From Variovorax guangxiensis (GTDB lineage Bacteria > Pseudomonadota > Gammaproteobacteria > Burkholderiales > Burkholderiaceae_C): a DNA stretch of 64,000 nucleotides. Below, in pieces: positions 1 through 64,000 of the stretch. Positions within the stretch are counted from its first letter, which is position 1. Every line of letters starts with the position of its first letter. Below the pieces are notes generated by a model. It saw only the letters and a program-made list of their open reading frames with translations, had not been told where the DNA came from and did no database searches. Where the stretch lies: positions 1 through 64,000 of the forward strand of contig NZ_RXFT01000020.1 in assembly GCF_003952165.1 (NCBI RefSeq), written 5' to 3'. Position numbers and translations under genes: made by a program.

Positions 1-61
1 GCGAATACTCGGGTGCCAGTGCGTCGAGCGCGTAGGGCAGGGGTGGGAGCTTGTGTTCCAT
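1..61 (-). CDS. sodB: Fe/Mn superoxide dismutase, N-terminal fragment
   Basis: Only the first 20 codons are in the window; the gene runs off the left edge. The translated start MEHKLPPLPYALDALAPEYS is the characteristic beginning of iron/manganese superoxide dismutases, cytoplasmic enzymes that convert superoxide to oxygen and hydrogen peroxide. A purine-rich stretch with GGAAACC lies just before the ATG. The start is 33 nt downstream of the stop of the SufR-like regulator on the same strand, so the two may share a transcript. The metal-binding residues lie outside the window, so iron versus manganese preference cannot be read. Confidence 0.85.
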   Translation of the reverse strand, partial: MEHKLPPLPYALDALAPEYS

Positions 62-94
62 CGTGGTTTCCTTCTTGGGTGTTGAAAAACGGAT

Positions 95-796
95 TCAGGC
101 GTTCGCCTTGGGTTCGACCCGGTAGGCGCACCGTCGCGCGCCTGCCAGCACATGTTCGATGCGGCTGACGCTCACGTCGGGGCCCAGCACTTCGTCGAAG
201 AGTTGCAGTTCGCTGCGGCAGAAGCCCGTGCAGGCCTGCGCCGCAGTGCAGATGGGGCAGTGGTTCTCGATGAAGAGAAAGCCTTCGCCCTGTTCGTCGG
301 GCCGGAACTCGGCCATGTAGCCTTCGCGGCTGCGAATTTCGGCCAGCCGCTCCAGCCGCGCCTTGAGGCTGCGCGCCCCGCGCATGGCCTCTGTGTAGTT
401 GGCGCGCATGGTGGCTTCGCGCGCGTCGATGAGCTGGTCCATGCCCTTCTGTCCGAACACGCTGATGACGGCGCTGATCATCTGCACCGTCATCTCGGCA
501 TGCGTGTCGGGAAAGCGCTTGTGGCCCTCCCCGGTGAGCCGCCAGATCTGCGTGGGCCGGCCCCGGCCGCCAGAGCGGCTTTCGGCGTCGACCAGGCCCT
601 CGGTCTCCAGCTTGGCCATCTGCTGGCGCACCGCCTCCACCGTGACGTTGAGCACCTTGGCGATGTCGGGAATGCCGAGCGCGCCACGGGTCTTGAGCGT
701 CGAGAGGATGCGGTCTGCCGGCTGGTGCGGCATCCAGGTTGGCTTTGCATCGGGGGCGGACATGGCGGCGGCTTCTGGCATGGAAAACAGCACCAT
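95..796 (-). CDS. SufR/DeoR-like winged-helix regulator with cysteine cluster
   Basis: The 233-residue product has an N-terminal winged helix (about residues 28-95, with the wing segment SGGRGRPTQIWRLT) and a C-terminal cysteine cluster at C180, C183, C189, C193 and C223. This arrangement is that of COG2345/SufR-type regulators, in which C-terminal cysteines bind an Fe-S cluster and tune repression of Fe-S or oxidative-stress genes. It begins 2 nt after the stop of the efflux outer-membrane gene and ends 33 nt before sodB, so cotranscription with both is plausible. Other in-frame ATGs occur at residues 6, 12 and 22; none has a clear ribosome site, so the start is uncertain. Redox sensing is inferred from the cysteines and the sodB neighbour. 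Confidence 0.75.
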   Translation of the reverse strand: MVLFSMPEAAAMSAPDAKPTWMPHQPADRILSTLKTRGALGIPDIAKVLNVTVEAVRQQMAKLETEGLVDAESRSGGRGRPTQIWRLTGEGHKRFPDTHAEMTVQMISAVISVFGQKGMDQLIDAREATMRANYTEAMRGARSLKARLERLAEIRSREGYMAEFRPDEQGEGFLFIENHCPICTAAQACTGFCRSELQLFDEVLGPDVSVSRIEHVLAGARRCAYRVEPKANA

Positions 797-798
797 TG

Positions 799-2274
799 TC
801 AGGTGGTTGGCGCTCCCTTCGCCACCGCGGGTGCTTGCCAGCCACCGCCAGGTGTTTCATACGCGGGAGCTTGCCAGCCCCCGCCAAGTGCCTTGTAGAG
901 CGCGACGAGGCTGGTGTATGAGGCGGTTTCGGCCTCGGCCACGGCGTCCTGCGCGCGCAGCAGGGTGCGCTGCGCGTCGAGCACGCTCAGGTAGGGTGCG
1001 GCGCCCTCGCGGTAGCGCACCTCGGCCAGTTCGGCGGCGCGGCTGCTGCGGGCCGAGGCTTCCACCAGCCGCTGCAGGCGCAGCTGGTTCTGGCCATAGC
1101 CGGTGAGCGCGCCTTCCACGTCCTCGATGGCGCGCAGCACCGTCTGCTCGTAGAGTGCGCGGTCGCCCTCGGCGCGGGCTTCGGCGCCGCGCACGCGGGC
1201 CTTCACCGAGCCCAGCCGCAGGGCAGGCCAGCTCACGCCCGGCGTCACGCTGAAGGCCCGGCTCGACGAGCTGCCGAGGTCCGAACCCCGCAGCGCGACG
1301 AAGCCGAGGAAGCCGCCGATGTCGAAGCGCGGATACAGCTCCGCCGTGACCGCGCCCACGTCGGCCGTGCTCGCGGCAAGCCCGCGCTCGGCGCGCAGCA
1401 CGTCGGGCCGGCGGCGCAGCAGTTCGCTCAGGTCGCCCACGGGCAGGCGCTTGTCGAGCACGCGCAGCTGGCGCGGCTGCAGCATGGGCTCCAGCTCGCC
1501 GGGGCGCAGGCCGGCCAGCACCGCGACGCGGTAGGCCGACTGGCGACGCGTGGTTTCCAGCGCAGGCAGCTGACTCTCGGTGGTCGCGAGGTTGGCCTGC
1601 GCGCTCGCCAGGTCGCCTTCGAGGGCGCGGCCGGTCTGCACTTGCGCCTCGGTTACGCGCAGGCTCTGGCGAAGGCTGTCCAGCGTACGGCGCGTGACCG
1701 CGATTCGCTGCTCGGCGCCGCGCATCTCGTAGTAGTTGCGCGCCAGCTCGGCCACCGCGACGATGCGCACCTGCTCCAGGTCGGCCGCGCTGGCCTGGGC
1801 GCGTGCGGTCGCGGCCTCGTCCAGGCGCTTCAGGCGGCCGAACAGGTCGATCTCCCACGAGGCGTCGAAACCCGCGCGGCTGCTCTGTGCCAGCGAGCGC
1901 ACATCGGGCTGCGCGCCGTTGTTGCCTTGGGCGATGCCGCGTGTCTTGCTCGCGCTGGCGGTCACCACCGGCAGCCGGTCTAGCTCCGCTCCGGTCTGAA
2001 CCGCTCGGGCTTCGAGCAGGCGGGCCTGCGCGATGCGGATGTCGTGGTTCTCGGCCAGCGCGCGGTCGACGAGCGCGTCGAGCTGCGGATCGTCGAGCTG
2101 GCTCCACCAGTCGCGCTGCACCGTGTCGTTGGCGAAGAGCGAACTCTCCGGTGCGCGGATGACCACCGGCGCATCCGCCGGGGCCTTGTAGTCGGGCCCG
2201 ACGGCGCAGCCGGCGAGTACCAGCATGCCCAGCGCGAAGGGAGCCGCGTAGGAAAAGAGTCGGTTCATGGTCAT
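799..2274 (-). CDS. RND efflux outer-membrane lipoprotein, NodT/OprM family
   Basis: The 491-residue product is the outer-membrane channel of a tripartite efflux pump. It starts with a short lipoprotein signal (MTMNRLFSYAAPF, then LVLAGC with the lipidated cysteine) followed by AVGPDYKAP, the usual NodT start. The helical-barrel body contains repeated EARLLEA/QAN-type segments. The ATG overlaps the stop of the pump gene as ATGA; an alternative ATG lies 6 nt further in. The extreme C terminus repeats GGGWQAPA twice 12 residues apart, which looks like a recent 36-nt duplication. It is the last transport gene of the operon. Confidence 0.9.
   Translation of the reverse strand: MTMNRLFSYAAPFALGMLVLAGCAVGPDYKAPADAPVVIRAPESSLFANDTVQRDWWSQLDDPQLDALVDRALAENHDIRIAQARLLEARAVQTGAELDRLPVVTASASKTRGIAQGNNGAQPDVRSLAQSSRAGFDASWEIDLFGRLKRLDEAATARAQASAADLEQVRIVAVAELARNYYEMRGAEQRIAVTRRTLDSLRQSLRVTEAQVQTGRALEGDLASAQANLATTESQLPALETTRRQSAYRVAVLAGLRPGELEPMLQPRQLRVLDKRLPVGDLSELLRRRPDVLRAERGLAASTADVGAVTAELYPRFDIGGFLGFVALRGSDLGSSSSRAFSVTPGVSWPALRLGSVKARVRGAEARAEGDRALYEQTVLRAIEDVEGALTGYGQNQLRLQRLVEASARSSRAAELAEVRYREGAAPYLSVLDAQRTLLRAQDAVAEAETASYTSLVALYKALGGGWQAPAYETPGGGWQAPAVAKGAPTT
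831..886 (-). repeat. Short tandem duplication at the 3' end of the efflux channel gene
   Basis: A 17-nt unit at 834-850 recurs at 870-886 with one mismatch and a 36-nt offset. It is in frame and encodes the two GGGWQAPA copies at the protein's C terminus. This part of TolC-like proteins normally tolerates length change. Confidence 0.7.
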
Positions 2275-5200
2275 GCTCCTTCGGCCAGCGCTTCGAGTTC
2301 GGCCGCGCGCTGCGAGCGGCCCTCGGCGCGGTGGTCGCGCGCCAGCAGCGTGTACATGGTGGGCAGCACGAAGAGCGTGAACAGCGTTCCTACCAGCATG
2401 CCGACCACGATCACCAGCCCGATGCTGAAGCGGCTGTTGGCGCCGGCCCCGCTCGCGAAGAGCAGCGGCACCAGGCCCATCACCATCGCGGCGGTGGTCA
2501 TCAGGATGGGGCGCAGCCGGATGCGCGCGGCCTCCTCGATGGACGAGCGCCGGTCCAGGCCCTTGTGCATCTGGATCTCGTTGGCGAACTCCACCATCAG
2601 GATGCCGTGCTTGCTGATGAGCCCGATCAGCGTCACCAGCCCGATCTGCGTGTAGATGTTGATGGTGCCGAAGCCCAGCGCCAGCGGCACCAGCGCGCCG
2701 CAGATCGACATCGGCACGCTGATCAGGATGATCAGCGGGTCGCGCAGGCTCTCGTACTGCGCCGCCAGCACCAGGTAGATCACGACGATGGCGAACACGA
2801 AGGCCATCACCAGCGCCGAGCCTTCCTGCGTGAACTGCCGCGCGTCCGACTGCCAGTCGTAGCTGAAGCCGGCAGGCAGCTTCTTCGCCTCCTCGCTCAG
2901 GAAGGCCACCGCGTCGCCCATGGTCACGCCCGGCGCCGGAATGGCCTGGAAGGTGGCCGCGTTGAGCTGGTTGAACTGCGTGAGCTTGTTCGGGCCCACG
3001 CTGGTCGACAACTGCACCAGGTTGGCCAGCGGCACCGGCTGGCCGCTCGCGCTCTTCACGAAGTAGCGAGAGAGCGCCTCGGCGGTCAGCCGCTGCTCGC
3101 GCGGCGACTGCGGGATCACGTCGTACGAGCGGCCGTCCATGCCGAAGCGGTTGACGTAGTTCTCGCCCACCAGCACCGCGAGCGTGTCGCCTATGGACTT
3201 CATCGTCACGCCCATGCTGTTGGCCTTGGCGCGGTCCACGCGGATCTCGACCGTGGGGTTGTTGAACTCCAGGTCGCTGTCGACCACGATGAACTTGCCG
3301 CTGTCGCGCGCCGACTTCTTCAGCGCCTCCATCGCCTCGAACACGGTACGGTGGTCGCCCGCGCTGCGGATCACCATCTGCACCGGCAGCCCGCCGGTCG
3401 AGCCCGGCAGCGAGGGCAGCTGGAAAGCGAAGACGCTGCTGCCTTCCACCTCGTTCATGCGGCCCTGCGTGTCGCCCTGGATCTGGTCGGCGTTGCGCTT
3501 GCGGTCCTTCCAGTCGGAAAGCTGCACGCCGCCGATGCTGTTGGAGACCCCGTCCGAGCCGTTGATGAGCCAGCGGCCGGTGTTCTCGGGCAGCGAGGCG
3601 AACACGTCGTCCCACTTCTTGCCGAACTTCTCGACGTAGTCGATATTGGCGTGCTGCGGCGACTTGATGGCCGTGAGCACCATGGCCTGGTCTTCACCGG
3701 GCGCCAGCTCGCGCTGCGCCGCGTTGTAGAGGAAGGGCAGGCTCGCCAGCACCAGCGCCGCGAAGATGCCGGTGGCCCAGCGATGGTGCAGCGACACGTC
3801 GAGCAGCCTGCCGTAGCCCGTGGCGAGCCGGTGGAAGAAGCTCTCGGCCGCGCGCGCCATGCGGCTGCCGGTAGCGTCCTGCGGCAGCAGGAAGGAGCTC
3901 ATCACCGGCGACAGCGTGAGCGCGATCACGCCCGACACCACTACCGCGCCCGCGAGCGTGAAGGCGAATTCCTTGAAGAGCGAACCCGTGAGCCCTCCCA
4001 TCAGGCCGATGGGCGCGTACACCGCTGCCAGCGTGAGCGTCATGGCAATCACCGGGCCGGCCACTTCGCGTGCGCCGATCAATGCGGCCTGCACCCGCGA
4101 CTTGCCTTCCTCGATGTGCCGGTGCACGTTCTCCACCACCACGATGGCGTCGTCCACCACCAGCCCGATGGCCAGCACCATCGCCAGCAAGGTCAGCAGG
4201 TTGATGCTGAAGCCGAAGAGCAGCATCAGCGCGGCCGCGCCCAGCATCGACAGCGGAATGGTCACCACCGGAATCAGCACCGCGCGCACCGAACCCAGGC
4301 ACAGGAAGATCACGATCACCACGATGGCGATGGCCTCCAGCAGCGTGTGGCGCACCTCGTCGATGGACGCCTCGATGAAGCGCGCCAGCTCGAAGGGCAG
4401 CTGCACCTCCACGCCCGGCGGCAGGTTCTGCTTGATGCCGGGCAGCAGCTCGCGGATGCGCTTGACGATCACCAGCGGGTTGCCGTTGGGCGCGGCCTGC
4501 AGGCCGAGGTAGATGGCGGGCACGCCGTCCATGGTCGCGCTGCTGTCGGCGCTGGCCGCGCCCAGTTCCACGGTGGCCACGTCGCCCAGTCGCACGATGG
4601 CATCGCCCTCGCGCTTGACGACCATGTCGCGGAACTCGGCCACGTTCACCAGGTCGGTGTTCACGCGGATGTTCGACACCACGTACAGGCCCTTCACCTG
4701 CCCGGGCGCGGCCTGCACGTTGTTCTGGCGCAGGGCGTCGGCCAGCTCGCCGGCCGAGATGCCGCGCGCCGCCATGCGGTTGGGGTCGAGCCATACGCGC
4801 ATCGCCAGCGTCTGCCCGCCCGACACCTCCACGCCCGAGACGCCGGTGATGGAGGCGAACTGCGGCTGCACCACGCGCGAGAGGTAGTCGGTGAGCGCTG
4901 GCATCGGCATCGTCTTGCTGGAGAAACCCACGTACGCCACGGCGGTGGCTTCGCCCGACGACTTCAGGATCACCGGGTCGAAGGCCTCCGCCGGCAGGCG
5001 GTACTTCACCTGGCTGACCTGCGCCATCGCCTGCGTGAGCGCCTGGTTGGCGTCGGCGTTGAGCTTCATGCGCACGCTGATCACGCTGCGGCCCAGCGTG
5101 GACGAGGAAGAAAGGTAGTCGACGTTCTCGATGGTCGCCACCGCCTGTGCGATCGGCTGCGTGACGAAGCCCTGCATCAGCTCCGGCGAGGCGCCGGGGT

Positions 5201-5351
5201 ACTGGGTGGTGATGGTGAGCGTGGTGCTCTCGGTCAGCGGGTACTGCCGCACCGGCAGGTCGCCCAGGGCGCGCGCGCCCAGCAGCAGGATGAGCGTGCT
5301 CACCACCAGCGCCAGCACGGGCCGGCGCACGAAGAGGTCGGTGAACTTCAT
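2271..5351 (-). CDS. RND multidrug efflux pump, inner-membrane subunit (HAE1 family)
   Basis: This 1026-residue protein has the full length of AcrB/MexK-type proton-driven pumps. Visible hallmarks are the N-terminal FVRRPVLALV segment and first membrane helix, the fourth-helix proton-relay pair D400-D401 in GLVVDDAIVVVENVHRH, and the second-half membrane block ending in a charged tail. Periplasmic porter loops lie at about 40-330 and 550-860. It exports hydrophobic or amphipathic compounds together with the adaptor encoded upstream and the channel encoded downstream. Both junctions are ATGA overlaps, so the three proteins are translationally coupled. The substrate cannot be predicted from sequence. 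Confidence 0.95.
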   Translation of the reverse strand: MKFTDLFVRRPVLALVVSTLILLLGARALGDLPVRQYPLTESTTLTITTQYPGASPELMQGFVTQPIAQAVATIENVDYLSSSSTLGRSVISVRMKLNADANQALTQAMAQVSQVKYRLPAEAFDPVILKSSGEATAVAYVGFSSKTMPMPALTDYLSRVVQPQFASITGVSGVEVSGGQTLAMRVWLDPNRMAARGISAGELADALRQNNVQAAPGQVKGLYVVSNIRVNTDLVNVAEFRDMVVKREGDAIVRLGDVATVELGAASADSSATMDGVPAIYLGLQAAPNGNPLVIVKRIRELLPGIKQNLPPGVEVQLPFELARFIEASIDEVRHTLLEAIAIVVIVIFLCLGSVRAVLIPVVTIPLSMLGAAALMLLFGFSINLLTLLAMVLAIGLVVDDAIVVVENVHRHIEEGKSRVQAALIGAREVAGPVIAMTLTLAAVYAPIGLMGGLTGSLFKEFAFTLAGAVVVSGVIALTLSPVMSSFLLPQDATGSRMARAAESFFHRLATGYGRLLDVSLHHRWATGIFAALVLASLPFLYNAAQRELAPGEDQAMVLTAIKSPQHANIDYVEKFGKKWDDVFASLPENTGRWLINGSDGVSNSIGGVQLSDWKDRKRNADQIQGDTQGRMNEVEGSSVFAFQLPSLPGSTGGLPVQMVIRSAGDHRTVFEAMEALKKSARDSGKFIVVDSDLEFNNPTVEIRVDRAKANSMGVTMKSIGDTLAVLVGENYVNRFGMDGRSYDVIPQSPREQRLTAEALSRYFVKSASGQPVPLANLVQLSTSVGPNKLTQFNQLNAATFQAIPAPGVTMGDAVAFLSEEAKKLPAGFSYDWQSDARQFTQEGSALVMAFVFAIVVIYLVLAAQYESLRDPLIILISVPMSICGALVPLALGFGTINIYTQIGLVTLIGLISKHGILMVEFANEIQMHKGLDRRSSIEEAARIRLRPILMTTAAMVMGLVPLLFASGAGANSRFSIGLVIVVGMLVGTLFTLFVLPTMYTLLARDHRAEGRSQRAAELEALAEGA

Positions 5352-6457
5352 GACTTCGATTCCTGCGTGAGCGACAGCGTGTCCTTGTCGCCGGGCGCGA
5401 CCGCCGCGCCGGTGTAAAGGCGCAGCTGGCCCGAGGTGACGACCTTGTCGCCGGGCGAGAGGCCTTTTTCGATCACCACCAGCCCGTCCTGCCGCTCGCC
5501 GGCCTTCACGAAGACCTGCTGCGCCGAGAAGCCGCCGCCTTTTTCAGCGGGAACCACGATGAACACCGAGTCGCCGTGCGTGCTGTAGGTGATGGCCGTC
5601 TCGGGCACGGTGATGGCGTCGGTGCGCGCCGGCAGCGCGACCCGGCCGTTGACGAACATGCCCGGCGCGAGCGCGCCGTCCGCGTTGTCGACCGTGGCCT
5701 GCAGGCGCACCGTGCGGGTGTCGCTGCCGATCTGTGGCTCGATGGTGCTGAGCCTGCCCTGGAACACGCGTCCCGGATACGCGTCGACCGCCAGCGCCAC
5801 CTGCTGGTTGCGCTTGAGCGCGGGCAGGGCGGTCTCGGGCAGCGTGATGTTGGCGAAGAGCGTGCGGCTGTCGGTGAGCGACACCAGCGCATCGCCCGCG
5901 CGCACGAACTGCCCCAGGTTGACGCGGCGGATGCCGAGCACGCCGTCGAACGGCGCCTTGATGCGCTTCTGCTCCAGCAGCGCCTGCACGCGCCGGAGCT
6001 CGCCGCTGGCCTGGTCGAAGGCGGCCTGCGCCTGTTCGAGCTGCTCCTGCGTGGCCGCCTGCTGCGGCACCAGCCGGCGCGTGCGCTCCAGCAGCGCCCT
6101 CGCATTGGCGCGCTGGGCCGTGAGCCGCTCCAGGTCGCCCTGCTCGGGCGCATCGTTGAGCTGCACCAGCACCTGCCCCGCGCGCACCTCGGCGCCGGGC
6201 GTGAAGAGGATCTTCGCGATGCGTCCCTCCACCTCGGCCGGCACCTCCACCTGCCGGTTGGCCTCCAGCGTGCCGATGCCGCCCAGGAAGCGCGCCACCT
6301 GCGTCTTCTGCGCAGCGGCGACTGCCACCTTGGCCGGCGGCATGCCGCCGCCTTGCGCATGCGCGGCTCCGGGCTTGGCGATCAACCCGTAGCCCGCGCC
6401 CCCCACCACCAGTGCAGCGAGGCCGAAACCCAGCCAGGCCCTCGATTGCTTGTTCAT
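5348..6457 (-). CDS. RND efflux periplasmic adaptor (membrane fusion protein)
   Basis: The 369-residue adaptor links the RND pump to the outer-membrane channel. It begins MNKQSRAWLGFGLAALVVGG, a signal anchor. A lipoyl/barrel-sandwich half (VEVPAEVEGRIAKILFTPGAEVRAGQVLVQL) follows, then an alpha-hairpin (about 105-165), the second lipoyl half (IKAPFDGVLGIRRVNLGQFV) and a beta-barrel. ATG 6457 is preferred to an in-frame ATG 84 nt upstream because the mature signal anchor starts there. It is the first gene of the operon and overlaps the pump gene by ATGA. An imperfect dyad lies 13 nt upstream of the ATG. Confidence 0.93.
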   Translation of the reverse strand: MNKQSRAWLGFGLAALVVGGAGYGLIAKPGAAHAQGGGMPPAKVAVAAAQKTQVARFLGGIGTLEANRQVEVPAEVEGRIAKILFTPGAEVRAGQVLVQLNDAPEQGDLERLTAQRANARALLERTRRLVPQQAATQEQLEQAQAAFDQASGELRRVQALLEQKRIKAPFDGVLGIRRVNLGQFVRAGDALVSLTDSRTLFANITLPETALPALKRNQQVALAVDAYPGRVFQGRLSTIEPQIGSDTRTVRLQATVDNADGALAPGMFVNGRVALPARTDAITVPETAITYSTHGDSVFIVVPAEKGGGFSAQQVFVKAGERQDGLVVIEKGLSPGDKVVTSGQLRLYTGAAVAPGDKDTLSLTQESKS

Positions 6458-6779
6458 AAGATGCCTATTAATCAAAGAAAGTACTTGGATTATTGGTTTG
6501 TGCCGGAAGCCTGTCGAGAAAGGCGTGGCAATGGCCGTCATAGGCCGGGGCTATTTGCGCGGGGCTGTGCATGCTGGGTTCTCCAGGTGGTTATTGCGCG
6601 GGGAATGCCGCAGACCTGGAGACGTGCCGGCCGGTCTTGTTGTGACAGGCGGGTCTTTCCGGTCGGCCGGATGCAGCGCGTGAAAAAAGTCGCTGCGCCG
6701 GTGTTTGTCCGCGGCGATTGATGCCGGCGTCACGCGGGCTCTCTACAAGTTGCTGTCCTCAACTTGGAGATTCATCGCA
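6458..6779. other. Intergenic region between the efflux operon and the PAAR-remnant gene
   Basis: This 322-nt stretch has no convincing gene. It must hold the promoter of the leftward efflux operon and that of the rightward pair. The AT-rich part at 6455-6500 carries the imperfect dyad AATCAAAG-N6-CTTGGATT (6470-6491). The rest is GC-rich with GCCGGCCGG-like repeats near 6626 and 6661. No regulator is encoded beside it. Confidence 0.5.
6470..6491. promoter_or_regulatory. Candidate operator of the efflux operon
   Basis: AATCAAAG (6470-6477) and CTTGGATT (6484-6491) form an inverted repeat with 7 of 8 positions matching around a 6-nt spacer, in a locally AT-rich segment just upstream of the adaptor start. 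The size suits a MarR, TetR or LysR dimer. The binding protein is unknown. Confidence 0.4.
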
Positions 6780-7310
6780 ATGATGCGAAAGGTGATCGTG
6801 GTGGGTGATCCACCGGCGCCGGGCGGCGCGGTGCTGCCGTATGGCGGCTATGTCATTTGGCGCGAACGCCGGCGAACTGGATGGACTGCTTTTTTCTTCG
6901 CGCTTACCGCTCCTACAGCCGTTGCCTGCAGCCCCGGAAAGAGCATTGACGTGTTCTTCGACCGGAATTCGTCCAGGGTCTCGGCGGAGCAGGTTTCGAG
7001 ACTGGCGAACTGGACCGCCATGCTTCGCGAGAGGTATCCGAATCGCCAGTCGATAAGCATGGGAGCCAACGCCGAGGAGGGAGAGCGAGACCCGCAGGGC
7101 CTGGCGATGCAGCGGGCCAGAAATGTCGCTCGCATCCTCGACAAGAGCCTGCGTTTCAGCGTGCCGACGGTCGCTCTTCCGACGAAAGGCAATATCTATC
7201 CTGCAGGCGCGTTGGGAAAGGAGGACGTCAAGCGGGTGGAGATCGACTTCCTTCTTGCCTGTCCGCATGAATGTCCGTGCCGAACAGAAGGCGGAGAGGG
7301 TCAACGGTGA
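6780..7310 (+). CDS. PAAR N-terminal remnant fused to a small exported protein
   Basis: The 176-residue frame starts MMRKVIVVGDPPAPGGAVLP, matching the first strand and turn of PAAR spike-tip proteins of type VI secretion. The PAAR fold then stops after about 20 residues. The frame runs directly into RRRTGWTAFFFALTAPTAVAC, which reads as the signal peptide of a separate exported protein, and then a domain containing FFDRNSSRVSAEQVSRLANW resembling the start of OmpA-C-like periplasmic domains. A GGAG lies 10 nt before the ATG. The simplest reading is a deletion that joined a PAAR gene to its downstream neighbour, burying the signal peptide. No in-frame ATG, GTG or TTG precedes the buried signal, so the fused product may not be exported. 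Confidence 0.55.
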   Translation: MMRKVIVVGDPPAPGGAVLPYGGYVIWRERRRTGWTAFFFALTAPTAVACSPGKSIDVFFDRNSSRVSAEQVSRLANWTAMLRERYPNRQSISMGANAEEGERDPQGLAMQRARNVARILDKSLRFSVPTVALPTKGNIYPAGALGKEDVKRVEIDFLLACPHECPCRTEGGEGQR

Positions 7311-7750
7311 AAGTAAGAAGACGCACCGGCCTCGTACTGCTCGTCCTTGCCGGTCTGAACATCTGCGCCGCGGCGCAGGAATGCAGGCGCTGGGCTTCGA
7401 CCGTCGTCGCCTTCGCCGAAGGCTCCTCAGTCCTGGACCGCGACCAGATCGCGCTGATCGCCAACAGGCTGGATTACTTCCGCCGCCTGTACCCGGACCT
7501 GGACTCGGTCGACCTCGAGGGCGTGGCGCGCGACAACGCGCCCGACGCAAAGCAGCTGGCGCAGCGCCGCGCGGCCGCGACGGCGCATGCGGTGCGAACT
7601 CTCTTCGATGGCGTGAAGCTGCACGTCTCTTCGCATGTCTATCCGCCCGACTGGATCGATCGCGGCGGCAACTACGCCGCCTTCGACGCGATCCCTCCGA
7701 GGCAGGACTTGCCCGGCTGCCCCAAAGTTTCAACGACTGAAGAGCCCTAG
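7307..7750 (+). CDS. Small exported protein, paralogue of its upstream neighbour
   Basis: The 147-residue product starts at GTG 7307, whose GTGA overlaps the previous stop; GGAGAGGG lies just upstream. It has a signal peptide (MKVRRRTGLVLLVLAGLNICAAA) and a mature part beginning QECRRWAS. It parallels the preceding protein: VVAFAEGSSVLDRDQIALIA against IDVFFDRNSSRVSAEQVSRL, then a tyrosine-proline and an alanine/arginine helix. This is the beta-alpha beginning of an OmpA-C-like domain, but the peptidoglycan-binding residues are not clearly present. The role is unknown; an envelope-associated function tied to the lost PAAR effector locus is an inference. Confidence 0.6.
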   Translation: MKVRRRTGLVLLVLAGLNICAAAQECRRWASTVVAFAEGSSVLDRDQIALIANRLDYFRRLYPDLDSVDLEGVARDNAPDAKQLAQRRAAATAHAVRTLFDGVKLHVSSHVYPPDWIDRGGNYAAFDAIPPRQDLPGCPKVSTTEEP

Positions 7751-7761
7751 AGCCCGGCGTT

Positions 7762-7779
7762 TTTACGCTTTCTTTACGC
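7762..7779 (+). promoter_or_regulatory. Candidate KdpE-binding direct repeat
   Basis: TTTACGC occurs twice (7762-7768 and 7773-7779) with a 4-nt spacer, an 11-nt period that places both copies on one DNA face, about 80 nt upstream of the first kdp-operon gene. OmpR-family regulators such as KdpE bind such tandem T-rich half-sites. KdpE is encoded at the end of the operon. Confidence 0.6.
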
Positions 7780-7859
7780 CCACCCCACCACTCTTTCCCC
7801 CGTTTTGACGCCCGACTGCCGAGACTGACTCCCATCTTTCTCGTTTGCAGGAGTGATGC

Positions 7860-7994
7860 ATGGACATCGTCTGGATGGGCGCCTTGCTGGCGCTGTGGGC
7901 CGTGGTGGGGGCCATGGTGCTCGGGCTGGACAGGCTCGATTCGCCTAAACCATCGAACAAGGCGCCGGGCGCGGCAGATGGAGCCACGTCGTGA
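7860..7994 (+). CDS. Small membrane protein at the head of the kdp operon
   Basis: A 44-codon frame encodes MDIVWMGALLALWAVVGAMV followed by a short polar tail (LDRLDSPKPSNKAPG). It has one membrane helix and a hydrophilic C terminus. CAGGAG lies 8 nt before the ATG, and its stop overlaps the GTG start of kdpF (GTGA). It is too short for most gene finders. No family is recognised; the coupling to kdpF suggests a further small subunit or assembly factor of the Kdp ATPase. Confidence 0.6.
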   Translation: MDIVWMGALLALWAVVGAMVLGLDRLDSPKPSNKAPGAADGATS

Positions 7995-8089
7995 TCAGCC
8001 TCGAAGTTCTTTACGGCTTCGGCGCGCTGATCGCCGTGGTTCTTTTCGCGTACCTGGTGTTCGCGCTGATCTGCGCGGAGGAGTTCTGA
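7991..8089 (+). CDS. kdpF: Potassium-transporting ATPase small subunit KdpF
   Basis: The 32-residue single-helix peptide ([22 protein letters not shown], then CAEEF) has the size, position and sequence character of KdpF, which binds at the KdpA/KdpB lipid interface and stabilises the KdpFABC complex. It starts at GTG overlapping the preceding stop and ends one base before the kdpA ATG. GCGGAGGAG within its last codons doubles as the kdpA ribosome-binding site. Confidence 0.85.
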
Positions 8090-8090
8090 A

Positions 8091-9890
8091 ATGAGCTCCT
8101 CCGCCTGGGGCCTGCTGGCCCTTTTCCTCGTCCTGCTGGGCGTGCTCGCATGGCCGGTCGGCAAGTTCCTTGCCGCGCTGTGCAACGAGCGCGTGCCGCG
8201 CTGGATGCAGCGCATCGAGGCGCCGCTCTACAAGCTTGCGGGCACGAAGCCGGAGCAGTCCATGCACTGGCTGCGCTATGCCTTCGCGCTGCTGGCCTTC
8301 AATGCCATCGGCGCGATCTTCGTCTATGCGCTGCAGCGCCTGCAGGCCTGGCTGCCGCTCAACCCTGCGGGCATGGCGGCCGTGTCGCCCGACTCGGCCT
8401 TCAACACCGCGGTGAGCTTCGTCTCCAACACCAACTGGCAGGGCTATGCGGGCGAGTCGACCATGAGCTATCTCACGCAGATGCTCGGGCTCGCGGTGCA
8501 GAACTTCTTCTCCGCCGCCACCGGCATCGCGGTGGCCTTCGCGCTGGTGCGGGGCTTCGCCCGGCGCGGCGACGGCAAGGGACTGGTGGGCAACTTCTGG
8601 GCCGACATCACGCGCGTTACGCTGTGGGTGCTGGTGCCGATCTCGTTCGTGCTCGCCGTGGTCTTCGCGGGCCAGGGCGTGATCCAGAACTTCGACGCCT
8701 ACAAGGAAGCGAGCACGCTCGAGACCACCGCCTTCCAGCAGCCGAAGAACGGTGCCGACGGCCAGCCGCTGAAGGATGAAAAGGGCCAGCCGGTGATGGA
8801 AGACGCCACCACCAAGACGCAGACGCTCGCCATGGGCCCGGTCGCTTCGCAGGAAGCCATCAAGATGCTCGGCACCAACGGCGGCGGCTTCTTCAACGCC
8901 AACTCGGCGCATCCTTACGAGAACCCGACGGCGCTGGTGAATCTGCTGCAGATGATCGCGATCTTCCTGATTCCGGCGGCGCTGTGCTTCACCTTCGGCC
9001 ACGTGGTGGGCGACATGCGCCAGGGCTGGGCGGTGCTCGCGGCAATGACGGTGATGTTCGTCGTCGCCGTCATCGTCATCACGCCTGCCGAGCAGGCCGG
9101 CAACCCGCTGCTGACCCCGCTGGGCGTCGACCAGATGCACGGCGCGCTGCAGGCCGGCGGCAACATGGAAGGCAAGGAAGTGCGCTTCGGCATCGACGCT
9201 TCCTCGCTCTTCGCCGCCATCACCACGGCCGCCTCGTGCGGTGCGGTCAACGGCATGCACGACTCGCTCACCCCGATGGGCGGCATGGTGCCGCTGGTGC
9301 TGATGCAGCTCGGCGAGGTGGTGTTCGGCGGCGTGGGCTCGGGCCTGTACGGCATGCTGATCTTCGCAATGCTCGCGGTGTTCATCGCCGGCCTGATGAT
9401 CGGCCGCACGCCCGAGTACCTCGGCAAGAAGATCGAGGTGCGCGAGATGAAGCTGATCTCCATCGCCATCCTGGTCACGCCGATCCTGGTGCTGGCCGGC
9501 ACCGCGGTGGCGGTGATCGCGGGCGCGGGCAAGGCCGGCATCGCGAACCCCGGCGCGCACGGCTTCTCCGAAATCCTGTACGCGCTGACCTCGGCCGCCA
9601 ACAACAACGGCAGCGCCTTCGCGGGCCTGTCGGCCAACACGCCCTTCTACAACGGCCTGCTCGCGCTGGCCATGTGGCTCGGCCGCTTCGCGATGATCGT
9701 GCCGGTGCTCGCCGTGGCGGGCGCGCTGGCCGCCAAGAAGCGCCTGCCCGTCACCAGCGGCACGCTGCCCACGCACGGCCCGCTGTTCGTCTCGTTGCTG
9801 ATCGGCACGGTGCTGCTGGTCGGCCTGCTCAACTACGTGCCGGCATTGGCCCTGGGGCCCATCGTCGAGCACCTGGTGCTCTGGAAGTAA
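8091..9890 (+). CDS. kdpA: Potassium-transporting ATPase subunit A
   Basis: The 599-residue channel-like subunit of the high-affinity KdpFABC pump selects and conducts potassium across the inner membrane. It belongs to the SKT superfamily with four pseudo-repeated membrane-pore-membrane units. Visible filter-type segments include [39 protein letters not shown] and [14 protein letters not shown]. Length matches the family. It is the first large gene of the operon, with GGAGGAG eight bases upstream, and is followed after 10 nt by kdpB. Confidence 0.98.
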
Positions 9891-9900
9891 GGAGCCCGCC

Positions 9901-12000
9901 ATGACTGCCAATACCAAGACATCCCTCTCGCTGTTCGACGCGGCGCTGGTCAAGCCCGCGCTGTGGGCCGCCTTCGCCAAGCTCAACCCGCGCACGCAGT
10001 GGCGCAACCCGGTGATGTTCATCGTGTACATCGGGAGCATCCTCACGACGGTGCTCTGGGTGCATGCACTTAGCTTCCCGGGCGACACCGGCATGAAGCC
10101 CGCCTTCGTGCTGGCCGTGACCATCTGGCTGTGGTTCACCGTGCTGTTCGCCAACTTCGCCGAAGCCCTGGCCGAAGGCCGCAGCAAGGCGCAGGCCGCA
10201 TCGCTGCGCGGGCTGCGCAAGGACACCTGGGCCAAGAAGCTGCATGAGCCGCACCATGGCGCGCAGTGGCTGCCCGAACAGGCGCCCAACCTGCGCAAGG
10301 GCGACGTCGTGCTGGTCGAGACCGGCGACGTGATCCCGCTCGACGGCGAAGTGATCGAAGGCGTGGCCTCGGTCGACGAAAGCGCCATCACCGGCGAATC
10401 GGCTCCGGTGGTGCGCGAATCGGGCGGCGACTTCTCGGCCGTCACCGGCGGCACCCGCGTGCTGTCCGACTGGCTGGTGGTGCGCATCTCGGTGAATCCG
10501 GGCGAGTCGTTCCTCGACCGCATGATCGGCATGGTCGAGGCCGCCAAGCGCCAGAAGACGCCGAACGAGATCGCGCTGACCATCCTGCTGGTGGCGCTGA
10601 CCATCGTGTTCCTGGTGGTCACGGTCACGCTGCTGCCCTTCTCCATCTTCAGCGTGGAGGCCGCGGGTGCGGGCACCGTGGTGTCGCTCACCGCGCTGGT
10701 CGCGCTGCTGGTGTGCCTGATCCCGACCACCATCGGCGGCCTGCTGTCGGCCGTGGGCGTGGCCGGCATGAGCCGCATGATGCAGGCCAACGTGATCGCC
10801 ACTTCGGGCCGCGCGGTGGAGGCCGCCGGCGACGTCGACGTGCTGCTGCTCGACAAGACCGGCACCATCACGCACGGCAACCGCCAGGCCAGCGCCTTCC
10901 TGCCCGCGCCGGGCGTGACCAAGGCGCGGCTCGCTCGCGCCGCGATGATCGCCTCGCTGGCCGACGAGACACCCGAGGGCCGCAGCATCGTCGAGCTCGC
11001 GCGCCGCGAAGGCCTGGAGCCGACGCCGGTGGAGGGCGCCCGCTTCGTCGCCTTCACCGCGCAGACGCGCATGAGCGGCGCCGACCTGCCGGCCGCCCCC
11101 AACAGCCTGGACACCGACCCCGTGCTGCTGCGCAAGGGCGCGGTCGACGCGGTGCGCCGCCACGTCGAGGCCATCGGCGGCACGGCCGCGCCCGAGGTGC
11201 TGCGCGCAGCCGAGGAAGCCGCGCGCCGTGGCAGTACGCCGCTGGCGGTGGCCGAGGGCAACCGCGTGCTCGGCATCGTCGAGCTCAAGGACATCGTCAA
11301 GACCGACATCAAGGAGCGCTTCGCCGAGCTGCGCCGCATGGGCATCAAGACGGTGATGATCACCGGCGACAACAAGCTCACCGCGGCGGCCATCGCCGCA
11401 GAGGCCGGCGTGGACGACTTCCTGGCCGAGGCCACGCCCGAGGACAAGCTCGCGCTGATCCGCCAGTACCAGTCCGAAGGCCGCCTCGTGGCCATGACCG
11501 GCGACGGCACCAACGACGCCCCCGCGCTCGCGCAGGCCGACGTGGCCGTGGCCATGGGCAGCGGCACGCAGGCCGCGAAGGAGGCCGGCAACATGGTCGA
11601 CCTCGATTCCAACCCGACCAAGCTGCTGGAAGTGGTGGAAACCGGCAAGGCGCTCCTGATGACACGCGGCTCGCTCACCACCTTCTCGATCGCGAACGAC
11701 GTGGCGAAGTACTTCGCCATCATTCCGGCGATCTTCATCTCGACCTACCCGCAGCTGGGCGCGCTCAACGTGATGCGGCTCGCGAGCCCGTCGTCGGCGA
11801 TCCTGAGCGCGGTGATCTTCAACGCGCTGGTGATCGTGTTCCTGATTCCGCTGGCGCTCAAGGGCGTGCGCTACCGGCCGGTGGGCGCTGCCGCGCTGCT
11901 GCGCCGCAACCTGGCCATCTACGGCCTGGGCGGCCTGCTCGTGCCTTTCATCGGCATCAAGCTGATCGACTGGCTGCTTGTCGCCGTGCATCTCGTTTGA
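9901..12000 (+). CDS. kdpB: Potassium-transporting P-type ATPase subunit B
   Basis: This 699-residue P-type ATPase energises KdpA-dependent potassium uptake. The phosphorylated aspartate is D318 in DKTGTIT. The actuator-domain TGES motif is at 164-167; its serine is the inhibitory phosphorylation site known in E. coli KdpB. The hinge motif [22 protein letters not shown] is present. Ribosome site AAGGAG precedes the ATG. The 3' end encodes LLVAVHLV and the stop is followed by GGAG serving kdpC. All catalytic motifs are intact. Confidence 0.98.
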
Positions 12001-12013
12001 GGAGTATTCCGTC

Positions 12014-12670
12014 ATGAACAACAACATCGTCAAAGCCAATGGAAACGGCAACGGCAACGGCAATGGCAGCGAGGGCGGCATCGTCCGCTCCGCGCTCGTG
12101 CTCTTCGTGTTGCTGAGCGCGCTCACCGGCCTGATCTACCCGATGGCCGTCACCGGCGTCGCGAAGGCGGCGTTCCCCGCGCAGGCGGCGGGCAGCCTGA
12201 TCGTGCTCGACGGCACCACCGTCGGCTCGAAGCTCATCGGCCAGAACTTCAGCGATCCGAAGCATTTCTGGGGCCGGCCGTCGGCCACCGCGCCGCAGCC
12301 CTACAACGCGAGCGCCTCGGGCGGCTCCAACCAGGGTCCGCTCAACCCCGCGCTGACCGATGCGGTGAAGGCGCGCGTGGAAGCGCTGCGCGCAGCCGAT
12401 CCGGACAACGTTGCGCCGGTGCCGGTCGACCTCGTCACGGCCTCGGCCAGCGGGCTCGATCCCGACATCAGCCCCGCCGCCGCGCAGTACCAGGCGGCGC
12501 GTGTGGCGCGCGTGCGCGGCATGCCGCTCGCGCAGGTGCAGTCGCTGATCGACAGGAACACGCAGCGGCCCCTGCTGGGCTTCCTGGGCGAGCCGCGCGT
12601 CAACGTGCTGGCGCTGAACATCGCGCTGGATGCCGCCTCCGGTTCATTCAGTCCTTCGACACCGCGTTGA
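12014..12670 (+). CDS. kdpC: Potassium-transporting ATPase subunit C
   Basis: The 218-residue KdpC is a single-span periplasmic subunit thought to increase ATP affinity of the pump. After an unusual polar N terminus, membrane helix [21 protein letters not shown] leads to the KdpC core ([42 protein letters not shown] is the family signature region at about 75-115) and ends with [13 protein letters not shown]. It is longer than the usual 190 residues because of an inserted asparagine-glycine run at residues 9-18. GAGGAG overlapping the kdpB stop is its ribosome site. Confidence 0.96.
12038..12067 (+). repeat. AAYGGC hexamer run in the 5' end of kdpC
   Basis: Five consecutive near-identical hexamers encode five Asn-Gly dipeptides just before the KdpC membrane helix. 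Any loss or gain of a unit stays in frame and only changes the length of the cytoplasmic tail. Confidence 0.7.
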
Positions 12671-12683
12671 GGAGAAACAAGCC

Positions 12684-13052
12684 ATGGCCTATGCCGCCTA
12701 TCGAGAACATCCCGGTGCGCCGAGAACGCGCGCTTCCATGAACACCGGCAAGGGCAACGGCAGCCCGTTCTACGTGCTCGACGTCACGGTCTGCTGCGCC
12801 GACGCCCTGCGCGTGCGCCGCAGCATCGCCGGCTGCCCCGAGGCGGGCGTGGTGCGCTGCGAGCCGCTGCTGCATGCCTGCAGCTCGCAGGAAAGCGACG
12901 CGCCCTGCGTGCGCCTGATGATCCGCCTGCCGCTCGCCCGCTATGCCGACGTGCTGCACCGGCTGATCGAATGCGTCCCCTCGGGCGAGATCGGCCGGCT
13001 CGTGAGCTGGCGCGAGCACCTCGCGCGCTGCGGCCTGCGCCATGGCCACTGA
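12684..13052 (+). CDS. Cysteine-rich hypothetical protein of the kdp operon
   Basis: The 122-residue product starts at an ATG preceded by GAGGAG, 13 nt after kdpC. It has no signal peptide or membrane segment. After a polar 28-residue tail it reads as a compact beta-alpha-beta unit: YVLDVTVCCADALRVRRSIAG, then VRCEPLLHAC, then a strand CVRLMIRLPL and helix YADVLHRLIECV. This suggests a ferredoxin-like or ACT-like fold, which is inference. It has eight cysteines. I recognise no family. Its place between kdpC and kdpD suggests a regulatory link between pump and sensor. Confidence 0.65.
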   Translation: MAYAAYREHPGAPRTRASMNTGKGNGSPFYVLDVTVCCADALRVRRSIAGCPEAGVVRCEPLLHACSSQESDAPCVRLMIRLPLARYADVLHRLIECVPSGEIGRLVSWREHLARCGLRHGH

Positions 13053-13176
13053 CCTGCTGATGGCGCTGCTGGCCATGGCGGCGCTCTTCGTGCCGCTGGG
13101 CTTCGCCTGGTGGGTGCTTTCGCGCACCGCGCGGCGCCACCAGCGTTCGCGCCGCAAGGACGGCCCGATGCGCTAA
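13042..13176 (+). CDS. Small membrane protein between kdpC and kdpD
   Basis: A 44-residue frame starts inside the end of the preceding gene (11-nt overlap) and stops 3 nt before the kdpD GTG. It encodes one membrane helix (LLMALLAMAALFVPLGFAWW) and a strongly basic tail (RTARRHQRSRRKD), predicting a cytoplasmic C terminus. Tight packing and the helix-plus-basic-tail design support a real gene. Function is unknown; it could accompany KdpD or the pump. Confidence 0.55.
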   Translation: MATDLLMALLAMAALFVPLGFAWWVLSRTARRHQRSRRKDGPMR

Positions 13177-13179
13177 CCT

Positions 13180-15945
13180 GTGCCGCCGATGAACGAAGTG
13201 CTCCGCCCCGACCCCGACGCGCTGCTCGCGCAGCTGCGCAGCGACGAGGCGCGCGCCCAGCGCGGCAAGCTGCGCATCTACTTCGGCGCCAGCGCGGGCG
13301 TCGGCAAGACATGGGCCATGCTCAGCGCGGCGCAGCGCGAGCGGGCTGCGGGGCGCGACGTGCTGATCGGCGTGGTCGAGACCCATGGCCGCAGCGAGAC
13401 CGCCGCGCTGCTTGCGGGGCTCGAGGCGCTGCCGCAGCGCGAGTTGGACTACCGCGGGCGCACGCTCGCCGAGTTCGACCTCGACGCAGCGCTCGCGCGC
13501 AAGCCCGCCGTGCTGCTGGTCGACGAGCTGGCCCACACCAACGCCCCCGGCTCGCGCCACGCCAAGCGCTGGCAGGACGTGCAGGAGCTGCTGTCCGCCG
13601 GCATCGAGGTGTGGTCGGCGCTGAACGTGCAGCACCTCGAGAGCCTCAACGGCACGGTCGGCGCCATCACCGGCGTGCGCGTGCACGAGACCGTGCCCGA
13701 CACCGTGCTCGACGAGGCCGACGAGGTGGTGCTGGTCGACGTCACGCCCGACGAGCTCACGGCGCGGCTCGCTGCAGGCAAGGTCTACCTGCCGCAGCAG
13801 GCGGAGCGCGCGGCGCAGAATTTCTTCCGCAAGGGCAACCTGATCGCCCTGCGCGAGATCGCGCTGCGGCGCACCGCCGAGCACGTGGAAGACGACGTGC
13901 GCGGCTGGCGCGTGGAGCAGTCGGGCCCCGGCGGTGCGGGCGGCAACGGCAAGGGCCCCGGCCTGCAGGCCTGGAACACTTCGGGCGCGATCCTCGCGTG
14001 CGTCGGCCCCCACGAGGGCGCGGCGCAGACCGTGCGCACGGCGGCTCGTCTGGCAGGGCAGCTCAACGTGCGCTGGCACGCGGTGTACGTCGAGACGCCC
14101 CGGCTGCAGCGGCTGGCCGCGACGGAGCGCGACCGCATCCTCGCGGTGCTCAAGCTGGCGGAAGAGCTGGGCGCGGCCACCGCGGTGCTAACCGGCTCCG
14201 ACGTGGCCGAGCAACTGGCAGAGCAGGCGAGGCGCCTGAACTGCGCCACGCTGGTGCTGGGGCGCTCGCAGCCCGAGACTGGCTGGCGCCGCTGGTTGCC
14301 CGCGCGGGCGGTGCCGCTTGCGCGCGCACTGGCACAGCGCGCGCCGGCGCTCGACATCATGGAAGTCGCGCCCGCCGAAAGCTCGCGCCGCCTCTCTCGC
14401 GCGCCGCTGCAGGGCGCGAGCATCGACAGCGACGACCACGAGAAGGCGCCCATCCACTGGCCCGGCTATGCATGGGCGGCGGCCACCAGCATCGCGCTCA
14501 CGCTGGTGTGCACGCCGCTGGCCAACGTGCTGGAGCTGTCGAACATCGTCATGCTGTTCCTGCTCGGCGTGGTGGGCGTGGCGATGCGCTTCGGGCGCGG
14601 GCCCTCGGCGCTGGCGGCATTGCTCAACGTCGCGGCCTTCGACTATTTCTTCGTGCCGCCGCGCCTGTCGTTCGCGGTGAGCGACGTGCAGTACGTGCTG
14701 ACCTTCGCGATCATGCTCGGCGTGGGCCTGCTGGTGGGGCAGCTAACGGCCGGGCTGCGTTTCGCGGCGGGCGTGTCGACCAGCCGCGAGCGGCGCGCGC
14801 GTTCGCTGTTCGAGCTCACGCGCGAGCTGTCGGCGGCGCTGGAGAGCTCGCAGGTGGTCGCGCTCGGCACGGCCGCCGTGCGGGGCCATTTCGGCGGCGA
14901 TGCGCTGGTGCTGGTGACCGACGCGGCCGACCAGCTCGTGATGCCCGCCGACGCGCCCGACGGCTTCGATGCGCAGGTGGCCGACTGGGCCTTCCGCCAT
15001 GGCCAGAGCGCGGGCCTCGCCACCGCCACCCTCGCGGCCCAGCCCTGGCACTACGTGCCGCTGCGCGCGCCGATGCGCGTGCGCGGCGTGCTCGCGCTCT
15101 CGCCCGCGCAGCCGCGCTGGCTGCTCATTCCCGAACAGGCGCAGCAGCTCGACACGCTGGCGCGGCAGATCGCCATCGCGCTGGAGCGCGTGCACTACGT
15201 CGAGGTGGCGCAGCAGGCAGTGGTCGAGATGGAGTCGGAGCGGCTGCGCAACGCGCTGCTGGGCGCCATTTCGCACGACGTGCGCACGCCGCTCACCGCG
15301 CTCATCGCACTGGCCGAGTCGCTGCAGACATTGCCGCCCGAGGAGCACGCCAACGCGGCGCGCGCCATCGTCGCGCAGGCGCACGAGCTGCATGCGCTGG
15401 TGAGCAACCTGCTCGACATGGCGCGGCTCGAAAGCGGCATCGCCGGCGGTGCGGTGAACCTGCGGCGCGACTGGCAGTCGGTGGAAGAGGTGGTGGGCTC
15501 GGCCATCCGCGCGGCGCGCACCTCGCTGGGCGGCACCGTGGTGCAGACCGCGCTCGACCCGGAGCTGCCGCTGGTCGAGTTCGACGCGGTGCTCATCGAG
15601 CGCGTGCTGGTCAACCTGCTGGAGAACGCCACCAAGTACGGCGCGCCGCCCATCGTGGTCGGCGCGCGTGCCGAGCCCGGCGCGCTGGTGCTGACCGTGC
15701 GCGACCACGGCCCCGGCCTGCCGGCCGCGCTGCTGGGCCACGAACAGAAGCTCTTCGACAAGTTCACGCGCGGCGAGGCCGAATCCGCCACGCCGGGCGT
15801 GGGCCTGGGCCTGGCGATCTGCAAGGCGGTGGTGAGCGCGCACGGCGGCGAGATCACCGCCGAGAATGCGCGCGACGGCGGTGCAGAATTCACCGTCACG
15901 CTCCCACGGCGTGAGCCACCCGAGCCTGCCGAAGCCCAACTCTGA
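13180..15945 (+). CDS. kdpD: Osmosensitive potassium sensor histidine kinase
   Basis: The 921-residue KdpD senses potassium limitation and phosphorylates KdpE. The N-terminal KdpD domain has a Walker A motif (GASAGVGKT, 36-44) and a second ATP-related segment with LLVDELAHTNAPGSRH. A universal-stress-like domain (about 265-385) follows, then four membrane helices (about 425-520), a GAF-like region, and a kinase core with H699 in ISHDVRTPLTAL and N816 in NLLENATKYG. GTG 13180 and ATG 13189 are both possible starts; neither has a good ribosome site, so coupling to the upstream gene is likely. Confidence 0.96.
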   Translation: MPPMNEVLRPDPDALLAQLRSDEARAQRGKLRIYFGASAGVGKTWAMLSAAQRERAAGRDVLIGVVETHGRSETAALLAGLEALPQRELDYRGRTLAEFDLDAALARKPAVLLVDELAHTNAPGSRHAKRWQDVQELLSAGIEVWSALNVQHLESLNGTVGAITGVRVHETVPDTVLDEADEVVLVDVTPDELTARLAAGKVYLPQQAERAAQNFFRKGNLIALREIALRRTAEHVEDDVRGWRVEQSGPGGAGGNGKGPGLQAWNTSGAILACVGPHEGAAQTVRTAARLAGQLNVRWHAVYVETPRLQRLAATERDRILAVLKLAEELGAATAVLTGSDVAEQLAEQARRLNCATLVLGRSQPETGWRRWLPARAVPLARALAQRAPALDIMEVAPAESSRRLSRAPLQGASIDSDDHEKAPIHWPGYAWAAATSIALTLVCTPLANVLELSNIVMLFLLGVVGVAMRFGRGPSALAALLNVAAFDYFFVPPRLSFAVSDVQYVLTFAIMLGVGLLVGQLTAGLRFAAGVSTSRERRARSLFELTRELSAALESSQVVALGTAAVRGHFGGDALVLVTDAADQLVMPADAPDGFDAQVADWAFRHGQSAGLATATLAAQPWHYVPLRAPMRVRGVLALSPAQPRWLLIPEQAQQLDTLARQIAIALERVHYVEVAQQAVVEMESERLRNALLGAISHDVRTPLTALIALAESLQTLPPEEHANAARAIVAQAHELHALVSNLLDMARLESGIAGGAVNLRRDWQSVEEVVGSAIRAARTSLGGTVVQTALDPELPLVEFDAVLIERVLVNLLENATKYGAPPIVVGARAEPGALVLTVRDHGPGLPAALLGHEQKLFDKFTRGEAESATPGVGLGLAICKAVVSAHGGEITAENARDGGAEFTVTLPRREPPEPAEAQL

Positions 15946-15949
15946 ACCC

Positions 15950-16648
<699 letters not shown>

Positions 16649-16683
16649 TTCTTACCGAGCGCTCCCCCTTCAAGCGAGGCGAA

Positions 16684-17805
16684 TCAGGCCTTGTTCGGAT
16701 TCAGCAGGAACTTCTCCCCCGTAGCCTGCTTGCCATACACGCCGATGGCATCGAGCTGCAGCATCTCCACCAGCGACACCTCTCGCGTGTAGTGGCTCGC
16801 GAACGTGGTCTTCAGTTCGGCGACCACGCGGGCCTTCAGGCGCTGCGTGCCGGCGTCGCCAAGGCGCTGCAGGAAGGGGAACAGCAGCCAGCCGCCCATG
16901 CCCCAGGTCATGCCGAAGTTGCGCACGACCTCGGTCGGGCTGCGGTCGAGGCCGCCGTAGATGTAGACCTGCTTGTGGGTGTTGGAGCCGTAGCGGCTGT
17001 ATTCCTTGGCGGTGCGGTTGATGGCCGCTTCCATGCAGCCGAGGATCTGGCCGGCGAGCTTGCCGCCGCCGATGGCGTCGAAGGCCAGGGTGGCGCCGGT
17101 CTCGGCGAGGGCCTGGGTCAGGTCCTCGATGAAGGTGGGCGAACTCGAATTGCACACGTACTTGGCGCCGAGGCCGCGCAGCAGGTCTTCCTGGTCCTGC
17201 TTGCGCACGATGTTGACCAGCGCGATGCCGTCCTTCTGGCAGATCTTGTTGAGCATCTGGCCGAGGTTGGACGCGGCGGCGGTGTGCACCAGGGCCTTGT
17301 GGCCTTCCATGCGCATGGTCTCGACCATGCTCAGCGAGGTGAGGGGGTTGACGAAGCAGGAGGCGCCTTCGGCCGGCGTGGTGCCCGCCGGCAGCTCCAT
17401 GCACTGGGCGGCGGCGAGGCAGCGGTACTGCGAGTACATCGCGCCGCCGATGGCGGCCACGGTCTTGCCGAGCAGCGCCTGCGCGGCCGGCGACGAGCCG
17501 GCCTTCACCACCACGCCCGCGCCTTCGTTGCCGACGGGCATCGATTCGTCGAGCCGCGCCTTCATGGCGGGCAGCACGCGCTCGGGCACGGTGGCGGTGA
17601 CGACGGGGCGATCGGCGGTGCCGGAGGCCTTGGCGGTGCTCATGTCGGCCGCGCCGAACAGCAGCCCCAGGTCGGACGGATTGAGCGGCGATGCCTCGAC
17701 GCGGATCACCACTTCGTGGGCCTGCGGCTCGGGGATGGGGTCGTCGTGCAGCGAGAGTTCGAGTTCGCCGCTGGAACGAATGAGGGAGCGGATTTGCAGT
17801 GCCAT
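16684..17805 (-). CDS. Zinc-type alcohol dehydrogenase / quinone-oxidoreductase-like protein
   Basis: The 373-residue MDR-superfamily oxidoreductase has a GroES-like catalytic domain (VIRVEASPLNPSDLGLLFGA, 33-52; MPVGNEGAGVVVKAG, about 89-103) and a Rossmann NADPH domain beginning HTAAASNLGQMLNKIC. The latter lacks a classical GxGxxG. Structural and catalytic zinc ligands of true alcohol dehydrogenases are absent, so it probably reduces activated double bonds or quinones with NAD(P)H. It stands alone, convergent to kdpE; its upstream neighbour ends 87 nt away. The substrate cannot be inferred. Confidence 0.85.
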   Translation of the reverse strand: MALQIRSLIRSSGELELSLHDDPIPEPQAHEVVIRVEASPLNPSDLGLLFGAADMSTAKASGTADRPVVTATVPERVLPAMKARLDESMPVGNEGAGVVVKAGSSPAAQALLGKTVAAIGGAMYSQYRCLAAAQCMELPAGTTPAEGASCFVNPLTSLSMVETMRMEGHKALVHTAAASNLGQMLNKICQKDGIALVNIVRKQDQEDLLRGLGAKYVCNSSSPTFIEDLTQALAETGATLAFDAIGGGKLAGQILGCMEAAINRTAKEYSRYGSNTHKQVYIYGGLDRSPTEVVRNFGMTWGMGGWLLFPFLQRLGDAGTQRLKARVVAELKTTFASHYTREVSLVEMLQLDAIGVYGKQATGEKFLLNPNKA

Positions 17806-17892
17806 GGGAGATCCCTTCTGGTCAGGTTCGCGGGTGGCCTTCGGCCACGGGGCGGCCAGTATAGGAGCGGGCTCCGCGGCCTGCTGGCGCCC

Positions 17893-18982
<1,090 letters not shown>

Positions 18983-18986
<4 letters not shown>

Positions 18987-20137
18987 TTCGCTGTTCCCAG
19001 CACGTGCTGCAGCACCGATCGCGCCGCCTGCGGCTTGCCCAGCGCGCGGCTGCGAGTGGCCATGCTCGCGAGCTTGGCTGGGTCGGCCATCAGGCGCGCC
19101 ACCTTGTAGTCGAGGCCGATGGCGTCATAGGCCAGCCAGGCCGCGCCTTCCTCCATCAGGAAGCCGGCGTTGTGTTCTTCCTGCCCCGGAATGGGCGAGA
19201 TCAGCAGCATCGGCTTGCCCAGCGCGAGGCACTCCGACACCGTGAGGCCGCCGGGCTTGGTCACCACCAGGTCGGAGGCGGCCATCATCCTGTGCATCTC
19301 GTTGGTGAAGCCGATGGCCGCCACCCGGCCCGGATGGCGCCGAGCCAGCGCCTCGAGCCTGCCTTGCGCCTCCGCGTTGCGGCCGGCGACGGCGATCACC
19401 TGGAAGTCGTTCGGCTTGCCGTCGGGCCCGCCCATGCCGAGCACGCGCTCGACCATGCTCGGCAGGTCGCCGACGCCGGCGCCGCCCGACACCATCAGCA
19501 GCACCGGCCGCGAAGCGTCGAGGCCCAGGCTCGCCACGCAGGCATCGCGCGCCAGCGCGGGCACATCGGGTTCCGAGAAAGCCGGCATCACCGGGATGCC
19601 GGTGACGTGGATGCGCTCGGGCGGAATGCCGCGCGCCCGCAGCCGGAAGGCCACTTCTTCCGTCGCCGCGAGGTAGCCTGTCATGCCCGGCACCAGCCAC
19701 ATGTTGTGCAGGTCGTAGTCGGTGATCTGCAGCCACACGGGGTAGTCGATGCGGCCGCGGTTGCGCTCTCGCATCAGCAGTTCGGCCGGCAGGAAGTGGG
19801 TGCAGATCACCGCGTCGGGCTTCTCGCGGCGGATCTCACGCACCAGGGCGCCGGTGCTCAGCCGCTCGATGCCGCGGCGCAGACGCTGCGAGGGCGCATG
19901 GTGCGGCGTGACGTCGGTGCGCTGGTGCAGGTACGACCACAGCTCGGGTGCACGATTCACGAGCTGGATGTACCAGTCGGTGTAGACCTTGCGGAACCCC
20001 GCCGCCACATGGGCCATCGCGTCGATGTGGACCGCCGTGCAGGGCGGGGCGAGGGACTGCGCGGTGGCGGCGAGCGCCTGTGCTGCACGCACGTGGCCGT
20101 TGCCGGCACTCACGCTGAGGATCAGGAGTTTGGTCAT
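18983..20137 (-). CDS. MGDG-synthase-like glycosyltransferase (GT28 family)
   Basis: The 384-residue GT-B enzyme starts MTKLLILSVSAGNGHVRAAQALA, the donor/acceptor-loop signature of monogalactosyldiacylglycerol synthases. The C-terminal half has GGAGVGDLPSMVERVLG and the sugar-nucleotide-binding run VTKPGGLTVSECLALGKPMLL with a later GQEEHNAGF. Such enzymes transfer a hexose or uronic acid from a UDP-sugar to diacylglycerol at the inner membrane. It heads a three-gene operon with a membrane protein and a phosphatase. In other proteobacteria related enzymes make phosphate-free glycolipids during phosphate starvation; that role here is inference. Confidence 0.88.
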
Positions 20138-20142
20138 GGAAT

Positions 20143-20200
20143 CCGGGAGTTGCGCGGATTATGGCGATGCCGTGTGGCAGCCGATTCCGCGCGCTCCCGG
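20143..20200. repeat. Imperfect long inverted repeat between glycosyltransferase and nadV
   Basis: CCGGGAGTTGCGCGGA (20143-20158) pairs with TCCGCGCGCTCCCGG (20186-20200) apart from one mismatch and one bulge, with a 27-nt loop. It fills most of the 80-nt gap. It has no T-run, so if it ends nadV transcription it is not a standard intrinsic terminator. Confidence 0.5.
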
Positions 20201-20217
20201 GGCACGACCCCGCAGGC

Positions 20218-21663
20218 TCAAAGCGGCGCGCGCGAGGTGATCAGCTGGCCGACGCCGGCAGCAGCCCGCTCACGCACAGCCTCGAAGCTGGTGCTCTCCA
20301 CGATGCGCCCGTTCTCGAACACGGTCTGCAGCAGATCGGCCTGGTCAGGTCCGAGCGTTTCCTCGCGCAGGGTACGCACCTCGCCACCTTCGCCGCGCAC
20401 CAGCGCAAGCCGCCCCTTCTTCGAGGCCTTGCCCACGTCTCCAACAGGCGACTTGTACACGTCGCGCCACTCGCCGTTCACCTGCATCGCCGAGCACTTC
20501 ATCGCCCACTGCATGGTGTCGCGGTTGACCTGCTGCAGCAGCCCGCCGCCCATGCCGAAGGCGATGTTCTCCGCCGAGAAACCGTTGTGATAGAAGTTCG
20601 ACAGGCACAGCCGCAGCGAGTCGAGCGTCACGCCATCGCCCTGGATGATGCGCACGTTGTTCAGCACGCGGAAGCCCTTGGCGTTGGTCGTGGTGCCGAA
20701 GCGGTCGGCCAGGATGCGTGCAACCTGCAGCGTGGTTTCGGCCGGGTCGCCCGAGTCGGGCCGCACCACCAGCGTGGCGCCCGAGGCCACCACCTTCGCC
20801 TTCAGCTCCTCGCCCCAGATGCGCGCGCAGGCGTTGAAGATGTCGTAGCTGTCGCTCACCACCGCGAAGGTCGCACCGGGCTTGCCGAACTGATCGACCA
20901 TGTTGCTGTACGCGTCCGATTCATGCTCCCGGCCCCAGCCCGTGATGGTGCTGTGCTCGGCTGCGGGAATGGAGAAGCCCGCCACGTCGCAGTCGTAGTA
21001 GCGGCGCGCCGCCACCAGCGCAGCCAGCGTGTCGGTGCCCATGAAGTTCACCAGGTGCGCCATGCCGCCGAGCGCGGCCGATTCGAGGCTCGACACGCCG
21101 CGCGCGCCGAAGTCGTGCAGCCTGAAGGCGATCTGCCCCTGCGGGTCGTCGCAGGTCGCTTCCAGGTAGCGCAGCAGCGTGGTGCGCGCGGCGGCCGAGA
21201 GCGTGGCCACCGTGGTCGGGTACCAGATGGCGCGCAGCAGCTCGGTCTCGAGGAAGCTCGTGACCCAGAAGAACTCGGGGTCGGTGTTCTCGATGGTGGC
21301 GAGCACGTTGTGCACCGGCGTCACGCTGCCTTCGGGCACGGCGCGGATGCGCACCGGCATCAGCCCACCGTGCTTCTCGATCAGCCGCAGCCAGCCCTCG
21401 CGGTTGAAGGGCTCGCCGTGCACGGCCATGAGAGCGGCGGCTTCCTCGACGTCGTCGCGCGTCACCGGCGTCTGCAGGTATTCGCGCAGGTAGGCCTGCA
21501 GCCCGAAGAACAGCGAGTGGCTGAAGATGCCGCCGCGAGACTCGATGTAGCTGTACACCGTCTGCGTGCCGGGCGGGTACTGCATCCAGTGCGAGACCTT
21601 GTACGAGTCGGTGCGCAGCAGCAGGTTGTTGCCCAGGGGCGTGGAATTGAGATTGCGGTTCAT
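20218..21663 (-). CDS. nadV: Nicotinamide phosphoribosyltransferase
   Basis: The 481-residue cytoplasmic enzyme makes nicotinamide mononucleotide from nicotinamide and PRPP. Family hallmarks include LLRTDSYKVSHWMQYPPGT at the N terminus, YIESRGG, RLHDFGARGVSS, the long VVSDSYDIFNACARIWGEEL segment, the phosphoribosyl-binding VVRPDSGDP, and GMGGGLLQQVNRDTMQWAMK. ATG 21663 follows AAGGAG, which lies inside a perfect hairpin. The gene is 66 nt downstream of nadM-Nudix, giving a two-step nicotinamide to NAD route. Confidence 0.95.
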   Translation of the reverse strand: MNRNLNSTPLGNNLLLRTDSYKVSHWMQYPPGTQTVYSYIESRGGIFSHSLFFGLQAYLREYLQTPVTRDDVEEAAALMAVHGEPFNREGWLRLIEKHGGLMPVRIRAVPEGSVTPVHNVLATIENTDPEFFWVTSFLETELLRAIWYPTTVATLSAAARTTLLRYLEATCDDPQGQIAFRLHDFGARGVSSLESAALGGMAHLVNFMGTDTLAALVAARRYYDCDVAGFSIPAAEHSTITGWGREHESDAYSNMVDQFGKPGATFAVVSDSYDIFNACARIWGEELKAKVVASGATLVVRPDSGDPAETTLQVARILADRFGTTTNAKGFRVLNNVRIIQGDGVTLDSLRLCLSNFYHNGFSAENIAFGMGGGLLQQVNRDTMQWAMKCSAMQVNGEWRDVYKSPVGDVGKASKKGRLALVRGEGGEVRTLREETLGPDQADLLQTVFENGRIVESTSFEAVRERAAAGVGQLITSRAPL

Positions 21664-21680
21664 GTGAAAGCTCCTTTCAC
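21664..21680 (-). promoter_or_regulatory. Perfect hairpin enclosing the nadV ribosome-binding site
   Basis: On the minus strand GTGAAAG-GAG-CTTTCAC, a perfect 7-bp inverted repeat with a 3-nt loop, ends immediately before the nadV ATG. The Shine-Dalgarno AAGGAG spans arm and loop, so the folded form would hide it. It may act as a translational thermometer or control point, or be a DNA operator. Confidence 0.6.
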
Positions 21681-21729
21681 TGTGGCACCCGTCAACCAGG
21701 TGCCGTTCTTGCTGACAAGGCCGGGGCAT

Positions 21730-22800
21730 TCAGTTCTTGCCCAGCCCACCCAAAAAATGATTCGCGATGAAGAAGTGGTCTTCGTAGATGCGCTCCTGCA
21801 TGTCGAGGAACTCGGCGATGGGCACCCAGCGCACCTCGGCCGCGTCGTCGTCTGCGCGCACCTCCGAAAGGCCCGTCCACTGGTTGTGCGCCAGCTCGAA
21901 GAAGAAGCCGTGCGTGATGGTGCGCCCGCGCTGCGAGCGGTCGGGCGCGTCGAACACATGGCTGGCCTTCATGCTGCCGTTGAGCACGGGCACCGGCACC
22001 TTCAGGCGCGTTTCTTCCTTCAGCTCGCGGATGGCGGCGTCCTGCAGCCGCTCGTGCTGGCCGACGAAGCCGCCGGGCAGCGCCCAGGTGCCCTTGCCGG
22101 GATGGAACTTGCGCTGCACCAGCAGGATGTGCCCGGCCTCGACCACCACCGCATCGACCGTGGTGTAGATCGGCGGAAACTCGCTGCCGGCGTAGCGGTA
22201 CTTGTCGCGGTAGTCGGCGAGGAAGGCGCGCTCCTCGCAGAGCTCCGCGTAGTCGGCCGTGCGGGTGAACTGGTCGAGAAAGGCCGCGGTGCCGTCGGGC
22301 AGGTCGGCGCGTGCGAGCTGGCCGCGGTTCTCGGGGTCGAAGTAAAGGCTGCGCACGTCGGTCGCGTTGAGGCTCTCCACGCTGTTCTGGCCGACGAACT
22401 CCCAGTGCGGGAAGAGCTTGAGGTAGTAGCTCGACGCGTCCTTCAGGTGGCCCACCAGCGCCACCTTCGCCTTGGCGGGCGCGTAGCCGTCCTGCGCGAT
22501 GAGCCGTTCGACCGCCGACTGGATCGACGCGATCCAGATCTGGTCGTTGTAGGGCGAGTCGCCCACGCCGACCACGCTCACGCGCATCTGCTCGGTGCCG
22601 CGAAGGCAGGCGCGCACCATGCGTTCGCGTTCGTCGAAGGTGAAGGGGTTCTTGACGCTGCGCGGCTGCCGGTCGGAGCCGACCACCACGATGACCCGCT
22701 CGGCGGCGCGAAGGCCTTCCTCGATGAGTCGTTGATGTCCGAAATGAACGGGCTGGAAACGCCCGATGACGATGGCGTATTGGTACTTGCGTGTGCTCAC
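21730..22800 (-). CDS. nadM: Bifunctional NMN adenylyltransferase / Nudix hydrolase
   Basis: The 356-residue fusion has an N-terminal NadM-type adenylyltransferase with GRFQPVHFGH (HxGH, 19-22) and the SLNATDVRSLYF motif. Its C-terminal Nudix domain (about 205-350) contains GGFVGQHERLQDAAIRELKEE of the Nudix box. The first domain makes NAD from NMN and ATP; the Nudix half hydrolyses ADP-ribose or related compounds. GTG 22800 is chosen because GGGGGA lies 7 nt upstream; an ATG-initiated extension of 27 residues has no support. It is followed by nadV. Confidence 0.93.
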   Translation of the reverse strand: MSTRKYQYAIVIGRFQPVHFGHQRLIEEGLRAAERVIVVVGSDRQPRSVKNPFTFDERERMVRACLRGTEQMRVSVVGVGDSPYNDQIWIASIQSAVERLIAQDGYAPAKAKVALVGHLKDASSYYLKLFPHWEFVGQNSVESLNATDVRSLYFDPENRGQLARADLPDGTAAFLDQFTRTADYAELCEERAFLADYRDKYRYAGSEFPPIYTTVDAVVVEAGHILLVQRKFHPGKGTWALPGGFVGQHERLQDAAIRELKEETRLKVPVPVLNGSMKASHVFDAPDRSQRGRTITHGFFFELAHNQWTGLSEVRADDDAAEVRWVPIAEFLDMQERIYEDHFFIANHFLGGLGKN

Positions 22801-22857
22801 TTGGGAATCCCCCAAAAATGACGCGATCAACTCGCGTCTGCGTTCAGGATAGCATCG

Positions 22858-23715
22858 GTGCCGCATTCCGATCAAGCCCCGATGACAGAGCCATCTTCCT
22901 CCCCCACCGATGCCGTGCGCCTGAACAAGCGCATGGCCGATCTCAAGCTGTGCTCGCGCCGCGAAGCCGACGAATGGATCGCCAACGGCTGGGTGAAGGT
23001 CAACGGCAGGCCGGCCGAGATGGGCGCGAAGGTCACGCCGGCCGACCGCATCGAGGTCGACAAGGCTGCCAAGGGGCAGCAGGCGAACCAGGTCACCATC
23101 CTCATCAACAAGCCCATCGGCTACGTGAGCGGACAGGCCGAAGACGGGCACGACCCTGCGGTCAAGCTCTTCGTGCCGCAGAACCGCTGGGCCGACGACA
23201 ACGCGCGCTTCTTCTTCAGCCCCAAGCAGCTGCGCGGCCTCGCGCCCTGCGGCCGGCTCGACATCGATTCCACCGGCCTGCTCGTGATGACGCAGGACGG
23301 CCGCATCGCCCGCCAGCTCATCGGCGAGGACTCGACCATGGAGAAGGAGTACCTCGTGCGCGTGGCCTACCACGGCCTGGGCCAGCCCGCGCCCACCGGC
23401 CAGCTGGTACGGCTGGACGACGACGACCCAGTCACCACCAACGTGCAGGCGGTCTTTCCGAAGGCCATGCTCGCGAAGCTGCGCCACGGCCTGAGCCTCG
23501 ACGGCCAGGCCCTGAAGCCCGCGCGCGTCGACTGGCAGAACCCCGAGCAGCTGCGCTTCGTGCTCACCGAGGGCAAGAAGCGGCAGATCCGCCGCATGTG
23601 CGAGCTGGTCGGCCTGAAGGTGGTCGGCCTGAAGCGCGTGCGCATCGGCCGGGTGATGCTCGGCAACCTGCCGCTGGGGCAATGGCGATACCTCGCGCCG
23701 CACGAGAAGTTCTGA
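22858..23715 (+). CDS. RluF/RsuA-family rRNA pseudouridine synthase
   Basis: The 285-residue enzyme has an N-terminal S4 RNA-binding domain (RLNKRMADLKLCSRREADEW, about 22-41) and a pseudouridine-synthase core with the catalytic aspartate in GRLDIDSTGLLVMT. The C-terminal EGKKRQIRRMCELVGLKVVGLKR is typical of the RsuA/RluB/E/F group. The GTG at 22858 has AGGA 8 nt upstream; ATG 22882 is an alternative. Start-to-start it is divergent from nadM, 57 nt apart. By length and lack of a long basic tail it is nearest RluF, but the exact target uridine cannot be read. Confidence 0.9.
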   Translation: MPHSDQAPMTEPSSSPTDAVRLNKRMADLKLCSRREADEWIANGWVKVNGRPAEMGAKVTPADRIEVDKAAKGQQANQVTILINKPIGYVSGQAEDGHDPAVKLFVPQNRWADDNARFFFSPKQLRGLAPCGRLDIDSTGLLVMTQDGRIARQLIGEDSTMEKEYLVRVAYHGLGQPAPTGQLVRLDDDDPVTTNVQAVFPKAMLAKLRHGLSLDGQALKPARVDWQNPEQLRFVLTEGKKRQIRRMCELVGLKVVGLKRVRIGRVMLGNLPLGQWRYLAPHEKF

Positions 23716-24815
23716 GCCTGCGCGCGCTGAACCGTGCCACGCTGGCGCGGCAGATGCTGCTGGAGCGGCGCAAGCTGTCGGTGCCTCAGGCCATCGAGCG
23801 GCTGGCCGGGCTGCAGGCGCAGGCACCGAATCCACCCTATATCGGCCTCTGGAGCCGCATCGAAGGCTTCCGGCGCGACCAGCTCACCGAGGCGCTGCGC
23901 AGGCGCCGCGTCGTGCGCATGTCGACCCTGCGCGCGACGCTGCACCTGATGACCGCGCAGGACGCGCTGGCATGGCGCCCGCTGCTGGAGCCCGTGCACC
24001 AGCGTGGCCTGCTGGGCAGCACGCACAAGAAGGAACTCGAAGGGCTCGATCGCGCGGCGGTGATCGCGGCGGGGCGCGCACTGCTCGGCGAACAGCCGCG
24101 CACCGGCGCCGAGCTCGGCCAGGCGCTGGGCCTTCGGTGGACCGGCCGCGAAACCGCATCGCTCGCCGCGCTGATCCGCAACAACCTGCCGCTCGTGCAC
24201 CTGCCGCCGGCCGGCACCTGGAACTCGCACCAGAGCGCGCTGCTGCAGCCCCTGGGCGACTGGCTTGGCGGGTCTGTGGAGGCCGCTCCGGCCACGCAGG
24301 ACGACCTGCTGCTGCGCTACCTCGCTGCCTTCGGCCCCGCAACGCTGGCCGATGCCGGCGCATGGTCGGGCCTCACGGGCTGGAAGGCGGTTGCCGAGCG
24401 CCTGCGGCCGCAATTGCGCGTGTTCGCGGGCGAAGACGGCCAGGAGCTCTTCGACCTGCCCCGCGCGCCGCGCCCCGACCCCGACACGCCCGCGCCGCCG
24501 CGCCTGGTGGCCGAGTGGGACAACCTGCTGCTCTCGCATGCCGACCGCAGCCGCATCCTCAGCGAGGCGCATCGCGCCCGCGTGTTCACACTCAATGGCA
24601 TCGTGCGCGGCACGGTGCTGCTCGACGGCTTCGTGGCGGGCACCTGGAAGATCGAGCGAGGGAAGCTGAAGGGCGGGAACACCGCCACCGTGCTGCTGGA
24701 GCCCTTCGGCCGCTGGTCGAAGGCCGACCGCGCCGGGGTGGAGAAGGAAGCTCTCGATCTGCTGGCCTTCGCCTCAAACGGCGAGGGCGAGCGCCACGCC
24801 GTGCGCCTGGCCTGA
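23682..24815 (+). CDS. Winged-helix DNA-binding protein of the AlkX/YcaQ-like family
   Basis: The 377-residue product matches the winged-helix DNA-binding family (PF06224): LNRATLARQMLLERR at the start, IERLAGLQAQAPNPPYIGLWSR, VVRMSTLRATLHLMTAQDAL, and a C-terminal LDGFVAGTWKIERGKL. Related proteins include YcaQ/AlkZ glycosylases, which unhook interstrand crosslinks. The characteristic glutamine pair of glycosylase-active members is only partly visible (GLQAQAP), so DNA-repair activity is possible but unproved. ATG 23682 overlaps the pseudouridine synthase by 34 nt in a different frame; a non-ATG start nearer 23715 cannot be excluded. Confidence 0.8.
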   Translation: MAIPRAAREVLSLRALNRATLARQMLLERRKLSVPQAIERLAGLQAQAPNPPYIGLWSRIEGFRRDQLTEALRRRRVVRMSTLRATLHLMTAQDALAWRPLLEPVHQRGLLGSTHKKELEGLDRAAVIAAGRALLGEQPRTGAELGQALGLRWTGRETASLAALIRNNLPLVHLPPAGTWNSHQSALLQPLGDWLGGSVEAAPATQDDLLLRYLAAFGPATLADAGAWSGLTGWKAVAERLRPQLRVFAGEDGQELFDLPRAPRPDPDTPAPPRLVAEWDNLLLSHADRSRILSEAHRARVFTLNGIVRGTVLLDGFVAGTWKIERGKLKGGNTATVLLEPFGRWSKADRAGVEKEALDLLAFASNGEGERHAVRLA

Positions 24816-24858
24816 CCCGGCCGTGGTCCCGGCCATTGCCCCCGCGCCGCGCCCGCCG

Positions 24859-24875
24859 CCTAAGCGTGCCCTAAG
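24859..24875 (+). promoter_or_regulatory. Tandem CCTAAG repeat, candidate autoregulatory response-regulator site
   Basis: CCTAAG-N5-CCTAAG, two perfect 6-nt copies with 11-nt periodicity, lies 84 nt upstream of the response-regulator gene. Its spacing matches the PmrA/QseB-type boxes (CTTAAG-N5-CTTAAG) used by this subfamily, so autoregulation is likely. Confidence 0.6.
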
Positions 24876-24959
24876 TATTCGTGCCTACTCTGCGCCACGG
24901 CGCAGGCTCTTCCGATCATCCCGGTCGCGTGCTACCTTGCGGCCGAAGGAGTCGCCGCG

Positions 24960-25616
24960 ATGCGCGTGCTGTTGGTGGAAGACGATGAAATGATCGGGCG
25001 CAGCCTGAAGCAGGCGCTCGAGGGCGCGGGCTGGTCTGCAGACTGGGTGCGCGACGGCGAATTGGCGCAGAGCGCTCTGGGTGACGGCGGCTACACCTGC
25101 GTGCTGCTCGACCTGGGCCTGCCGAAGCAGGACGGCACCGAGGTGCTGCGCCGCGCCCGCGAACGCGGCGACGCCACGCCGGTGCTGGTGCTCACCGCGC
25201 GCGACGGCCTCGACGACCGCATCCACAGCCTGGACCTCGGCGCCGACGACTACCTGCTCAAGCCCTTCGAATTCCGCGAGCTGCTCGCGCGCATGCGCGC
25301 CGTGGTGCGCCGCCGCGATGGCGCCGCCCACTCGCTGGTGGGCAGCGGCGCGCTGCAACTTGACCTCACCACGCGCGAAGTCGTGGTCAACGGCGCGCGC
25401 GAGGCGCTCACCGCGCGCGAGTTCGCGCTGCTGCACGCGCTGCTGGAGCGGCCCGGCGCCATTCTTTCGCGCGAGCAGCTGGAGAACCGCATCTACGGCT
25501 GGGGCGAGGAAGTGACCAGCAACGCGATCGACGTGCTGATCCACGGCATGCGCCGCAAGCTCGGCGCCGATGCGATCCGCAACGTGCGCGGACTGGGCTG
25601 GCGCGTCGCCGCATGA
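24960..25616 (+). CDS. Response regulator, QseB/PmrA-like (OmpR family)
   Basis: The 218-residue regulator has a receiver domain with E7-D8-D9, phosphorylated D51 (LLDLGLPKQDG) and the lysine in LLKPFEF, plus an OmpR winged helix with LTAREFALLHALLERPGAIL and VLIHGMRRKLG. The ATG follows AAGGAG by 9 nt. The closest subfamily is QseB/PmrA/TctD, which often controls envelope modification. The cognate kinase begins 58 nt after its stop. A tandem CCTAAG site lies upstream and a small exported protein follows the kinase. Confidence 0.92.
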   Translation: MRVLLVEDDEMIGRSLKQALEGAGWSADWVRDGELAQSALGDGGYTCVLLDLGLPKQDGTEVLRRARERGDATPVLVLTARDGLDDRIHSLDLGADDYLLKPFEFRELLARMRAVVRRRDGAAHSLVGSGALQLDLTTREVVVNGAREALTAREFALLHALLERPGAILSREQLENRIYGWGEEVTSNAIDVLIHGMRRKLGADAIRNVRGLGWRVAA

Positions 25617-25674
25617 TGATGCTCGCCCGCAGGCTCCACGCACTTCGGGGCCGGGCTGCCGGGCTGGCCTGCCG

Positions 25675-27042
25675 ATGAACGCAACCTCGCGCGGCCCGGG
25701 CCGCTGGTGGCGGCCGCGATCGCTGCGCACGCAACTGCTGCTGTGGCTCATCACGCTGCACCTGGGCGCGGCCGTGCTCACGGCGTGGTTCTCCTTCGTG
25801 GCCTACGGCAACCTCGTGCACAACGCGCTGGACGACCAGATGCGCCTCGTGGCCGAGTCGTACGCGGGCAGCGACCCGCAGAAGCTGCCGCGCCCGATGG
25901 ACGGCGAGGCCGCCTTCTCGCGCGGCGCCTTCATCGTGCAGATCTGGAGCGCTGACGGCAGCACGCTGCGCGCCACCTCGTGGCCGGTGCTCACGGTGCC
26001 GCTGCAGGCGCGCCCCGGCTTCAGCGACGTGAACACCGGCACGCACTCGGGCTCCGCATGGCGCGTATTCACCGCCGAGCCCGGCTCGCGCGCCGACCAG
26101 CCGCGCGTGCAGGTGCTGCAGAACGAGGACTACCGCCGCCGCCGCGCATTGCGCCGCGCGCTGCTTGAAGGGCTGCCGATCACGCTGCTGCTGCCGCTGG
26201 CGCTGCTGATCCTCTGGATCATCGTGTCGGCCGCGTCGCGTTCGCTGCGCGCGGTGGCGCGCGACGTCGCCTCGCAGGACGAGCGCAGCCCCACCGAGCT
26301 GTCGCTCGCGCGCGTGCCCGACGAGATCGCGCCGCTGGTGAGCGCCTTCAACAACCTGCTGTCGCGCGTGCGCAGCGCCTTCGCCACGCAGCGGCGCTTC
26401 GTGCAGGACGCGGCGCACGAACTGCGCACGCCGATGGCCGCCATCGGCCTGCAGATCGAGAACCTGCGCGCGCACGTGCCGGCCGGCGAGGCCACCGAGC
26501 GCTTCAATCAGCTGGAGGCGGGCGTCACGCGCGCGCAGCATCTGATCGAGCAGCTGCTGCATCTCTCGCGGCAGGACGCGCCGCGCGTGGGCGGAGCGAA
26601 CGAGCGCGTCGACATCGAGGTGCTGCTGCGCGACAGCGTGAGCCAGCTGATGGTGCTGGCCGACGCGCGGCGCGTGGACATCGGCTTCGAGGGCGGCATC
26701 GCCGCCGTGGTGGTCGCGCCGGTGGCCGAATTGCGCAGCGTGTTCGACAACCTGATCGACAACGCGCTGCGCTACGCGCCCGAAGGCGGCGTGGTCGACG
26801 TGAAGCTGCACCAGGTCGAAGGCCACGCGGTGGTCGACGTGCTCGACAACGGCCCCGGCATTCCGCAGGCCGCCATGGGGCGCGTGTTCGACCGCTTCTT
26901 CCGCGTGCCGGGTGCGGCGGCGGGCGGCAGCGGGCTGGGGCTGGCGATTGCCCGCACGGCGGCGGAGCGCCATGGACTGCGCATCGAACTGCGCAACCGC
27001 ACCGATGGGCCGGGGCTGATGGCGCGGGTGCATCTGCCTTGA
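25675..27042 (+). CDS. Sensor histidine kinase, QseC/TctE-like
   Basis: The 455-residue inner-membrane kinase has a first helix (about 21-43), a periplasmic sensor loop of about 115 residues with few hydrophobic stretches, and a second helix (about 168-187). A HAMP-like linker leads to H248 in DAAHELRTPMAA, an N-box NLIDNALRYAPEGG, then DNGPGIP and GSGLGLAIARTAAERHG. It phosphorylates the regulator encoded upstream. ATG 25675 gives the usual positively charged start before the first helix. The signal is unknown. Confidence 0.92.
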   Translation: MNATSRGPGRWWRPRSLRTQLLLWLITLHLGAAVLTAWFSFVAYGNLVHNALDDQMRLVAESYAGSDPQKLPRPMDGEAAFSRGAFIVQIWSADGSTLRATSWPVLTVPLQARPGFSDVNTGTHSGSAWRVFTAEPGSRADQPRVQVLQNEDYRRRRALRRALLEGLPITLLLPLALLILWIIVSAASRSLRAVARDVASQDERSPTELSLARVPDEIAPLVSAFNNLLSRVRSAFATQRRFVQDAAHELRTPMAAIGLQIENLRAHVPAGEATERFNQLEAGVTRAQHLIEQLLHLSRQDAPRVGGANERVDIEVLLRDSVSQLMVLADARRVDIGFEGGIAAVVVAPVAELRSVFDNLIDNALRYAPEGGVVDVKLHQVEGHAVVDVLDNGPGIPQAAMGRVFDRFFRVPGAAAGGSGLGLAIARTAAERHGLRIELRNRTDGPGLMARVHLP

Positions 27043-27233
27043 GTACTGCTGCGCACTGGCAGACGGTGCGGTCCAAAGCTTTAGAAAAAAGAGCGGCGCT
27101 CACGCGCGCCTAACTCTTCGCTCACATCCAACTCAGTCGGCGTGCCTAGAGTGCGTTCAGGTCCTGCCACGCGCAGTTCGCGCGATGGCTGTGACCGGAG
27201 ACAACCTGCTTCAATCAATCAGGAGAACACACC

Positions 27234-27572
27234 ATGCGCACTTCCTTCAAGCTTCTCGCCATCGGTTCCCTTGCTGCGCTGGCAGCGGTGGGCACCATCA
27301 ACGCATCGGCCGAAACCACCGACGGTTCGGACTTCCATCCGCTGCAGATGAATTCGCCCGAGAAGCCCGAGGTCCAGGCCGGCGCCATGGCCGCCGCGCG
27401 TCCGACCGGCACCGAGCCCATCGGCCAGTCGACCAGCGCACCCGCGATGAGCTCGACGATGCCGGTGGCCGACATCCAGGCCGGCGCCTATGCGGCGTCT
27501 CACCCGACGGGCACCGAGCCGATCGGGCAATCGACTTCACTGCCGATGGTGAAGTCGGGCAGCGGCAGCTGA
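27234..27572 (+). CDS. Small exported protein with two internal repeats
   Basis: The 112-residue product has a clear signal peptide (MRTSFKLLAIGSLAALAAVG, cleavage after about ASA, residue 26). Two copies of a 24-residue unit follow at 47-70 and 81-104, sharing QAGA-AA--PTGTEPIGQSTS. AGGAG lies 8 nt before the ATG. There are no cysteines. It sits 191 nt downstream of the sensor kinase on the same strand; such small periplasmic proteins are often targets of the adjacent two-component system, but that is inference. No function is assigned. Confidence 0.75.
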   Translation: MRTSFKLLAIGSLAALAAVGTINASAETTDGSDFHPLQMNSPEKPEVQAGAMAAARPTGTEPIGQSTSAPAMSSTMPVADIQAGAYAASHPTGTEPIGQSTSLPMVKSGSGS

Positions 27573-27612
27573 GCCGACGAGGCCCTTGTGCTGCCGCCGG
27601 TGACGGCGGCGA

Positions 27613-28320
27613 TCAGTCGTCGTTGCCGTTGCTGAGCAGTGCGCGGTAGATCACCGCGCCGATGATGGCACCCGCGATGGGCGCCGCCCAGAAGAGCCAC
27701 AGTTCCGACACCGCATAGGACGGCCCGAAGAGGGCCGGGCCCGTGCTGCGCGCCGGGTTGACCGAGGTGTTGGTCACGGGAATCGAGATCAGGTGGATGA
27801 GCGTGAGGCACAGGCCGATGGCCAGCCCCGCGAAGCCGCCGGCCGCGCGCCTGGCAGTGGCACCGAGGATCACGATCAGGAACACGGCCGTCATCACCAC
27901 TTCGCACAGCAATGCGGCCGTCATGCCGTACTTGCCGGGCGAGTGTTCGCCATAGCCGTTGGTGGCGAAGCCGCCGATGTCCGCGCCAGGCTTGCCGGTG
28001 GCGATGAGATAGAGAATGCCCGCCGCCGCGATGGCGCCGAGCACCTGCGCCACGATGTAGCCCGCGAGCTGCGAGGCCTTGAAGCGGCCGGCGGCGGCGA
28101 GGCCGATGGACACCGCCGGATTGAAGTGCCCGCCCGAGATCGGGCCCAGTGCGTAGGCCCCCGTCACCACCGTGAGGCCGAAGGCCAGCGAGACGCCGAG
28201 CAGGCCGATGCCGACGTTTGGAAAGGCAGCCGCCAGAACTGCGCTTCCGCAGCCTCCGAGCGTGAGCCAGAAAGTACCAATGAACTCGGCAGACCATTTT
28301 TTATAGGTACTGTGTTCCAT
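27613..28320 (-). CDS. aqpZ: Aquaporin Z
   Basis: The 235-residue MIP-family water channel has six membrane helices and two NPA half-helices, [12 protein letters not shown] and [15 protein letters not shown]. The arginine after the second NPA belongs to the selectivity filter, together with a small residue pattern typical of water-only channels. ATG 28320 is chosen because GGAG sits directly upstream and [19 protein letters not shown] is the usual AqpZ start. It mediates rapid osmotic water movement across the inner membrane. It is a single gene, convergent to the small exported protein. Confidence 0.95.
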
Positions 28321-28506
28321 ACCGCTCCATCCTGAAGTTGAGAAGGCGCACATGCCGCCGGGGCGATGCGCGGGCGGATTCTAGGAACGCAAACAGGCAG
28401 CGTCGAGCAAGTCGTTGGCACTAACGGAACCTGTTCACGGATGCCGCGGCTTTATGCATTGCCGCAACTTCGTTGCATCTGCGGCACCAATGGGTTTCGT
28501 GATCTT

Positions 28507-29520
28507 TTACAGCGTCACGACGATCTTTCCGAAGGCGCCGCGCTCCAGATGATCGAGCGCTTCGGGCAATGCGTCGAAGCCGTAGCTCGCCGCGATCACC
28601 GGCTTGAGCGCGTTCGCATCGACGGCGCGCACCAGGTCCTCGAGCGCGCGGCGATGGCCCACGCCGATGCCCTGCACCGTCACGCGGCCCAGCACCATCG
28701 CGTAGAACGATGCGCTGAGCGTCTCGCCGCCGAGCATGCCGATGATCGACACGCGCCCACCCTGCTTCACGGCCTGCAGCGAGCGGTCGAGGTTCGGGCC
28801 GCTCGCGAGTTCGAGCACGTGGTCGGCGCCGCGCCCCTGCGTGAGGCGGCGCACTTCTGCGGGCCAGTCGCCGTCGCGCGCGAGCACGTGCGTGGCGCCG
28901 AGCGCGAGGGCCTGCGCGTGCTTGGCTTCGTCGCCGCCCGTCACCACGATGGCCCGCGCACCGTGCAGCCGCGCGATCTGCAGGCCGAAGAGCGCAACGC
29001 CGCCGGTGCCGTGGATCAGCACCGTCTCGCCCGCACGCAGCGCACCGGTCTCGGCCAGCGCGAACCATGCGGTGAGGCCCGCGCAGGGCAGTGTGCTGGC
29101 TTCGGCCAGGCTCAGCGTCCCGGGCGCGGCGACGGCCCATGCGGCATCGAGCAACACGTGCGAGGCCAGCATGCCGGGGCCGGGCCCGCCGAGCGGCGTG
29201 GTGCCGGCATGCCAGTGGCTGTCGATCCAGCCGCCCCAGAAGGTGTTGACGACGCGGTCGCCAACCGCGAAGCGCGTCACGCCAGCACCGATGGCCACCA
29301 CGGTGCCGGCCATGTCGGAGCCGGGCACGAAGGGCATGCCGATCGCCATGCCCATGCCGTCGCGGACCATCAACAGGTCGCGGTAGTTGAGGGATACCGC
29401 GCCTACCTTCACGAGGATCTGGTTCGCACTCGGCGTGGGCAGCGGCGCCTCGGCCTGTTCGAGATGGGCGCGGCCGAATTCGGGAAGCTGCCAGCGGCGC
29501 AGCGTTCGGGGTTCTTGCAT
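28507..29520 (-). CDS. NAD(P)-dependent medium-chain alcohol dehydrogenase
   Basis: The 337-residue oxidoreductase has a GroES-like domain (VSLNYRDLLMVRDGMG; FVPGSDMAGTVVAIGAGV) and a Rossmann domain with VLIHGTGGVALFGLQIARLHGA. The catalytic zinc ligands of classic ADH are missing, placing it with the zinc-independent reductase group. Start ATG 29520 has GGAG 9 nt upstream. It is divergent from a LysR gene 104 nt away with an intervening TATCC-N6-GGATA dyad, so it is probably that regulator's target. Confidence 0.88.
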   Translation of the reverse strand: MQEPRTLRRWQLPEFGRAHLEQAEAPLPTPSANQILVKVGAVSLNYRDLLMVRDGMGMAIGMPFVPGSDMAGTVVAIGAGVTRFAVGDRVVNTFWGGWIDSHWHAGTTPLGGPGPGMLASHVLLDAAWAVAAPGTLSLAEASTLPCAGLTAWFALAETGALRAGETVLIHGTGGVALFGLQIARLHGARAIVVTGGDEAKHAQALALGATHVLARDGDWPAEVRRLTQGRGADHVLELASGPNLDRSLQAVKQGGRVSIIGMLGGETLSASFYAMVLGRVTVQGIGVGHRRALEDLVRAVDANALKPVIAASYGFDALPEALDHLERGAFGKIVVTL

Positions 29521-29576
29521 GAAGGTGCTCCAGGGAAAGAAAGACAAGAAGCCTTCATGCTATTGACGATCAAAGA

Positions 29577-29592
29577 TATCCGGTGGTGGATA
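29577..29592. promoter_or_regulatory. Candidate LysR operator between dehydrogenase and lysR
   Basis: TATCC-N6-GGATA is a perfect 5-bp inverted repeat 33 nt upstream of the LysR ATG and 57 nt upstream of the divergent dehydrogenase. It fits the T-rich/A-rich dyad bound by LysR regulators in shared divergent promoters. Confidence 0.55.
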
Positions 29593-29624
29593 ATTTTCCG
29601 ATCAATGGCGCCTGAAAGTATCCA

Positions 29625-30533
29625 ATGAGCCAGCGTCTGCAAGGCATAGAAGAGTTCGTCGCGGCGGTGGAGGCGGGCAGCTTCGCGCTGGCCGCGCAGC
29701 GCCTGCACGTCACGCGTTCGGCAGTCGCCAAGAGCATCGCGCGGCTCGAATCGCGGCTGGACACGCGGCTCTTCCTGCGCACCACGCGCAGCCAGAGCCT
29801 CACGCAGGAGGGCCACGGCTACTACGAGCGCTGCCGCCGCGCGCTCGCCGAGCTCGAAGCGGCCGAGGCCATTGCCGACGTGGCGCGCAGCACCGCCTCG
29901 GGCCTCGTGCGACTGAGCATGCCGGCGATGCTGGGCCGGCTGAAGGTCGGGCCGCTGCTGCTGGCGCTGGCGCGGCACCATCCGCAGCTGTCGCTGGAGC
30001 TCTCGTTCAACGACCGGCGCGTCGATCTTGTCGAGGAGGGACTCGATCTCGCCATCCGCAGCGGCGAACTCGCCGACAGCGCGGAGCTGGTCGCGCGGCC
30101 GGTCGGCATGCAGTGGATGGTGCTGTGCGCCTCGCCCGCCTACCTGGCCGCGCATGGGCATCCCGCCGGCATCGACGAGCTGAAAGGGCACGGGGCAGTG
30201 CTCTACGCGCGCGACGGGCAGGTCTCGTCCTGGCGCTTCCACGACGCCGAGGGGCGCCTCGTCGAAGTGACGCCGCCGTCGCGGCTGCGCTGCGACAGCG
30301 CCGAGGTGCTGCTGGAGGCGGCCGTCGGCGGCATGGGCCTCGCGCGGCTGCCGGCATGGCTCGCGGCCGACGCGCTCGCGGCGGGTACGCTGGTGCGCGT
30401 GTTCGAAGAGCCCCGGCCCTTCGGCTTCGCGCTGAACGTGATCCGCTCGCGCAGCCGCTACCTGCCGCTGAAGACGCGCGTGGTGACCGACTGGCTGGCC
30501 GAGCACCTGCCGCCGTTGCTGGCCGCGCGCTGA
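29625..30533 (+). CDS. LysR-family transcriptional regulator
   Basis: The 302-residue protein has the LysR N-terminal helix-turn-helix (EEFVAAVEAGSFALAAQRLH, ARLESRLDTRLFLRTTR, residues 9-55) and a periplasmic-binding-like effector domain from about 90. The CASPAYLAAHG segment is typical of the CrgA/AaeR-like subgroup. It is divergent from the medium-chain dehydrogenase and probably regulates it. Start ATG 29625 gives the standard LysR spacing; the effector is unknown. Confidence 0.92.
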   Translation: MSQRLQGIEEFVAAVEAGSFALAAQRLHVTRSAVAKSIARLESRLDTRLFLRTTRSQSLTQEGHGYYERCRRALAELEAAEAIADVARSTASGLVRLSMPAMLGRLKVGPLLLALARHHPQLSLELSFNDRRVDLVEEGLDLAIRSGELADSAELVARPVGMQWMVLCASPAYLAAHGHPAGIDELKGHGAVLYARDGQVSSWRFHDAEGRLVEVTPPSRLRCDSAEVLLEAAVGGMGLARLPAWLAADALAAGTLVRVFEEPRPFGFALNVIRSRSRYLPLKTRVVTDWLAEHLPPLLAAR

Positions 30534-30589
30534 ACGCCTGTTGGGCGCTATCCTGCGCCTTCCAACAAAGACAACGAGGAGATCCGCGC

Positions 30590-31630
30590 ATGCGCCCAGC
30601 CGCCATCCGTCACATCGCCGTCGCCGCAGGCTTCGCCGCGGCAGCCCTTCTTGGAGCGTCGAACGCCGCCGCGCAAGGCACGGTCAACGCGCTGTGCAGC
30701 ACCGATGCCGGCTGGTGCGAGGCGGCCGCCGCGGCCTTCACGCGCGAGACCGGCATCAAGGTGCAGCAGGCCCACAAGGGCACCGGCGAGATCGGCGCCC
30801 AGCTGCGCGCCGAGGCCGCCAATCCCAAGACGGACATCTGGTGGGGCGGCACCGGCGATCCGTTCCTGCAGGCGGCCGAGCAGGGCCTGCTGGAAGCCTA
30901 CCGCCCGGCCTACATCAACGACCTGCACGACTGGGCGGTGCGGCAGTACGCGCTGTCGCAGAACATGGTGGGCGGCTTCTACACCAGCGCCATCGGCTTC
31001 GGTTTCAACACCGACGTGCTCAAGAAGAAAAAGCTGCACGAGCCCAGGTGCTGGGCCGACCTGATCAAGCCCGAATACAAGGGCGAGATCGAGATCTCGC
31101 ACCCCGCCACCAGCGGCACGGCCTACACCATCATCGCGGGGCTGGTGCAGCAGATGGGCGAGGAGGAGGCCTTCGACTACCTGAAGAAGCTGCACAAAAA
31201 CGTGACCAGCTACACCCGCAGCGGCCAGGCGCAGGCGCCCAACGTGGCCAAGGGCGAGGTGGCCATCGGCGTGAGCTTCATCTTCGGCTTCGAGCGCTGG
31301 CGGTATGACAAATTTCCGGTGAAGACCGCCGCGCCCTGCGAGGGCACCGGCTACGAGATCGGCGGCATCGCCCTCGTGAAGGGCGCGCGCAACAAGGAGA
31401 ACGCCAGGCGCTACTACGACTGGCTGATGAGCCCCGCGGGGCAGGCCATCGGCGGCAAGGCGGGCAGCCTGCAGTCGCCGGCCAACAAGACCTTCAAGCC
31501 CGATCCGCGCATCCCGTCGATGGCCGACGTGAAGCTCATCAGGTACGACTTCGAGAAGTACGGCAAGGCGGCCGAGCGCAAGCGCCTCATCGACCGCTGG
31601 ACGCGCGAGGTGGAGTCGTTGCCCAGATAA
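30590..31630 (+). CDS. ABC transporter periplasmic binding protein, iron/AfuA-like
   Basis: The 346-residue exported binding protein has signal peptide IAVAAGFAAAALLGASNAAA (cleavage about residue 29) and a class II periplasmic-binding fold starting GTVNALCSTDAGWCEAAAAA. The segment DIWWGGTGDPFLQAAEQGLL and the C-terminal YDWLMSPAGQAIGG are typical of Fe(III)/2-aminoethylphosphonate-type receptors. Two cysteines near the start (about 36 and 42) could form a disulfide. GAGGAG lies upstream of the ATG. No permease or ATPase is adjacent, so it is an orphan receptor; ligand unknown. Confidence 0.88.
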   Translation: MRPAAIRHIAVAAGFAAAALLGASNAAAQGTVNALCSTDAGWCEAAAAAFTRETGIKVQQAHKGTGEIGAQLRAEAANPKTDIWWGGTGDPFLQAAEQGLLEAYRPAYINDLHDWAVRQYALSQNMVGGFYTSAIGFGFNTDVLKKKKLHEPRCWADLIKPEYKGEIEISHPATSGTAYTIIAGLVQQMGEEEAFDYLKKLHKNVTSYTRSGQAQAPNVAKGEVAIGVSFIFGFERWRYDKFPVKTAAPCEGTGYEIGGIALVKGARNKENARRYYDWLMSPAGQAIGGKAGSLQSPANKTFKPDPRIPSMADVKLIRYDFEKYGKAAERKRLIDRWTREVESLPR

Positions 31631-31709
31631 ATTGGATATGGGACGCCGGATGCGGATAAGTGCCGTCGGCCCAGAGGCGGCGGGCGCTGGCCATCCGGTT
31701 TCTCCTGCC

Positions 31710-31737
31710 CTTGAAAAAGGCGGAGATCCCCCTATTT
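31710..31737 (+). promoter_or_regulatory. Candidate sigma-32 heat-shock promoter of htpG
   Basis: CTTGAAA (31710-31716) and CCCCTATTT (31729-31737) with a 12-nt spacer closely match the RpoH consensus CTTGAAA-N11-16-CCCCATNT. The element is about 75 nt upstream of the htpG ATG, as expected for a heat-shock chaperone gene. Confidence 0.8.
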
Positions 31738-31812
31738 CACGACGTTGGCAGGGCATCGTCCCTTCGGTGCCATGCCCGCTTAGAATTTTTTGGATTCGAC
31801 ATATCTTTTTCC

Positions 31813-33849
31813 ATGGCTGACTCCTCCAAAACCAAACTCCCGTTCCAGGCTGAAGTCGCGCAACTGCTGCACCTCGTCACGCATGCGCTGTACTCCAACA
31901 AGGAAATCTTCCTGCGCGAACTGATCTCGAATGCATCGGACGCCTGCGACAAGCTGCGCTTCGAGGCCCTCGACCATCCCGAGCTCTACGAAGGCCAGTC
32001 CGACCTCGACGTGCGCCTGAGCTTCGACAAGGCCGCGCGCACCATCACCATCACCGACAAGGGCATCGGCCTGTCGCGCCAGGAGGCGATCGACAACCTC
32101 GGCACCATCGCCAAGAGCGGCACCAAGGACTTCATGAGCAAGCTCAGCGGCGACCAGAAGGCCGACGCGCAGCTCATCGGCCAGTTCGGCGTGGGCTTCT
32201 ACTCGGGCTTCATCGTGGCCGACAGGATCACGGTCGAGTCGCGCCGCGCGGGCCTTCCGGCCGACCAGGGCGTGCGCTGGGCGAGCGGCGGCGCCGGCGA
32301 CTTCGAGGTGGCCGACATCACGCGTGCCGAGCGCGGCACCAGCATCACGCTGCACCTGCGCGAAGATGCAGACGAATACCTCAACGCCTGGAAGCTCAAG
32401 CAGATCGTCGGCAAGTACTCCGACCACATCTCCCTGCCCATCCTCATGGAGAAGGAAGAGTGGAAGGACGGCGAGAACGACCAGCCCGGCGACATGGTGA
32501 AGACCGGCGAGTGGGAAACCGTCAACAAGGCCAACGCCCTGTGGAGCCGCCCCAAGAAGGACATCACTCCCGAGCAGTACGAGGAGTTCTACAAGAGCAT
32601 CAGCCACGACTACGAGGCCCCGCTCGCCTGGAGCCACAACCGCGTGGAAGGCAGCACCGAGTACACGCAACTGCTGTACATCCCGGCCAAGGCCCCCTTC
32701 GACCTCTGGAATCGCGACAAGAGCGCGGGCGTGAAGCTCTACGTGAAGCGCGTCTTCATCATGGACGACGCCGAGGCGCTGATGCCCAGCTACCTGCGCT
32801 TCGTCAAGGGCGTGATCGACTCGGCCGACCTGCCGCTGAACGTGAGCCGCGAGCTGCTGCAGGAAAGCCGCGACGTGAAGGCCATCCGCGAGGGCAGCAC
32901 CAAGCGCGTGCTCGGCATGCTGGAAGACCTGGCGAAGAAGCAGAAGACCGCGCCCGAGAGCGGCGAGGGCAAGATCGACGTGGGCTCGGGCGAGTCGGTG
33001 CCGGCACCGGACCCCACCGAAGGCGTGACCGATGTTGTCGACAAGAACGCCCCCACCGCCGCTGAAACCGCCGCAGCCGCAGCCGACGAATCGGGCAAGT
33101 ACGCCAGGTTCTACGCCGAGTTCGGCGCGGTGCTCAAGGAAGGCCTGGGCGAGGACTTCGCCAACCGCGATCGCATCGCCAAGCTGCTGCGCTATGCCTC
33201 CACCACCACCGACTCGGTGAGCGTGAGCTTCGCGGACTACAAGGCCCGCATGAAGGAAGGCCAGGACGCCATCTACTACATCACGGCCGATACGCTCGCA
33301 GCCGCGAAGAACAGTCCGCAGCTCGAAGTCTTCAAGAAGAAGGGCATCGAGGTGCTGCTCATGACCGACCGTGTCGACGAGTGGGCGCTGAACTACCTCA
33401 ACGAGTTCGACGGCACGCCGCTGCAGAGCGTCGCCAAGGGCGCGGTCGACCTCGGCAAGCTGCAGGACGAGGCCGAGAAGAAGGCCGCCGAGGAAGCCGC
33501 CGAGTCGTTCAAGCCCATGCTCGAGAAGCTCAAGGAGGCGCTCAAGGACAAGGCGGAAGACGTGCGCGTGACCACGCGCCTGGTCGACTCGCCCGCCTGC
33601 CTGGTGGTGCAGGACGGCGGCATGAGCACGCAGCTCGCGCGCATGCTCAAGCAGGCCGGCCAGCCCGCGCCCGAGCTCAAGCCGGTGCTCGAGGTCAACG
33701 CCGAGCATCCGCTGGTGAAGAAGCTCGAGGGCTCCTCGCACTTCGACGACCTGGCCAACATCCTGTTCGACCAGGCCCTGCTGGCCGAAGGCGGCCTGCC
33801 GGCGGACCCGGCGGCCTACGTGAGGCGCGTCAACGCGCTGCTGGTGTGA
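31813..33849 (+). CDS. htpG: Chaperone HtpG (bacterial Hsp90)
   Basis: The 678-residue ATP-dependent chaperone shows all GHKL motifs: [42 protein letters not shown], and [19 protein letters not shown]. The middle domain has [26 protein letters not shown] and [19 protein letters not shown]. The C-terminal dimerisation domain ends [21 protein letters not shown] charged loop at about 380-430 is somewhat longer than in E. coli. The ATG follows a strong sigma-32-like promoter. Its stop overlaps the GTG of the following lipoprotein gene. Confidence 0.98.
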
Positions 33850-34517
33850 ACGGCCGGCCGCGTGTCATCCGGGCAGCGGCCGTCGTTCCGGCGGCGGCGC
33901 TGCTGCTCCTGGCGGGCGGCTGTTCCCACTACCACGTCGGCATTCCACTGGTGCCCGGGCTCTCGCTGGGGCTCGGCGCCACGAAGGACGGCAATTTCTC
34001 CGTCGGCTTGAACACCGGCTTCGGCCCGCTCGGCGCGGGCGTGGCGGTGAACAACGGCGGGCAGGTGTCGGGCTCGGCCGGCGTGGGCGTCGGCGTGGGC
34101 CCGGTGCGCACCGGGGTGAGCAAGAGCGCGATGCTCTACGACCCGAAGGGCCAGCCGGTGGCGGCGCCCGCCGCACCTGGCGCACCCGTTGCACCAGCCG
34201 CGGCGACCAGCGGGGTGGCCGCCGCTGCGCCCGCCGCCGCGCCCGGCACCCCCGTGCAGTACTACTCGACGCCAGAGGCGCCGTTCACGCCCGTGGCGCC
34301 TGTCGTTCCGCCGGCTCCGGTGGCTGCGGCGCCTGCGCCAGTCAGGAGGGCGCCGCTGGTCAAGATCACGCGCCCGCCGCCCGAGCCCATCGCGCCCGTG
34401 GCGCCTGTCGCCGCAGCGGCGCCCGCCGTGAACGTCACTTACCGCACGCCGGCCGTGGCCGCCGCTGCTGCATCGGCCCGCGAGGCCGGCACGCCTGGCA
34501 ATCCGGTCGCGCCCTGA
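33846..34517 (+). CDS. Putative lipoprotein, proline/alanine-rich
   Basis: The 223-residue product starts at GTG 33846, overlapping the htpG stop as GTGA. It has a signal peptide ([20 protein letters not shown]) and a lipobox-like AGGC at about 28. A glycine-rich segment [26 protein letters not shown] follows. The last 120 residues are low-complexity proline/alanine repeats ([33 protein letters not shown]) that would span periplasm or peptidoglycan. I recognise no family. Coupling to htpG is unusual for a lipoprotein and may simply reflect read-through translation. Confidence 0.65.
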
Positions 34518-34617
34518 TCTCTTCCTGATCCCGCTCGGCCCTTGTGGCCTCGTGCGCCCCGAGCCGCCCGGCATCGGGCGATGCCACTACCATGGCGCAG
34601 GACCCTTCCTCCGCCCC

Positions 34618-35610
34618 ATGACACGCCGCCGACCGCTTCTGCAGCAACTGCTGGCCATGACCGCACTCGCGGCCACGGCATGGCCGCCGCGTGCGGCGAA
34701 GGCGCAGTTCGCCTACCCCTCCAAGCCCATCCGCTGGATCGTGCCCTACCAGGCCGGCGCGGGCACCGACATCGTCGCGCGCACCATCGGCGCCCAGCTG
34801 GCCATCGACTCGGGCCAGTCGGTGACCATCGAGAACCGCGGCGGTGGCAACACCGCGCTCGGCGCCATCGAGGCGGCGCGCGCCCCGGCCGACGGCTACA
34901 CGCTGCTGTCGGCCGACAGCGGCACGCTGGTGTTCAACCCGGCGCTGTACCGAAACCTCAGCTACAACCCCTCGCGCGACTTCGCGCCCGTCACCCTGCT
35001 CGGGCGGTTGCCGATGGTGCTGCTGGTGGGGCCGGCCAGCGGCGTGAAGGATGCGCGGGCCTTCATCGACGACGCGCGCGCCTTCCCCGGCAAGGTCAGC
35101 TACGCCTCGGCCGGCACCGGCAGCCCGCAGCACCTGTCGATGGAGCTGCTCGAACGAGAGGCTGGCCTGGAAATGGTGCACGTGCCGTATCGCAGCGCCG
35201 CGGCCGCGGTGGCCGACGTGGCCGGCGGCCAGCTGCCGGTGATCATGTGCGACCTGGCCGCCTCGCGCCGCTTCATCCCCGGCGGCAGGCTGCGCCCGCT
35301 GGCGGTGGCGAACTCCGTGCGCCTGGCGCAGCTGCCGCGCGTGCCCACCTTCGCCGAGATCGGCCTGCCGCGCGTGGAGGCCGCCGCGCTCCTGGGCCTG
35401 GTGGTGCCCGCCAACACGCCGGGCGAGATCGTCTCGCGGCTGCAGCAGTCGGTGGCCAGCGCCATCCACAACCCCGCAGTGCTGCGCAGGCTGGCCGAGT
35501 TCGGCGTGGAGCCCGCGGGCGACACGCCCTCGCGCTTCGCGGCGCTGCTGCAGGGCGAATCGGCGCGGTGGCATCCGCTGATCCGCGATCTGAATCTTTC
35601 GTTGGATTAG
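34618..35610 (+). CDS. Bug-family tripartite tricarboxylate receptor
   Basis: The 330-residue exported solute receptor has a signal peptide ending RAAKA (about residue 29). The Bug motif follows: YPSKPIRWIVPYQAGAGTDIVART, then VTIENRGGGNTALGAIEAARAPADGYTLL. ATG 34618 gives the arginine-rich signal start. Bug receptors bind carboxylates or amides and deliver them to TctAB permeases; none is adjacent here, which is common in Burkholderiales. Ligand cannot be deduced. Confidence 0.9.
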   Translation: MTRRRPLLQQLLAMTALAATAWPPRAAKAQFAYPSKPIRWIVPYQAGAGTDIVARTIGAQLAIDSGQSVTIENRGGGNTALGAIEAARAPADGYTLLSADSGTLVFNPALYRNLSYNPSRDFAPVTLLGRLPMVLLVGPASGVKDARAFIDDARAFPGKVSYASAGTGSPQHLSMELLEREAGLEMVHVPYRSAAAAVADVAGGQLPVIMCDLAASRRFIPGGRLRPLAVANSVRLAQLPRVPTFAEIGLPRVEAAALLGLVVPANTPGEIVSRLQQSVASAIHNPAVLRRLAEFGVEPAGDTPSRFAALLQGESARWHPLIRDLNLSLD

Positions 35611-35780
35611 CCAGGCCCCTTGCTTGTCCCGGGAAGACAGCAGTACCAGGAGCCCACGAGCCGAAGACTGACATCGTCGTTGCGGCCGGGCCGGCAACCG
35701 GGCAGGCCGGACTGATGGAAATTCGCCTTCGCCGGCACGCGTGCATTCGCATGCGCCGCACGAACACAGGAGAGTTCCGG

Positions 35781-36146
35781 ATGTCCGAGACCCACAAGGC
35801 GATTCTCGAAAAGGCCAACGCCGCCATCACCCAGGGCGACCACGAAGGATTTCTCGCGTTCTGCACCGACGACACGAAGTGGACCTTCGTCGGCGACAGA
35901 ACGCTCGACGGCAAGCAGGCGGTGCGCGAATGGATGGCGACCGCCTACCGGGAGCCGCCCCGGTTCGAGGTGCACCGCCTGATCGCCGACGGCGACTTTC
36001 TCGCGGCCCTTGGCGAGATCACGCTGAAGGACGAGACAGGCAAGGCGACCCGCCATGCGTACTGCGATGTCTGGCGCTTTCGCGACGGCCGGCTGGCCGA
36101 GCTGCAGGCCTTCGTCGTCGAAGCCCGCCCGCAGGCCCAGGACTGA
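35781..36146 (+). CDS. NTF2-like/SnoaL-family protein
   Basis: The 121-residue cytoplasmic protein fits the NTF2-like cone fold: helix AILEKANAAITQGDHEGFLAFC, then KWTFVGDRTLDGKQAVREWM and strands LIADGDFLAALGEITL and YCDVWRFRDGRLAELQAFVVE. Members include isomerases, ketosteroid-like enzymes and ligand-binding proteins. Candidate catalytic acids are present but not diagnostic. The ATG follows AGGAG 11 nt upstream. The gene is separate from the Bug gene by 170 nt and convergent to the glycosyltransferase operon. Confidence 0.8.
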   Translation: MSETHKAILEKANAAITQGDHEGFLAFCTDDTKWTFVGDRTLDGKQAVREWMATAYREPPRFEVHRLIADGDFLAALGEITLKDETGKATRHAYCDVWRFRDGRLAELQAFVVEARPQAQD

Positions 36147-36153
36147 GGGCCGC

Positions 36154-37281
36154 CTACCGCTGCGCGTTGGCCGCGGCAAGCCCGTAAAGCAGCCCGACCC
36201 ATTGCCGGAGCCGCTCGATGGCCGCCTGCCGGCCATCGGCATTGCGCGCTGCGCCATCGGCAGATGCCGCGAGCAGTTCCTCCGCCGCGCCCGCCACCGC
36301 CCGCGCGAACTTCGGTGCATCGCCGCGCCACACCACCACCCGGTGCGCCAGCCCCAGCTGCGCCGCGCGGCCCGCGTTGATCGCCTGCTCGGGCTGGTCG
36401 GTGAGCAGCAGCAGGATCGGCTTGCGGTAGACCGCCGCGATCGACAGCGCCGCCATGCCCGGCGCCGAGACGATGAAGGCGCTGTGCGCGGCCGCCTCGA
36501 TCCAGTGCTCGTCGCGTGCGTGCCAATGCGGGCGATGCGCATAGCCTTCGCCGACGAGGTGCGCGGGCACGCCGGCGTCGGCGAGGCCCTGCTCGAGCCC
36601 GTCGGCCAGCGCCGGTTCCTGGAAGTGCGGGTTGAGGTAGACGGCCGCCACGCGCTGCCGCGTTGCATCGCCCCTGTCCACCGCATCGACCACCGCCACC
36701 GGTGTGGCCAGCCGGTGGCGGCCGTGTCCGTCGTGCTGCGGTTCGCCGTAGGCGAAGTCGTGCTCGATGCGCGCGAGGCTGCGGTCGATCTGCCAGGCCA
36801 CGATGCGGCCGAACACCCGGGCGACGAAGCCCGGCATGCGGCCGCTGAAGTTGGTTTCCAGCGCATGCCGCAGGCTCGCGCCGTACACGTGGACCACCTT
36901 GCGCCGCCAGATGGGCAGCCAGCCCATCAGCAGCAGCGCGGGGTGGAAGGAGTCGTTCACCACCAGGTCGGCATCGCGCAAGTGCGCGCGCAGGCGCCAC
37001 ACGTCTCGCAGCATGCGTTCGGGCCTGAACATGTACAGCGCCACGTTGCGGTCGGTCTCGCGGCGCAGCATGTTCTGCTGCGTGTCGAACTGCACCGCGT
37101 AGTGGCGCGAGAGCACCGGCGCGTCGATCCCGAAGCCGGCCAGGAAGCGCGCGCCTTCGTCGGAGGTGGTGAGCACGCGCACCTGCGCGCCAGCCTCGCG
37201 CAACGCATGCGTGCGCAGCTGGGCGCGCATCAGGTGGCCGCGCGCGTCCGCGGTCGCGAGGTAGAGGATGCGCGGCGGCAT
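36154..37281 (-). CDS. GT-B-type glycosyltransferase-like protein
   Basis: The 375-residue protein begins MPPRILYLATADARGHLMRAQ, an N-terminal GT-B Rossmann strand and loop. It has DLVVNDSFHPALLLMGWLP, and a C-terminal nucleotide-sugar-like segment (HSAFIVSAPGMAALSIAAVYRKPILLLLTDQPEQAINAGRAA at about 275-318) like the GT28/MurG donor-binding end. It starts 3 nt after the ferritin-like gene stop and is the last gene of a four-gene minus-strand operon. Transfer of a sugar to a lipid or glycan acceptor at the inner membrane is likely; acceptor and sugar are unknown. Confidence 0.75.
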   Translation of the reverse strand: MPPRILYLATADARGHLMRAQLRTHALREAGAQVRVLTTSDEGARFLAGFGIDAPVLSRHYAVQFDTQQNMLRRETDRNVALYMFRPERMLRDVWRLRAHLRDADLVVNDSFHPALLLMGWLPIWRRKVVHVYGASLRHALETNFSGRMPGFVARVFGRIVAWQIDRSLARIEHDFAYGEPQHDGHGRHRLATPVAVVDAVDRGDATRQRVAAVYLNPHFQEPALADGLEQGLADAGVPAHLVGEGYAHRPHWHARDEHWIEAAAHSAFIVSAPGMAALSIAAVYRKPILLLLTDQPEQAINAGRAAQLGLAHRVVVWRGDAPKFARAVAGAAEELLAASADGAARNADGRQAAIERLRQWVGLLYGLAAANAQR

Positions 37282-37284
37282 CGC

Positions 37285-38055
37285 TCAGGCGTGGTGCCGC
37301 ACCGGCGGTGCCGAGCCGGGGCGCAGGCGCAGCGCCACGCCGGCCAGCCACATGCCGAGCGCGCCGGTCACGCCGAAGCCGCGCTCGGTGTCGCGCACCT
37401 CGCGCATCACCCGCGCGAGCCGCTGCTGCTCGTGCGGCGCCACGCATCGCTGCAGCGTGTGGCTGCACAGCCGGATGTGGCGGTCCTCGTCGGCCATCAC
37501 GCGCGACAGCAGCGGATGCAGCGCGTGCTGCGGGCCGATCAGCGCGCAGTGGCGCTGCAGGATGCGCGAGGCCATCTGCTCGGCCGCGAGGCCGATGGCG
37601 TAGGCCGGCACCAGCCCGCCGTGCGCGAAGTGCGGCGCGTGGCGGCGGATCAGCGCCTGCCAGCGCGCGAGCTTGCGGCGGCTGAACCAGTCGGGCTGTG
37701 GCGCTTCTTCCGGCGACGCAGCGGCCTGCGCATTGCCGCCGCGCTCGACGATGGCCTGCGCGAACAGGCGCGCGTGCAGTTGCTCGTCGGCCAGGTGCTG
37801 GTCGAGCTGGCGCGCCAGCCACTCGGGCGGCGCGATGCGCAGTTCGCGCTGCAGGGCCTGCTCGGATGACTCCTCGCCCACCAGGTAGAAGCGCAGCAGC
37901 AGCATCTCGCCCTCGTTGCTCGCATGCAGCTGGCGCAGCGCGGCGCGCTTGACGTGATGCACCAGCCAGGCTTGCAGCGCGGGCCAGCCGCGCAGCCGCG
38001 GCGGCGAGAGGCAGTCGAAGCCGGGCGCGGTGCCGGATGCGGGTTCAGCGGCCAT
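37285..38055 (-). CDS. Ferritin-like diiron-carboxylate protein
   Basis: The 256-residue protein has a complete four-helix diiron ligand set: E48 or E50 in helix 1 (NEGEMLLLRFYLVG), ExxH at E91/H94 (LADEQLHARLF), E159 in helix 3 (GLAAEQMASRIL) and ExxH at E190/H193 (MADEDRHIRLC). This is the pattern of diiron oxygenases and ferritin-like proteins. It has no signal peptide. It overlaps the exported-protein gene by 11 nt and is 3 nt from a glycosyltransferase, so it is part of a glycan or glycolipid operon. A hydroxylase or oxidase acting on a lipid or sugar intermediate is a reasonable inference. Confidence 0.8.
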   Translation of the reverse strand: MAAEPASGTAPGFDCLSPPRLRGWPALQAWLVHHVKRAALRQLHASNEGEMLLLRFYLVGEESSEQALQRELRIAPPEWLARQLDQHLADEQLHARLFAQAIVERGGNAQAAASPEEAPQPDWFSRRKLARWQALIRRHAPHFAHGGLVPAYAIGLAAEQMASRILQRHCALIGPQHALHPLLSRVMADEDRHIRLCSHTLQRCVAPHEQQRLARVMREVRDTERGFGVTGALGMWLAGVALRLRPGSAPPVRHHA

Positions 38056-39055
38056 CGGCCTTTGTCTTCGCCGTCTGCGGCTGTTGCTGCTGCCAGCCCA
38101 GCACCAGCCCGATGAAGCTGTCCTGCAGGAAGGCGCGCGCGGCCGCGTCGGCACCCGCGAACTCGCGCTGCTGGCCGTCGTAGCGGATGTAGCCCTTGCC
38201 GTTGGCGGCGCCTAGAAGCAGCTTCTCGTTCTTGCGGAAGCCGCGCTGCAGCAGGGGCTGCAGCAGCGACTGCGATTCGAGCCCGTACAGGAACAGGTCG
38301 CGCTGTACCACCTGGCGCGGGATCTGGCCGCTGAGCGCCTGCAGCTCCAGCGTCCAGTTGCCCTGCTGCATCGCCTCCGCCAGGTCGCGGCCCTTGGCGC
38401 CCGGCGCGCGGAAACGCGCGCGCGCCACCGACTTCGAGGCGCGGCTCAGGCCCAGGCCGATGGTGATGTCGGCGTCCCTGGCGCCGTCGGCGCGGTTGTC
38501 GTCCACCTGCACGAAGACGTTGGCCAGCCGCGCGGCCAGCGATGGCCTGGCCAGCGCCTCGACGATCTGCTCGGGGGTGAGCATCACGCGTTCGGTGCTG
38601 GGCTCGTTCACCGTCACCTTGTACGGATCGATGCGGATGTCGTCGAACTCGCCGCTTACGGGCGAATGCGCATGGCTGCTCACCGACCACTCGGTGCCCG
38701 AACGGCTCAGCAGCGCATGGAAGGTCAGCGGCACGCGCTGGCCGTCGCGCGCGCGGCCCGAGCCCTGCAGCAGCACGTCGCCGACGATGGTTTTCTCGGG
38801 ATAGCTGCGGGTGCTGGCGAAGCGGATGGTGTGCGCCGCGGCGTCGAGCGCGGCGTGGGTGTCGGCGTCGTCCAGTGCGAGGCGGTTGCACTCGCTGCCG
38901 CCACCCGCGAGCGCCGCGAATGGGCAGCCGGCGTCGGACTTGAAGTTGAAGACGCCGCGGCCCGCGAAGTCGGCGGCACCAGCCAGCGTGAAGGCGCCCG
39001 CGAGCGCGAGGCCCATTGCCGTGCGGCGGACGGAAAGTGAAGAGAAGTTGCGCAT
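38045..39055 (-). CDS. Exported protein of a glycan operon, unknown function
   Basis: The 336-residue product has a signal peptide (SVRRTAMGLALAGAFTLAGA, cleavage about residue 27) and a periplasmic body. Features include GRGVFNFKSDAGCPFAALAGG with two cysteines (about 44 and 56) that may pair, VSGEFDDIRIDPYKVTV, and DADITIGLGLSRASKSVARARF. I recognise no family. It is between a family 2 glycosyltransferase and the ferritin-like gene, overlapping the latter by 11 nt. It may bind or process the operon's glycan product. Confidence 0.7.
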   Translation of the reverse strand: MRNFSSLSVRRTAMGLALAGAFTLAGAADFAGRGVFNFKSDAGCPFAALAGGGSECNRLALDDADTHAALDAAAHTIRFASTRSYPEKTIVGDVLLQGSGRARDGQRVPLTFHALLSRSGTEWSVSSHAHSPVSGEFDDIRIDPYKVTVNEPSTERVMLTPEQIVEALARPSLAARLANVFVQVDDNRADGARDADITIGLGLSRASKSVARARFRAPGAKGRDLAEAMQQGNWTLELQALSGQIPRQVVQRDLFLYGLESQSLLQPLLQRGFRKNEKLLLGAANGKGYIRYDGQQREFAGADAAARAFLQDSFIGLVLGWQQQQPQTAKTKADGR

Positions 39056-39104
39056 GGTCTTTGGTTGTTCTTCTTCTGCGGAAAGGAAAAAAGGCGGGGC
39101 TCGA

Positions 39105-40133
39105 TCAGGGCCGGTGATAAGACAGCGCCTGCGCATCGGCATTGGTGCGCCCGGTCGTGTGCCAGCCGATGCCGCGCGCGAACGCGCCCAGCATGTCGAC
39201 GGCCGAGAAACCGAGGATGAGCGCTACGCCCGCGAGCCAGCGCAGCCCGCGCAGCGGCGGCAGGTCCTGATGGTTCAGCGCCTTCATGCTGAAGCCCAGC
39301 CGCGTGAAGAGCACCGCCAGCGGCCCGATCGGGCCGCTCCTCGCGAGCCATTGCCAGCGCGGCGACACGTAGCTGCGCAGCAGGTGCGGCGTGAGCGAAT
39401 AGGTGTCCTGCCCGCGCATCCAGCGCAGTTTCAGCGCCTCGGCGCGCGTGTCGGGCAGGCGGTGCTCGGTGTGGGCCGCGGCCGCGTAGTGGATGGGCAC
39501 GCCCGCCGCCTTCAGCCGCATGCCGAGCACTTGGCAGTGCGCGCGGTAGACGCCGTCGAGCGCCTGGTAGCTGTGCGCCTCGAACACGTCGCGGCGGAAG
39601 GCCACGTTGTTCGCGTAGAAGTTGCTCGTGGCCCCCGCATGATCGGCGTTGGGGAAGTACATGAAGTCGATGGTGGTGAGGGCCGTGCCCACCACGTTGG
39701 CCGCATAGCTGGTGCGGCCGGCCACCACGGTGGGGGCATCGGCACCCTTGGTGAACGGCAGCAGCATCTGCAGCAGCCAGTCGTCGTCGGGCAGGCAATC
39801 GGCGTCGGCGAACACCACGTGCGTGCAGCGCTGCGCGTCGGTGGCCGCGAAGCCGGCGTTCTTGGCGTCGTAATAGCCGGTGCTCGTGTCGATGCGCACG
39901 AAGTCGATGGGGCGGCCGGCGAGCGCGCTCACGGCCTCGCAGGTGGCAGGGCTCAATCCGTCGTGCGTGATGACCACCTGCGCGAGCGCGCTCAGCGGCA
40001 GCTTCTGTTTCGCCAGCAGGGCGACGAGGCGTTGCAGGCTTTCGCCCGCCCTGGCCTCTGCATCGGCGCCGCCGCGCAGGTTGTTGGTCTCCAGGACCAG
40101 CGCGCAACGCGCGGCAACTTGATCGGGCATCAT
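39105..40133 (-). CDS. Family 2 glycosyltransferase
   Basis: The 342-residue GT-A enzyme shows ALVLETNNLRGG, the strand VVITHDGLSPATCEAV, FVRIDTSTGYYDAKNAGFAA, and the metal-binding DxD-type motif in VVFADADCLPDDDWL. A C-terminal membrane helix GLRWLAGVALILGFSAVDML anchors it. Downstream GHTE-type residues (AAHTEHRL) fit the catalytic region. ATG 40133 is chosen because AGGA lies 7 nt upstream; in-frame ATGs at 40154 and 40172 lack a ribosome site. It heads the four-gene operon and is divergent from UDP-glucose dehydrogenase 96 nt away. Confidence 0.87.
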   Translation of the reverse strand: MMPDQVAARCALVLETNNLRGGADAEARAGESLQRLVALLAKQKLPLSALAQVVITHDGLSPATCEAVSALAGRPIDFVRIDTSTGYYDAKNAGFAATDAQRCTHVVFADADCLPDDDWLLQMLLPFTKGADAPTVVAGRTSYAANVVGTALTTIDFMYFPNADHAGATSNFYANNVAFRRDVFEAHSYQALDGVYRAHCQVLGMRLKAAGVPIHYAAAAHTEHRLPDTRAEALKLRWMRGQDTYSLTPHLLRSYVSPRWQWLARSGPIGPLAVLFTRLGFSMKALNHQDLPPLRGLRWLAGVALILGFSAVDMLGAFARGIGWHTTGRTNADAQALSYHRP

Positions 40134-40229
40134 CGAATTTTCCTGTCCGGACATCGTTTTGAAGGCTTGCATCCTGCTTTTATCGCACAACCGCGCCCGC
40201 CACCAGTGCCGCACGCCATGGGGCCGTCC

Positions 40230-41576
40230 ATGAAGGTGACCATCTTCGGCGCGGGCTACGTGGGCCTGAGCTTCGCCGCCTGCCTGGCCGAGGCGGGCCA
40301 TGAGGTGCTCTGCGCGGACGCCGATCCGGCGCGCATCGAGGGCCTGCAGGGCGGCCGGATGCCGCTGCACGAGCCCGGCCTGGAAGCGCTGGTGGCCTCG
40401 GGCGTCGCGGCGGGCACGCTGCGCTTCACCGCCGACGAGCGCGCGGCCTGCGAGCATGGCGACCTGCTCTTCATCGTGGTGAACACGCCGGCCGATGCGC
40501 AGGGGCGGGTCGACCTGCGGCACGTCATCGCGGTGGCCGCCGCCATCGGGCGGCACCGCGACCGCGACGCGCTGGTGGTCTGCAAATCGACCGCGCCGGT
40601 GGGCACGGCCGCGCAAGTCGAGGCCGTGCTGGGCGGCGAGCTTGCGCAGCGTGGCGCGAGGCACCGCATCGCGGTGGCGGTGAACCCCGAGTTCCTGCGC
40701 GAAGGCTCGGCCGTGCGCGATTGCCGGCAGCCCGACCGCGTGGTGATCGGCAGCGAAGATCCATGGGCCATCGGGCTGCTGACCAGGCTCTACGCGCCTT
40801 TCATTCAAGACCCGCAAAGGCAGCTGCTCGTGATGGACCGCCGCTCGGCCGAGCTCGCCAAGTACGCGGCCAACGCGATGCTCGCCACCCGCATCAGCTT
40901 CATGAACGAGATGGCGCGCGTGGCCGAGCAGGCGGGCGCCGACATCGAGGCGGTTCGGCGCGGCATCGGTGCCGACCGGCGCATCGGGCCCGACTTCCTG
41001 CAGGCCGGCGTGGGCTATGGCGGCTCCTGCCTCGCGAAGGACGTGCGGGCGCTCACGCATGCGGCCGAACGTGCGGGCCATGCGCTGCGCATCCTTTCCG
41101 CCGTCGCTGCCACCAACCACGAGCAGAAAGGCAGGCTCTTCGAGCTGATGTCGCGGCACTTCGGCGGCACGCTCGCGGGCCGGACCATCGCCGTGTGGGG
41201 CCTGGCCTTCAAGGCCGACACCGACGACATGCGCGACGCGCCCAGCCTCGTGCTGCTGGAACGCCTGTGGGCGGCCGGCGCGCGCGTGCGGGCCTACGAC
41301 CCTGCCGCGATGCCGAATGCGCGCGGCATCGTCGGCGAGCGCGACGACATCCACTGGTGCACCACCGCGCAGGAGGCGCTGCAAGGAGCCGATGCGCTGG
41401 CCGTGGTCACCGAGTGGGAGGAGTTCCGGCGGCCCGACTTCGCGCAGCTCGCCGGCGAGTTGAACGCGCCGCCCACCATCTTCGACGGGCGCAATCTCTA
41501 CGATGCAGCGCAGGCCGAGTCGGCGGGCATCGCCTACTACGGCATCGGCCGGGGCCGGTCGTCAATGCTGCGCTGA
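40230..41576 (+). CDS. ugd: UDP-glucose 6-dehydrogenase
   Basis: The 448-residue enzyme oxidises UDP-glucose to UDP-glucuronate with two NAD. It starts MKVTIFGAGYVGLSFAACLA, the NAD-binding Rossmann signature. KSTAPVGTA and NPEFLREGSAV are family motifs, and catalytic C267 is in GYGGSCLAKD. In most relatives the last segment is GGSCFPKD, so L and A here are substitutions next to the cysteine. ATG 40230 has GGGG 6 nt upstream; an ATG 12 nt earlier is possible. It probably supplies a uronic-acid donor for the divergent glycosyltransferases. Its end overlaps the convergent CoA-transferase gene by 15 nt. Confidence 0.93.
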   Translation: MKVTIFGAGYVGLSFAACLAEAGHEVLCADADPARIEGLQGGRMPLHEPGLEALVASGVAAGTLRFTADERAACEHGDLLFIVVNTPADAQGRVDLRHVIAVAAAIGRHRDRDALVVCKSTAPVGTAAQVEAVLGGELAQRGARHRIAVAVNPEFLREGSAVRDCRQPDRVVIGSEDPWAIGLLTRLYAPFIQDPQRQLLVMDRRSAELAKYAANAMLATRISFMNEMARVAEQAGADIEAVRRGIGADRRIGPDFLQAGVGYGGSCLAKDVRALTHAAERAGHALRILSAVAATNHEQKGRLFELMSRHFGGTLAGRTIAVWGLAFKADTDDMRDAPSLVLLERLWAAGARVRAYDPAAMPNARGIVGERDDIHWCTTAQEALQGADALAVVTEWEEFRRPDFAQLAGELNAPPTIFDGRNLYDAAQAESAGIAYYGIGRGRSSMLR

Positions 41577-42704
41577 GTCTTCCGAAGGCACAAAGGCATC
41601 GCCCGGCGTGAGCGGCGCATGCCGGTAGCTGGCCGGTGTGCGGCTCAGCTTTACCGGTGCGCCTATGCCGCGGTAGCCGCCGGGCATCTCCACCACCATC
41701 TCGCGATGAAGCGTGTGCGGATGCTGCAGCGCTGCATCCACCGGCAGCACCGGCGCGGCGGGCACGCCGGCGGCCATGAGTTGATCGACCAGCGCGCGGC
41801 CATCGAAGGCGGCCATCGCGGCCTCGAGCCGCTGCTTGAGCTGCGCGCGATTCACCGAGCGCGAGCCGGCCGTGCGGAAGAGCGGGTCTTCAGCGAGTTC
41901 GGGCAAGCCGATGCAGCGGCACAGGCTCGCGAACTGCCGGTCGTTGCCCACCGCCACGAACACCGGGTCGGTGCCCGTGGCCAGCGCGTCGTAGGGATAG
42001 ATGTTCGGATGCGCGTTGCCGGTGCGGCGGGGCTCGGTGCCGTCCATGAACCAGTTGGCGGCATGCGGATGCAGCAGCGACAGGCCGCTGTCGTACAGCG
42101 CCGCCTCCACGAACTGGCCGCGGCCGCTGCGGTTGCGCTCCTGCAGCGCGAGCAGCACGCCGATCACCGCGTTGAGGCCGGTCACCATGTCCACTACCGG
42201 CAGGCCGACGCGCAGCGGGCCGCCGTCGGCCTCGCCGTTGATGCTCATGATGCCGGTCATGGCCTGCACGGCGGCGTCGTAGCCCGGCAGCGCGCCCAGC
42301 GGGCCGTCGGCGCCGAAGCCCGAGACGCGGCACCACACGAGGCGCGGGAAGCGCTTCGACAACTCCTCGTAGCCGATGCCCCAGCGTTCCATGGTGCCGG
42401 TCTTGAAGTTCTCGATCAGCACGTCGGCCTCGGCCACCAGCGCGAGCAGCGCCCCGCGGCCTTCCTCGGTCGAGAAGTCGAGGTGCTGCACGCGCTTGTT
42501 GCGGTTGAGCCCGTGGTAGTACGAGGCCACGCCTTCCCTGAAGGGCGGGCCCCAGGTGCGCGTGTCGTCGCCCTGGGGCGGCTCGACCTTGAGCACGTCG
42601 GCACCATGGTCGCCGAGGATCTGGCCGCAGTAGGGGCCGCCGAGGATGCGGGAGATGTCGAGTACGCGGATGCCGGCGAGGGCGCCCTTGGAGGCCTGGT
42701 TCAT
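41562..42704 (-). CDS. CaiB/BaiF family III CoA-transferase
   Basis: The 380-residue enzyme moves CoA between carboxylic acids. Family III features include LDISRILGGPYCGQILGDHGADVLKVE (14-41) and catalytic aspartate D172 in GLPVVDMVTGLNAV. Also visible is the RRTGNAHPNIYPYDALAT segment. It is 10 nt downstream of a Bug receptor and in line with an acyl-CoA dehydrogenase, all on the minus strand and divergent from a LysR gene. The set looks like a carboxylate uptake and activation module. The acid is unknown. Confidence 0.92.
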   Translation of the reverse strand: MNQASKGALAGIRVLDISRILGGPYCGQILGDHGADVLKVEPPQGDDTRTWGPPFREGVASYYHGLNRNKRVQHLDFSTEEGRGALLALVAEADVLIENFKTGTMERWGIGYEELSKRFPRLVWCRVSGFGADGPLGALPGYDAAVQAMTGIMSINGEADGGPLRVGLPVVDMVTGLNAVIGVLLALQERNRSGRGQFVEAALYDSGLSLLHPHAANWFMDGTEPRRTGNAHPNIYPYDALATGTDPVFVAVGNDRQFASLCRCIGLPELAEDPLFRTAGSRSVNRAQLKQRLEAAMAAFDGRALVDQLMAAGVPAAPVLPVDAALQHPHTLHREMVVEMPGGYRGIGAPVKLSRTPASYRHAPLTPGDAFVPSEDSAQH

Positions 42705-42714
42705 TTCGGTGTTC

Positions 42715-43692
42715 TCAATCGAGCTGCGCGCCGGACTTCTTCACGACGTCCTTCCACTTCACCGATTCGCCAGCGATGAACTGCCCGAGCTTCTGCGGCG
42801 ATGTATCGGCCGGCACTTCGAGGCCCTGCGCCGCGAACATCTGCTTCACCTTCGGCGAATTCAGCACCTCGGCGAACGCATGGTTGAGCTTGTTCACGCG
42901 GTCGGCGGGCGTGCCGGCCGGCGCGACGATGCCGAAGAACACGCTCACGTCGTAGCCCTTGTAGCCCTGCTCGGAAATCGTCGGCACGTCGGGCAGTGCC
43001 TGCGAGCGCGCCACGGTGGCCACGCCCAGCGCGCGCAGCTTGCCGGCCTTGACGTAGGGCAGCGCGGTGAGGATGTCGGTGAAGGTCATGCTGACCTGGT
43101 TGCCCAGCAAGTCGTTGAGCGCGGGGCCCGTGCCCTTGTAGGGAATGTGCTGCAGGTCGGTGCCCGCCACCGAATTGAAGAGCACCCCCGCGAGGTGCGA
43201 CGAGGCGCCGTTGCCCGACGAGGCATAGCTGAGCTTGCCCGGGTTGGCCTTGGCGTAGGCCACCAGCTCCTGCACGTTCTTCACCGGCAGCGTGGGGTTG
43301 ACCACCAGGATGTTCGGCAGGTAGCCGACCTGGATCACCGGCGCGAAGCTCTTCACCGGGTCGTAGTTGATCTTGCGGTACAGGCTCGAATTGATGGCCA
43401 GTGGGCCCGAGGTACCGAACAGCAGCGTGTGGCCGTCGGCCTCGGCGCGCGCCACGTACTCGGCGCCGATGTTGCCGCCGGCGCCCGCGCGGTTCTCCAC
43501 GATCATGGGCTGGCCGAGGCGGTCCTTCATCTCGGCGGCGAGCGTGCGCGCCATCGCGTCGGTCGGCCCGCCGGGCGGGAAGGGCACGACCAGCATCAGG
43601 GGCTTGGAGGGAAAGGCATCGGCCGCTTGCGCAGCGGGCATGGCCGCCATCAGCGAGGCGCATGCGGCCAGCAGGAAGGTGAAGCGTTTCAA
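42715..43692 (-). CDS. Bug-family tripartite tricarboxylate receptor
   Basis: The 325-residue exported receptor has signal peptide FTFLLAACASLMAAMPAAQA and the Bug motif YPSKPLMLVVPFPPGGPTDAMART-like start (here DAFPSKPLMLVVPFPPGG). NRAGAGGNIGAEYVARAEADGHTLLFG follows. The start is TTG 43692, preceded by GGAG 7 nt upstream; no ATG or GTG fits the signal peptide. It sits between the acyl-CoA dehydrogenase and CoA-transferase genes, so it probably captures the acid that they process. Confidence 0.9.
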   Translation of the reverse strand: MKRFTFLLAACASLMAAMPAAQAADAFPSKPLMLVVPFPPGGPTDAMARTLAAEMKDRLGQPMIVENRAGAGGNIGAEYVARAEADGHTLLFGTSGPLAINSSLYRKINYDPVKSFAPVIQVGYLPNILVVNPTLPVKNVQELVAYAKANPGKLSYASSGNGASSHLAGVLFNSVAGTDLQHIPYKGTGPALNDLLGNQVSMTFTDILTALPYVKAGKLRALGVATVARSQALPDVPTISEQGYKGYDVSVFFGIVAPAGTPADRVNKLNHAFAEVLNSPKVKQMFAAQGLEVPADTSPQKLGQFIAGESVKWKDVVKKSGAQLD

Positions 43693-43723
43693 GGGTGTCT
43701 CCGTTTTATTGAAAGAAGAGGGC

Positions 43724-45415
43724 TCAGGCGGGCACCGCCGCCGACGAGGCCGCCGCGGCGTTCCAGTCCGCCGGCATCGCGTCGGGCGAGAGCGGATCGC
43801 GCGGCAGCACGCGGTGCAGCAGCACCAGCTGCGCCCAGCGCAGGCGCGCCGTGGAGCCGCCGCGCGCGGCCTCCCAGGCCATGGCGATGGCGCTGGTGCA
43901 GTGGTAGAGGGCGGAGGCGGCCTGGCGCGCGAGCACGTCGCCGCCTTCGCGTGCGGCGGTCTCGGTGAGCGCGGCGGCACGGTCCAGCGCGTCGCGCAGG
44001 GCCTTGGCGAAGGCGGGAGCCAGCGCCGCATCTGCAAGCAGCTTCTCGCAGTGCGCGCGCAGCACCGGCAGCGAGCCTTCGCGCTTCACCGCGCGGATCA
44101 CGTCCAGCGCCACGATGTTGCTCGTACCTTCCCAGATCGATCCCAGGTGGGCGTCGCGCACGAGCCGCGCGTCGCTCCATTCCTCGATGTAGCCGCAGCC
44201 GCCGCGCACCTCCATCGCGTCGCCCGTGACCTTGCGCGCATCCCGGCAGGCGCGGAACTTGATGAGCGGCGTGAGGATGCGCAGCAGCGCGTACGCATCG
44301 GGCTCGCCCGCGTCGGAGCGCGCGAGCGCCAGCGCCGTCTGGCACACCATGGTGCGGGCCTGTTCGGCGGGCAGGCGCAGCTTGTCGAGCTGGCGCTGCA
44401 TCAGCGGCATCTGCTCCAGCGTGCGGCCGAAGGCGCGGCGCTCGGATGCGATGAACTCGGCCTCGGCCACCGCGCGGCGCATCAGGCCGGCGGCGCGCAC
44501 GCCGTTCGACAGGCGCGAGTTGTTGACCATGTCGGCCATCTGCACGAAGCCGCGGCCTTCCTCGCCCACCAGCCAGGCGGTGGCGCCTTCGAGGCGGATC
44601 TCGCCGCTGGCCATGGAGCGCGTGCCGAGCTTGTCCTTCAGCCGGATGATGCGGTAGCTGTTGAGGCTGCCGTCGTCGAGCCGGCGCGGCAGCAGGAAGA
44701 GCGACACGCCCTTCATGCCCTGCGGGCCGTCATCGGCGCGCGCGAGCACCATCGCGAAGTCGGCGTCGGGGTTGGAGCAGAACCACTTGTCGCCCGTGAG
44801 GCGCCAGCTGCCGTCCGATTCGCGGCGGGCCAGCGTGGCGGTGGCGGCGATGTCGGAGCCGGCGGCCTGTTCGGTCATGAACATCGCGCCCTGCGCGAGT
44901 TCGTCGAAGTCGAGCGAGGTGAGGCGCGGCAGGTATCTGGCGACCAGTTCCGGGCTGCCAAACTTCTTCAGCGTGCGCGTGAGCGAGTCGGTCATCGACA
45001 CCGGGCAGCACAGGCCGAACTCCGCCTGCACGAACAGGTAGGTCAGCACGTACTTGACCAGCGGCGGCATCCTGCCCTTCCAGCCCAGCGTGTCGTCACG
45101 GTGCGAGATGGCGGCCAGGCCGAATTCGGCGAGCGCGAGGCGCTCCATTTCCACGTAGGCGGGGTGCTTGACGATCTTCTGCTCGTCCAGGCCGGTGCGC
45201 GTGCGTTGCTTCAGCACGGGCGGGTTGCGGTCGGCGGTGCCGGCCAGCTCGTCGATCAGGCCGCCCGCGAGGCCGCCCAGGCGCTCGAAGTGCGGCTGCA
45301 TGTGGCGGCGCAGGTCGTCGGGCAGGTAGAGCGCGAGCAGCGCGTGCAGCTCGGCGTCGGTGGTGAAGAGGTTCTGGCCGTGGCGATCGGGGATCGGATG
45401 GGCGTGCTCTGCCAT
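43724..45415 (-). CDS. Acyl-CoA dehydrogenase, AidB-like
   Basis: The 563-residue flavoenzyme has an N-terminal helical extension like AidB and other long-chain ACADs. The FAD-binding signature GAMFMTEQAAGSDIAATATLARR and KWFCSNPDADFAMVLAR are visible. The C-terminal FACE segment GCGYIEEWSDARLVRDAHLGSIWEGTSNI includes the region that normally bears the FAD-contacting arginine. ATG 45415 has GGAG 8 nt upstream and is preferred to an in-frame ATG 102 nt earlier that would overlap the lysR start region. It leads the acyl-CoA module. Confidence 0.92.
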   Translation of the reverse strand: MAEHAHPIPDRHGQNLFTTDAELHALLALYLPDDLRRHMQPHFERLGGLAGGLIDELAGTADRNPPVLKQRTRTGLDEQKIVKHPAYVEMERLALAEFGLAAISHRDDTLGWKGRMPPLVKYVLTYLFVQAEFGLCCPVSMTDSLTRTLKKFGSPELVARYLPRLTSLDFDELAQGAMFMTEQAAGSDIAATATLARRESDGSWRLTGDKWFCSNPDADFAMVLARADDGPQGMKGVSLFLLPRRLDDGSLNSYRIIRLKDKLGTRSMASGEIRLEGATAWLVGEEGRGFVQMADMVNNSRLSNGVRAAGLMRRAVAEAEFIASERRAFGRTLEQMPLMQRQLDKLRLPAEQARTMVCQTALALARSDAGEPDAYALLRILTPLIKFRACRDARKVTGDAMEVRGGCGYIEEWSDARLVRDAHLGSIWEGTSNIVALDVIRAVKREGSLPVLRAHCEKLLADAALAPAFAKALRDALDRAAALTETAAREGGDVLARQAASALYHCTSAIAMAWEAARGGSTARLRWAQLVLLHRVLPRDPLSPDAMPADWNAAAASSAAVPA

Positions 45416-45479
45416 GCGCTTTGTCTCCTTGAGTCTCTGGTTTGGCGCATTGTTGAAGCCGGAACGATCCGTGTCTAAT

Positions 45480-45500
45480 ATCGATTTGGTCTTGTTCGAT
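45480..45500. promoter_or_regulatory. Candidate LysR operator of the acyl-CoA module
   Basis: ATCGA-N11-TCGAT, a perfect 5-bp dyad with the T-N11-A core of LysR boxes, lies 16 nt upstream of the lysR ATG and about 64 nt upstream of the dehydrogenase ATG. Confidence 0.65.
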
Positions 45501-45515
45501 TCGATCTGACTATCC

Positions 45516-46418
45516 ATGGAACTGCGTCACCTGCGCTATTTCTCCGTGCTCGCCGAGGAGCTGCACTTCGGGCGGGCGGCGCGGCGGCTGTCGATCTCGC
45601 AGCCGCCGCTGTCGGTGGCCATACGGCAGCTCGAAGACAACGTGGGCGCGCGCCTCTTCGAGCGCAACAGCAAGGAAGTACGGTTAACGCCCGCGGGCGA
45701 GGCGCTGCGGGTTTCGGCGCGCCGGTTGCTCCTGCAGGCCGAGGAGGCCGCCATCGAGGCGCGCGACGTGGCGCTGGGGTCGGCCGGGCGGCTACGCATC
45801 GGCTTCGTCGGCGCGATGCTGTACCGGGGCCTGCCGCAGGCGCTGCGCGCCTTCCAGGCGAAGCACCCGGCGGTGCGCATCACGCTGAGCGAACTCAATT
45901 CGGGCATGCAGGTCGCCGAGCTGCTGAACGACCGGCTCGACCTGGGCTTCGCCCATACGCACCGCGTGCCGGACGAGCTGCAGCACCGGCTGCTGCTGTC
46001 GGAGCCCTTCGTGGCCTGCTTGCCCGCCGGGCACGCATTGGCGCGCAAGCGCGTGCTGGCACCGGCCGACCTGCGCGAGCAGCCCTTCGTGCTGTTCTCG
46101 CGCGAGGTCTCGCCCGACTATCACGAGCGCATCCTGAGCATCTGCGCCGACGCGGGCTTCTTGCCCGAGGTACGGCACGAGGTGCGGCACTGGCTCGCGG
46201 TGGTCTCGTGGGTGTCGCAGGGGCTGGGCGTGGCGCTGGTGCCGCAGGCGATGCGGCATTCGGCCTTGCGCGGCGCGGTGTTCAGGCCGCTCGACAGGGC
46301 CGTGGCGCAGTCGGAGGCCTACGGCATCTGGCGCAGCGGGCCGGCCAATGTGCTGGTCGAGCGGCTGCTGGAAGGCGTGGCCGAAAGCCTCGCCGCCACC
46401 CGCGGCGATCAGGCGTAG
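45516..46418 (+). CDS. LysR-family transcriptional regulator of the acyl-CoA module
   Basis: The 300-residue regulator begins MELRHLRYFSVLAEELHFGR with the LysR helix-turn-helix through ERNSKEVRLTPAGEAL. The effector domain has GMQVAELLNDRLDLGFAHT. This start is typical of the BenM/CatM group that controls aromatic or carboxylate catabolism. It is divergent from acyl-CoA dehydrogenase over a 100-nt interval carrying an ATCGA-N11-TCGAT dyad. Its end overlaps the convergent kinase gene by 10 nt. Confidence 0.93.
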   Translation: MELRHLRYFSVLAEELHFGRAARRLSISQPPLSVAIRQLEDNVGARLFERNSKEVRLTPAGEALRVSARRLLLQAEEAAIEARDVALGSAGRLRIGFVGAMLYRGLPQALRAFQAKHPAVRITLSELNSGMQVAELLNDRLDLGFAHTHRVPDELQHRLLLSEPFVACLPAGHALARKRVLAPADLREQPFVLFSREVSPDYHERILSICADAGFLPEVRHEVRHWLAVVSWVSQGLGVALVPQAMRHSALRGAVFRPLDRAVAQSEAYGIWRSGPANVLVERLLEGVAESLAATRGDQA

Positions 46419-47443
46419 AGCGGCTCTTCCGCCATCTGCTCGCACTGCTCCTCGAGCATGAGGATCTGCCCCTTCCAGTAGTCGCTGGAGCCGAACCACG
46501 GGAAGTTGATCGGGAAGATCGGGTCTTCCCAGCGCCGCGCCAGCCAGGCGCTGTAGTGGATGAGGCGCAGCGTGCGCAGCGGCTCGATCAGCGCCAGCTC
46601 GCGGCGGTCGAACTCGCGGAACTGCTCGTAGCCGTCGAGCAGGCCCGACAGCTGCGCGGTGCGCTGCGCGCGGTCGCCCGACAGCAGCATCCACAGGTCC
46701 TGCACCGCGAAGCCGGTGCGCGCGTCGTCGAGGTCGACGAAGTGCGGGCCGCCGCCGGGACGGTCGGTGGGCGTCCAGAGAATGTTGCCGGGGTGCACGT
46801 CGCCGTGCAGGCGCAGCTTGCGGGGCTGGAAGTCGGCCGAAGGCGGGCTGGCCGCAAGCGCGGTGGCGCCGATCATGTCCAGCGCCTCGTTGCAGGCTTT
46901 TTCCCAGTCGCGCTGCACGTCGAGCGGGATCTTGTCGTTGGCGAGCAGCCAGTCGCGCGAGGCGATGCCGAAGGTCTGCAGGTCGAGCGCGGGCCGGGCC
47001 TCGAAAGGCCTGGCGCTGCCCACCGTATGGATGCGCGCCAGGAAGCGGCCCACCCATTCGAGCACTTCGAAATCGTCGAGCTCGGGCGCGCGGCCGCCTC
47101 GGTAGGGGCTCACGCTGAAGGCGAAGCCGGCGTGGTGGTGCAGCGTCCTGCCGTCGAAGGCCAGCGGGGGCACGGCAGGCACCTCGGCGGCGGCCAGTTC
47201 GAGCGAGAAGCCGTGCTCTTCGAGTATCTCGGCCTCACTCCAGCGGCCGGGGCGGTAGAACTTGACCACCACCACGCTGCGGTCTTCCAGGTGGACCTGG
47301 TAGACACGGTTCTCGTAGGAATTCAGGCCGGTGAGCCGGCCGTCGCCGTACAGGCCGAGCGTCGCGAGCGCGTCGAGCACCACGTCGGGCGTGAGGCTCT
47401 CATAAGGATGTGTGTTCGCGGGCGCCGCGGAAGATTGGGTCAT
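46409..47443 (-). CDS. srkA: Stress-response Ser/Thr kinase, SrkA/RdoA-like
   Basis: The 344-residue protein belongs to the YihE/SrkA aminoglycoside-phosphotransferase-like kinases. Features include LNSYENRVYQVHLEDRSVVVVKFYRP with the ATP lysine, a catalytic loop RLHGDVHPGNILW, the metal-binding VDLDDARTG, and the C-terminal EDPIFPINFPWFGSSDYWKGQI typical of the family. SrkA counteracts stress-induced death in E. coli. ATG 47443 matches the family start. It is an isolated gene 35 nt downstream of the DUF2855 gene's end. Confidence 0.9.
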   Translation of the reverse strand: MTQSSAAPANTHPYESLTPDVVLDALATLGLYGDGRLTGLNSYENRVYQVHLEDRSVVVVKFYRPGRWSEAEILEEHGFSLELAAAEVPAVPPLAFDGRTLHHHAGFAFSVSPYRGGRAPELDDFEVLEWVGRFLARIHTVGSARPFEARPALDLQTFGIASRDWLLANDKIPLDVQRDWEKACNEALDMIGATALAASPPSADFQPRKLRLHGDVHPGNILWTPTDRPGGGPHFVDLDDARTGFAVQDLWMLLSGDRAQRTAQLSGLLDGYEQFREFDRRELALIEPLRTLRLIHYSAWLARRWEDPIFPINFPWFGSSDYWKGQILMLEEQCEQMAEEPLYA

Positions 47444-47478
47444 GCGGCGATTGTCGTCGCCGCGCGATGCCCCTGGCG

Positions 47479-48594
47479 TCAGCCTGCGGCGGACTGCTTG
47501 CAAAGGGACAGGATGTGGCCGGTGCGCGGATCGCCCTTGCCCGCCAGCACCTGCGCGTAGGCGGCCTGCACCGCCTCGCCGCCGTTGTGATGCTCGGCAT
47601 GCAGCCAGGGGGCCTTCGCATCAGTGACGGTGGCCATGAAGTCGTGCCAGGCCGCGACCATGCGGCGGCCGAACTCCTCGGGGCCCCATTCGGCGGTTCG
47701 CTTCTTGATCTGCGCCGGCGCGAAGAACAGCGTGGCGCGCGGCCCCGCCAGATCCTTGCCCGCGCCCTTGGACGCGAGCTGCTCGACGTGGGTGCCGCCG
47801 ATGGAACTGCTGTACTTCAGGTTGGTGAAGCGCTCGTGGATGGCGTTGCGCAGCGTGCCGTTGCCGGCGAAGTCGACGTACACGCAGGGCGTGTCGGCCG
47901 CGATGCTGTCGAGCGCGTCGTAGGTCACCACGCGGTCGTAGCAGCCAAGGCTCTCGCAGAACGCCACGTTGGCGGGCGAGGTGAGGCCGATCACTTCGAT
48001 GCCCTCGCGCTTGTGCATCTGGAAGGCGGTGCCGTAGGCCGTCTTGCTCGATGCACTGGACAGCAGCATGGTGTCGGCGCCGAAGAAATCGTTGTCGGCC
48101 ATGAAGTCGTCGACCAGCCACGAGGTGATGAACAGCGGGCGCAGCAGGGCCTGGATGTCTTCGGTGCCGGCCGTGTAGAGCGGGTCGCTCGCGCAGCGGA
48201 AATACTGGTTGTAGACGGCGGGCAGCTCGGCGCGGTGCGGCGCCATGTCGGTGAAGCGCTCGGGCGAGAGCCGCCCGGGGCTCAGCACCGTGCTGGAGGC
48301 CATCGGCCAGTAGCCGTAGAGCCGCTCGCCCACAGGCACGCCCGGGTGCAACGACTGCACCACGCTCGCGAAGCCCCACACAGGGATGCTGCCCCAGCCT
48401 TCCTCGCCGCTCGGGAAGAACTGCCAGTAGCTCATCGCGTCGCCGAAGGCGGCATACGTGATGTTGTTGGAAGTGAGCGCGAAGCTGTCGATGCGCACGC
48501 GCACCTGGCCGTCCGCGAGTGCTTCGTCTGTGGCGGTGTGGAGGCGCGTGGTGGAAAGCTGGTCTTTGCGGATGAGGAGGCTGGTGGTGCTCAT
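47479..48594 (-). CDS. DUF2855 family protein
   Basis: The 371-residue protein matches the DUF2855 family, distantly like medium-chain dehydrogenases. It has [21 protein letters not shown] at the GroES-like part and [20 protein letters not shown] with [23 protein letters not shown] in the Rossmann-like part. [19 protein letters not shown] segment follows. No zinc ligands are seen. The biochemical role is not established. GGAG lies upstream of ATG 48594. It may be cotranscribed with srkA. Confidence 0.85.
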
Positions 48595-48702
48595 GAGCGT
48601 GGCTCCTGGCGGTTGTGGTGTTCGCCTACGTTAGCCAAGCTTGATGAAAGGCGCCATCGCGCAGCCGTGTTTGGCGTCACCCGTGAGACATCGGCGGGCA
48701 TG

Positions 48703-48734
48703 AAAAAAGCGGCCCGGCTTGGGGCCGGGCCGCT
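48703..48734 (-). terminator. Intrinsic terminator of ohr
   Basis: On the minus strand an 11-bp GC-rich stem (48734-48724 with 48718-48708, loop 5 nt) is followed by a run of six T (48708-48703). It begins 24 nt after the ohr stop and separates ohr from the DUF2855 gene. Confidence 0.9.
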
Positions 48735-48757
48735 TCGGGTTCGCTTGTACGCGAGGC

Positions 48758-49183
48758 TCAGGCGATGCTGAGTTCGACGTCGATGTTGCCGCGCGTGGCG
48801 TTCGAGTACGGGCAGACCTGGTGCGCCGTGTCGACCAGCTTCTGCTTGGCCTCGGCATCCAGGCCGGGCAGCGTGATCGCCAGCTTCACGGCGATGCCGT
48901 AGGCGGCGCCGCCGTTCGTCGGGCCAAGCGAAACGCTGGAGTCGATGGCGACGTCTTCCGGCACCTTCACGCCGATCTTCGGGCCGACGGCCTTCATCGC
49001 GCCGATGAAGCAGGCGGCATAGCCGACCGCGAACAGCTGCTCGGGGTTGGTACCGGGCTTGCCGGAACCGGGCGAGCTCAGCTTGACGTCGATCGCGCCG
49101 TCGCTGGACTTGCCTGCGCCGTCACGGCCGCCGACCGTGTGGGCTTCTGCGGTGTAGAGCACTTTGTCGAGCTTGGTGGTCAT
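48758..49183 (-). CDS. ohr: Organic hydroperoxide resistance protein
   Basis: The 141-residue thiol peroxidase reduces organic and lipid hydroperoxides. Catalytic cysteines are C58 in [11 protein letters not shown] and C124 in [13 protein letters not shown], both in family context; the start [16 protein letters not shown] is typical. AAAGGA lies 7 nt before the ATG. It follows the MarR-type ohrR gene by 106 nt on the same strand and ends in a clear terminator. Peroxide-dependent derepression by OhrR is expected. Confidence 0.97.
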
Positions 49184-49289
49184 GGTGATTCCTTTGGTGG
49201 TGATGAAGTTGAAGGGAGGGTGGTGAAAAGGCTTCGTTCTCTTTCCTTGCGGAGGTGGAGCGGAGCGGGAGAAAAATGTGGCGCTGCCG

Positions 49290-49745
49290 TCAGGCTGCCT
49301 TCCTGATGCGGTCGCGCAGCGCCTGGATCTGCTGGGTGAGGGAAACCAGCTCGGGCACCGAGCACTCGGCCGCGGCCATCAGGCAGGCCGGCACGCTGGA
49401 TGCGCGGTTCTTGAGCCTGCGGCCCGCCGCAGTCAGCGTGATGTGCACGCGCCGCTCGTCGGCCACGTCGCGCACCCGTGCCACGTAGCCGTTGGCTTCC
49501 AGGCGCTTGAGCAGCGGCGTGAGCGTGCCCGAATCGAGCGAGAGGCGCTCGCCGAGCTCGGAGACCATGAGGCCGTCCTGCTCCCAGAGGGCGAGCATCA
49601 CGAGGTATTGAGGGTAGGTGAGCTGCAGCTTCTCGAGCACCGGCTTGTACAGCCGGGTCATGGCCAGCGAAGCGGAATAGACGGCGAAGCACAGCTGGTT
49701 GTCCAGCTTCAGCATTTCGTCGGCGTTGATGGCGGTGGAGCGCAT
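49290..49745 (-). CDS. ohrR: OhrR organic-peroxide-sensing MarR-family repressor
   Basis: The 151-residue MarR repressor has the peroxidatic cysteine C19 in LDNQLCFAVYSASLAMTR, the hallmark of OhrR. The winged helix includes TYPQYLVMLALWEQDGLMV and GTLTPLLKRLEANGYV with the DERRVHITLT wing. Oxidation of C19 releases DNA and induces ohr. ATG 49745 lies only 7 nt downstream of a perfect -10 box, suggesting a leaderless transcript. It is upstream of ohr on the same strand. Confidence 0.95.
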   Translation of the reverse strand: MRSTAINADEMLKLDNQLCFAVYSASLAMTRLYKPVLEKLQLTYPQYLVMLALWEQDGLMVSELGERLSLDSGTLTPLLKRLEANGYVARVRDVADERRVHITLTAAGRRLKNRASSVPACLMAAAECSVPELVSLTQQIQALRDRIRKAA

Positions 49746-49752
49746 GGGCTGA

Positions 49753-49782
49753 ATTGTAGCGAGCAATTAGATTGTGTGCAAT
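49753..49782 (-). promoter_or_regulatory. ohrR promoter with overlapping operator
   Basis: Minus strand: TTGCAC (49781-49776), 17-nt spacer, TACAAT (49758-49753), a near-consensus sigma-70 promoter. It contains the dyads ATTG-N4-CAAT (49771-49782) and AATTG-N7-CAATT (49752-49768), resembling OhrR-type AATTG/CAATT operators, so OhrR probably represses itself here. Confidence 0.7.
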
Positions 49783-49849
49783 GTAATTTGAAAATGTCAG
49801 TATCGAGGTGAGGTCAGGGCACATGAAACCCGGTTTTCGTGTCGGCCTG

Positions 49850-49880
49850 TTGACCCGGCCCCAGGGACAGCCCTTACAAA
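49850..49880 (+). promoter_or_regulatory. MerR-type promoter with long spacer
   Basis: TTGACC (49850-49855) and TACAAA (49875-49880) are separated by 19 nt, the over-long spacer of MerR-activated promoters. The inverted repeat AGGG-ACAG-CCCT (49863-49874) sits in the spacer where MerR proteins bind. It is 28 nt upstream of the merR-like GTG. Confidence 0.55.
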
Positions 49881-49908
49881 GGCAGACTCGTCGAAAAAGG
49901 TTCTCATC

Positions 49909-50970
49909 GTGCGATCCAACACCCGATTTCTCAGCCCGTCCGAAGCCGCAAGGCGGCTCGGCGTGTCAGCCAAGGCCCTGCGGCTCTACGAGCAGCGTGG
50001 TCTGGTGGAGCCCGAGCGGACCGCTGCAGGCTGGCGTGTCTATGGCCCTGAGCAGATGGCCCGTGCCGCCGAAATCGTCGCGCTTCGAGCGCTCGGCTTC
50101 AGCCTTGCTCAGGTGGGGCGAGTGTTGCAAGGCGACCCGCAGGGGCTGGAGCAGACATTGGCGGCTCATCAAGCGGCGTTGGAGGCGCAGTTGCATGGGC
50201 TGTCAGGTGCGGTCGAGAAAATCCGCAGCCTGCGAAGCGACCTGTTGCAAGGCCGGACCCCGACCGTCGATCAACTTGCGGAGCTGCGTGCTCCGGCTCC
50301 CGAGGTCCGCGCCGCATTCGAGCTCCCCTGGCCCTGGGGCGGCGAGCCTTTCGAACTGCGCGACATCCGTGCGCTGAACTACATCATCGGCCCGCTGGGC
50401 AGCGGCAAGACCCGGTTCGCGCACAGCCTTGCGCAGGCGCTGCCAGACGCGGTCTTTCTGGGATTGCAGAGGCTTGAAGAAACCGAAGTGGCCGCGGCAA
50501 AGGCAAGACTGCACGCCGACAACCGGCTGAAGTCGAGAGTCAACGAGGCCTTGGCCTGGCTCGCGGAAGACGGTGCCGCGCCATCGGCCGCCTTGTCGGT
50601 GCTGCTCTCCGAACTCGAAGCCGAAGGCTCCGCCACACTCATCGTGGACATGATCGAGCAAGGCCTGGACCAGCCCACGCAGGAGGCCCTGATCGCCTGG
50701 CTGCGCCGAAGAGCCCCCGGCGCACGGCCGATGTTCATGCTCACCCGCTCCTGCGCGATCCTCGACCTGTCCGCCGTGGGTCCTGACGAAACCATCATTC
50801 TTTGTCCCGCCAACCACAGCCCGCCGATGCAGGTCGCACCGTATTCCGGCGCACCCGGCTACGAAGCGGTCGCCACCTGCCTGGCCTCGCCGGAAGTGCG
50901 CGCGCGGACGGCGGGCGTCATCGCGTGGTTTCCGCCGGGCCGCGTAGAGGCCGCTGCTGCTACGCCCTGA
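49909..50970 (+). CDS. MerR-family regulator fused to a P-loop ATPase domain
   Basis: The 353-residue protein combines a MerR winged helix (SPSEAARRLGVSAKALRLYEQRGLV, 9-33) and coiled coil (about 78-115) with an ABC-like nucleotide-binding domain. The latter has Walker A GPLGSGKT (161-168) and Walker-B/D-loop-like LIVDMIEQGLDQPTQ (244-258). Ordinary MerR regulators have a short effector tail instead. GTG 49909 has AAGG 9 nt upstream. The promoter has MerR-like geometry, implying autoregulation. ATP binding may switch its DNA activity, or it may act with the convergent ABC exporter; both are inference. Its last 11 nt overlap that exporter's permease gene. Confidence 0.85.
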   Translation: MRSNTRFLSPSEAARRLGVSAKALRLYEQRGLVEPERTAAGWRVYGPEQMARAAEIVALRALGFSLAQVGRVLQGDPQGLEQTLAAHQAALEAQLHGLSGAVEKIRSLRSDLLQGRTPTVDQLAELRAPAPEVRAAFELPWPWGGEPFELRDIRALNYIIGPLGSGKTRFAHSLAQALPDAVFLGLQRLEETEVAAAKARLHADNRLKSRVNEALAWLAEDGAAPSAALSVLLSELEAEGSATLIVDMIEQGLDQPTQEALIAWLRRRAPGARPMFMLTRSCAILDLSAVGPDETIILCPANHSPPMQVAPYSGAPGYEAVATCLASPEVRARTAGVIAWFPPGRVEAAAATP

Positions 50971-51787
50971 ACCTCTTTCGCGTCAGCCCCAGCGCAATCC
51001 AGAACGCCACCACCGCATACACCGCCAGCACCACCGCGTGCACCCACCAGCCGGCGGGCCACTGATCCATGAAGAGCGGCCGCACCAGCGCCACGGCATT
51101 CGTCAGCGGCAGCCACGCGGCCACTGCCTGCACGGCGGCGGGCAACTGCTCCAGCGGAAAGAACACCCCGCTCAGGAACATCATCGGTGTCATGAACAGC
51201 GTGAAGTAGTAGGTGAAGAAGTCGTACCCCTTCGCCAGCGCATTGAAGATCAGCGCGATCGAAGAGAAGGTGATGCCCGCGCCGATCAGCACCATCCACG
51301 CGACGATGAGCTTCGGGCTGTGGCTGATGCCCAGCCCCAGCATCACGAAAAGGATGGCCGTCACGGTGAAGATCGACTTGAACGCCGCCCACAGCATCTC
51401 CGCCAGCACGATGTCGTCCAGGCCCACAGGCGCGTTCATGATGCCGTCCCAGGTCTTCTGCACGTGCATGCGCGAGAAGGCCGAATAGAGCGCCTCGAAG
51501 CTGGCCGCGTTCATCGCGCTCATGCAGATCGATCCGCTCGCGAGAAACAGGATGTACGGAACCTTCACGCCGTCGACCGACACCTGCCCCACCAGCGCGC
51601 CCATGCCGTAGCCGAAGGCCACGAGCCAGATCAGCGGTTCGGCGATGTTGCCGATCAGGCTCGGTATGGCGAGCTTGCGCCACACCAGCAGGTTGCGCAG
51701 GAACACGGGCCACCAGCGCAGCGAGAGCTGGGGCGGGCGCCACGGTGAGGGCGAAGGGGGCGCGATTGTGGTGGTCGTCGTGTTCAT
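50960..51787 (-). CDS. ABC-2-type exporter permease, NodJ-like
   Basis: The 275-residue permease has six membrane helices and the NodJ/DrrB-type core. Motifs include RKLAIPSLIGNIAEPLIWLVAFG, a cytoplasmic EMLWAAFKSIFTVTAILFVML and FMTPMMFLSGVFFPLEQLPA. It pairs with the ATPase encoded 2 nt upstream. Such exporters move lipo-oligosaccharides, drugs or polyketides. The final codons overlap the convergent MerR-ATPase gene by 11 nt. Confidence 0.92.
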   Translation of the reverse strand: MNTTTTTIAPPSPSPWRPPQLSLRWWPVFLRNLLVWRKLAIPSLIGNIAEPLIWLVAFGYGMGALVGQVSVDGVKVPYILFLASGSICMSAMNAASFEALYSAFSRMHVQKTWDGIMNAPVGLDDIVLAEMLWAAFKSIFTVTAILFVMLGLGISHSPKLIVAWMVLIGAGITFSSIALIFNALAKGYDFFTYYFTLFMTPMMFLSGVFFPLEQLPAAVQAVAAWLPLTNAVALVRPLFMDQWPAGWWVHAVVLAVYAVVAFWIALGLTRKRFRA

Positions 51788-51789
51788 GT

Positions 51790-52779
<990 letters not shown>

Positions 52780-52790
52780 CGCTTCAATCG

Positions 52791-53168
52791 ATGGACAATC
52801 CACCGATGTCCAGAGCAATTTCATGGTGCGTGTTGTGCCTGGCCGCGGTGGCGGCCCAAGCCGTGACGGCGGCTCCCGCCGATGGCAAGCGATGCGAGGA
52901 GCTCCATGCGGTCGCGAATGCGAGCCCTGGCTTCGTTCCGCGCTACGGCGCCGTCGTGGTCGGCACCGGCCGGGCCCGCCTCTACACCGCGCCCGACGCG
53001 GCCTGCGACAGCGGCAAGTTCCTGATTCCGAAGGACCGCGTCACCGTCTACACGCCGTACAAGGAATGGGTTCAGGTTATGTTCATCCACCCGAAGACCG
53101 GCGAGGACACCATGGGCTGGATGCCCGACAGCCGCCTGAAGACGACGGGCACCATGGGCCCTCGATAA
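52791..53168 (+). CDS. Exported SH3-like domain protein
   Basis: The 125-residue protein has a signal peptide ([20 protein letters not shown], cleavage about residue 27) and a bacterial SH3-like fold: [25 protein letters not shown]-type turn (here [20 protein letters not shown]) and GWMPDSRLK. Cysteines at about 35 and 72 may form a disulfide. Such domains bind peptidoglycan or protein ligands in the periplasm. ATG 52791 and ATG 52806 are both plausible. It is divergent from the ABC ATPase and 88 nt upstream of the four-gene operon. Confidence 0.75.
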
Positions 53169-53256
53169 CCCGGGTCGGAGCGTGTTCCCGGCGGCCCCAC
53201 AATCTCTGCTCCATCAACGGATGAATGTCTGGCATTGCACGGGGGGAGGCCCAAGG

Positions 53257-54099
53257 ATGCTGCGTTTCTGGTTGGCCCTGGCGGCCTTGCTGCTGCTCGG
53301 CGCCTGCGCACCTTTTCACCGGCCCTTGGCGGCCGCGGACCGCAACAAGGTCCAGGAAGTCGACGTGCGCGTCGTCGTCGCGCAGGAGAGCTTCATGTTC
53401 TCCGCGCAGGCGCCCGGCGTGAGCGCCGCCACGGGCGGCGGGCTCATCGGCGCGCTCATCGATTCCTCCGTGCAGCAGTCGCGCCAGAAGGACATGAGCG
53501 CCGAGGTGCAGTCCATCGTCGGCCCGCTGCTCGACTACGACTACCGCGCCGAGGCGGCCCGGGCGCTCGAGGCGCAGCTCGGCGAGCCGTCTTCGTTCCC
53601 GCTGAAGATCCGCTCCGCGCGGCTGCTTCCGGCCATGCCCGTCAAGGCCGAGCACGAGGCCCGCATCGCCGCCACGAAGAACGGTCCCGCCTACATGGTG
53701 CTGTTGCTGCAGTACGCGCTGGAGCCCGGCCTGGGCGCCTTCACCACGCGCACCTCGGCCCTGCTCTGGCAGGACGGCAGGAGCGAGCCCAGCTACCGTG
53801 CCGCCGCCATCTTCCAGACGCCCGTGGGCGGCGTCGCGCGCGCCACCGTCATCCGCCGCCTCACCGCCGATGACGGGCAGGTGCTGCGCGGCATGATGCG
53901 CGAGTCGATGACGCAGACGCTGCATGCGGTGGCGCTGGACATCGCCGGCGCGCGCTCGGGCGCGGTGAAGACCGCGCGCTTCAACGTCAATGGCTCATGG
54001 GTGACGCTGGCCGGCCAGAGCTTCGACGAGCGGCCGGGCCGCGTGCTGTTCCGCGACCAGGACGGTGCTCTCTACTCGGTCAGGAGCGCCGCGCCATGA
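53257..54099 (+). CDS. Operon gene 1: putative outer-membrane lipoprotein
   Basis: The 280-residue product has a lipoprotein signal FWLALAALLLLGAC (lipid cysteine at about 17) and a periplasmic body. A small glycine-rich hydrophobic turn GGGLIGALIDSSVQQSRQK follows at about 68-86. A beta-rich second half reads AYMVLLLQYALEPGLGAFTTRTSALLW and YRAAAIFQTPVGG. GGGGGAGG precedes the ATG. The stop overlaps gene 2 as ATGA. No family is recognised. It is the first of four translationally coupled genes. Confidence 0.75.
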   Translation: MLRFWLALAALLLLGACAPFHRPLAAADRNKVQEVDVRVVVAQESFMFSAQAPGVSAATGGGLIGALIDSSVQQSRQKDMSAEVQSIVGPLLDYDYRAEAARALEAQLGEPSSFPLKIRSARLLPAMPVKAEHEARIAATKNGPAYMVLLLQYALEPGLGAFTTRTSALLWQDGRSEPSYRAAAIFQTPVGGVARATVIRRLTADDGQVLRGMMRESMTQTLHAVALDIAGARSGAVKTARFNVNGSWVTLAGQSFDERPGRVLFRDQDGALYSVRSAAP

Positions 54100-54788
54100 G
54101 GCCGCTGCGCCACGCCTGGAGGCCGGCCGCTTTCAGCGCCCTGTGCATGCTCGGCGCCACGCCGGGCATCTCGCACGCGCTGACCGAGACCGAGCCGCTT
54201 CCCATGGTCTACGAAGCGGCACCCGAGCCGGCCGAGCGGCCCAACAGCACGCCCGCCCCTGTGCTGCGCGTAGCCAGCGGCTGCACGCTGTATCTGCCGA
54301 AGATCGACGACATGCGCCTGAACAAGGTCAGCGTCGGCAACCTGACGTTGATGCTGCCCACGCTGCACGCCACGCCGGTGAAGGTGCAGTCCATCCGTGC
54401 CGGCGGCGATCCGGTCGAGTGGGCGCGCAGTGCGCTGCAGTCCGCGAGCCGCTACGGCCTGCAGGTGGTGAGCGCCGCGCCGCCCTCGACGGGCGCTGCT
54501 GCGAGGCAGGTCACGGCCGACGTCGCGCTGCGCCTGGCGCATTCGTGGTCGTCGGGCCTCAACCTCGTCTCGCACGTCGTGCTGCAGGCCAGCTACCGCA
54601 TGCCCGGCGCCGAGCCCGTGATGCGCCAGTACCACGGCATGGGCACGCGCGCGAACTGGGCCAGCGGCAATGGCGAATTCATGTCGGTGCTCAATCTCGG
54701 CATGGAAGAAGCGGTGCGCGGCATGGTCGCCGACACGGCCGCGCTGTGCGACGGCAAGCCTCTGCCAGATCGGGGGGGCGCGCCATGA
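54096..54788 (+). CDS. Operon gene 2: exported protein
   Basis: The 230-residue product has a signal peptide (AWRPAAFSALCMLGATPGISHA, cleavage about residue 29) and a proline-rich linker (EAAPEPAERPNSTPAP). A beta-rich domain begins SGCTLYLPKIDDMRLNKVSVGNLT. The central VTADVALRLAHSWSSGLNLVSHVVLQASYR alternates as expected for strands, and a C-terminal helix ends the fold. Cysteines at about 63 and 222 may pair. Both ends overlap neighbouring genes by ATGA. Family unknown; periplasmic partner of the lipoprotein is likely. Confidence 0.75.
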   Translation: MRPLRHAWRPAAFSALCMLGATPGISHALTETEPLPMVYEAAPEPAERPNSTPAPVLRVASGCTLYLPKIDDMRLNKVSVGNLTLMLPTLHATPVKVQSIRAGGDPVEWARSALQSASRYGLQVVSAAPPSTGAAARQVTADVALRLAHSWSSGLNLVSHVVLQASYRMPGAEPVMRQYHGMGTRANWASGNGEFMSVLNLGMEEAVRGMVADTAALCDGKPLPDRGGAP

Positions 54789-55387
54789 ACACGATTCCGC
54801 GGCCGCTGAAAGGCCGGCTCGAACTCCACTTGACTTGCGGCGCAATGGATGCCGCGCGGATTCCTTTCTTCGTCGAAGTCTGCGAGCAGGTGGGGCTCAA
54901 GCCGCTGCTGATCGACCTCGCCCACGGCCAGCAGAAGCAGCAGCCCATGGCCACCACCTGGCTGCGCGGCGACCTCGCCGAGGCGAAGGCCGAGGCGATG
55001 GCGCTCGCGCAGTGGCTGGCGCGCGCGGGCATGGCCGTGCTGCGCGTGAAGGTCGAGGCCCCCATCCAGGGTCACGAGTGCCTGAGCCGGCCCGACGAGT
55101 ACTTCGAATGGCACGGCAAGCTGCGCGTGCACGACGCCTCCGCGTTGCAGCACCTGTGCGAGACGCACGGCGCGCGCCTCTCGCGCAACAGCCTGAAGGA
55201 CGAGACGGACGTGCGCTTCGCCACCCTGCGCAGCCGCGAACCGCTGGACGGGTTCAAGGCTCGGGTCGCGGCACTGACCGGCCAGTTGGAGCGCCAGGGC
55301 TGGCCGCTGCTGAAGCAGGAGACGGAGATCTGCCTGCTCGACAGCCGCGAGTCGATGGACGCGGGATGGCTGGAAGCAGCTGCATGA
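54785..55387 (+). CDS. Operon gene 3: cytoplasmic protein with duplicated alpha/beta fold
   Basis: The 200-residue protein has no signal peptide. Residues 11-93 and 106-186 repeat one plan, strand-helix-strand-strand-helix-strand. Matching elements are RLELHLTC with KLRVHD, IPFFVEVCEQVGLKPLLI with LQHLCETHGARLSRNSL, and LARAGMAVLRVKVEAPI with LERQGWPLLKQETEICL. This suggests two ferredoxin-like domains from internal duplication. I recognise no family. It is ATGA-coupled to the nucleotidyltransferase downstream and may be its partner or regulator; AbiE antitoxins are unlike it. Confidence 0.75.
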   Translation: MNTIPRPLKGRLELHLTCGAMDAARIPFFVEVCEQVGLKPLLIDLAHGQQKQQPMATTWLRGDLAEAKAEAMALAQWLARAGMAVLRVKVEAPIQGHECLSRPDEYFEWHGKLRVHDASALQHLCETHGARLSRNSLKDETDVRFATLRSREPLDGFKARVAALTGQLERQGWPLLKQETEICLLDSRESMDAGWLEAAA

Positions 55388-56394
55388 TGGCCCGTGTGAC
55401 GCAGACCGGCATCGAGCGTGAGGCCGAACGCACGGGCGCATCGGTCGAGCAGGTTCGCGAACTCGTCCTGCTGGAAGGTTTCATGCGACGGGCGGCATGG
55501 GTCGGCGGCCCCTTCATGCTCAAGGGCAGCCTCATCACGCGCCAATACCTGAGCGGGCCGGCGCAGGACAACGAACGCCTGTCGCGCGACATCGACTGGG
55601 TGTGCATCGAGCCTTTCGACCGCGAGCGCAGCGCCCGGCAGCTGAATACGTGGGCGCAGTCCGTGACCACGGTGCATCTCGATGATGGCCTGCACTTCCG
55701 TTCGTTCATCGACAACGCGTTCTGGCGAATGATCGACTACGCGATGGACGACGACTTTCCCACCGTGAGCACCGACATCGACGGCTGTGTGCTCGATGGC
55801 GAATCGGAAACGGCTCTTCACCGCTTTCGGCTGGATGTGAGCTTCAACCTGAAGCTCGACCCTCCGCCTGTCGCGTTGCACTACGTGCCATGCCTCGGAG
55901 AGGCGTTCCAGCTGCCGAGCACCTGCGCGCTCGATCTGCAGATCGCCTGGAAGCTTCACCAGTGCCTGGTGCGGCCGCGCTTCAAGGATCTGCTCGACCT
56001 GATGTGGCTGGTGCCGCACAACGCCATCGACGCCGATGCCGTCGGCCGTGCTTTGCGCGCTGAGTGCGCTCAGGACAAGGCGGACGCCGGGCGGCTGCGT
56101 TACCTGCTGAACGGCGACATGCCGCGGCACCCGGTATTTCCGGGCCAACGGGCCGTGAAGACGATGGCGCAAGCCTGGGAATGGTGGCGGCACGGGACTC
56201 TGCCCAACAAGGCGGGGCCGGGGCAGGCGGTGGCGTTCATCGGTGAGCCTGCCAGCACCTGCGTATCGCGGGTCGATGCGTTGCCTGACCGGCTCGAGAC
56301 GTTTCTCGCTCAACTGCACGAGGCCTTGCATGGCCTGGTCGAGACGCTGTTGTCCGAACTGCAGCTACGCCAGGGCGCAGGGTTCAAAGCCTGA
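55384..56394 (+). CDS. Operon gene 4: AbiEii/DUF1814-like nucleotidyltransferase
   Basis: The 336-residue protein fits the AbiEii-type nucleotidyltransferase family. It has FMLKGSLITRQYL (K47-G48-S49) with RLSRDIDWV carrying the metal-binding pair D69/D71. A later LDVSFN provides a third acidic residue (D151), and IAWKLHQCLVRPRFKDLLDLM has K190 and K201-D202 of the C-terminal motif. AbiEii toxins transfer nucleotides to RNA or protein targets. No AbiEi winged-helix antitoxin is adjacent; instead three coupled genes, two for exported proteins, precede it. Its end overlaps a convergent LysR gene by 11 nt. Confidence 0.82.
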   Translation: MMARVTQTGIEREAERTGASVEQVRELVLLEGFMRRAAWVGGPFMLKGSLITRQYLSGPAQDNERLSRDIDWVCIEPFDRERSARQLNTWAQSVTTVHLDDGLHFRSFIDNAFWRMIDYAMDDDFPTVSTDIDGCVLDGESETALHRFRLDVSFNLKLDPPPVALHYVPCLGEAFQLPSTCALDLQIAWKLHQCLVRPRFKDLLDLMWLVPHNAIDADAVGRALRAECAQDKADAGRLRYLLNGDMPRHPVFPGQRAVKTMAQAWEWWRHGTLPNKAGPGQAVAFIGEPASTCVSRVDALPDRLETFLAQLHEALHGLVETLLSELQLRQGAGFKA

Positions 56395-57274
56395 GCCCCT
56401 CAAACTCCATCTTCATCCACTCGATGAACGCCCGAGTGCGCGCCGGCAGCAGCCGCGCATTCGGATAGATCACGCTCACCGGCCGCGGTGGCGGCTCGAA
56501 GTCTTCGAGCACCAGCTTCAGCCGGCCCCGTGCCACGTGCGGCATCACCTGGTACGAGAAGAAGGTGCCGAAGCCCATGCCCGCGGCGCACGATTCGATG
56601 GCGGGCGCGAGGTGGTTGAATTCCAGCCGGTTGTCGGGCGTCACGCTGATCGCCTTGCCGCCCTCGTAGAACTGCCACTGTGCCGGCGCATCGACGCGGC
56701 CGCGCACGCACGGGGCGCCGTTCAGTTCGCGCGGGTGCGTCGGTGTTCCGTGCTGCGCAAGGTAGTCGGGGCTCGCTACCAGCACGCGGCGGATGGTGCC
56801 CATGGTCTGGGCGACGAGCGAGGAATCTTCCAGCGGGCTGATGCGGATTCCCACGTCGATGCCTTCATCCAGCAGGTTCACGGTGCGGTCGTACAGCCGC
56901 ACGCTGCAGCGCACTTTTTCGTAGCGCTTCATGAAGCGCACGATGGCAGGTGCCACGTACATGTGGCCGAAGAGCACCGGCGCGGTGATGGTGAGCTGGC
57001 CGGCGGGCTCGCGCGCCTCGGCTTTCAGCGCGAGGTCGGCGGCATCGGCCGCGAGCAGCACCTCGCGTGCGCTCGGCAGGTAGCTGCGCCCCTCCTCGGT
57101 GAGCGAGAGGCGGCGCGTGGTGCGGTGGAACAGGCGCACGCCCAGGTGCGCCTCCAGCGCGGCGAGCGAGCGCACCACCGCGGGCAGCGATGTGCCCAAC
57201 GCCTCGGCGGCGCGGGTCAGGCTGCCCTGGTCGGCGATCTGAACGAAGGTCTGCATGGCCTTGAAGCGATCCAT
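56384..57274 (-). CDS. LysR-family transcriptional regulator
   Basis: The 296-residue regulator starts MDRFKAMQTFVQIADQGSLT with helix-turn-helix through LFHRTTRRLSLTEEG. The effector domain has LLDEGIDVGIRISPLEDSSLVA, the CrgA-like subgroup. It is divergent from the GST gene, 115 nt away, which it probably controls. Its last 11 nt overlap the nucleotidyltransferase gene on the other strand. Confidence 0.93.
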   Translation of the reverse strand: MDRFKAMQTFVQIADQGSLTRAAEALGTSLPAVVRSLAALEAHLGVRLFHRTTRRLSLTEEGRSYLPSAREVLLAADAADLALKAEAREPAGQLTITAPVLFGHMYVAPAIVRFMKRYEKVRCSVRLYDRTVNLLDEGIDVGIRISPLEDSSLVAQTMGTIRRVLVASPDYLAQHGTPTHPRELNGAPCVRGRVDAPAQWQFYEGGKAISVTPDNRLEFNHLAPAIESCAAGMGFGTFFSYQVMPHVARGRLKLVLEDFEPPPRPVSVIYPNARLLPARTRAFIEWMKMEFEGLRL

Positions 57275-57389
57275 GGGGCGATTAAACCGGAAAACGCAGC
57301 AGTCAAATACAGGAAAGGCTATTCATTCATTCGGTGCAAGAGAGAAGAATCCGGTCCATGCCCCACCTCTTTGCAGAAAAGGAATTGCC

Positions 57390-58046
57390 ATGACCGCCGT
57401 CCGTCCCGCCCAGCCCATCAAGCTCTACGGCTCCCCCATCTCGGGCCATGTGCATCGCGTGCGCCTGTTTCTCACGATGCTCGGCCTGCCCTTCGAGAGC
57501 ATCGATCTCGACATGCGCAAGCGCGAGAACCGCACGCCGGAGTTCCTGGCGCGCAACCCCTTCGGGCAGGTGCCGGTGATCGAGGACGGCGACCTGACGC
57601 TGGCCGATTCCAACGCCATCCTGGTCTATCTCAATGAGCGCTATTCGCCCGATCCGTCGCGCTGGATGCCGCGCGACGCGGTCGGCGCGGCCCGCGTGCA
57701 GCGCTGGTTCTCGGTGGCGGCCGGTCCGCTGGCCTATGGCCCGGCGGCCGCGCGGATCATGGTGCTGTTCGGACACACGACCGATCCGACCGACACCGTG
57801 AAGCGCTCGCACGCGCTGCTCTCGGTGATGGAAACGCATCTGCAGCAGCTGCCCTTTCTCGCGGGTCCCAATGCGACCCTGGCCGACATCGCGAACTATG
57901 CCTATGTGGCGCACGCGCCCGAAGGCAGCGTTTCGCTCGACGGCTATCCGAAGGTGCGTGACTGGCTGGCGCGCGTGGAAGCACTGCCGGGCTTCGTGCC
58001 GATGGTGCGCTCGCGCGTCGGACTCGCCGCGGAGGCCGGCTCATGA
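57390..58046 (+). CDS. Glutathione S-transferase
   Basis: The 218-residue cytosolic GST has an N-terminal thioredoxin-like glutathione site (IKLYGSPISGHVHRVRLFL, with the serine of SPISGH as likely catalytic residue), cis-proline VPVIEDGDLTLADSNAIL, and a helical C-terminal domain with ATLADIANYAYV. AAGGAA lies 7 nt before the ATG. The following flavin-type gene overlaps its stop by ATGA. The pair probably detoxifies or metabolises an electrophile; LysR is divergent. Confidence 0.93.
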   Translation: MTAVRPAQPIKLYGSPISGHVHRVRLFLTMLGLPFESIDLDMRKRENRTPEFLARNPFGQVPVIEDGDLTLADSNAILVYLNERYSPDPSRWMPRDAVGAARVQRWFSVAAGPLAYGPAAARIMVLFGHTTDPTDTVKRSHALLSVMETHLQQLPFLAGPNATLADIANYAYVAHAPEGSVSLDGYPKVRDWLARVEALPGFVPMVRSRVGLAAEAGS

Positions 58047-59035
58047 TCGCCGCGCCCTTCCATGCCGGCGAGCGCGCGCTGCAGGCGCTGGCGGGTTCGC
58101 GCGAGCAGATGGAGGTCGCCGGCCCGCGCGTCATCCGCGACTACATGCCCGACCAGCATCGCGAGTTCTTCTCGCTGCTGCCGTTTATCGTGGCCGGCAG
58201 CCTCGACGCCGATCTGCAGCCCTGGGCCAGCGTGCTCGCCGGGCCCACCGGCTTCGTGCACTCGCCCGATGCCACGCACCTGCGCGTCGATGCGCTGCCC
58301 ACGGCGGGCGATCCGCTCATCGGCCAGCTGAAGCAGGGCGCCACGCTGGGCCTGCTCGGCATCCAGCCTCAGACACGGCGGCGCAACCGCATGAACGGCA
58401 CGGTGGAGGCGCTCGATGAAGCGGGTTTCACCGTCGCGGTGCAGCAGAGTTTCGGCAACTGCCCACGCTATATCCAGGCGCGCGAGCCGGAGTTCGTCGC
58501 GCCGCGCGGCGGCGATGCGGCGCCCGCGCAATGGCTGGACAAGCTGGACCTCGCGGCGCATCGCCTCATCGGCAGCGCCGACACGCTGTTCATCGCCACA
58601 GCCTATCCCGACGAAGCCGCGACGGGTGACGAGGCCGACGCGAGCTCGCACGGTGTCGACGTGTCGCACCGCGGCGGCCGTCCGGGCTTCGTGCGCATCG
58701 ACGGCGACGACACGCTCGTGCTGCCGGACTTCAACGGCAACCGCTTCTTCAACACGCTGGGCAACCTCGCCGTGCATCCGCGCGCGGGCCTGCTGTTCGT
58801 CGACTTCGACAGCGGCGACCTGCTGCACGTGGCGGCCACAGCCGAGATCGTGTGGAACGGCCCCGAGGTCGATGCGTTCGAGGGGGCGGAGCGGCTGGTG
58901 CGCTTCCGCGTCACGCACGCGCTGCGCCGGCCGGGCGCGCTGCCGCTGCGCTGGGGCGATGCGCAGCTGTCGCCGCACCTCGCGGGCACCGGTCAGTGGA
59001 ACACGGGGATGCGCCCGTTGGCCGACGGCCGGTAG
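58043..59035 (+). CDS. Pyridoxamine-5'-phosphate-oxidase-like flavin-binding protein
   Basis: The 330-residue protein is of the FMN-binding split-barrel type. FFSLLPFIVAGSLDADLQPWASVL is the N-terminal barrel. Two barrel halves are separated by a helical insert; GFVRIDGDDTLVLPDFNGNRFFNTLGNLAVHPRAGLLFVDF is the second. It is coupled to the GST gene by ATGA, a frequent pairing. The flavin or F420 substrate is unknown. The last 43 nt overlap the convergent P450 gene. Confidence 0.87.
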   Translation: MIAAPFHAGERALQALAGSREQMEVAGPRVIRDYMPDQHREFFSLLPFIVAGSLDADLQPWASVLAGPTGFVHSPDATHLRVDALPTAGDPLIGQLKQGATLGLLGIQPQTRRRNRMNGTVEALDEAGFTVAVQQSFGNCPRYIQAREPEFVAPRGGDAAPAQWLDKLDLAAHRLIGSADTLFIATAYPDEAATGDEADASSHGVDVSHRGGRPGFVRIDGDDTLVLPDFNGNRFFNTLGNLAVHPRAGLLFVDFDSGDLLHVAATAEIVWNGPEVDAFEGAERLVRFRVTHALRRPGALPLRWGDAQLSPHLAGTGQWNTGMRPLADGR

Positions 59036-60174
59036 CTCCAGCCGCGCAGGCGCTGCGCATCGAGGTCGGCTGCATGCTGCTGCAGCAGCGTGTGGAGGCT
59101 GGCGGCGGCCAGCGTGCAGGCCAGCGCCTGTCCCGGACAGGCGTGCATGCCGTGGCCGAAGCCGAGCATGCGGCGCCGTTCGCGCAGGGGCATGAACCGG
59201 TCGGGCTCGGGGTTGAACGCCGGATCGCGGTTGGCCGATGCCAGCAGCACCAGCACCGTGTCGCCCGCAGCCACGTCGGTGCCGGCGATGGTCACGGCCT
59301 CTGCGGCGAAGCGCCGCGTGTTCTGCACCGACGGATCGTGGCGCGCGGTTTCCTCGACGACGGCCTGGAGGCCACCGCGCGTGCGGGCCGAGGGCCGCAG
59401 CGACGGCTCGCGCATCAGTGCGATCAGGCTGTTGCCGACCAGTCCGGCCGTGGCGTCGCAGGTCTGCGAGAGCAGGCCTGCGAGGTTCGCGAGCAGTGAG
59501 CGCGACAGGGGCGCATCGCCGCCTGCGCTTTCTGCCATCACCGCGGCGAGCAGCGTGCCGTGCCGCGGCGCATTGCCGGTCGCCAGGACTTCGAAGCGCG
59601 CCATCAGCTCCGCGGCGGCAGTGCTCGCGCGCTGCAACTGTTCGAGCGTGGAAAGCGGCGACAGGCAGGCCACGAAGTCGCGCATCCACCGGTCCACCTG
59701 CGGCAGCGCATCGTCGGCAAATCCGAGCAGGTGCGCGGCGGACTGCACCGGCATCGAGAACAGCGTGTCGGAAAGCGGCTGCTGCCGAGGCACGCGCTGC
59801 GCGAGCTGCAGGGCGGATGCGTACACCGCGTTCATGTCGAGCCCGGCGAGCGCGCGTTGCAGCGCGGGCCTGTGGGCCTGATGCGCGGCACCGTCGTTCA
59901 TTCGGACCAGGTGACCGAAAACCTCGCCGGCCGGGCTGCCCACGATGGCGCGCGGCACGGCCTCGGCGGCCGGCCGCACGCGCAAGGCACCGTGGGCCTG
60001 CAGCACCTGTTCGACCACGTCCGCGCGGCTCGCGACCCACAGGCGCAGCTTCTCGTTCCACGCGAGCGGCGGTCCGTCGCGGAGGGCGGCGTAGTACGGG
60101 TAAGGATCGGCATGCGTGGCAGCCGCAACCGGATCAGCGGGCATGGCGGAGGGCGTGGGGCTCGTGTTCGTCAT
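58993..60174 (-). CDS. Cytochrome P450
   Basis: The 393-residue soluble bacterial P450 has heme ligand C346 in FGHGMHACPGQALA and the ExxR motif in VVEETARHDPSVQNTRR. The PERF-like region is EPDRFMPLRERRRM. The I-helix is unusual: LSQTCDATAGL replaces the usual AGxDT, so oxygen activation may differ. No ferredoxin or reductase is adjacent. ATG 60174 is chosen over a start 33 nt upstream because the latter runs into the operator region. It is divergent from the ArsR gene over a perfect dyad. Confidence 0.93.
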   Translation of the reverse strand: MTNTSPTPSAMPADPVAAATHADPYPYYAALRDGPPLAWNEKLRLWVASRADVVEQVLQAHGALRVRPAAEAVPRAIVGSPAGEVFGHLVRMNDGAAHQAHRPALQRALAGLDMNAVYASALQLAQRVPRQQPLSDTLFSMPVQSAAHLLGFADDALPQVDRWMRDFVACLSPLSTLEQLQRASTAAAELMARFEVLATGNAPRHGTLLAAVMAESAGGDAPLSRSLLANLAGLLSQTCDATAGLVGNSLIALMREPSLRPSARTRGGLQAVVEETARHDPSVQNTRRFAAEAVTIAGTDVAAGDTVLVLLASANRDPAFNPEPDRFMPLRERRRMLGFGHGMHACPGQALACTLAAASLHTLLQQHAADLDAQRLRGWSYRPSANGRIPVFH

Positions 60175-60201
60175 GGCGCCAGTGTGCGGTCGAAGCTGCG
60201 G

Positions 60202-60229
60202 CCACACTTCGCCCGTGAACGAAGTGTGG
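60202..60229. promoter_or_regulatory. Perfect 10-bp dyad, candidate ArsR operator
   Basis: CCACACTTCG-N8-CGAAGTGTGG, a perfect inverted repeat, lies in the 82-nt gap between the divergent P450 and ArsR starts. It is the natural binding site for the ArsR regulator and would control both genes. Confidence 0.85.
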
Positions 60230-60256
60230 CGTGCGCCGCCGTCTTAGGATGGGCGC

Positions 60257-60961
60257 ATGGACGACACCCTTTCCTCATCCGCCGACTTTCAGCTCGCCCG
60301 CCTGGCCGGCGCGATCGCCGAGCCGGCGCGCGCCCGCATGCTGAGCTGCCTGATGGACGGCCACGCGCGCACCGCCACCGAGCTCGCTACCGTCGCCGAG
60401 GTGGCAGCCTCCACCGCCAGTGCACACTTGGCGCGCCTGAAGGAAGAGCGGCTGGTCGACGTGCTGGTGCAGGGCAAGCACCGCTATTTCCGCCTCGCCA
60501 ACGACGACGTCGCTTCCGCGCTCGAAAGCCTGATGGTGGTGGCCGGCACCCCACGCACGCCACCCGCGCCCGAGTTCAAGCCCAGCACGCCGAGCCGCCT
60601 GCGCAGCGCCCGCACCTGCTACGACCACATGGCGGGCACGGCCGGCGTCGCGCTGCACGACCGGCTGCATGCGCAGGGCTGGCTCAGCGGATTGCACAGC
60701 GGCTCCTACGAACTCACGCCCGATGGTGCGATCGCGCTGGAGAGCCTGGGCGTGGAGATCGACGAGGTGCGCCGCTCGCGCCGCCGCTTCGCCTGTGCCT
60801 GCCTCGACTGGAGCGAGCGCCGCCCGCACTTGGGCGGCGCGCTGGGCGCGGCGTGGCTGCAACTCTCGTTGAAACGGGGATGGGTGCGGCAGGAGCTGGA
60901 TGGGCGGGCGCTCACGCTGACGCCGAAGGCGCAGCGGGAGATGCCGGAGCTTTTTTCCTGA
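60257..60961 (+). CDS. ArsR-family transcriptional regulator
   Basis: The 234-residue regulator has an ArsR winged helix (RLAGAIAEPARARMLSCL, ELATVAEVAASTASAHLARLKEERLV, about 15-70) and a C-terminal domain with CACLDWSERRPHLGGALGAAW typical of a long-ArsR subgroup. The two cysteines of ACAC are near that domain but no classical ELCVCDL metal site is visible, so it may sense an organic ligand. It is divergent from the P450 over the dyad. Ligand unknown. Confidence 0.9.
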   Translation: MDDTLSSSADFQLARLAGAIAEPARARMLSCLMDGHARTATELATVAEVAASTASAHLARLKEERLVDVLVQGKHRYFRLANDDVASALESLMVVAGTPRTPPAPEFKPSTPSRLRSARTCYDHMAGTAGVALHDRLHAQGWLSGLHSGSYELTPDGAIALESLGVEIDEVRRSRRRFACACLDWSERRPHLGGALGAAWLQLSLKRGWVRQELDGRALTLTPKAQREMPELFS

Positions 60962-61076
60962 TCGAGCGGCCCAAGGCAGCAGACACTGCGGAACCGGCTT
61001 CGCCGGGCCGCAGGTGTCGCCCCCGGAATGGGGGGCGCAGCGACACGAAGTGCGCGAAGCCTGGGGTGAACCTGCC

Positions 61077-62090
61077 TCAGGCCTTGAGCTTGAGCAGATA
61101 GATGAGGGGCCCGGCCATCGCCGTATCCAGATCGAGGAAGCTCTCGAAGTCCTTGCCCGCCATCCAGTACGGGTCCCAGTTGTTGCGCTTGATGGTCTTC
61201 TGCCAGACGTCGGCCTGGGTGGCGCGGCGCACGGCTTCGAGCAGCACGGCCTTTCGTTCCGCCGTGACCTTCTTGCCGGTGAGCACGCCGCGCCAGTTGG
61301 CGAGGTCGGCGTCCACGCCCTGTTCGCGCACCGACGGAATGCCCAGGAACGGCCGCTTGGCCGACACGCCGATGGCGCGCAGCTTGCCGTTGGCGAGTTG
61401 CTCGCTGAATTCGCTGTAGCCCGAGATGCCGGCGGCTGCCTTGCCCGATTCGAGCGCCTCGACCACCTGCGCGCCGCCCGGGTGCGGCTGGTAGACCAGC
61501 GCCCCCGCATTGCCGGCCACGCGCGCCAGCATGCCCGCGTACATGTGGTCCACGCCGCCGGCCGAGCCGCCCGCAATGACCGTCTTCGCGGCATCTGCGC
61601 GCAGCTGTGCGATCAGGTCCTTCGGCGTCTTGATGGGAGAGTCGGCCTTCACGGCCACCACTTCGTAGTCGCTGGTGAGCCGGGCCACCGGCGCGACCTG
61701 CGCCATGGTGATGGCGGGCTTTTGCAGTGCCACGGCACCGACCATGACCATGCCGCTCATGAGCAGCGTGTCGGGGTCGGCGTCGTACTTCTCGACGTAC
61801 TTGGCGAGGCCGATGGTGCCGCCCTTGCCGCCGATGTTCTCGTAGCTGATGTCGCCCACCGCGCCCGACGCGATCATTGCGGCGCCCAGCGCGCGGCCGG
61901 TCTGGTCCCAGCCGCCGCCTTCGTTGGCGGGAATGACGATGCGCAGCCTGGGTGCGAGCTGCGCTTCAGCCGCGCCCGCTGCTGAAGGCCGCAGCGCGGG
62001 CACAACGCCCACGGCGGCGGCCGATGCCATCCAGGCGGTGAAGCCACGGCGAGACAGCCTCGTGGGGGCAGTTGGCACGAAATGCGTCAT
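61077..62090 (-). CDS. Bug/TctC-like solute receptor, tandem copy A
   Basis: The 337-residue exported receptor has a Tat-type signal (LSRRGFTAW, then hydrophobic AAAVGVVPAL). The body is TctC-like: LRIVIPANEGGGWDQTGRALGAAM, DTLLMSGMVMVGAVAL and VIAGGSAGGVDHMYAGM. It is about four-fifths identical by eye to the next gene upstream, and their leader DNA is also conserved. No TctAB is adjacent. It is the downstream member of the pair. Confidence 0.9.
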   Translation of the reverse strand: MTHFVPTAPTRLSRRGFTAWMASAAAVGVVPALRPSAAGAAEAQLAPRLRIVIPANEGGGWDQTGRALGAAMIASGAVGDISYENIGGKGGTIGLAKYVEKYDADPDTLLMSGMVMVGAVALQKPAITMAQVAPVARLTSDYEVVAVKADSPIKTPKDLIAQLRADAAKTVIAGGSAGGVDHMYAGMLARVAGNAGALVYQPHPGGAQVVEALESGKAAAGISGYSEFSEQLANGKLRAIGVSAKRPFLGIPSVREQGVDADLANWRGVLTGKKVTAERKAVLLEAVRRATQADVWQKTIKRNNWDPYWMAGKDFESFLDLDTAMAGPLIYLLKLKA

Positions 62091-62203
62091 TTTGTTTCCG
62101 GCTCCCTATAAAAGTAACCGGATGATCGACGAAAACCGTGTCAGTCATTAGTGTCATTTGCTCGGGGTAAACCCGAACAAACCCTAGCGAGCGAACCGGC
62201 GGT

Positions 62204-63217
62204 TCAGGCCTTGAGCTTCAGCAGATAGATGAGAGGGCCGGCCATCGCGGTGTCGGTCTCGAGGAAGTTCTCGAACTCCTTGCCCTCGAGCCAGAAAGGG
62301 TCCCAGTTGTTCTGCTTGACGGTTTTCTGCCACAGATCGGTGGCGGTGGCGCGCCGCACCACCGTCAGCAGGGCCGCCTTGCGGTATGGCGGTACCTTGC
62401 GGCCGGTGAGCACGCCGCGCCAGTTGGCGAGGTCGGCGTCCACGCCCTGTTCGCGCACCGAGGCGATGCCCTGGAACGGCCGCTTCGACGACACGCCGAT
62501 GGCGCGCAGCTTGCCGCTGGCCAGGCCCTCGGCGAACTCGCTGTAGCCCGAGATGCCCGCCACGGCCTTGCCGGTATCGAGTGCCTCGACCACCTCCGCT
62601 CCGCCGGGGTGCGCCTGGTAGACCAGCGACTGCGAGGCATCGGCCACGCGCGCCAGCATGCCGGCGTACATGTGGTCCACGCCGCCTGCCGAGCCGCCCG
62701 CAATGACGGTGCCGGCCGCGTCCGCGCGCAGCTGCGCGATCAGGTCCTTGGGCGTCCTGATGGGTGAGTCGGCTTTCACCGCGATCACTTCGTAGTCGCT
62801 GGTGAGGCGGGCGATGGGCGCCATGTTGGCCATGGTGACCGTGGGCTTCTGCAGCGCCACCGCGCCGACCATGACCATGCCGCTCATCAGCAGCGTGTCG
62901 GGATCGGCGTCGTATTTCTCGACGTACCTGGCGAGACCGATCGTGCCGCCCTTGCCGCCGACGTTCTCGTACACCACGTTGCCCACCGCGCCCGATGCCA
63001 GCATCGCGGCGCCCAGCGCACGGCCCGTCTGGTCCCAGCCGCCGCCTTCGTTGGCGGGGATCACGATGCGCAGCCGGTTGCTCAGCGGCGCGTCGGCGGC
63101 GTGCGCGGCGCGTGGCCACAGCGCGGCGTGTCCTGCGCCGGCTGCGGCGGCCGAGGCCGCGATCCATGCAGAAAAACTGCGACGGGAGATGGGGGGAACG
63201 GAGCGCGACTGGGTCAT
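62204..63217 (-). CDS. Bug/TctC-like solute receptor, tandem copy B
   Basis: The 337-residue paralogue of copy A has a Tat-type signal (ISRRSFSAW) and the same body motifs, ending FETDTAMAGPLIYLLKLKA-like (here ETDTAMAGPLIYLLKLKA). The spacer between the copies is 113 nt. The leader sequences share CCGG-N15-ACCGGATGAT and a following CGAAA-CG, showing the duplication included the upstream region. Ligand unknown; the signal peptides and surface loops differ most. Confidence 0.9.
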   Translation of the reverse strand: MTQSRSVPPISRRSFSAWIAASAAAAGAGHAALWPRAAHAADAPLSNRLRIVIPANEGGGWDQTGRALGAAMLASGAVGNVVYENVGGKGGTIGLARYVEKYDADPDTLLMSGMVMVGAVALQKPTVTMANMAPIARLTSDYEVIAVKADSPIRTPKDLIAQLRADAAGTVIAGGSAGGVDHMYAGMLARVADASQSLVYQAHPGGAEVVEALDTGKAVAGISGYSEFAEGLASGKLRAIGVSSKRPFQGIASVREQGVDADLANWRGVLTGRKVPPYRKAALLTVVRRATATDLWQKTVKQNNWDPFWLEGKEFENFLETDTAMAGPLIYLLKLKA

Positions 63218-63298
63218 CTTCTTTCCGGTTGTCGTGGGATAGACCGGATGATGTCCGCGAAACGCGCCAATCCCGCGCGGCCGCGGGCAGGACAAACC

Positions 63299-63324
63299 CT
63301 GAGGCCCCGGCCCTTGCCGGGCCC
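63299..63324 (-). terminator. Possible terminator of amn
   Basis: On the minus strand GGCCCGGC-AAGG-GCCGGGGCC (63323-63303) forms an 8-bp stem with one bulge 20 nt after the amn stop. There is no strong T-run, so it is only a candidate. Confidence 0.4.
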
Positions 63325-63342
63325 CTGCTGGAGCCGTTCTTC

Positions 63343-64000
63343 TTACTGGAACGCCACTTCGGCGAAGCTGCGCAGCTTGCGGCTGTGCAGCCGGGTCGAG
63401 CCCTCGGCTCGAAGGATGTCGATGGCCCGCATGCCGATGCGCAGGTGCTGCTCCACGCGCTCGCGGTAGAAGTGGTTGGCCATGCCGGGCAGCTTGATCT
63501 CGCCGTGCAGCGGCTTGTCGCTCACGCACAGCAGGGTGCCGTAGGGCACGCGGAAGCGGAAGCCGTTGGCCGCGATGGTCGCGCTTTCCATGTCCAGGGC
63601 CACCGCGCGGCTCTGGCTGAAGCGGCGCTGCGGCTGGTTGCCCGGCAGCAGCTCCCAGTTGCGGTTGTCTGTGCTGGCCACGGTGCCGGTGCGCATGATC
63701 TTCTTCAGGTCGGGGCCCTCGTAGCGCGTGACGTCGGCCACTGCTTTTTCGAGTGCGAGCTGGATCTCCGACAGCGCCGGGATCGGCACCCACAGCGGCA
63801 GTTCCTCGTCGAGCACGTGGTCCTCGCGCACGTAGGCGTGGGCCAGCACGTAGTCGCCGAGCTGCTGCGTGTTGCGCAGGCCCGCGCAGTGGCCCAGCAT
63901 CATCCAGGCATGCGGGCGCAGCACCGCGATGTGGTCGGTGATGGTCTTGGCGTTGGCCGGGCCCACGCCGATGTTGACCATGGTGGTGCCGCTGCAGTCC
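63343..64000 (-). CDS. amn: AMP nucleosidase, C-terminal part
   Basis: The frame is open to the right edge; the visible 218 codons cover the C-terminal catalytic half of AMP nucleosidase, which splits AMP into adenine and ribose 5-phosphate. Diagnostic segments are DCSGTTMVNIGVGPANAKTI, HAWMMLGHCAGLRNTQQLGDYV and ALDMESATIAANGFRFRVPYGTLL with the DMES nucleoside-phosphorylase-like acid. The C terminus YRERVEQHLRIGMRAIDILR is intact. The N-terminal regulatory half is outside the window. A possible hairpin follows the stop. Confidence 0.95.
   Translation of the reverse strand, partial: DCSGTTMVNIGVGPANAKTITDHIAVLRPHAWMMLGHCAGLRNTQQLGDYVLAHAYVREDHVLDEELPLWVPIPALSEIQLALEKAVADVTRYEGPDLKKIMRTGTVASTDNRNWELLPGNQPQRRFSQSRAVALDMESATIAANGFRFRVPYGTLLCVSDKPLHGEIKLPGMANHFYRERVEQHLRIGMRAIDILRAEGSTRLHSRKLRSFAEVAFQ

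Follow-up and report, generated by a model that had tools for sequence, protein, structure and literature searches.

The question raised by this locus of Variovorax guangxiensis is what a ferritin-like protein, with the ligands expected of a diiron enzyme, does among genes for glycosyltransferases and an exported protein. Within the window (the whole stretch of 64,000 nucleotides that was analysed), the genes concerned lie as follows:

36154..37281, minus strand: GT-B-like glycosyltransferase (GT-B), 375 aa
37285..38055, minus strand: ferritin-like protein (DII), 256 aa
38045..39055, minus strand: exported protein (EXP), 336 aa, with a signal peptide predicted by reading
39105..40133, minus strand: GT2 glycosyltransferase (GT2), 342 aa, with a hydrophobic C-terminal segment
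40134..40229, no strand: divergent intergenic stretch between GT2 and ugd, 96 nt
40230..41576, plus strand: ugd, UDP-glucose/GDP-mannose dehydrogenase family, 448 aa

The first-pass annotation had placed DII between an exported protein and a GT-B enzyme, with a GT2 and a divergent ugd nearby, and all of these features are found where it had put them. On the minus strand, GT2 is followed by a 49-nt gap, EXP, an 11-nt overlap, DII, a 3-nt gap and GT-B, and ugd diverges from this operon, with 96 nt between it and the GT2 start. DII likely starts at the ATG at 38055, not at the GTG at 38154 that opens the longest reading frame. Since a scan of 36000-41700 gave no sigma-70-type promoter, the operon call is based on gene spacing and conservation; the promoters of both the GT2 operon and ugd likely lie within 40134..40229.

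This cassette, GT2-EXP-DII-GTB, is found in some Variovorax and Burkholderia-type bacteria, and its order is the same in 51/51 DII-bearing loci examined, a count for which the Variovorax loci were drawn from two collections with some species in common. GT-B is present in 0/32 DII-negative genomes. The four-gene unit is all-or-none, and the connection of DII with glycosyltransferases that had been read from a single sequence is thus borne out. The distribution is patchy, with the cassette in 21 of 121 relatives (its own genome included) and in 25 of 61 in g133. In the wider searches, beyond the genera that bear the cassette, at most five or six candidates were scored per genome and the genomes were sampled from larger groups, such that relatives that are distant or rare may have escaped detection; on this basis, DII was found in 2/399 genomes of the order (its own, plus a fragment of 33 residues scoring 19.4 bits) and in 3/398 of the phylum (its own and two partial matches with internal stops), EXP in 1/379 of the order and GT-B in 1/321 of the class, its own genome in either case. 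A tblastn search of plasmids gave no relatives, PHROGs held no match for DII, EXP or GT-B, a sequence search of the PDB produced nothing convincing for DII, GT-B or GT2, and no paper on the cassette or DII was among the matches listed from the open-access literature.

DII has the pattern of a ferritin-like diiron carboxylate protein, E...ExxH...E...ExxH, in the form of E61, E91xxH94, E159 and E190xxH193. This full ligand set had been noted beforehand, and it holds throughout the alignment: each residue listed here is invariant in 38/38 distinct DII sequences, while only 79 of the 236 well-filled columns are invariant.

37873-37875, minus strand: E61, candidate ligand
37795-37797, minus strand: H87, possible seventh ligand
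37783-37785, minus strand: E91, candidate ligand
37774-37776, minus strand: H94, candidate ligand
37579-37581, minus strand: E159, candidate ligand
37486-37488, minus strand: E190, candidate ligand
37477-37479, minus strand: H193, candidate ligand

D90 and D189 are invariant in the same 38 sequences. Because the gene order is constant, the dN/dS of DII is 0.15-0.22 in 4/4 Variovorax pairs tested, and the ligands, D90, D189 and H87 do not vary, the locus represents more than a chance arrangement. DII further carries a hydrophobic stretch at 226-244 (mean hydropathy 1.26 over the 38 sequences). In the profile search it stays below every Pfam and NCBIfam cut-off; its two ExxH pairs would favour a ferritin-like set over that of the heme-oxygenase-like diiron oxidases (HDO).

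The four-helix arrangement suggested for DII does appear in its structural model, where helices 47-72, 78-104, 148-173 and 180-204 are predicted to bear the six ligands, with each pair on a separate helix, at moderate confidence (mean pLDDT 66.4; helix A about 58-60). The top VIA neighbours of this model are an aldehyde-deformylating-oxygenase-like protein (Z 14.5, rmsd 3.5, 190 aligned) and MiaE (Z 14.3, rmsd 3.2, 182 aligned), scores little above the Z of about 13 that helical bundles can reach through arrangement alone. MiaE and the aldehyde-deformylating oxygenases are ferritin-like diiron oxygenases, the kind of enzyme proposed for DII, but identity to them is 13-15%, DII matches neither of them in Pfam or NCBIfam, and the gene setting differs. 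As to an HDO fold, TenA-fold proteins follow in the VIA list at Z 11-13. Foldseek returned nothing at E <= 0.001; its list is headed by TenA proteins and has CmlI at rank 7 (E 0.46). AurF and CmlI are absent from the best 50 VIA rows, which is no ground for excluding them.

AurF (PF11583) is in fact the best Pfam match of DII, at 25.7 bits against a gathering cut-off of 29.6, and the DIIs of B. stagnalis (22.3) and of locus L072 (26.2) likewise score below 29.6. The AurF site is described as having three histidines, four carboxylates and two flanking aspartates, and DII has the same inventory as AurF, CmlI and DnfA, with two aspartates preceding the ExxH glutamates. What differs is the order. 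AurF, as described, has ExxH first and HxxDExxH second, which puts HxxDExxH in its second half, whereas DII has it in its first: HxxDExxH (H87-x-x-D90-E91-x-x-H94) precedes DExxH (D189-E190-x-x-H193) in 38/38 sequences, and the reverse order occurs in 0/38. A circular permutation of AurF was considered and rejected: with the two halves exchanged, 3/3 DIIs scored lower against AurF (25.7 to 19.6 for that of the window; 22.3 to 20.5 for B. stagnalis; 26.2 to 19.9 for L072), as did the one control scanned, the L043 protein (37.8 to 28.7). Through the reversed order of the motifs, one could test for more than one origin of three-histidine sites of the AurF kind.

With respect to the glycosyltransferases, GT2 passes the PF00535 cut-off (38.4 bits against 23.3), and its DAD motif is invariant in 4/4 aligned sequences. 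It has the PF00535 GT2 domain in common with MftF and EpsD, but its NCBIfam scores to them, 38.6 bits (cut-off 280) and 34.4 bits (cut-off 370), are far too low for either. GT-B is under all Pfam and NCBIfam cut-offs; its weak match to TIGR00661 (MJ1255/VC2487), 20.5 bits over residues 265-313, does not reach 195.9. The dehydrogenase family of ugd is assigned by three Pfam domains, all over cut-off (180.2, 121.1 and 106 bits), and the gene is the sole match of its kind in its genome. The link to UDP-glucuronate drawn in the first-pass annotation holds in part. This ugd type tracks the cassette in Variovorax, being present in 4/4 cassette-bearing and 0/8 cassette-free genomes tested, but a ugd match is lacking, within the stretch examined, from 12/12 Burkholderia-type loci and from one (L028) of the 19 long loci of Variovorax, and the link is weaker than noted for this reason.

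EXP, in which C44 and C56 are invariant, reaches no Pfam or NCBIfam cut-off. In its model (pLDDT 69.9), the C-terminal domain resembles 4doo_A with a borderline Z of 8.1 (rmsd 3.1, 118 aligned), and rows 1-25 of the best 50 are chalcone isomerases and plant fatty-acid-binding proteins (Z 8.1-7.0), while the plain Foldseek list is headed by sliding clamps and has a chalcone isomerase at rank 43 (probability 0.60). The modelled domain may share its chalcone-isomerase/fatty-acid-binding fold with the plant proteins AtFAP1 and AtFAP3; EXP differs from them in being exported, in an extra N-terminal beta domain, in an identity of 11-12% and in the absence of a Pfam match. Furthermore, a PAP2 phosphatase and a desaturase come after the cassette in 12/12 Burkholderia-type loci and in 0/19 long Variovorax loci. 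Because of these neighbours and the resemblance of the EXP model to fatty-acid-binding proteins, the lipid side of the interpretation is somewhat stronger than could be known from the window at first reading.

The presence of DII in such an envelope gene set points to an oxidation step in the making of a surface glycolipid. Our preferred reading, which we hold tentatively and at a little short of an even chance, is that the four genes form one unit that makes and handles an envelope glycolipid or lipid-linked saccharide, and that DII is a diiron oxygenase modifying it. The two glycosyltransferases would extend a membrane lipid with a short glycan at the cytoplasmic side, with the uronate donor in Variovorax probably supplied by the divergent ugd. 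DII would bind iron and act in the cytoplasm, where its hydrophobic tail may keep it at the membrane; with O2 and two electrons from a reductase (the cassette has no reductase or ferredoxin gene), it would hydroxylate or otherwise oxidise a lipid or glycan intermediate. EXP would then bind the product in the periplasm via its fatty-acid-binding-like domain, and carry or present it. If this is right, an O2-dependent diiron step is added to bacterial glycolipid assembly, and the four genes provide a marker for finding the product.

Other readings are less probable. DII could be an AurF-like N-oxygenase that converts the amino group borne by a sugar or by a lipid head group to a hydroxylamino, nitroso or nitro group, as the invariant HxxDExxH and DExxH motifs, the ligand inventory and the sub-cut-off Pfam match would allow; with the third histidine, putatively H87, in the opposite half of the protein, the AurF cut-off missed and neither an aminotransferase nor an amino-sugar gene in the cassette, we regard this as unlikely. 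A slightly lower probability goes to a further proposal, that DII founds a class of its own among the diiron oxygenases, with three histidines at its site as in AurF but the extra one placed in the opposite half of the bundle, and that it puts an oxidised group (e.g., N-O or hydroxyl) on a uronate-bearing envelope glycolipid, carried across the periplasm by an exported protein of fatty-acid-binding fold. We give about the same small chance to an exported polysaccharide, in which DII would oxidise a sugar and the lipid links would be incidental: two glycosyltransferases, the ugd that accompanies them in Variovorax and the weak matches of GT2 to exopolysaccharide enzymes fit such a role, but reading the ORFs of 31-46 kb revealed no recognisable polymerase, flippase or export gene, and the lipid-binding look of the EXP model, as well as PAP2 and the desaturase, argue for a lipid.

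Ferritins and rubrerythrin-type proteins have the ligand pattern of DII as well, which raises the possibility, in our estimate improbable, that DII is no oxygenase and instead protects or scaffolds the pathway as a ferritin-like protein that binds iron, scavenges peroxide or has a structural role. Bacterioferritins among its VIA rows (Z 10.4-10.8) and the lack of a reductase gene are consistent with this, but its nearest VIA folds are oxygenases, it has 256 residues with flanking helices, unlike ferritin cages, and it strictly co-occurs with glycosyltransferases. Least probable is that DII serves as a tailoring enzyme for a small glycosylated natural product and not for an envelope lipid. The patchy distribution would suit such a product, as would an oxoamine-synthase-like gene upstream in 6/11 Burkholderia-type stretches, which in L084, the one locus read, neighbours an apparent type I PKS. 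However, this gene is missing from the other 5/11 (with 5.5-6.5 kb upstream covered), an opposite-strand gene intervenes, the cassette of Variovorax lacks a gene for making a scaffold, and EXP is exported and looks lipid-binding in its model. Being found in only 6/11 stretches, the PKS and oxoamine synthase were set aside as parts of the system.

The desaturase was also considered as a hidden partner in Variovorax, and no orthologue was seen. The window's own genome (G000) has no relative of the Burkholderia-type desaturase; matches at 29-36% occur in six other cassette-bearing genomes (G059, G050, G033, G067, G066 and G014), and among cassette-free genomes G002 has matches at 34-37% and G001, G005 and G013 have none. 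As a minor observation from the genome searches, the one-TGA flag on the match in G925 corresponds to a natural stop, and the same flag stands on the matches in G1074 and G1078.

The window, contig 13 of a 7.18-Mb genome whose nearest named genomes are Variovorax, carries the following genes, and their open reading frames (ORFs) and translations bear out the order and coordinates of the first-pass annotation:

39105-40133, minus strand: GT2, a glycosyltransferase
38045-39055, minus strand: EXP, an exported protein
37285-38055, minus strand: DII, a ferritin-like candidate diiron protein
36154-37281, minus strand: GT-B, a GT-B-like glycosyltransferase
40230-41576, plus strand: ugd, a UDP-glucose/GDP-mannose dehydrogenase family gene, 96 nt from the GT2 start

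Within the cassette of the first four genes, GT2 and EXP are separated by 49 nt, EXP and DII overlap by 11 nt, and DII and GT-B lie 3 nt apart. The likeliest start codon of DII is the ATG at 38055 (256 aa) rather than an upstream GTG. On both sides of the region, ORFs read like tripartite tricarboxylate (Bug) receptors (34552-35610 and 42715-44037), and a CoA-transferase-like ORF (41562-42704) and an acyl-CoA-dehydrogenase-like ORF (43724-45517) can be read near it.

The four genes behave like a single unit, acquired or lost as a whole. They lie on one strand and in the same order at all 51 loci examined (20 + 19 Variovorax, 11 Burkholderia-type and one from genus g125), which are partly non-independent, some species being represented in both Variovorax sets. 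GT-B was absent from all 32 genomes picked for lacking DII, in a search run with no positive control included, though the same profile recovers GT-B in the window's genome. Across the five genes, dN/dS was 0.08-0.36 in four Variovorax pairs.

A protein search found DII in 21 of 121 genomes, including its own, all of a single genus, and scanning the genome collection brought up 20 loci, of which 19 are in Variovorax and one is in Burkholderia stagnalis (54% identity). Among 249 genomes of the family containing genus g133 there were 13 matches. Two of them are scraps of 38-39 residues; the other 11 are full relatives, of which ten belong to g133 and one to g125. DII occurs in 25 of 61 g133 genomes, once as a contig-end fragment. 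We take g133 to be Burkholderia, because DII at ten fetched loci is 73-81% identical to that of the named B. stagnalis locus, whose neighbours recur there (YafJ at 10/10, AraC at 9/10).

The candidate ligands E61, E91, H94, E159, E190 and H193 are kept in all 38 distinct DII sequences (the window's and 37 others, 52-100% identical to it), whereas just 79 of 236 well-filled alignment columns are invariant. E61 is preferred over E62 as the helix-A ligand, because E62 is replaced by D in one sequence. A model built from 17 sequences (mean pLDDT 66.4, pTM 0.61) places these residues on helices 47-72 (E61), 78-104 (E91/H94), 148-173 (E159) and 180-204 (E190/H193), with helix A at a pLDDT of just ~58-60. 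Foldseek gave no match to the model at E <= 0.001, TenA proteins heading the listing. VIA-align ranked the aldehyde-deformylating-oxygenase-like 8fhc_A (Z 14.5) and MiaE (6zmb_C, Z 14.3) above TenA proteins (Z 11-13) and bacterioferritins (Z ~10.5), on a scale where arrangement alone can bring helical bundles to Z ~13. All Pfam scores stayed below cut-off (AurF 25.7 of 29.6, Ferritin 21.3 of 24.5, COQ7 18 of 23.5 bits). Judged by ligands and model, DII appears to belong to the ferritin-like diiron superfamily; it did not pass the tests for AurF and reached the level of no named family. Residues 226-244 (mean hydropathy 1.26 over the 38 sequences) might, as a suggestion only, contact the membrane.

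According to three papers (PMC12101540, PMC9478400, PMC6783550), three His and four carboxylates make up the seven ligands of the AurF group, with the extra His four residues ahead of the second ExxH glutamate and two Asp ahead of the ExxH glutamates as hydrogen-bond partners. In DII the first half carries H87-x-x-D90-E91-x-x-H94 and the second half D189-E190-x-x-H193 (38/38 sequences). The inventory is alike and the order reversed, with H87 a candidate seventh ligand; this reversal seems to be a new detail. We rejected a circularly permuted AurF, since the AurF score drops once the halves of DII are swapped. Read by eye, the two other AurF-like ferritin-like proteins of the same genome (L043:1222-2460 and L045:1282-2139) lack a His at the position of this extra His, in the first half and in the second; the former gene follows an ORF reading like a substrate-binding protein.

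Of the cassette's other products, GT2 exceeds the PF00535 cut-off and has a hydrophobic C-terminal segment. GT-B received no family assignment, its NCBIfam match being TIGR00661 (20.5 bits against a cut-off of 195.9). EXP, which by reading has a signal peptide, carries two cysteines invariant in 17/17 sequences and found no weighty match in Pfam or NCBIfam. For the C-terminal domain of its model (pLDDT 69.9), the VIA list opens with 25 rows of chalcone isomerases or plant fatty-acid-binding proteins (Z 8.1-7.0), followed by an FtsHi-complex chain (Z 6.9) and unrelated single rows from 4.6. Plain Foldseek placed sliding clamps on top (probability <= 0.13) and chalcone isomerase at rank 43 (probability 0.60). 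The model thus makes a lipid-binding fold likely for this domain, short of proof.

The first-pass annotation had proposed a diiron enzyme modifying a glycolipid or polysaccharide precursor beside ugd. This proposal is supported in part: protein and setting were right, and on the lipid side it came nearer than the window alone could tell; ugd was tied in too firmly, being present at 18 of 19 long Variovorax loci vs none of 12 Burkholderia-type loci. A uronate sugar is therefore likely for the Variovorax pathway only so far. The cassette-adjacent ugd is 73-100% conserved in the four cassette-bearing Variovorax genomes tested, and two of these, G000 (the window's own) and G059, gave no other ugd match; in eight of eight cassette-free Variovorax, matches reach at most 54%. 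The one long Variovorax locus with no ugd match beside GT2, L028 of Variovorax sp. Root411, is a natural test of the need for ugd. PAP2 phosphatase and fatty-acid desaturase genes lie downstream of the cassette at 12/12 Burkholderia-type and 0/19 long Variovorax loci, and a search of the window's genome for a relative of that desaturase found none.

Our preferred reading, held tentatively, is that DII would be a diiron oxygenase acting on a glycolipid or lipid-linked saccharide, with the two glycosyltransferases building the substrate and EXP handling it in the periplasm. That DII instead N-oxygenates an amino sugar or amino lipid is unlikely, if worth keeping in mind; modification of a polysaccharide is, by a little, the more doubtful idea, a non-oxygenase role for DII is improbable, and a small natural product as the pathway's outcome is the least probable of these. 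Among the papers listed by searches of an open-access library, none deals with the cassette.

Some Burkholderia-type loci show further neighbours. Of 11 fetched stretches, six have an oxoamine-synthase-like gene (Pfam Aminotran_1_2) ~4-6 kb upstream of the cassette. At L084, the one locus read further, this gene (18184-19512) is preceded by a 2544-aa ORF (9571-17205) resembling, by reading, a type I polyketide synthase; the pair could make a long-chain aminoketone. At L064:12570-17463, opposite-strand ORFs downstream of the cassette read like CpoB, Pal, TolB, TolA, TolR and TolQ, so the cassette adjoins tol-pal in that genome.
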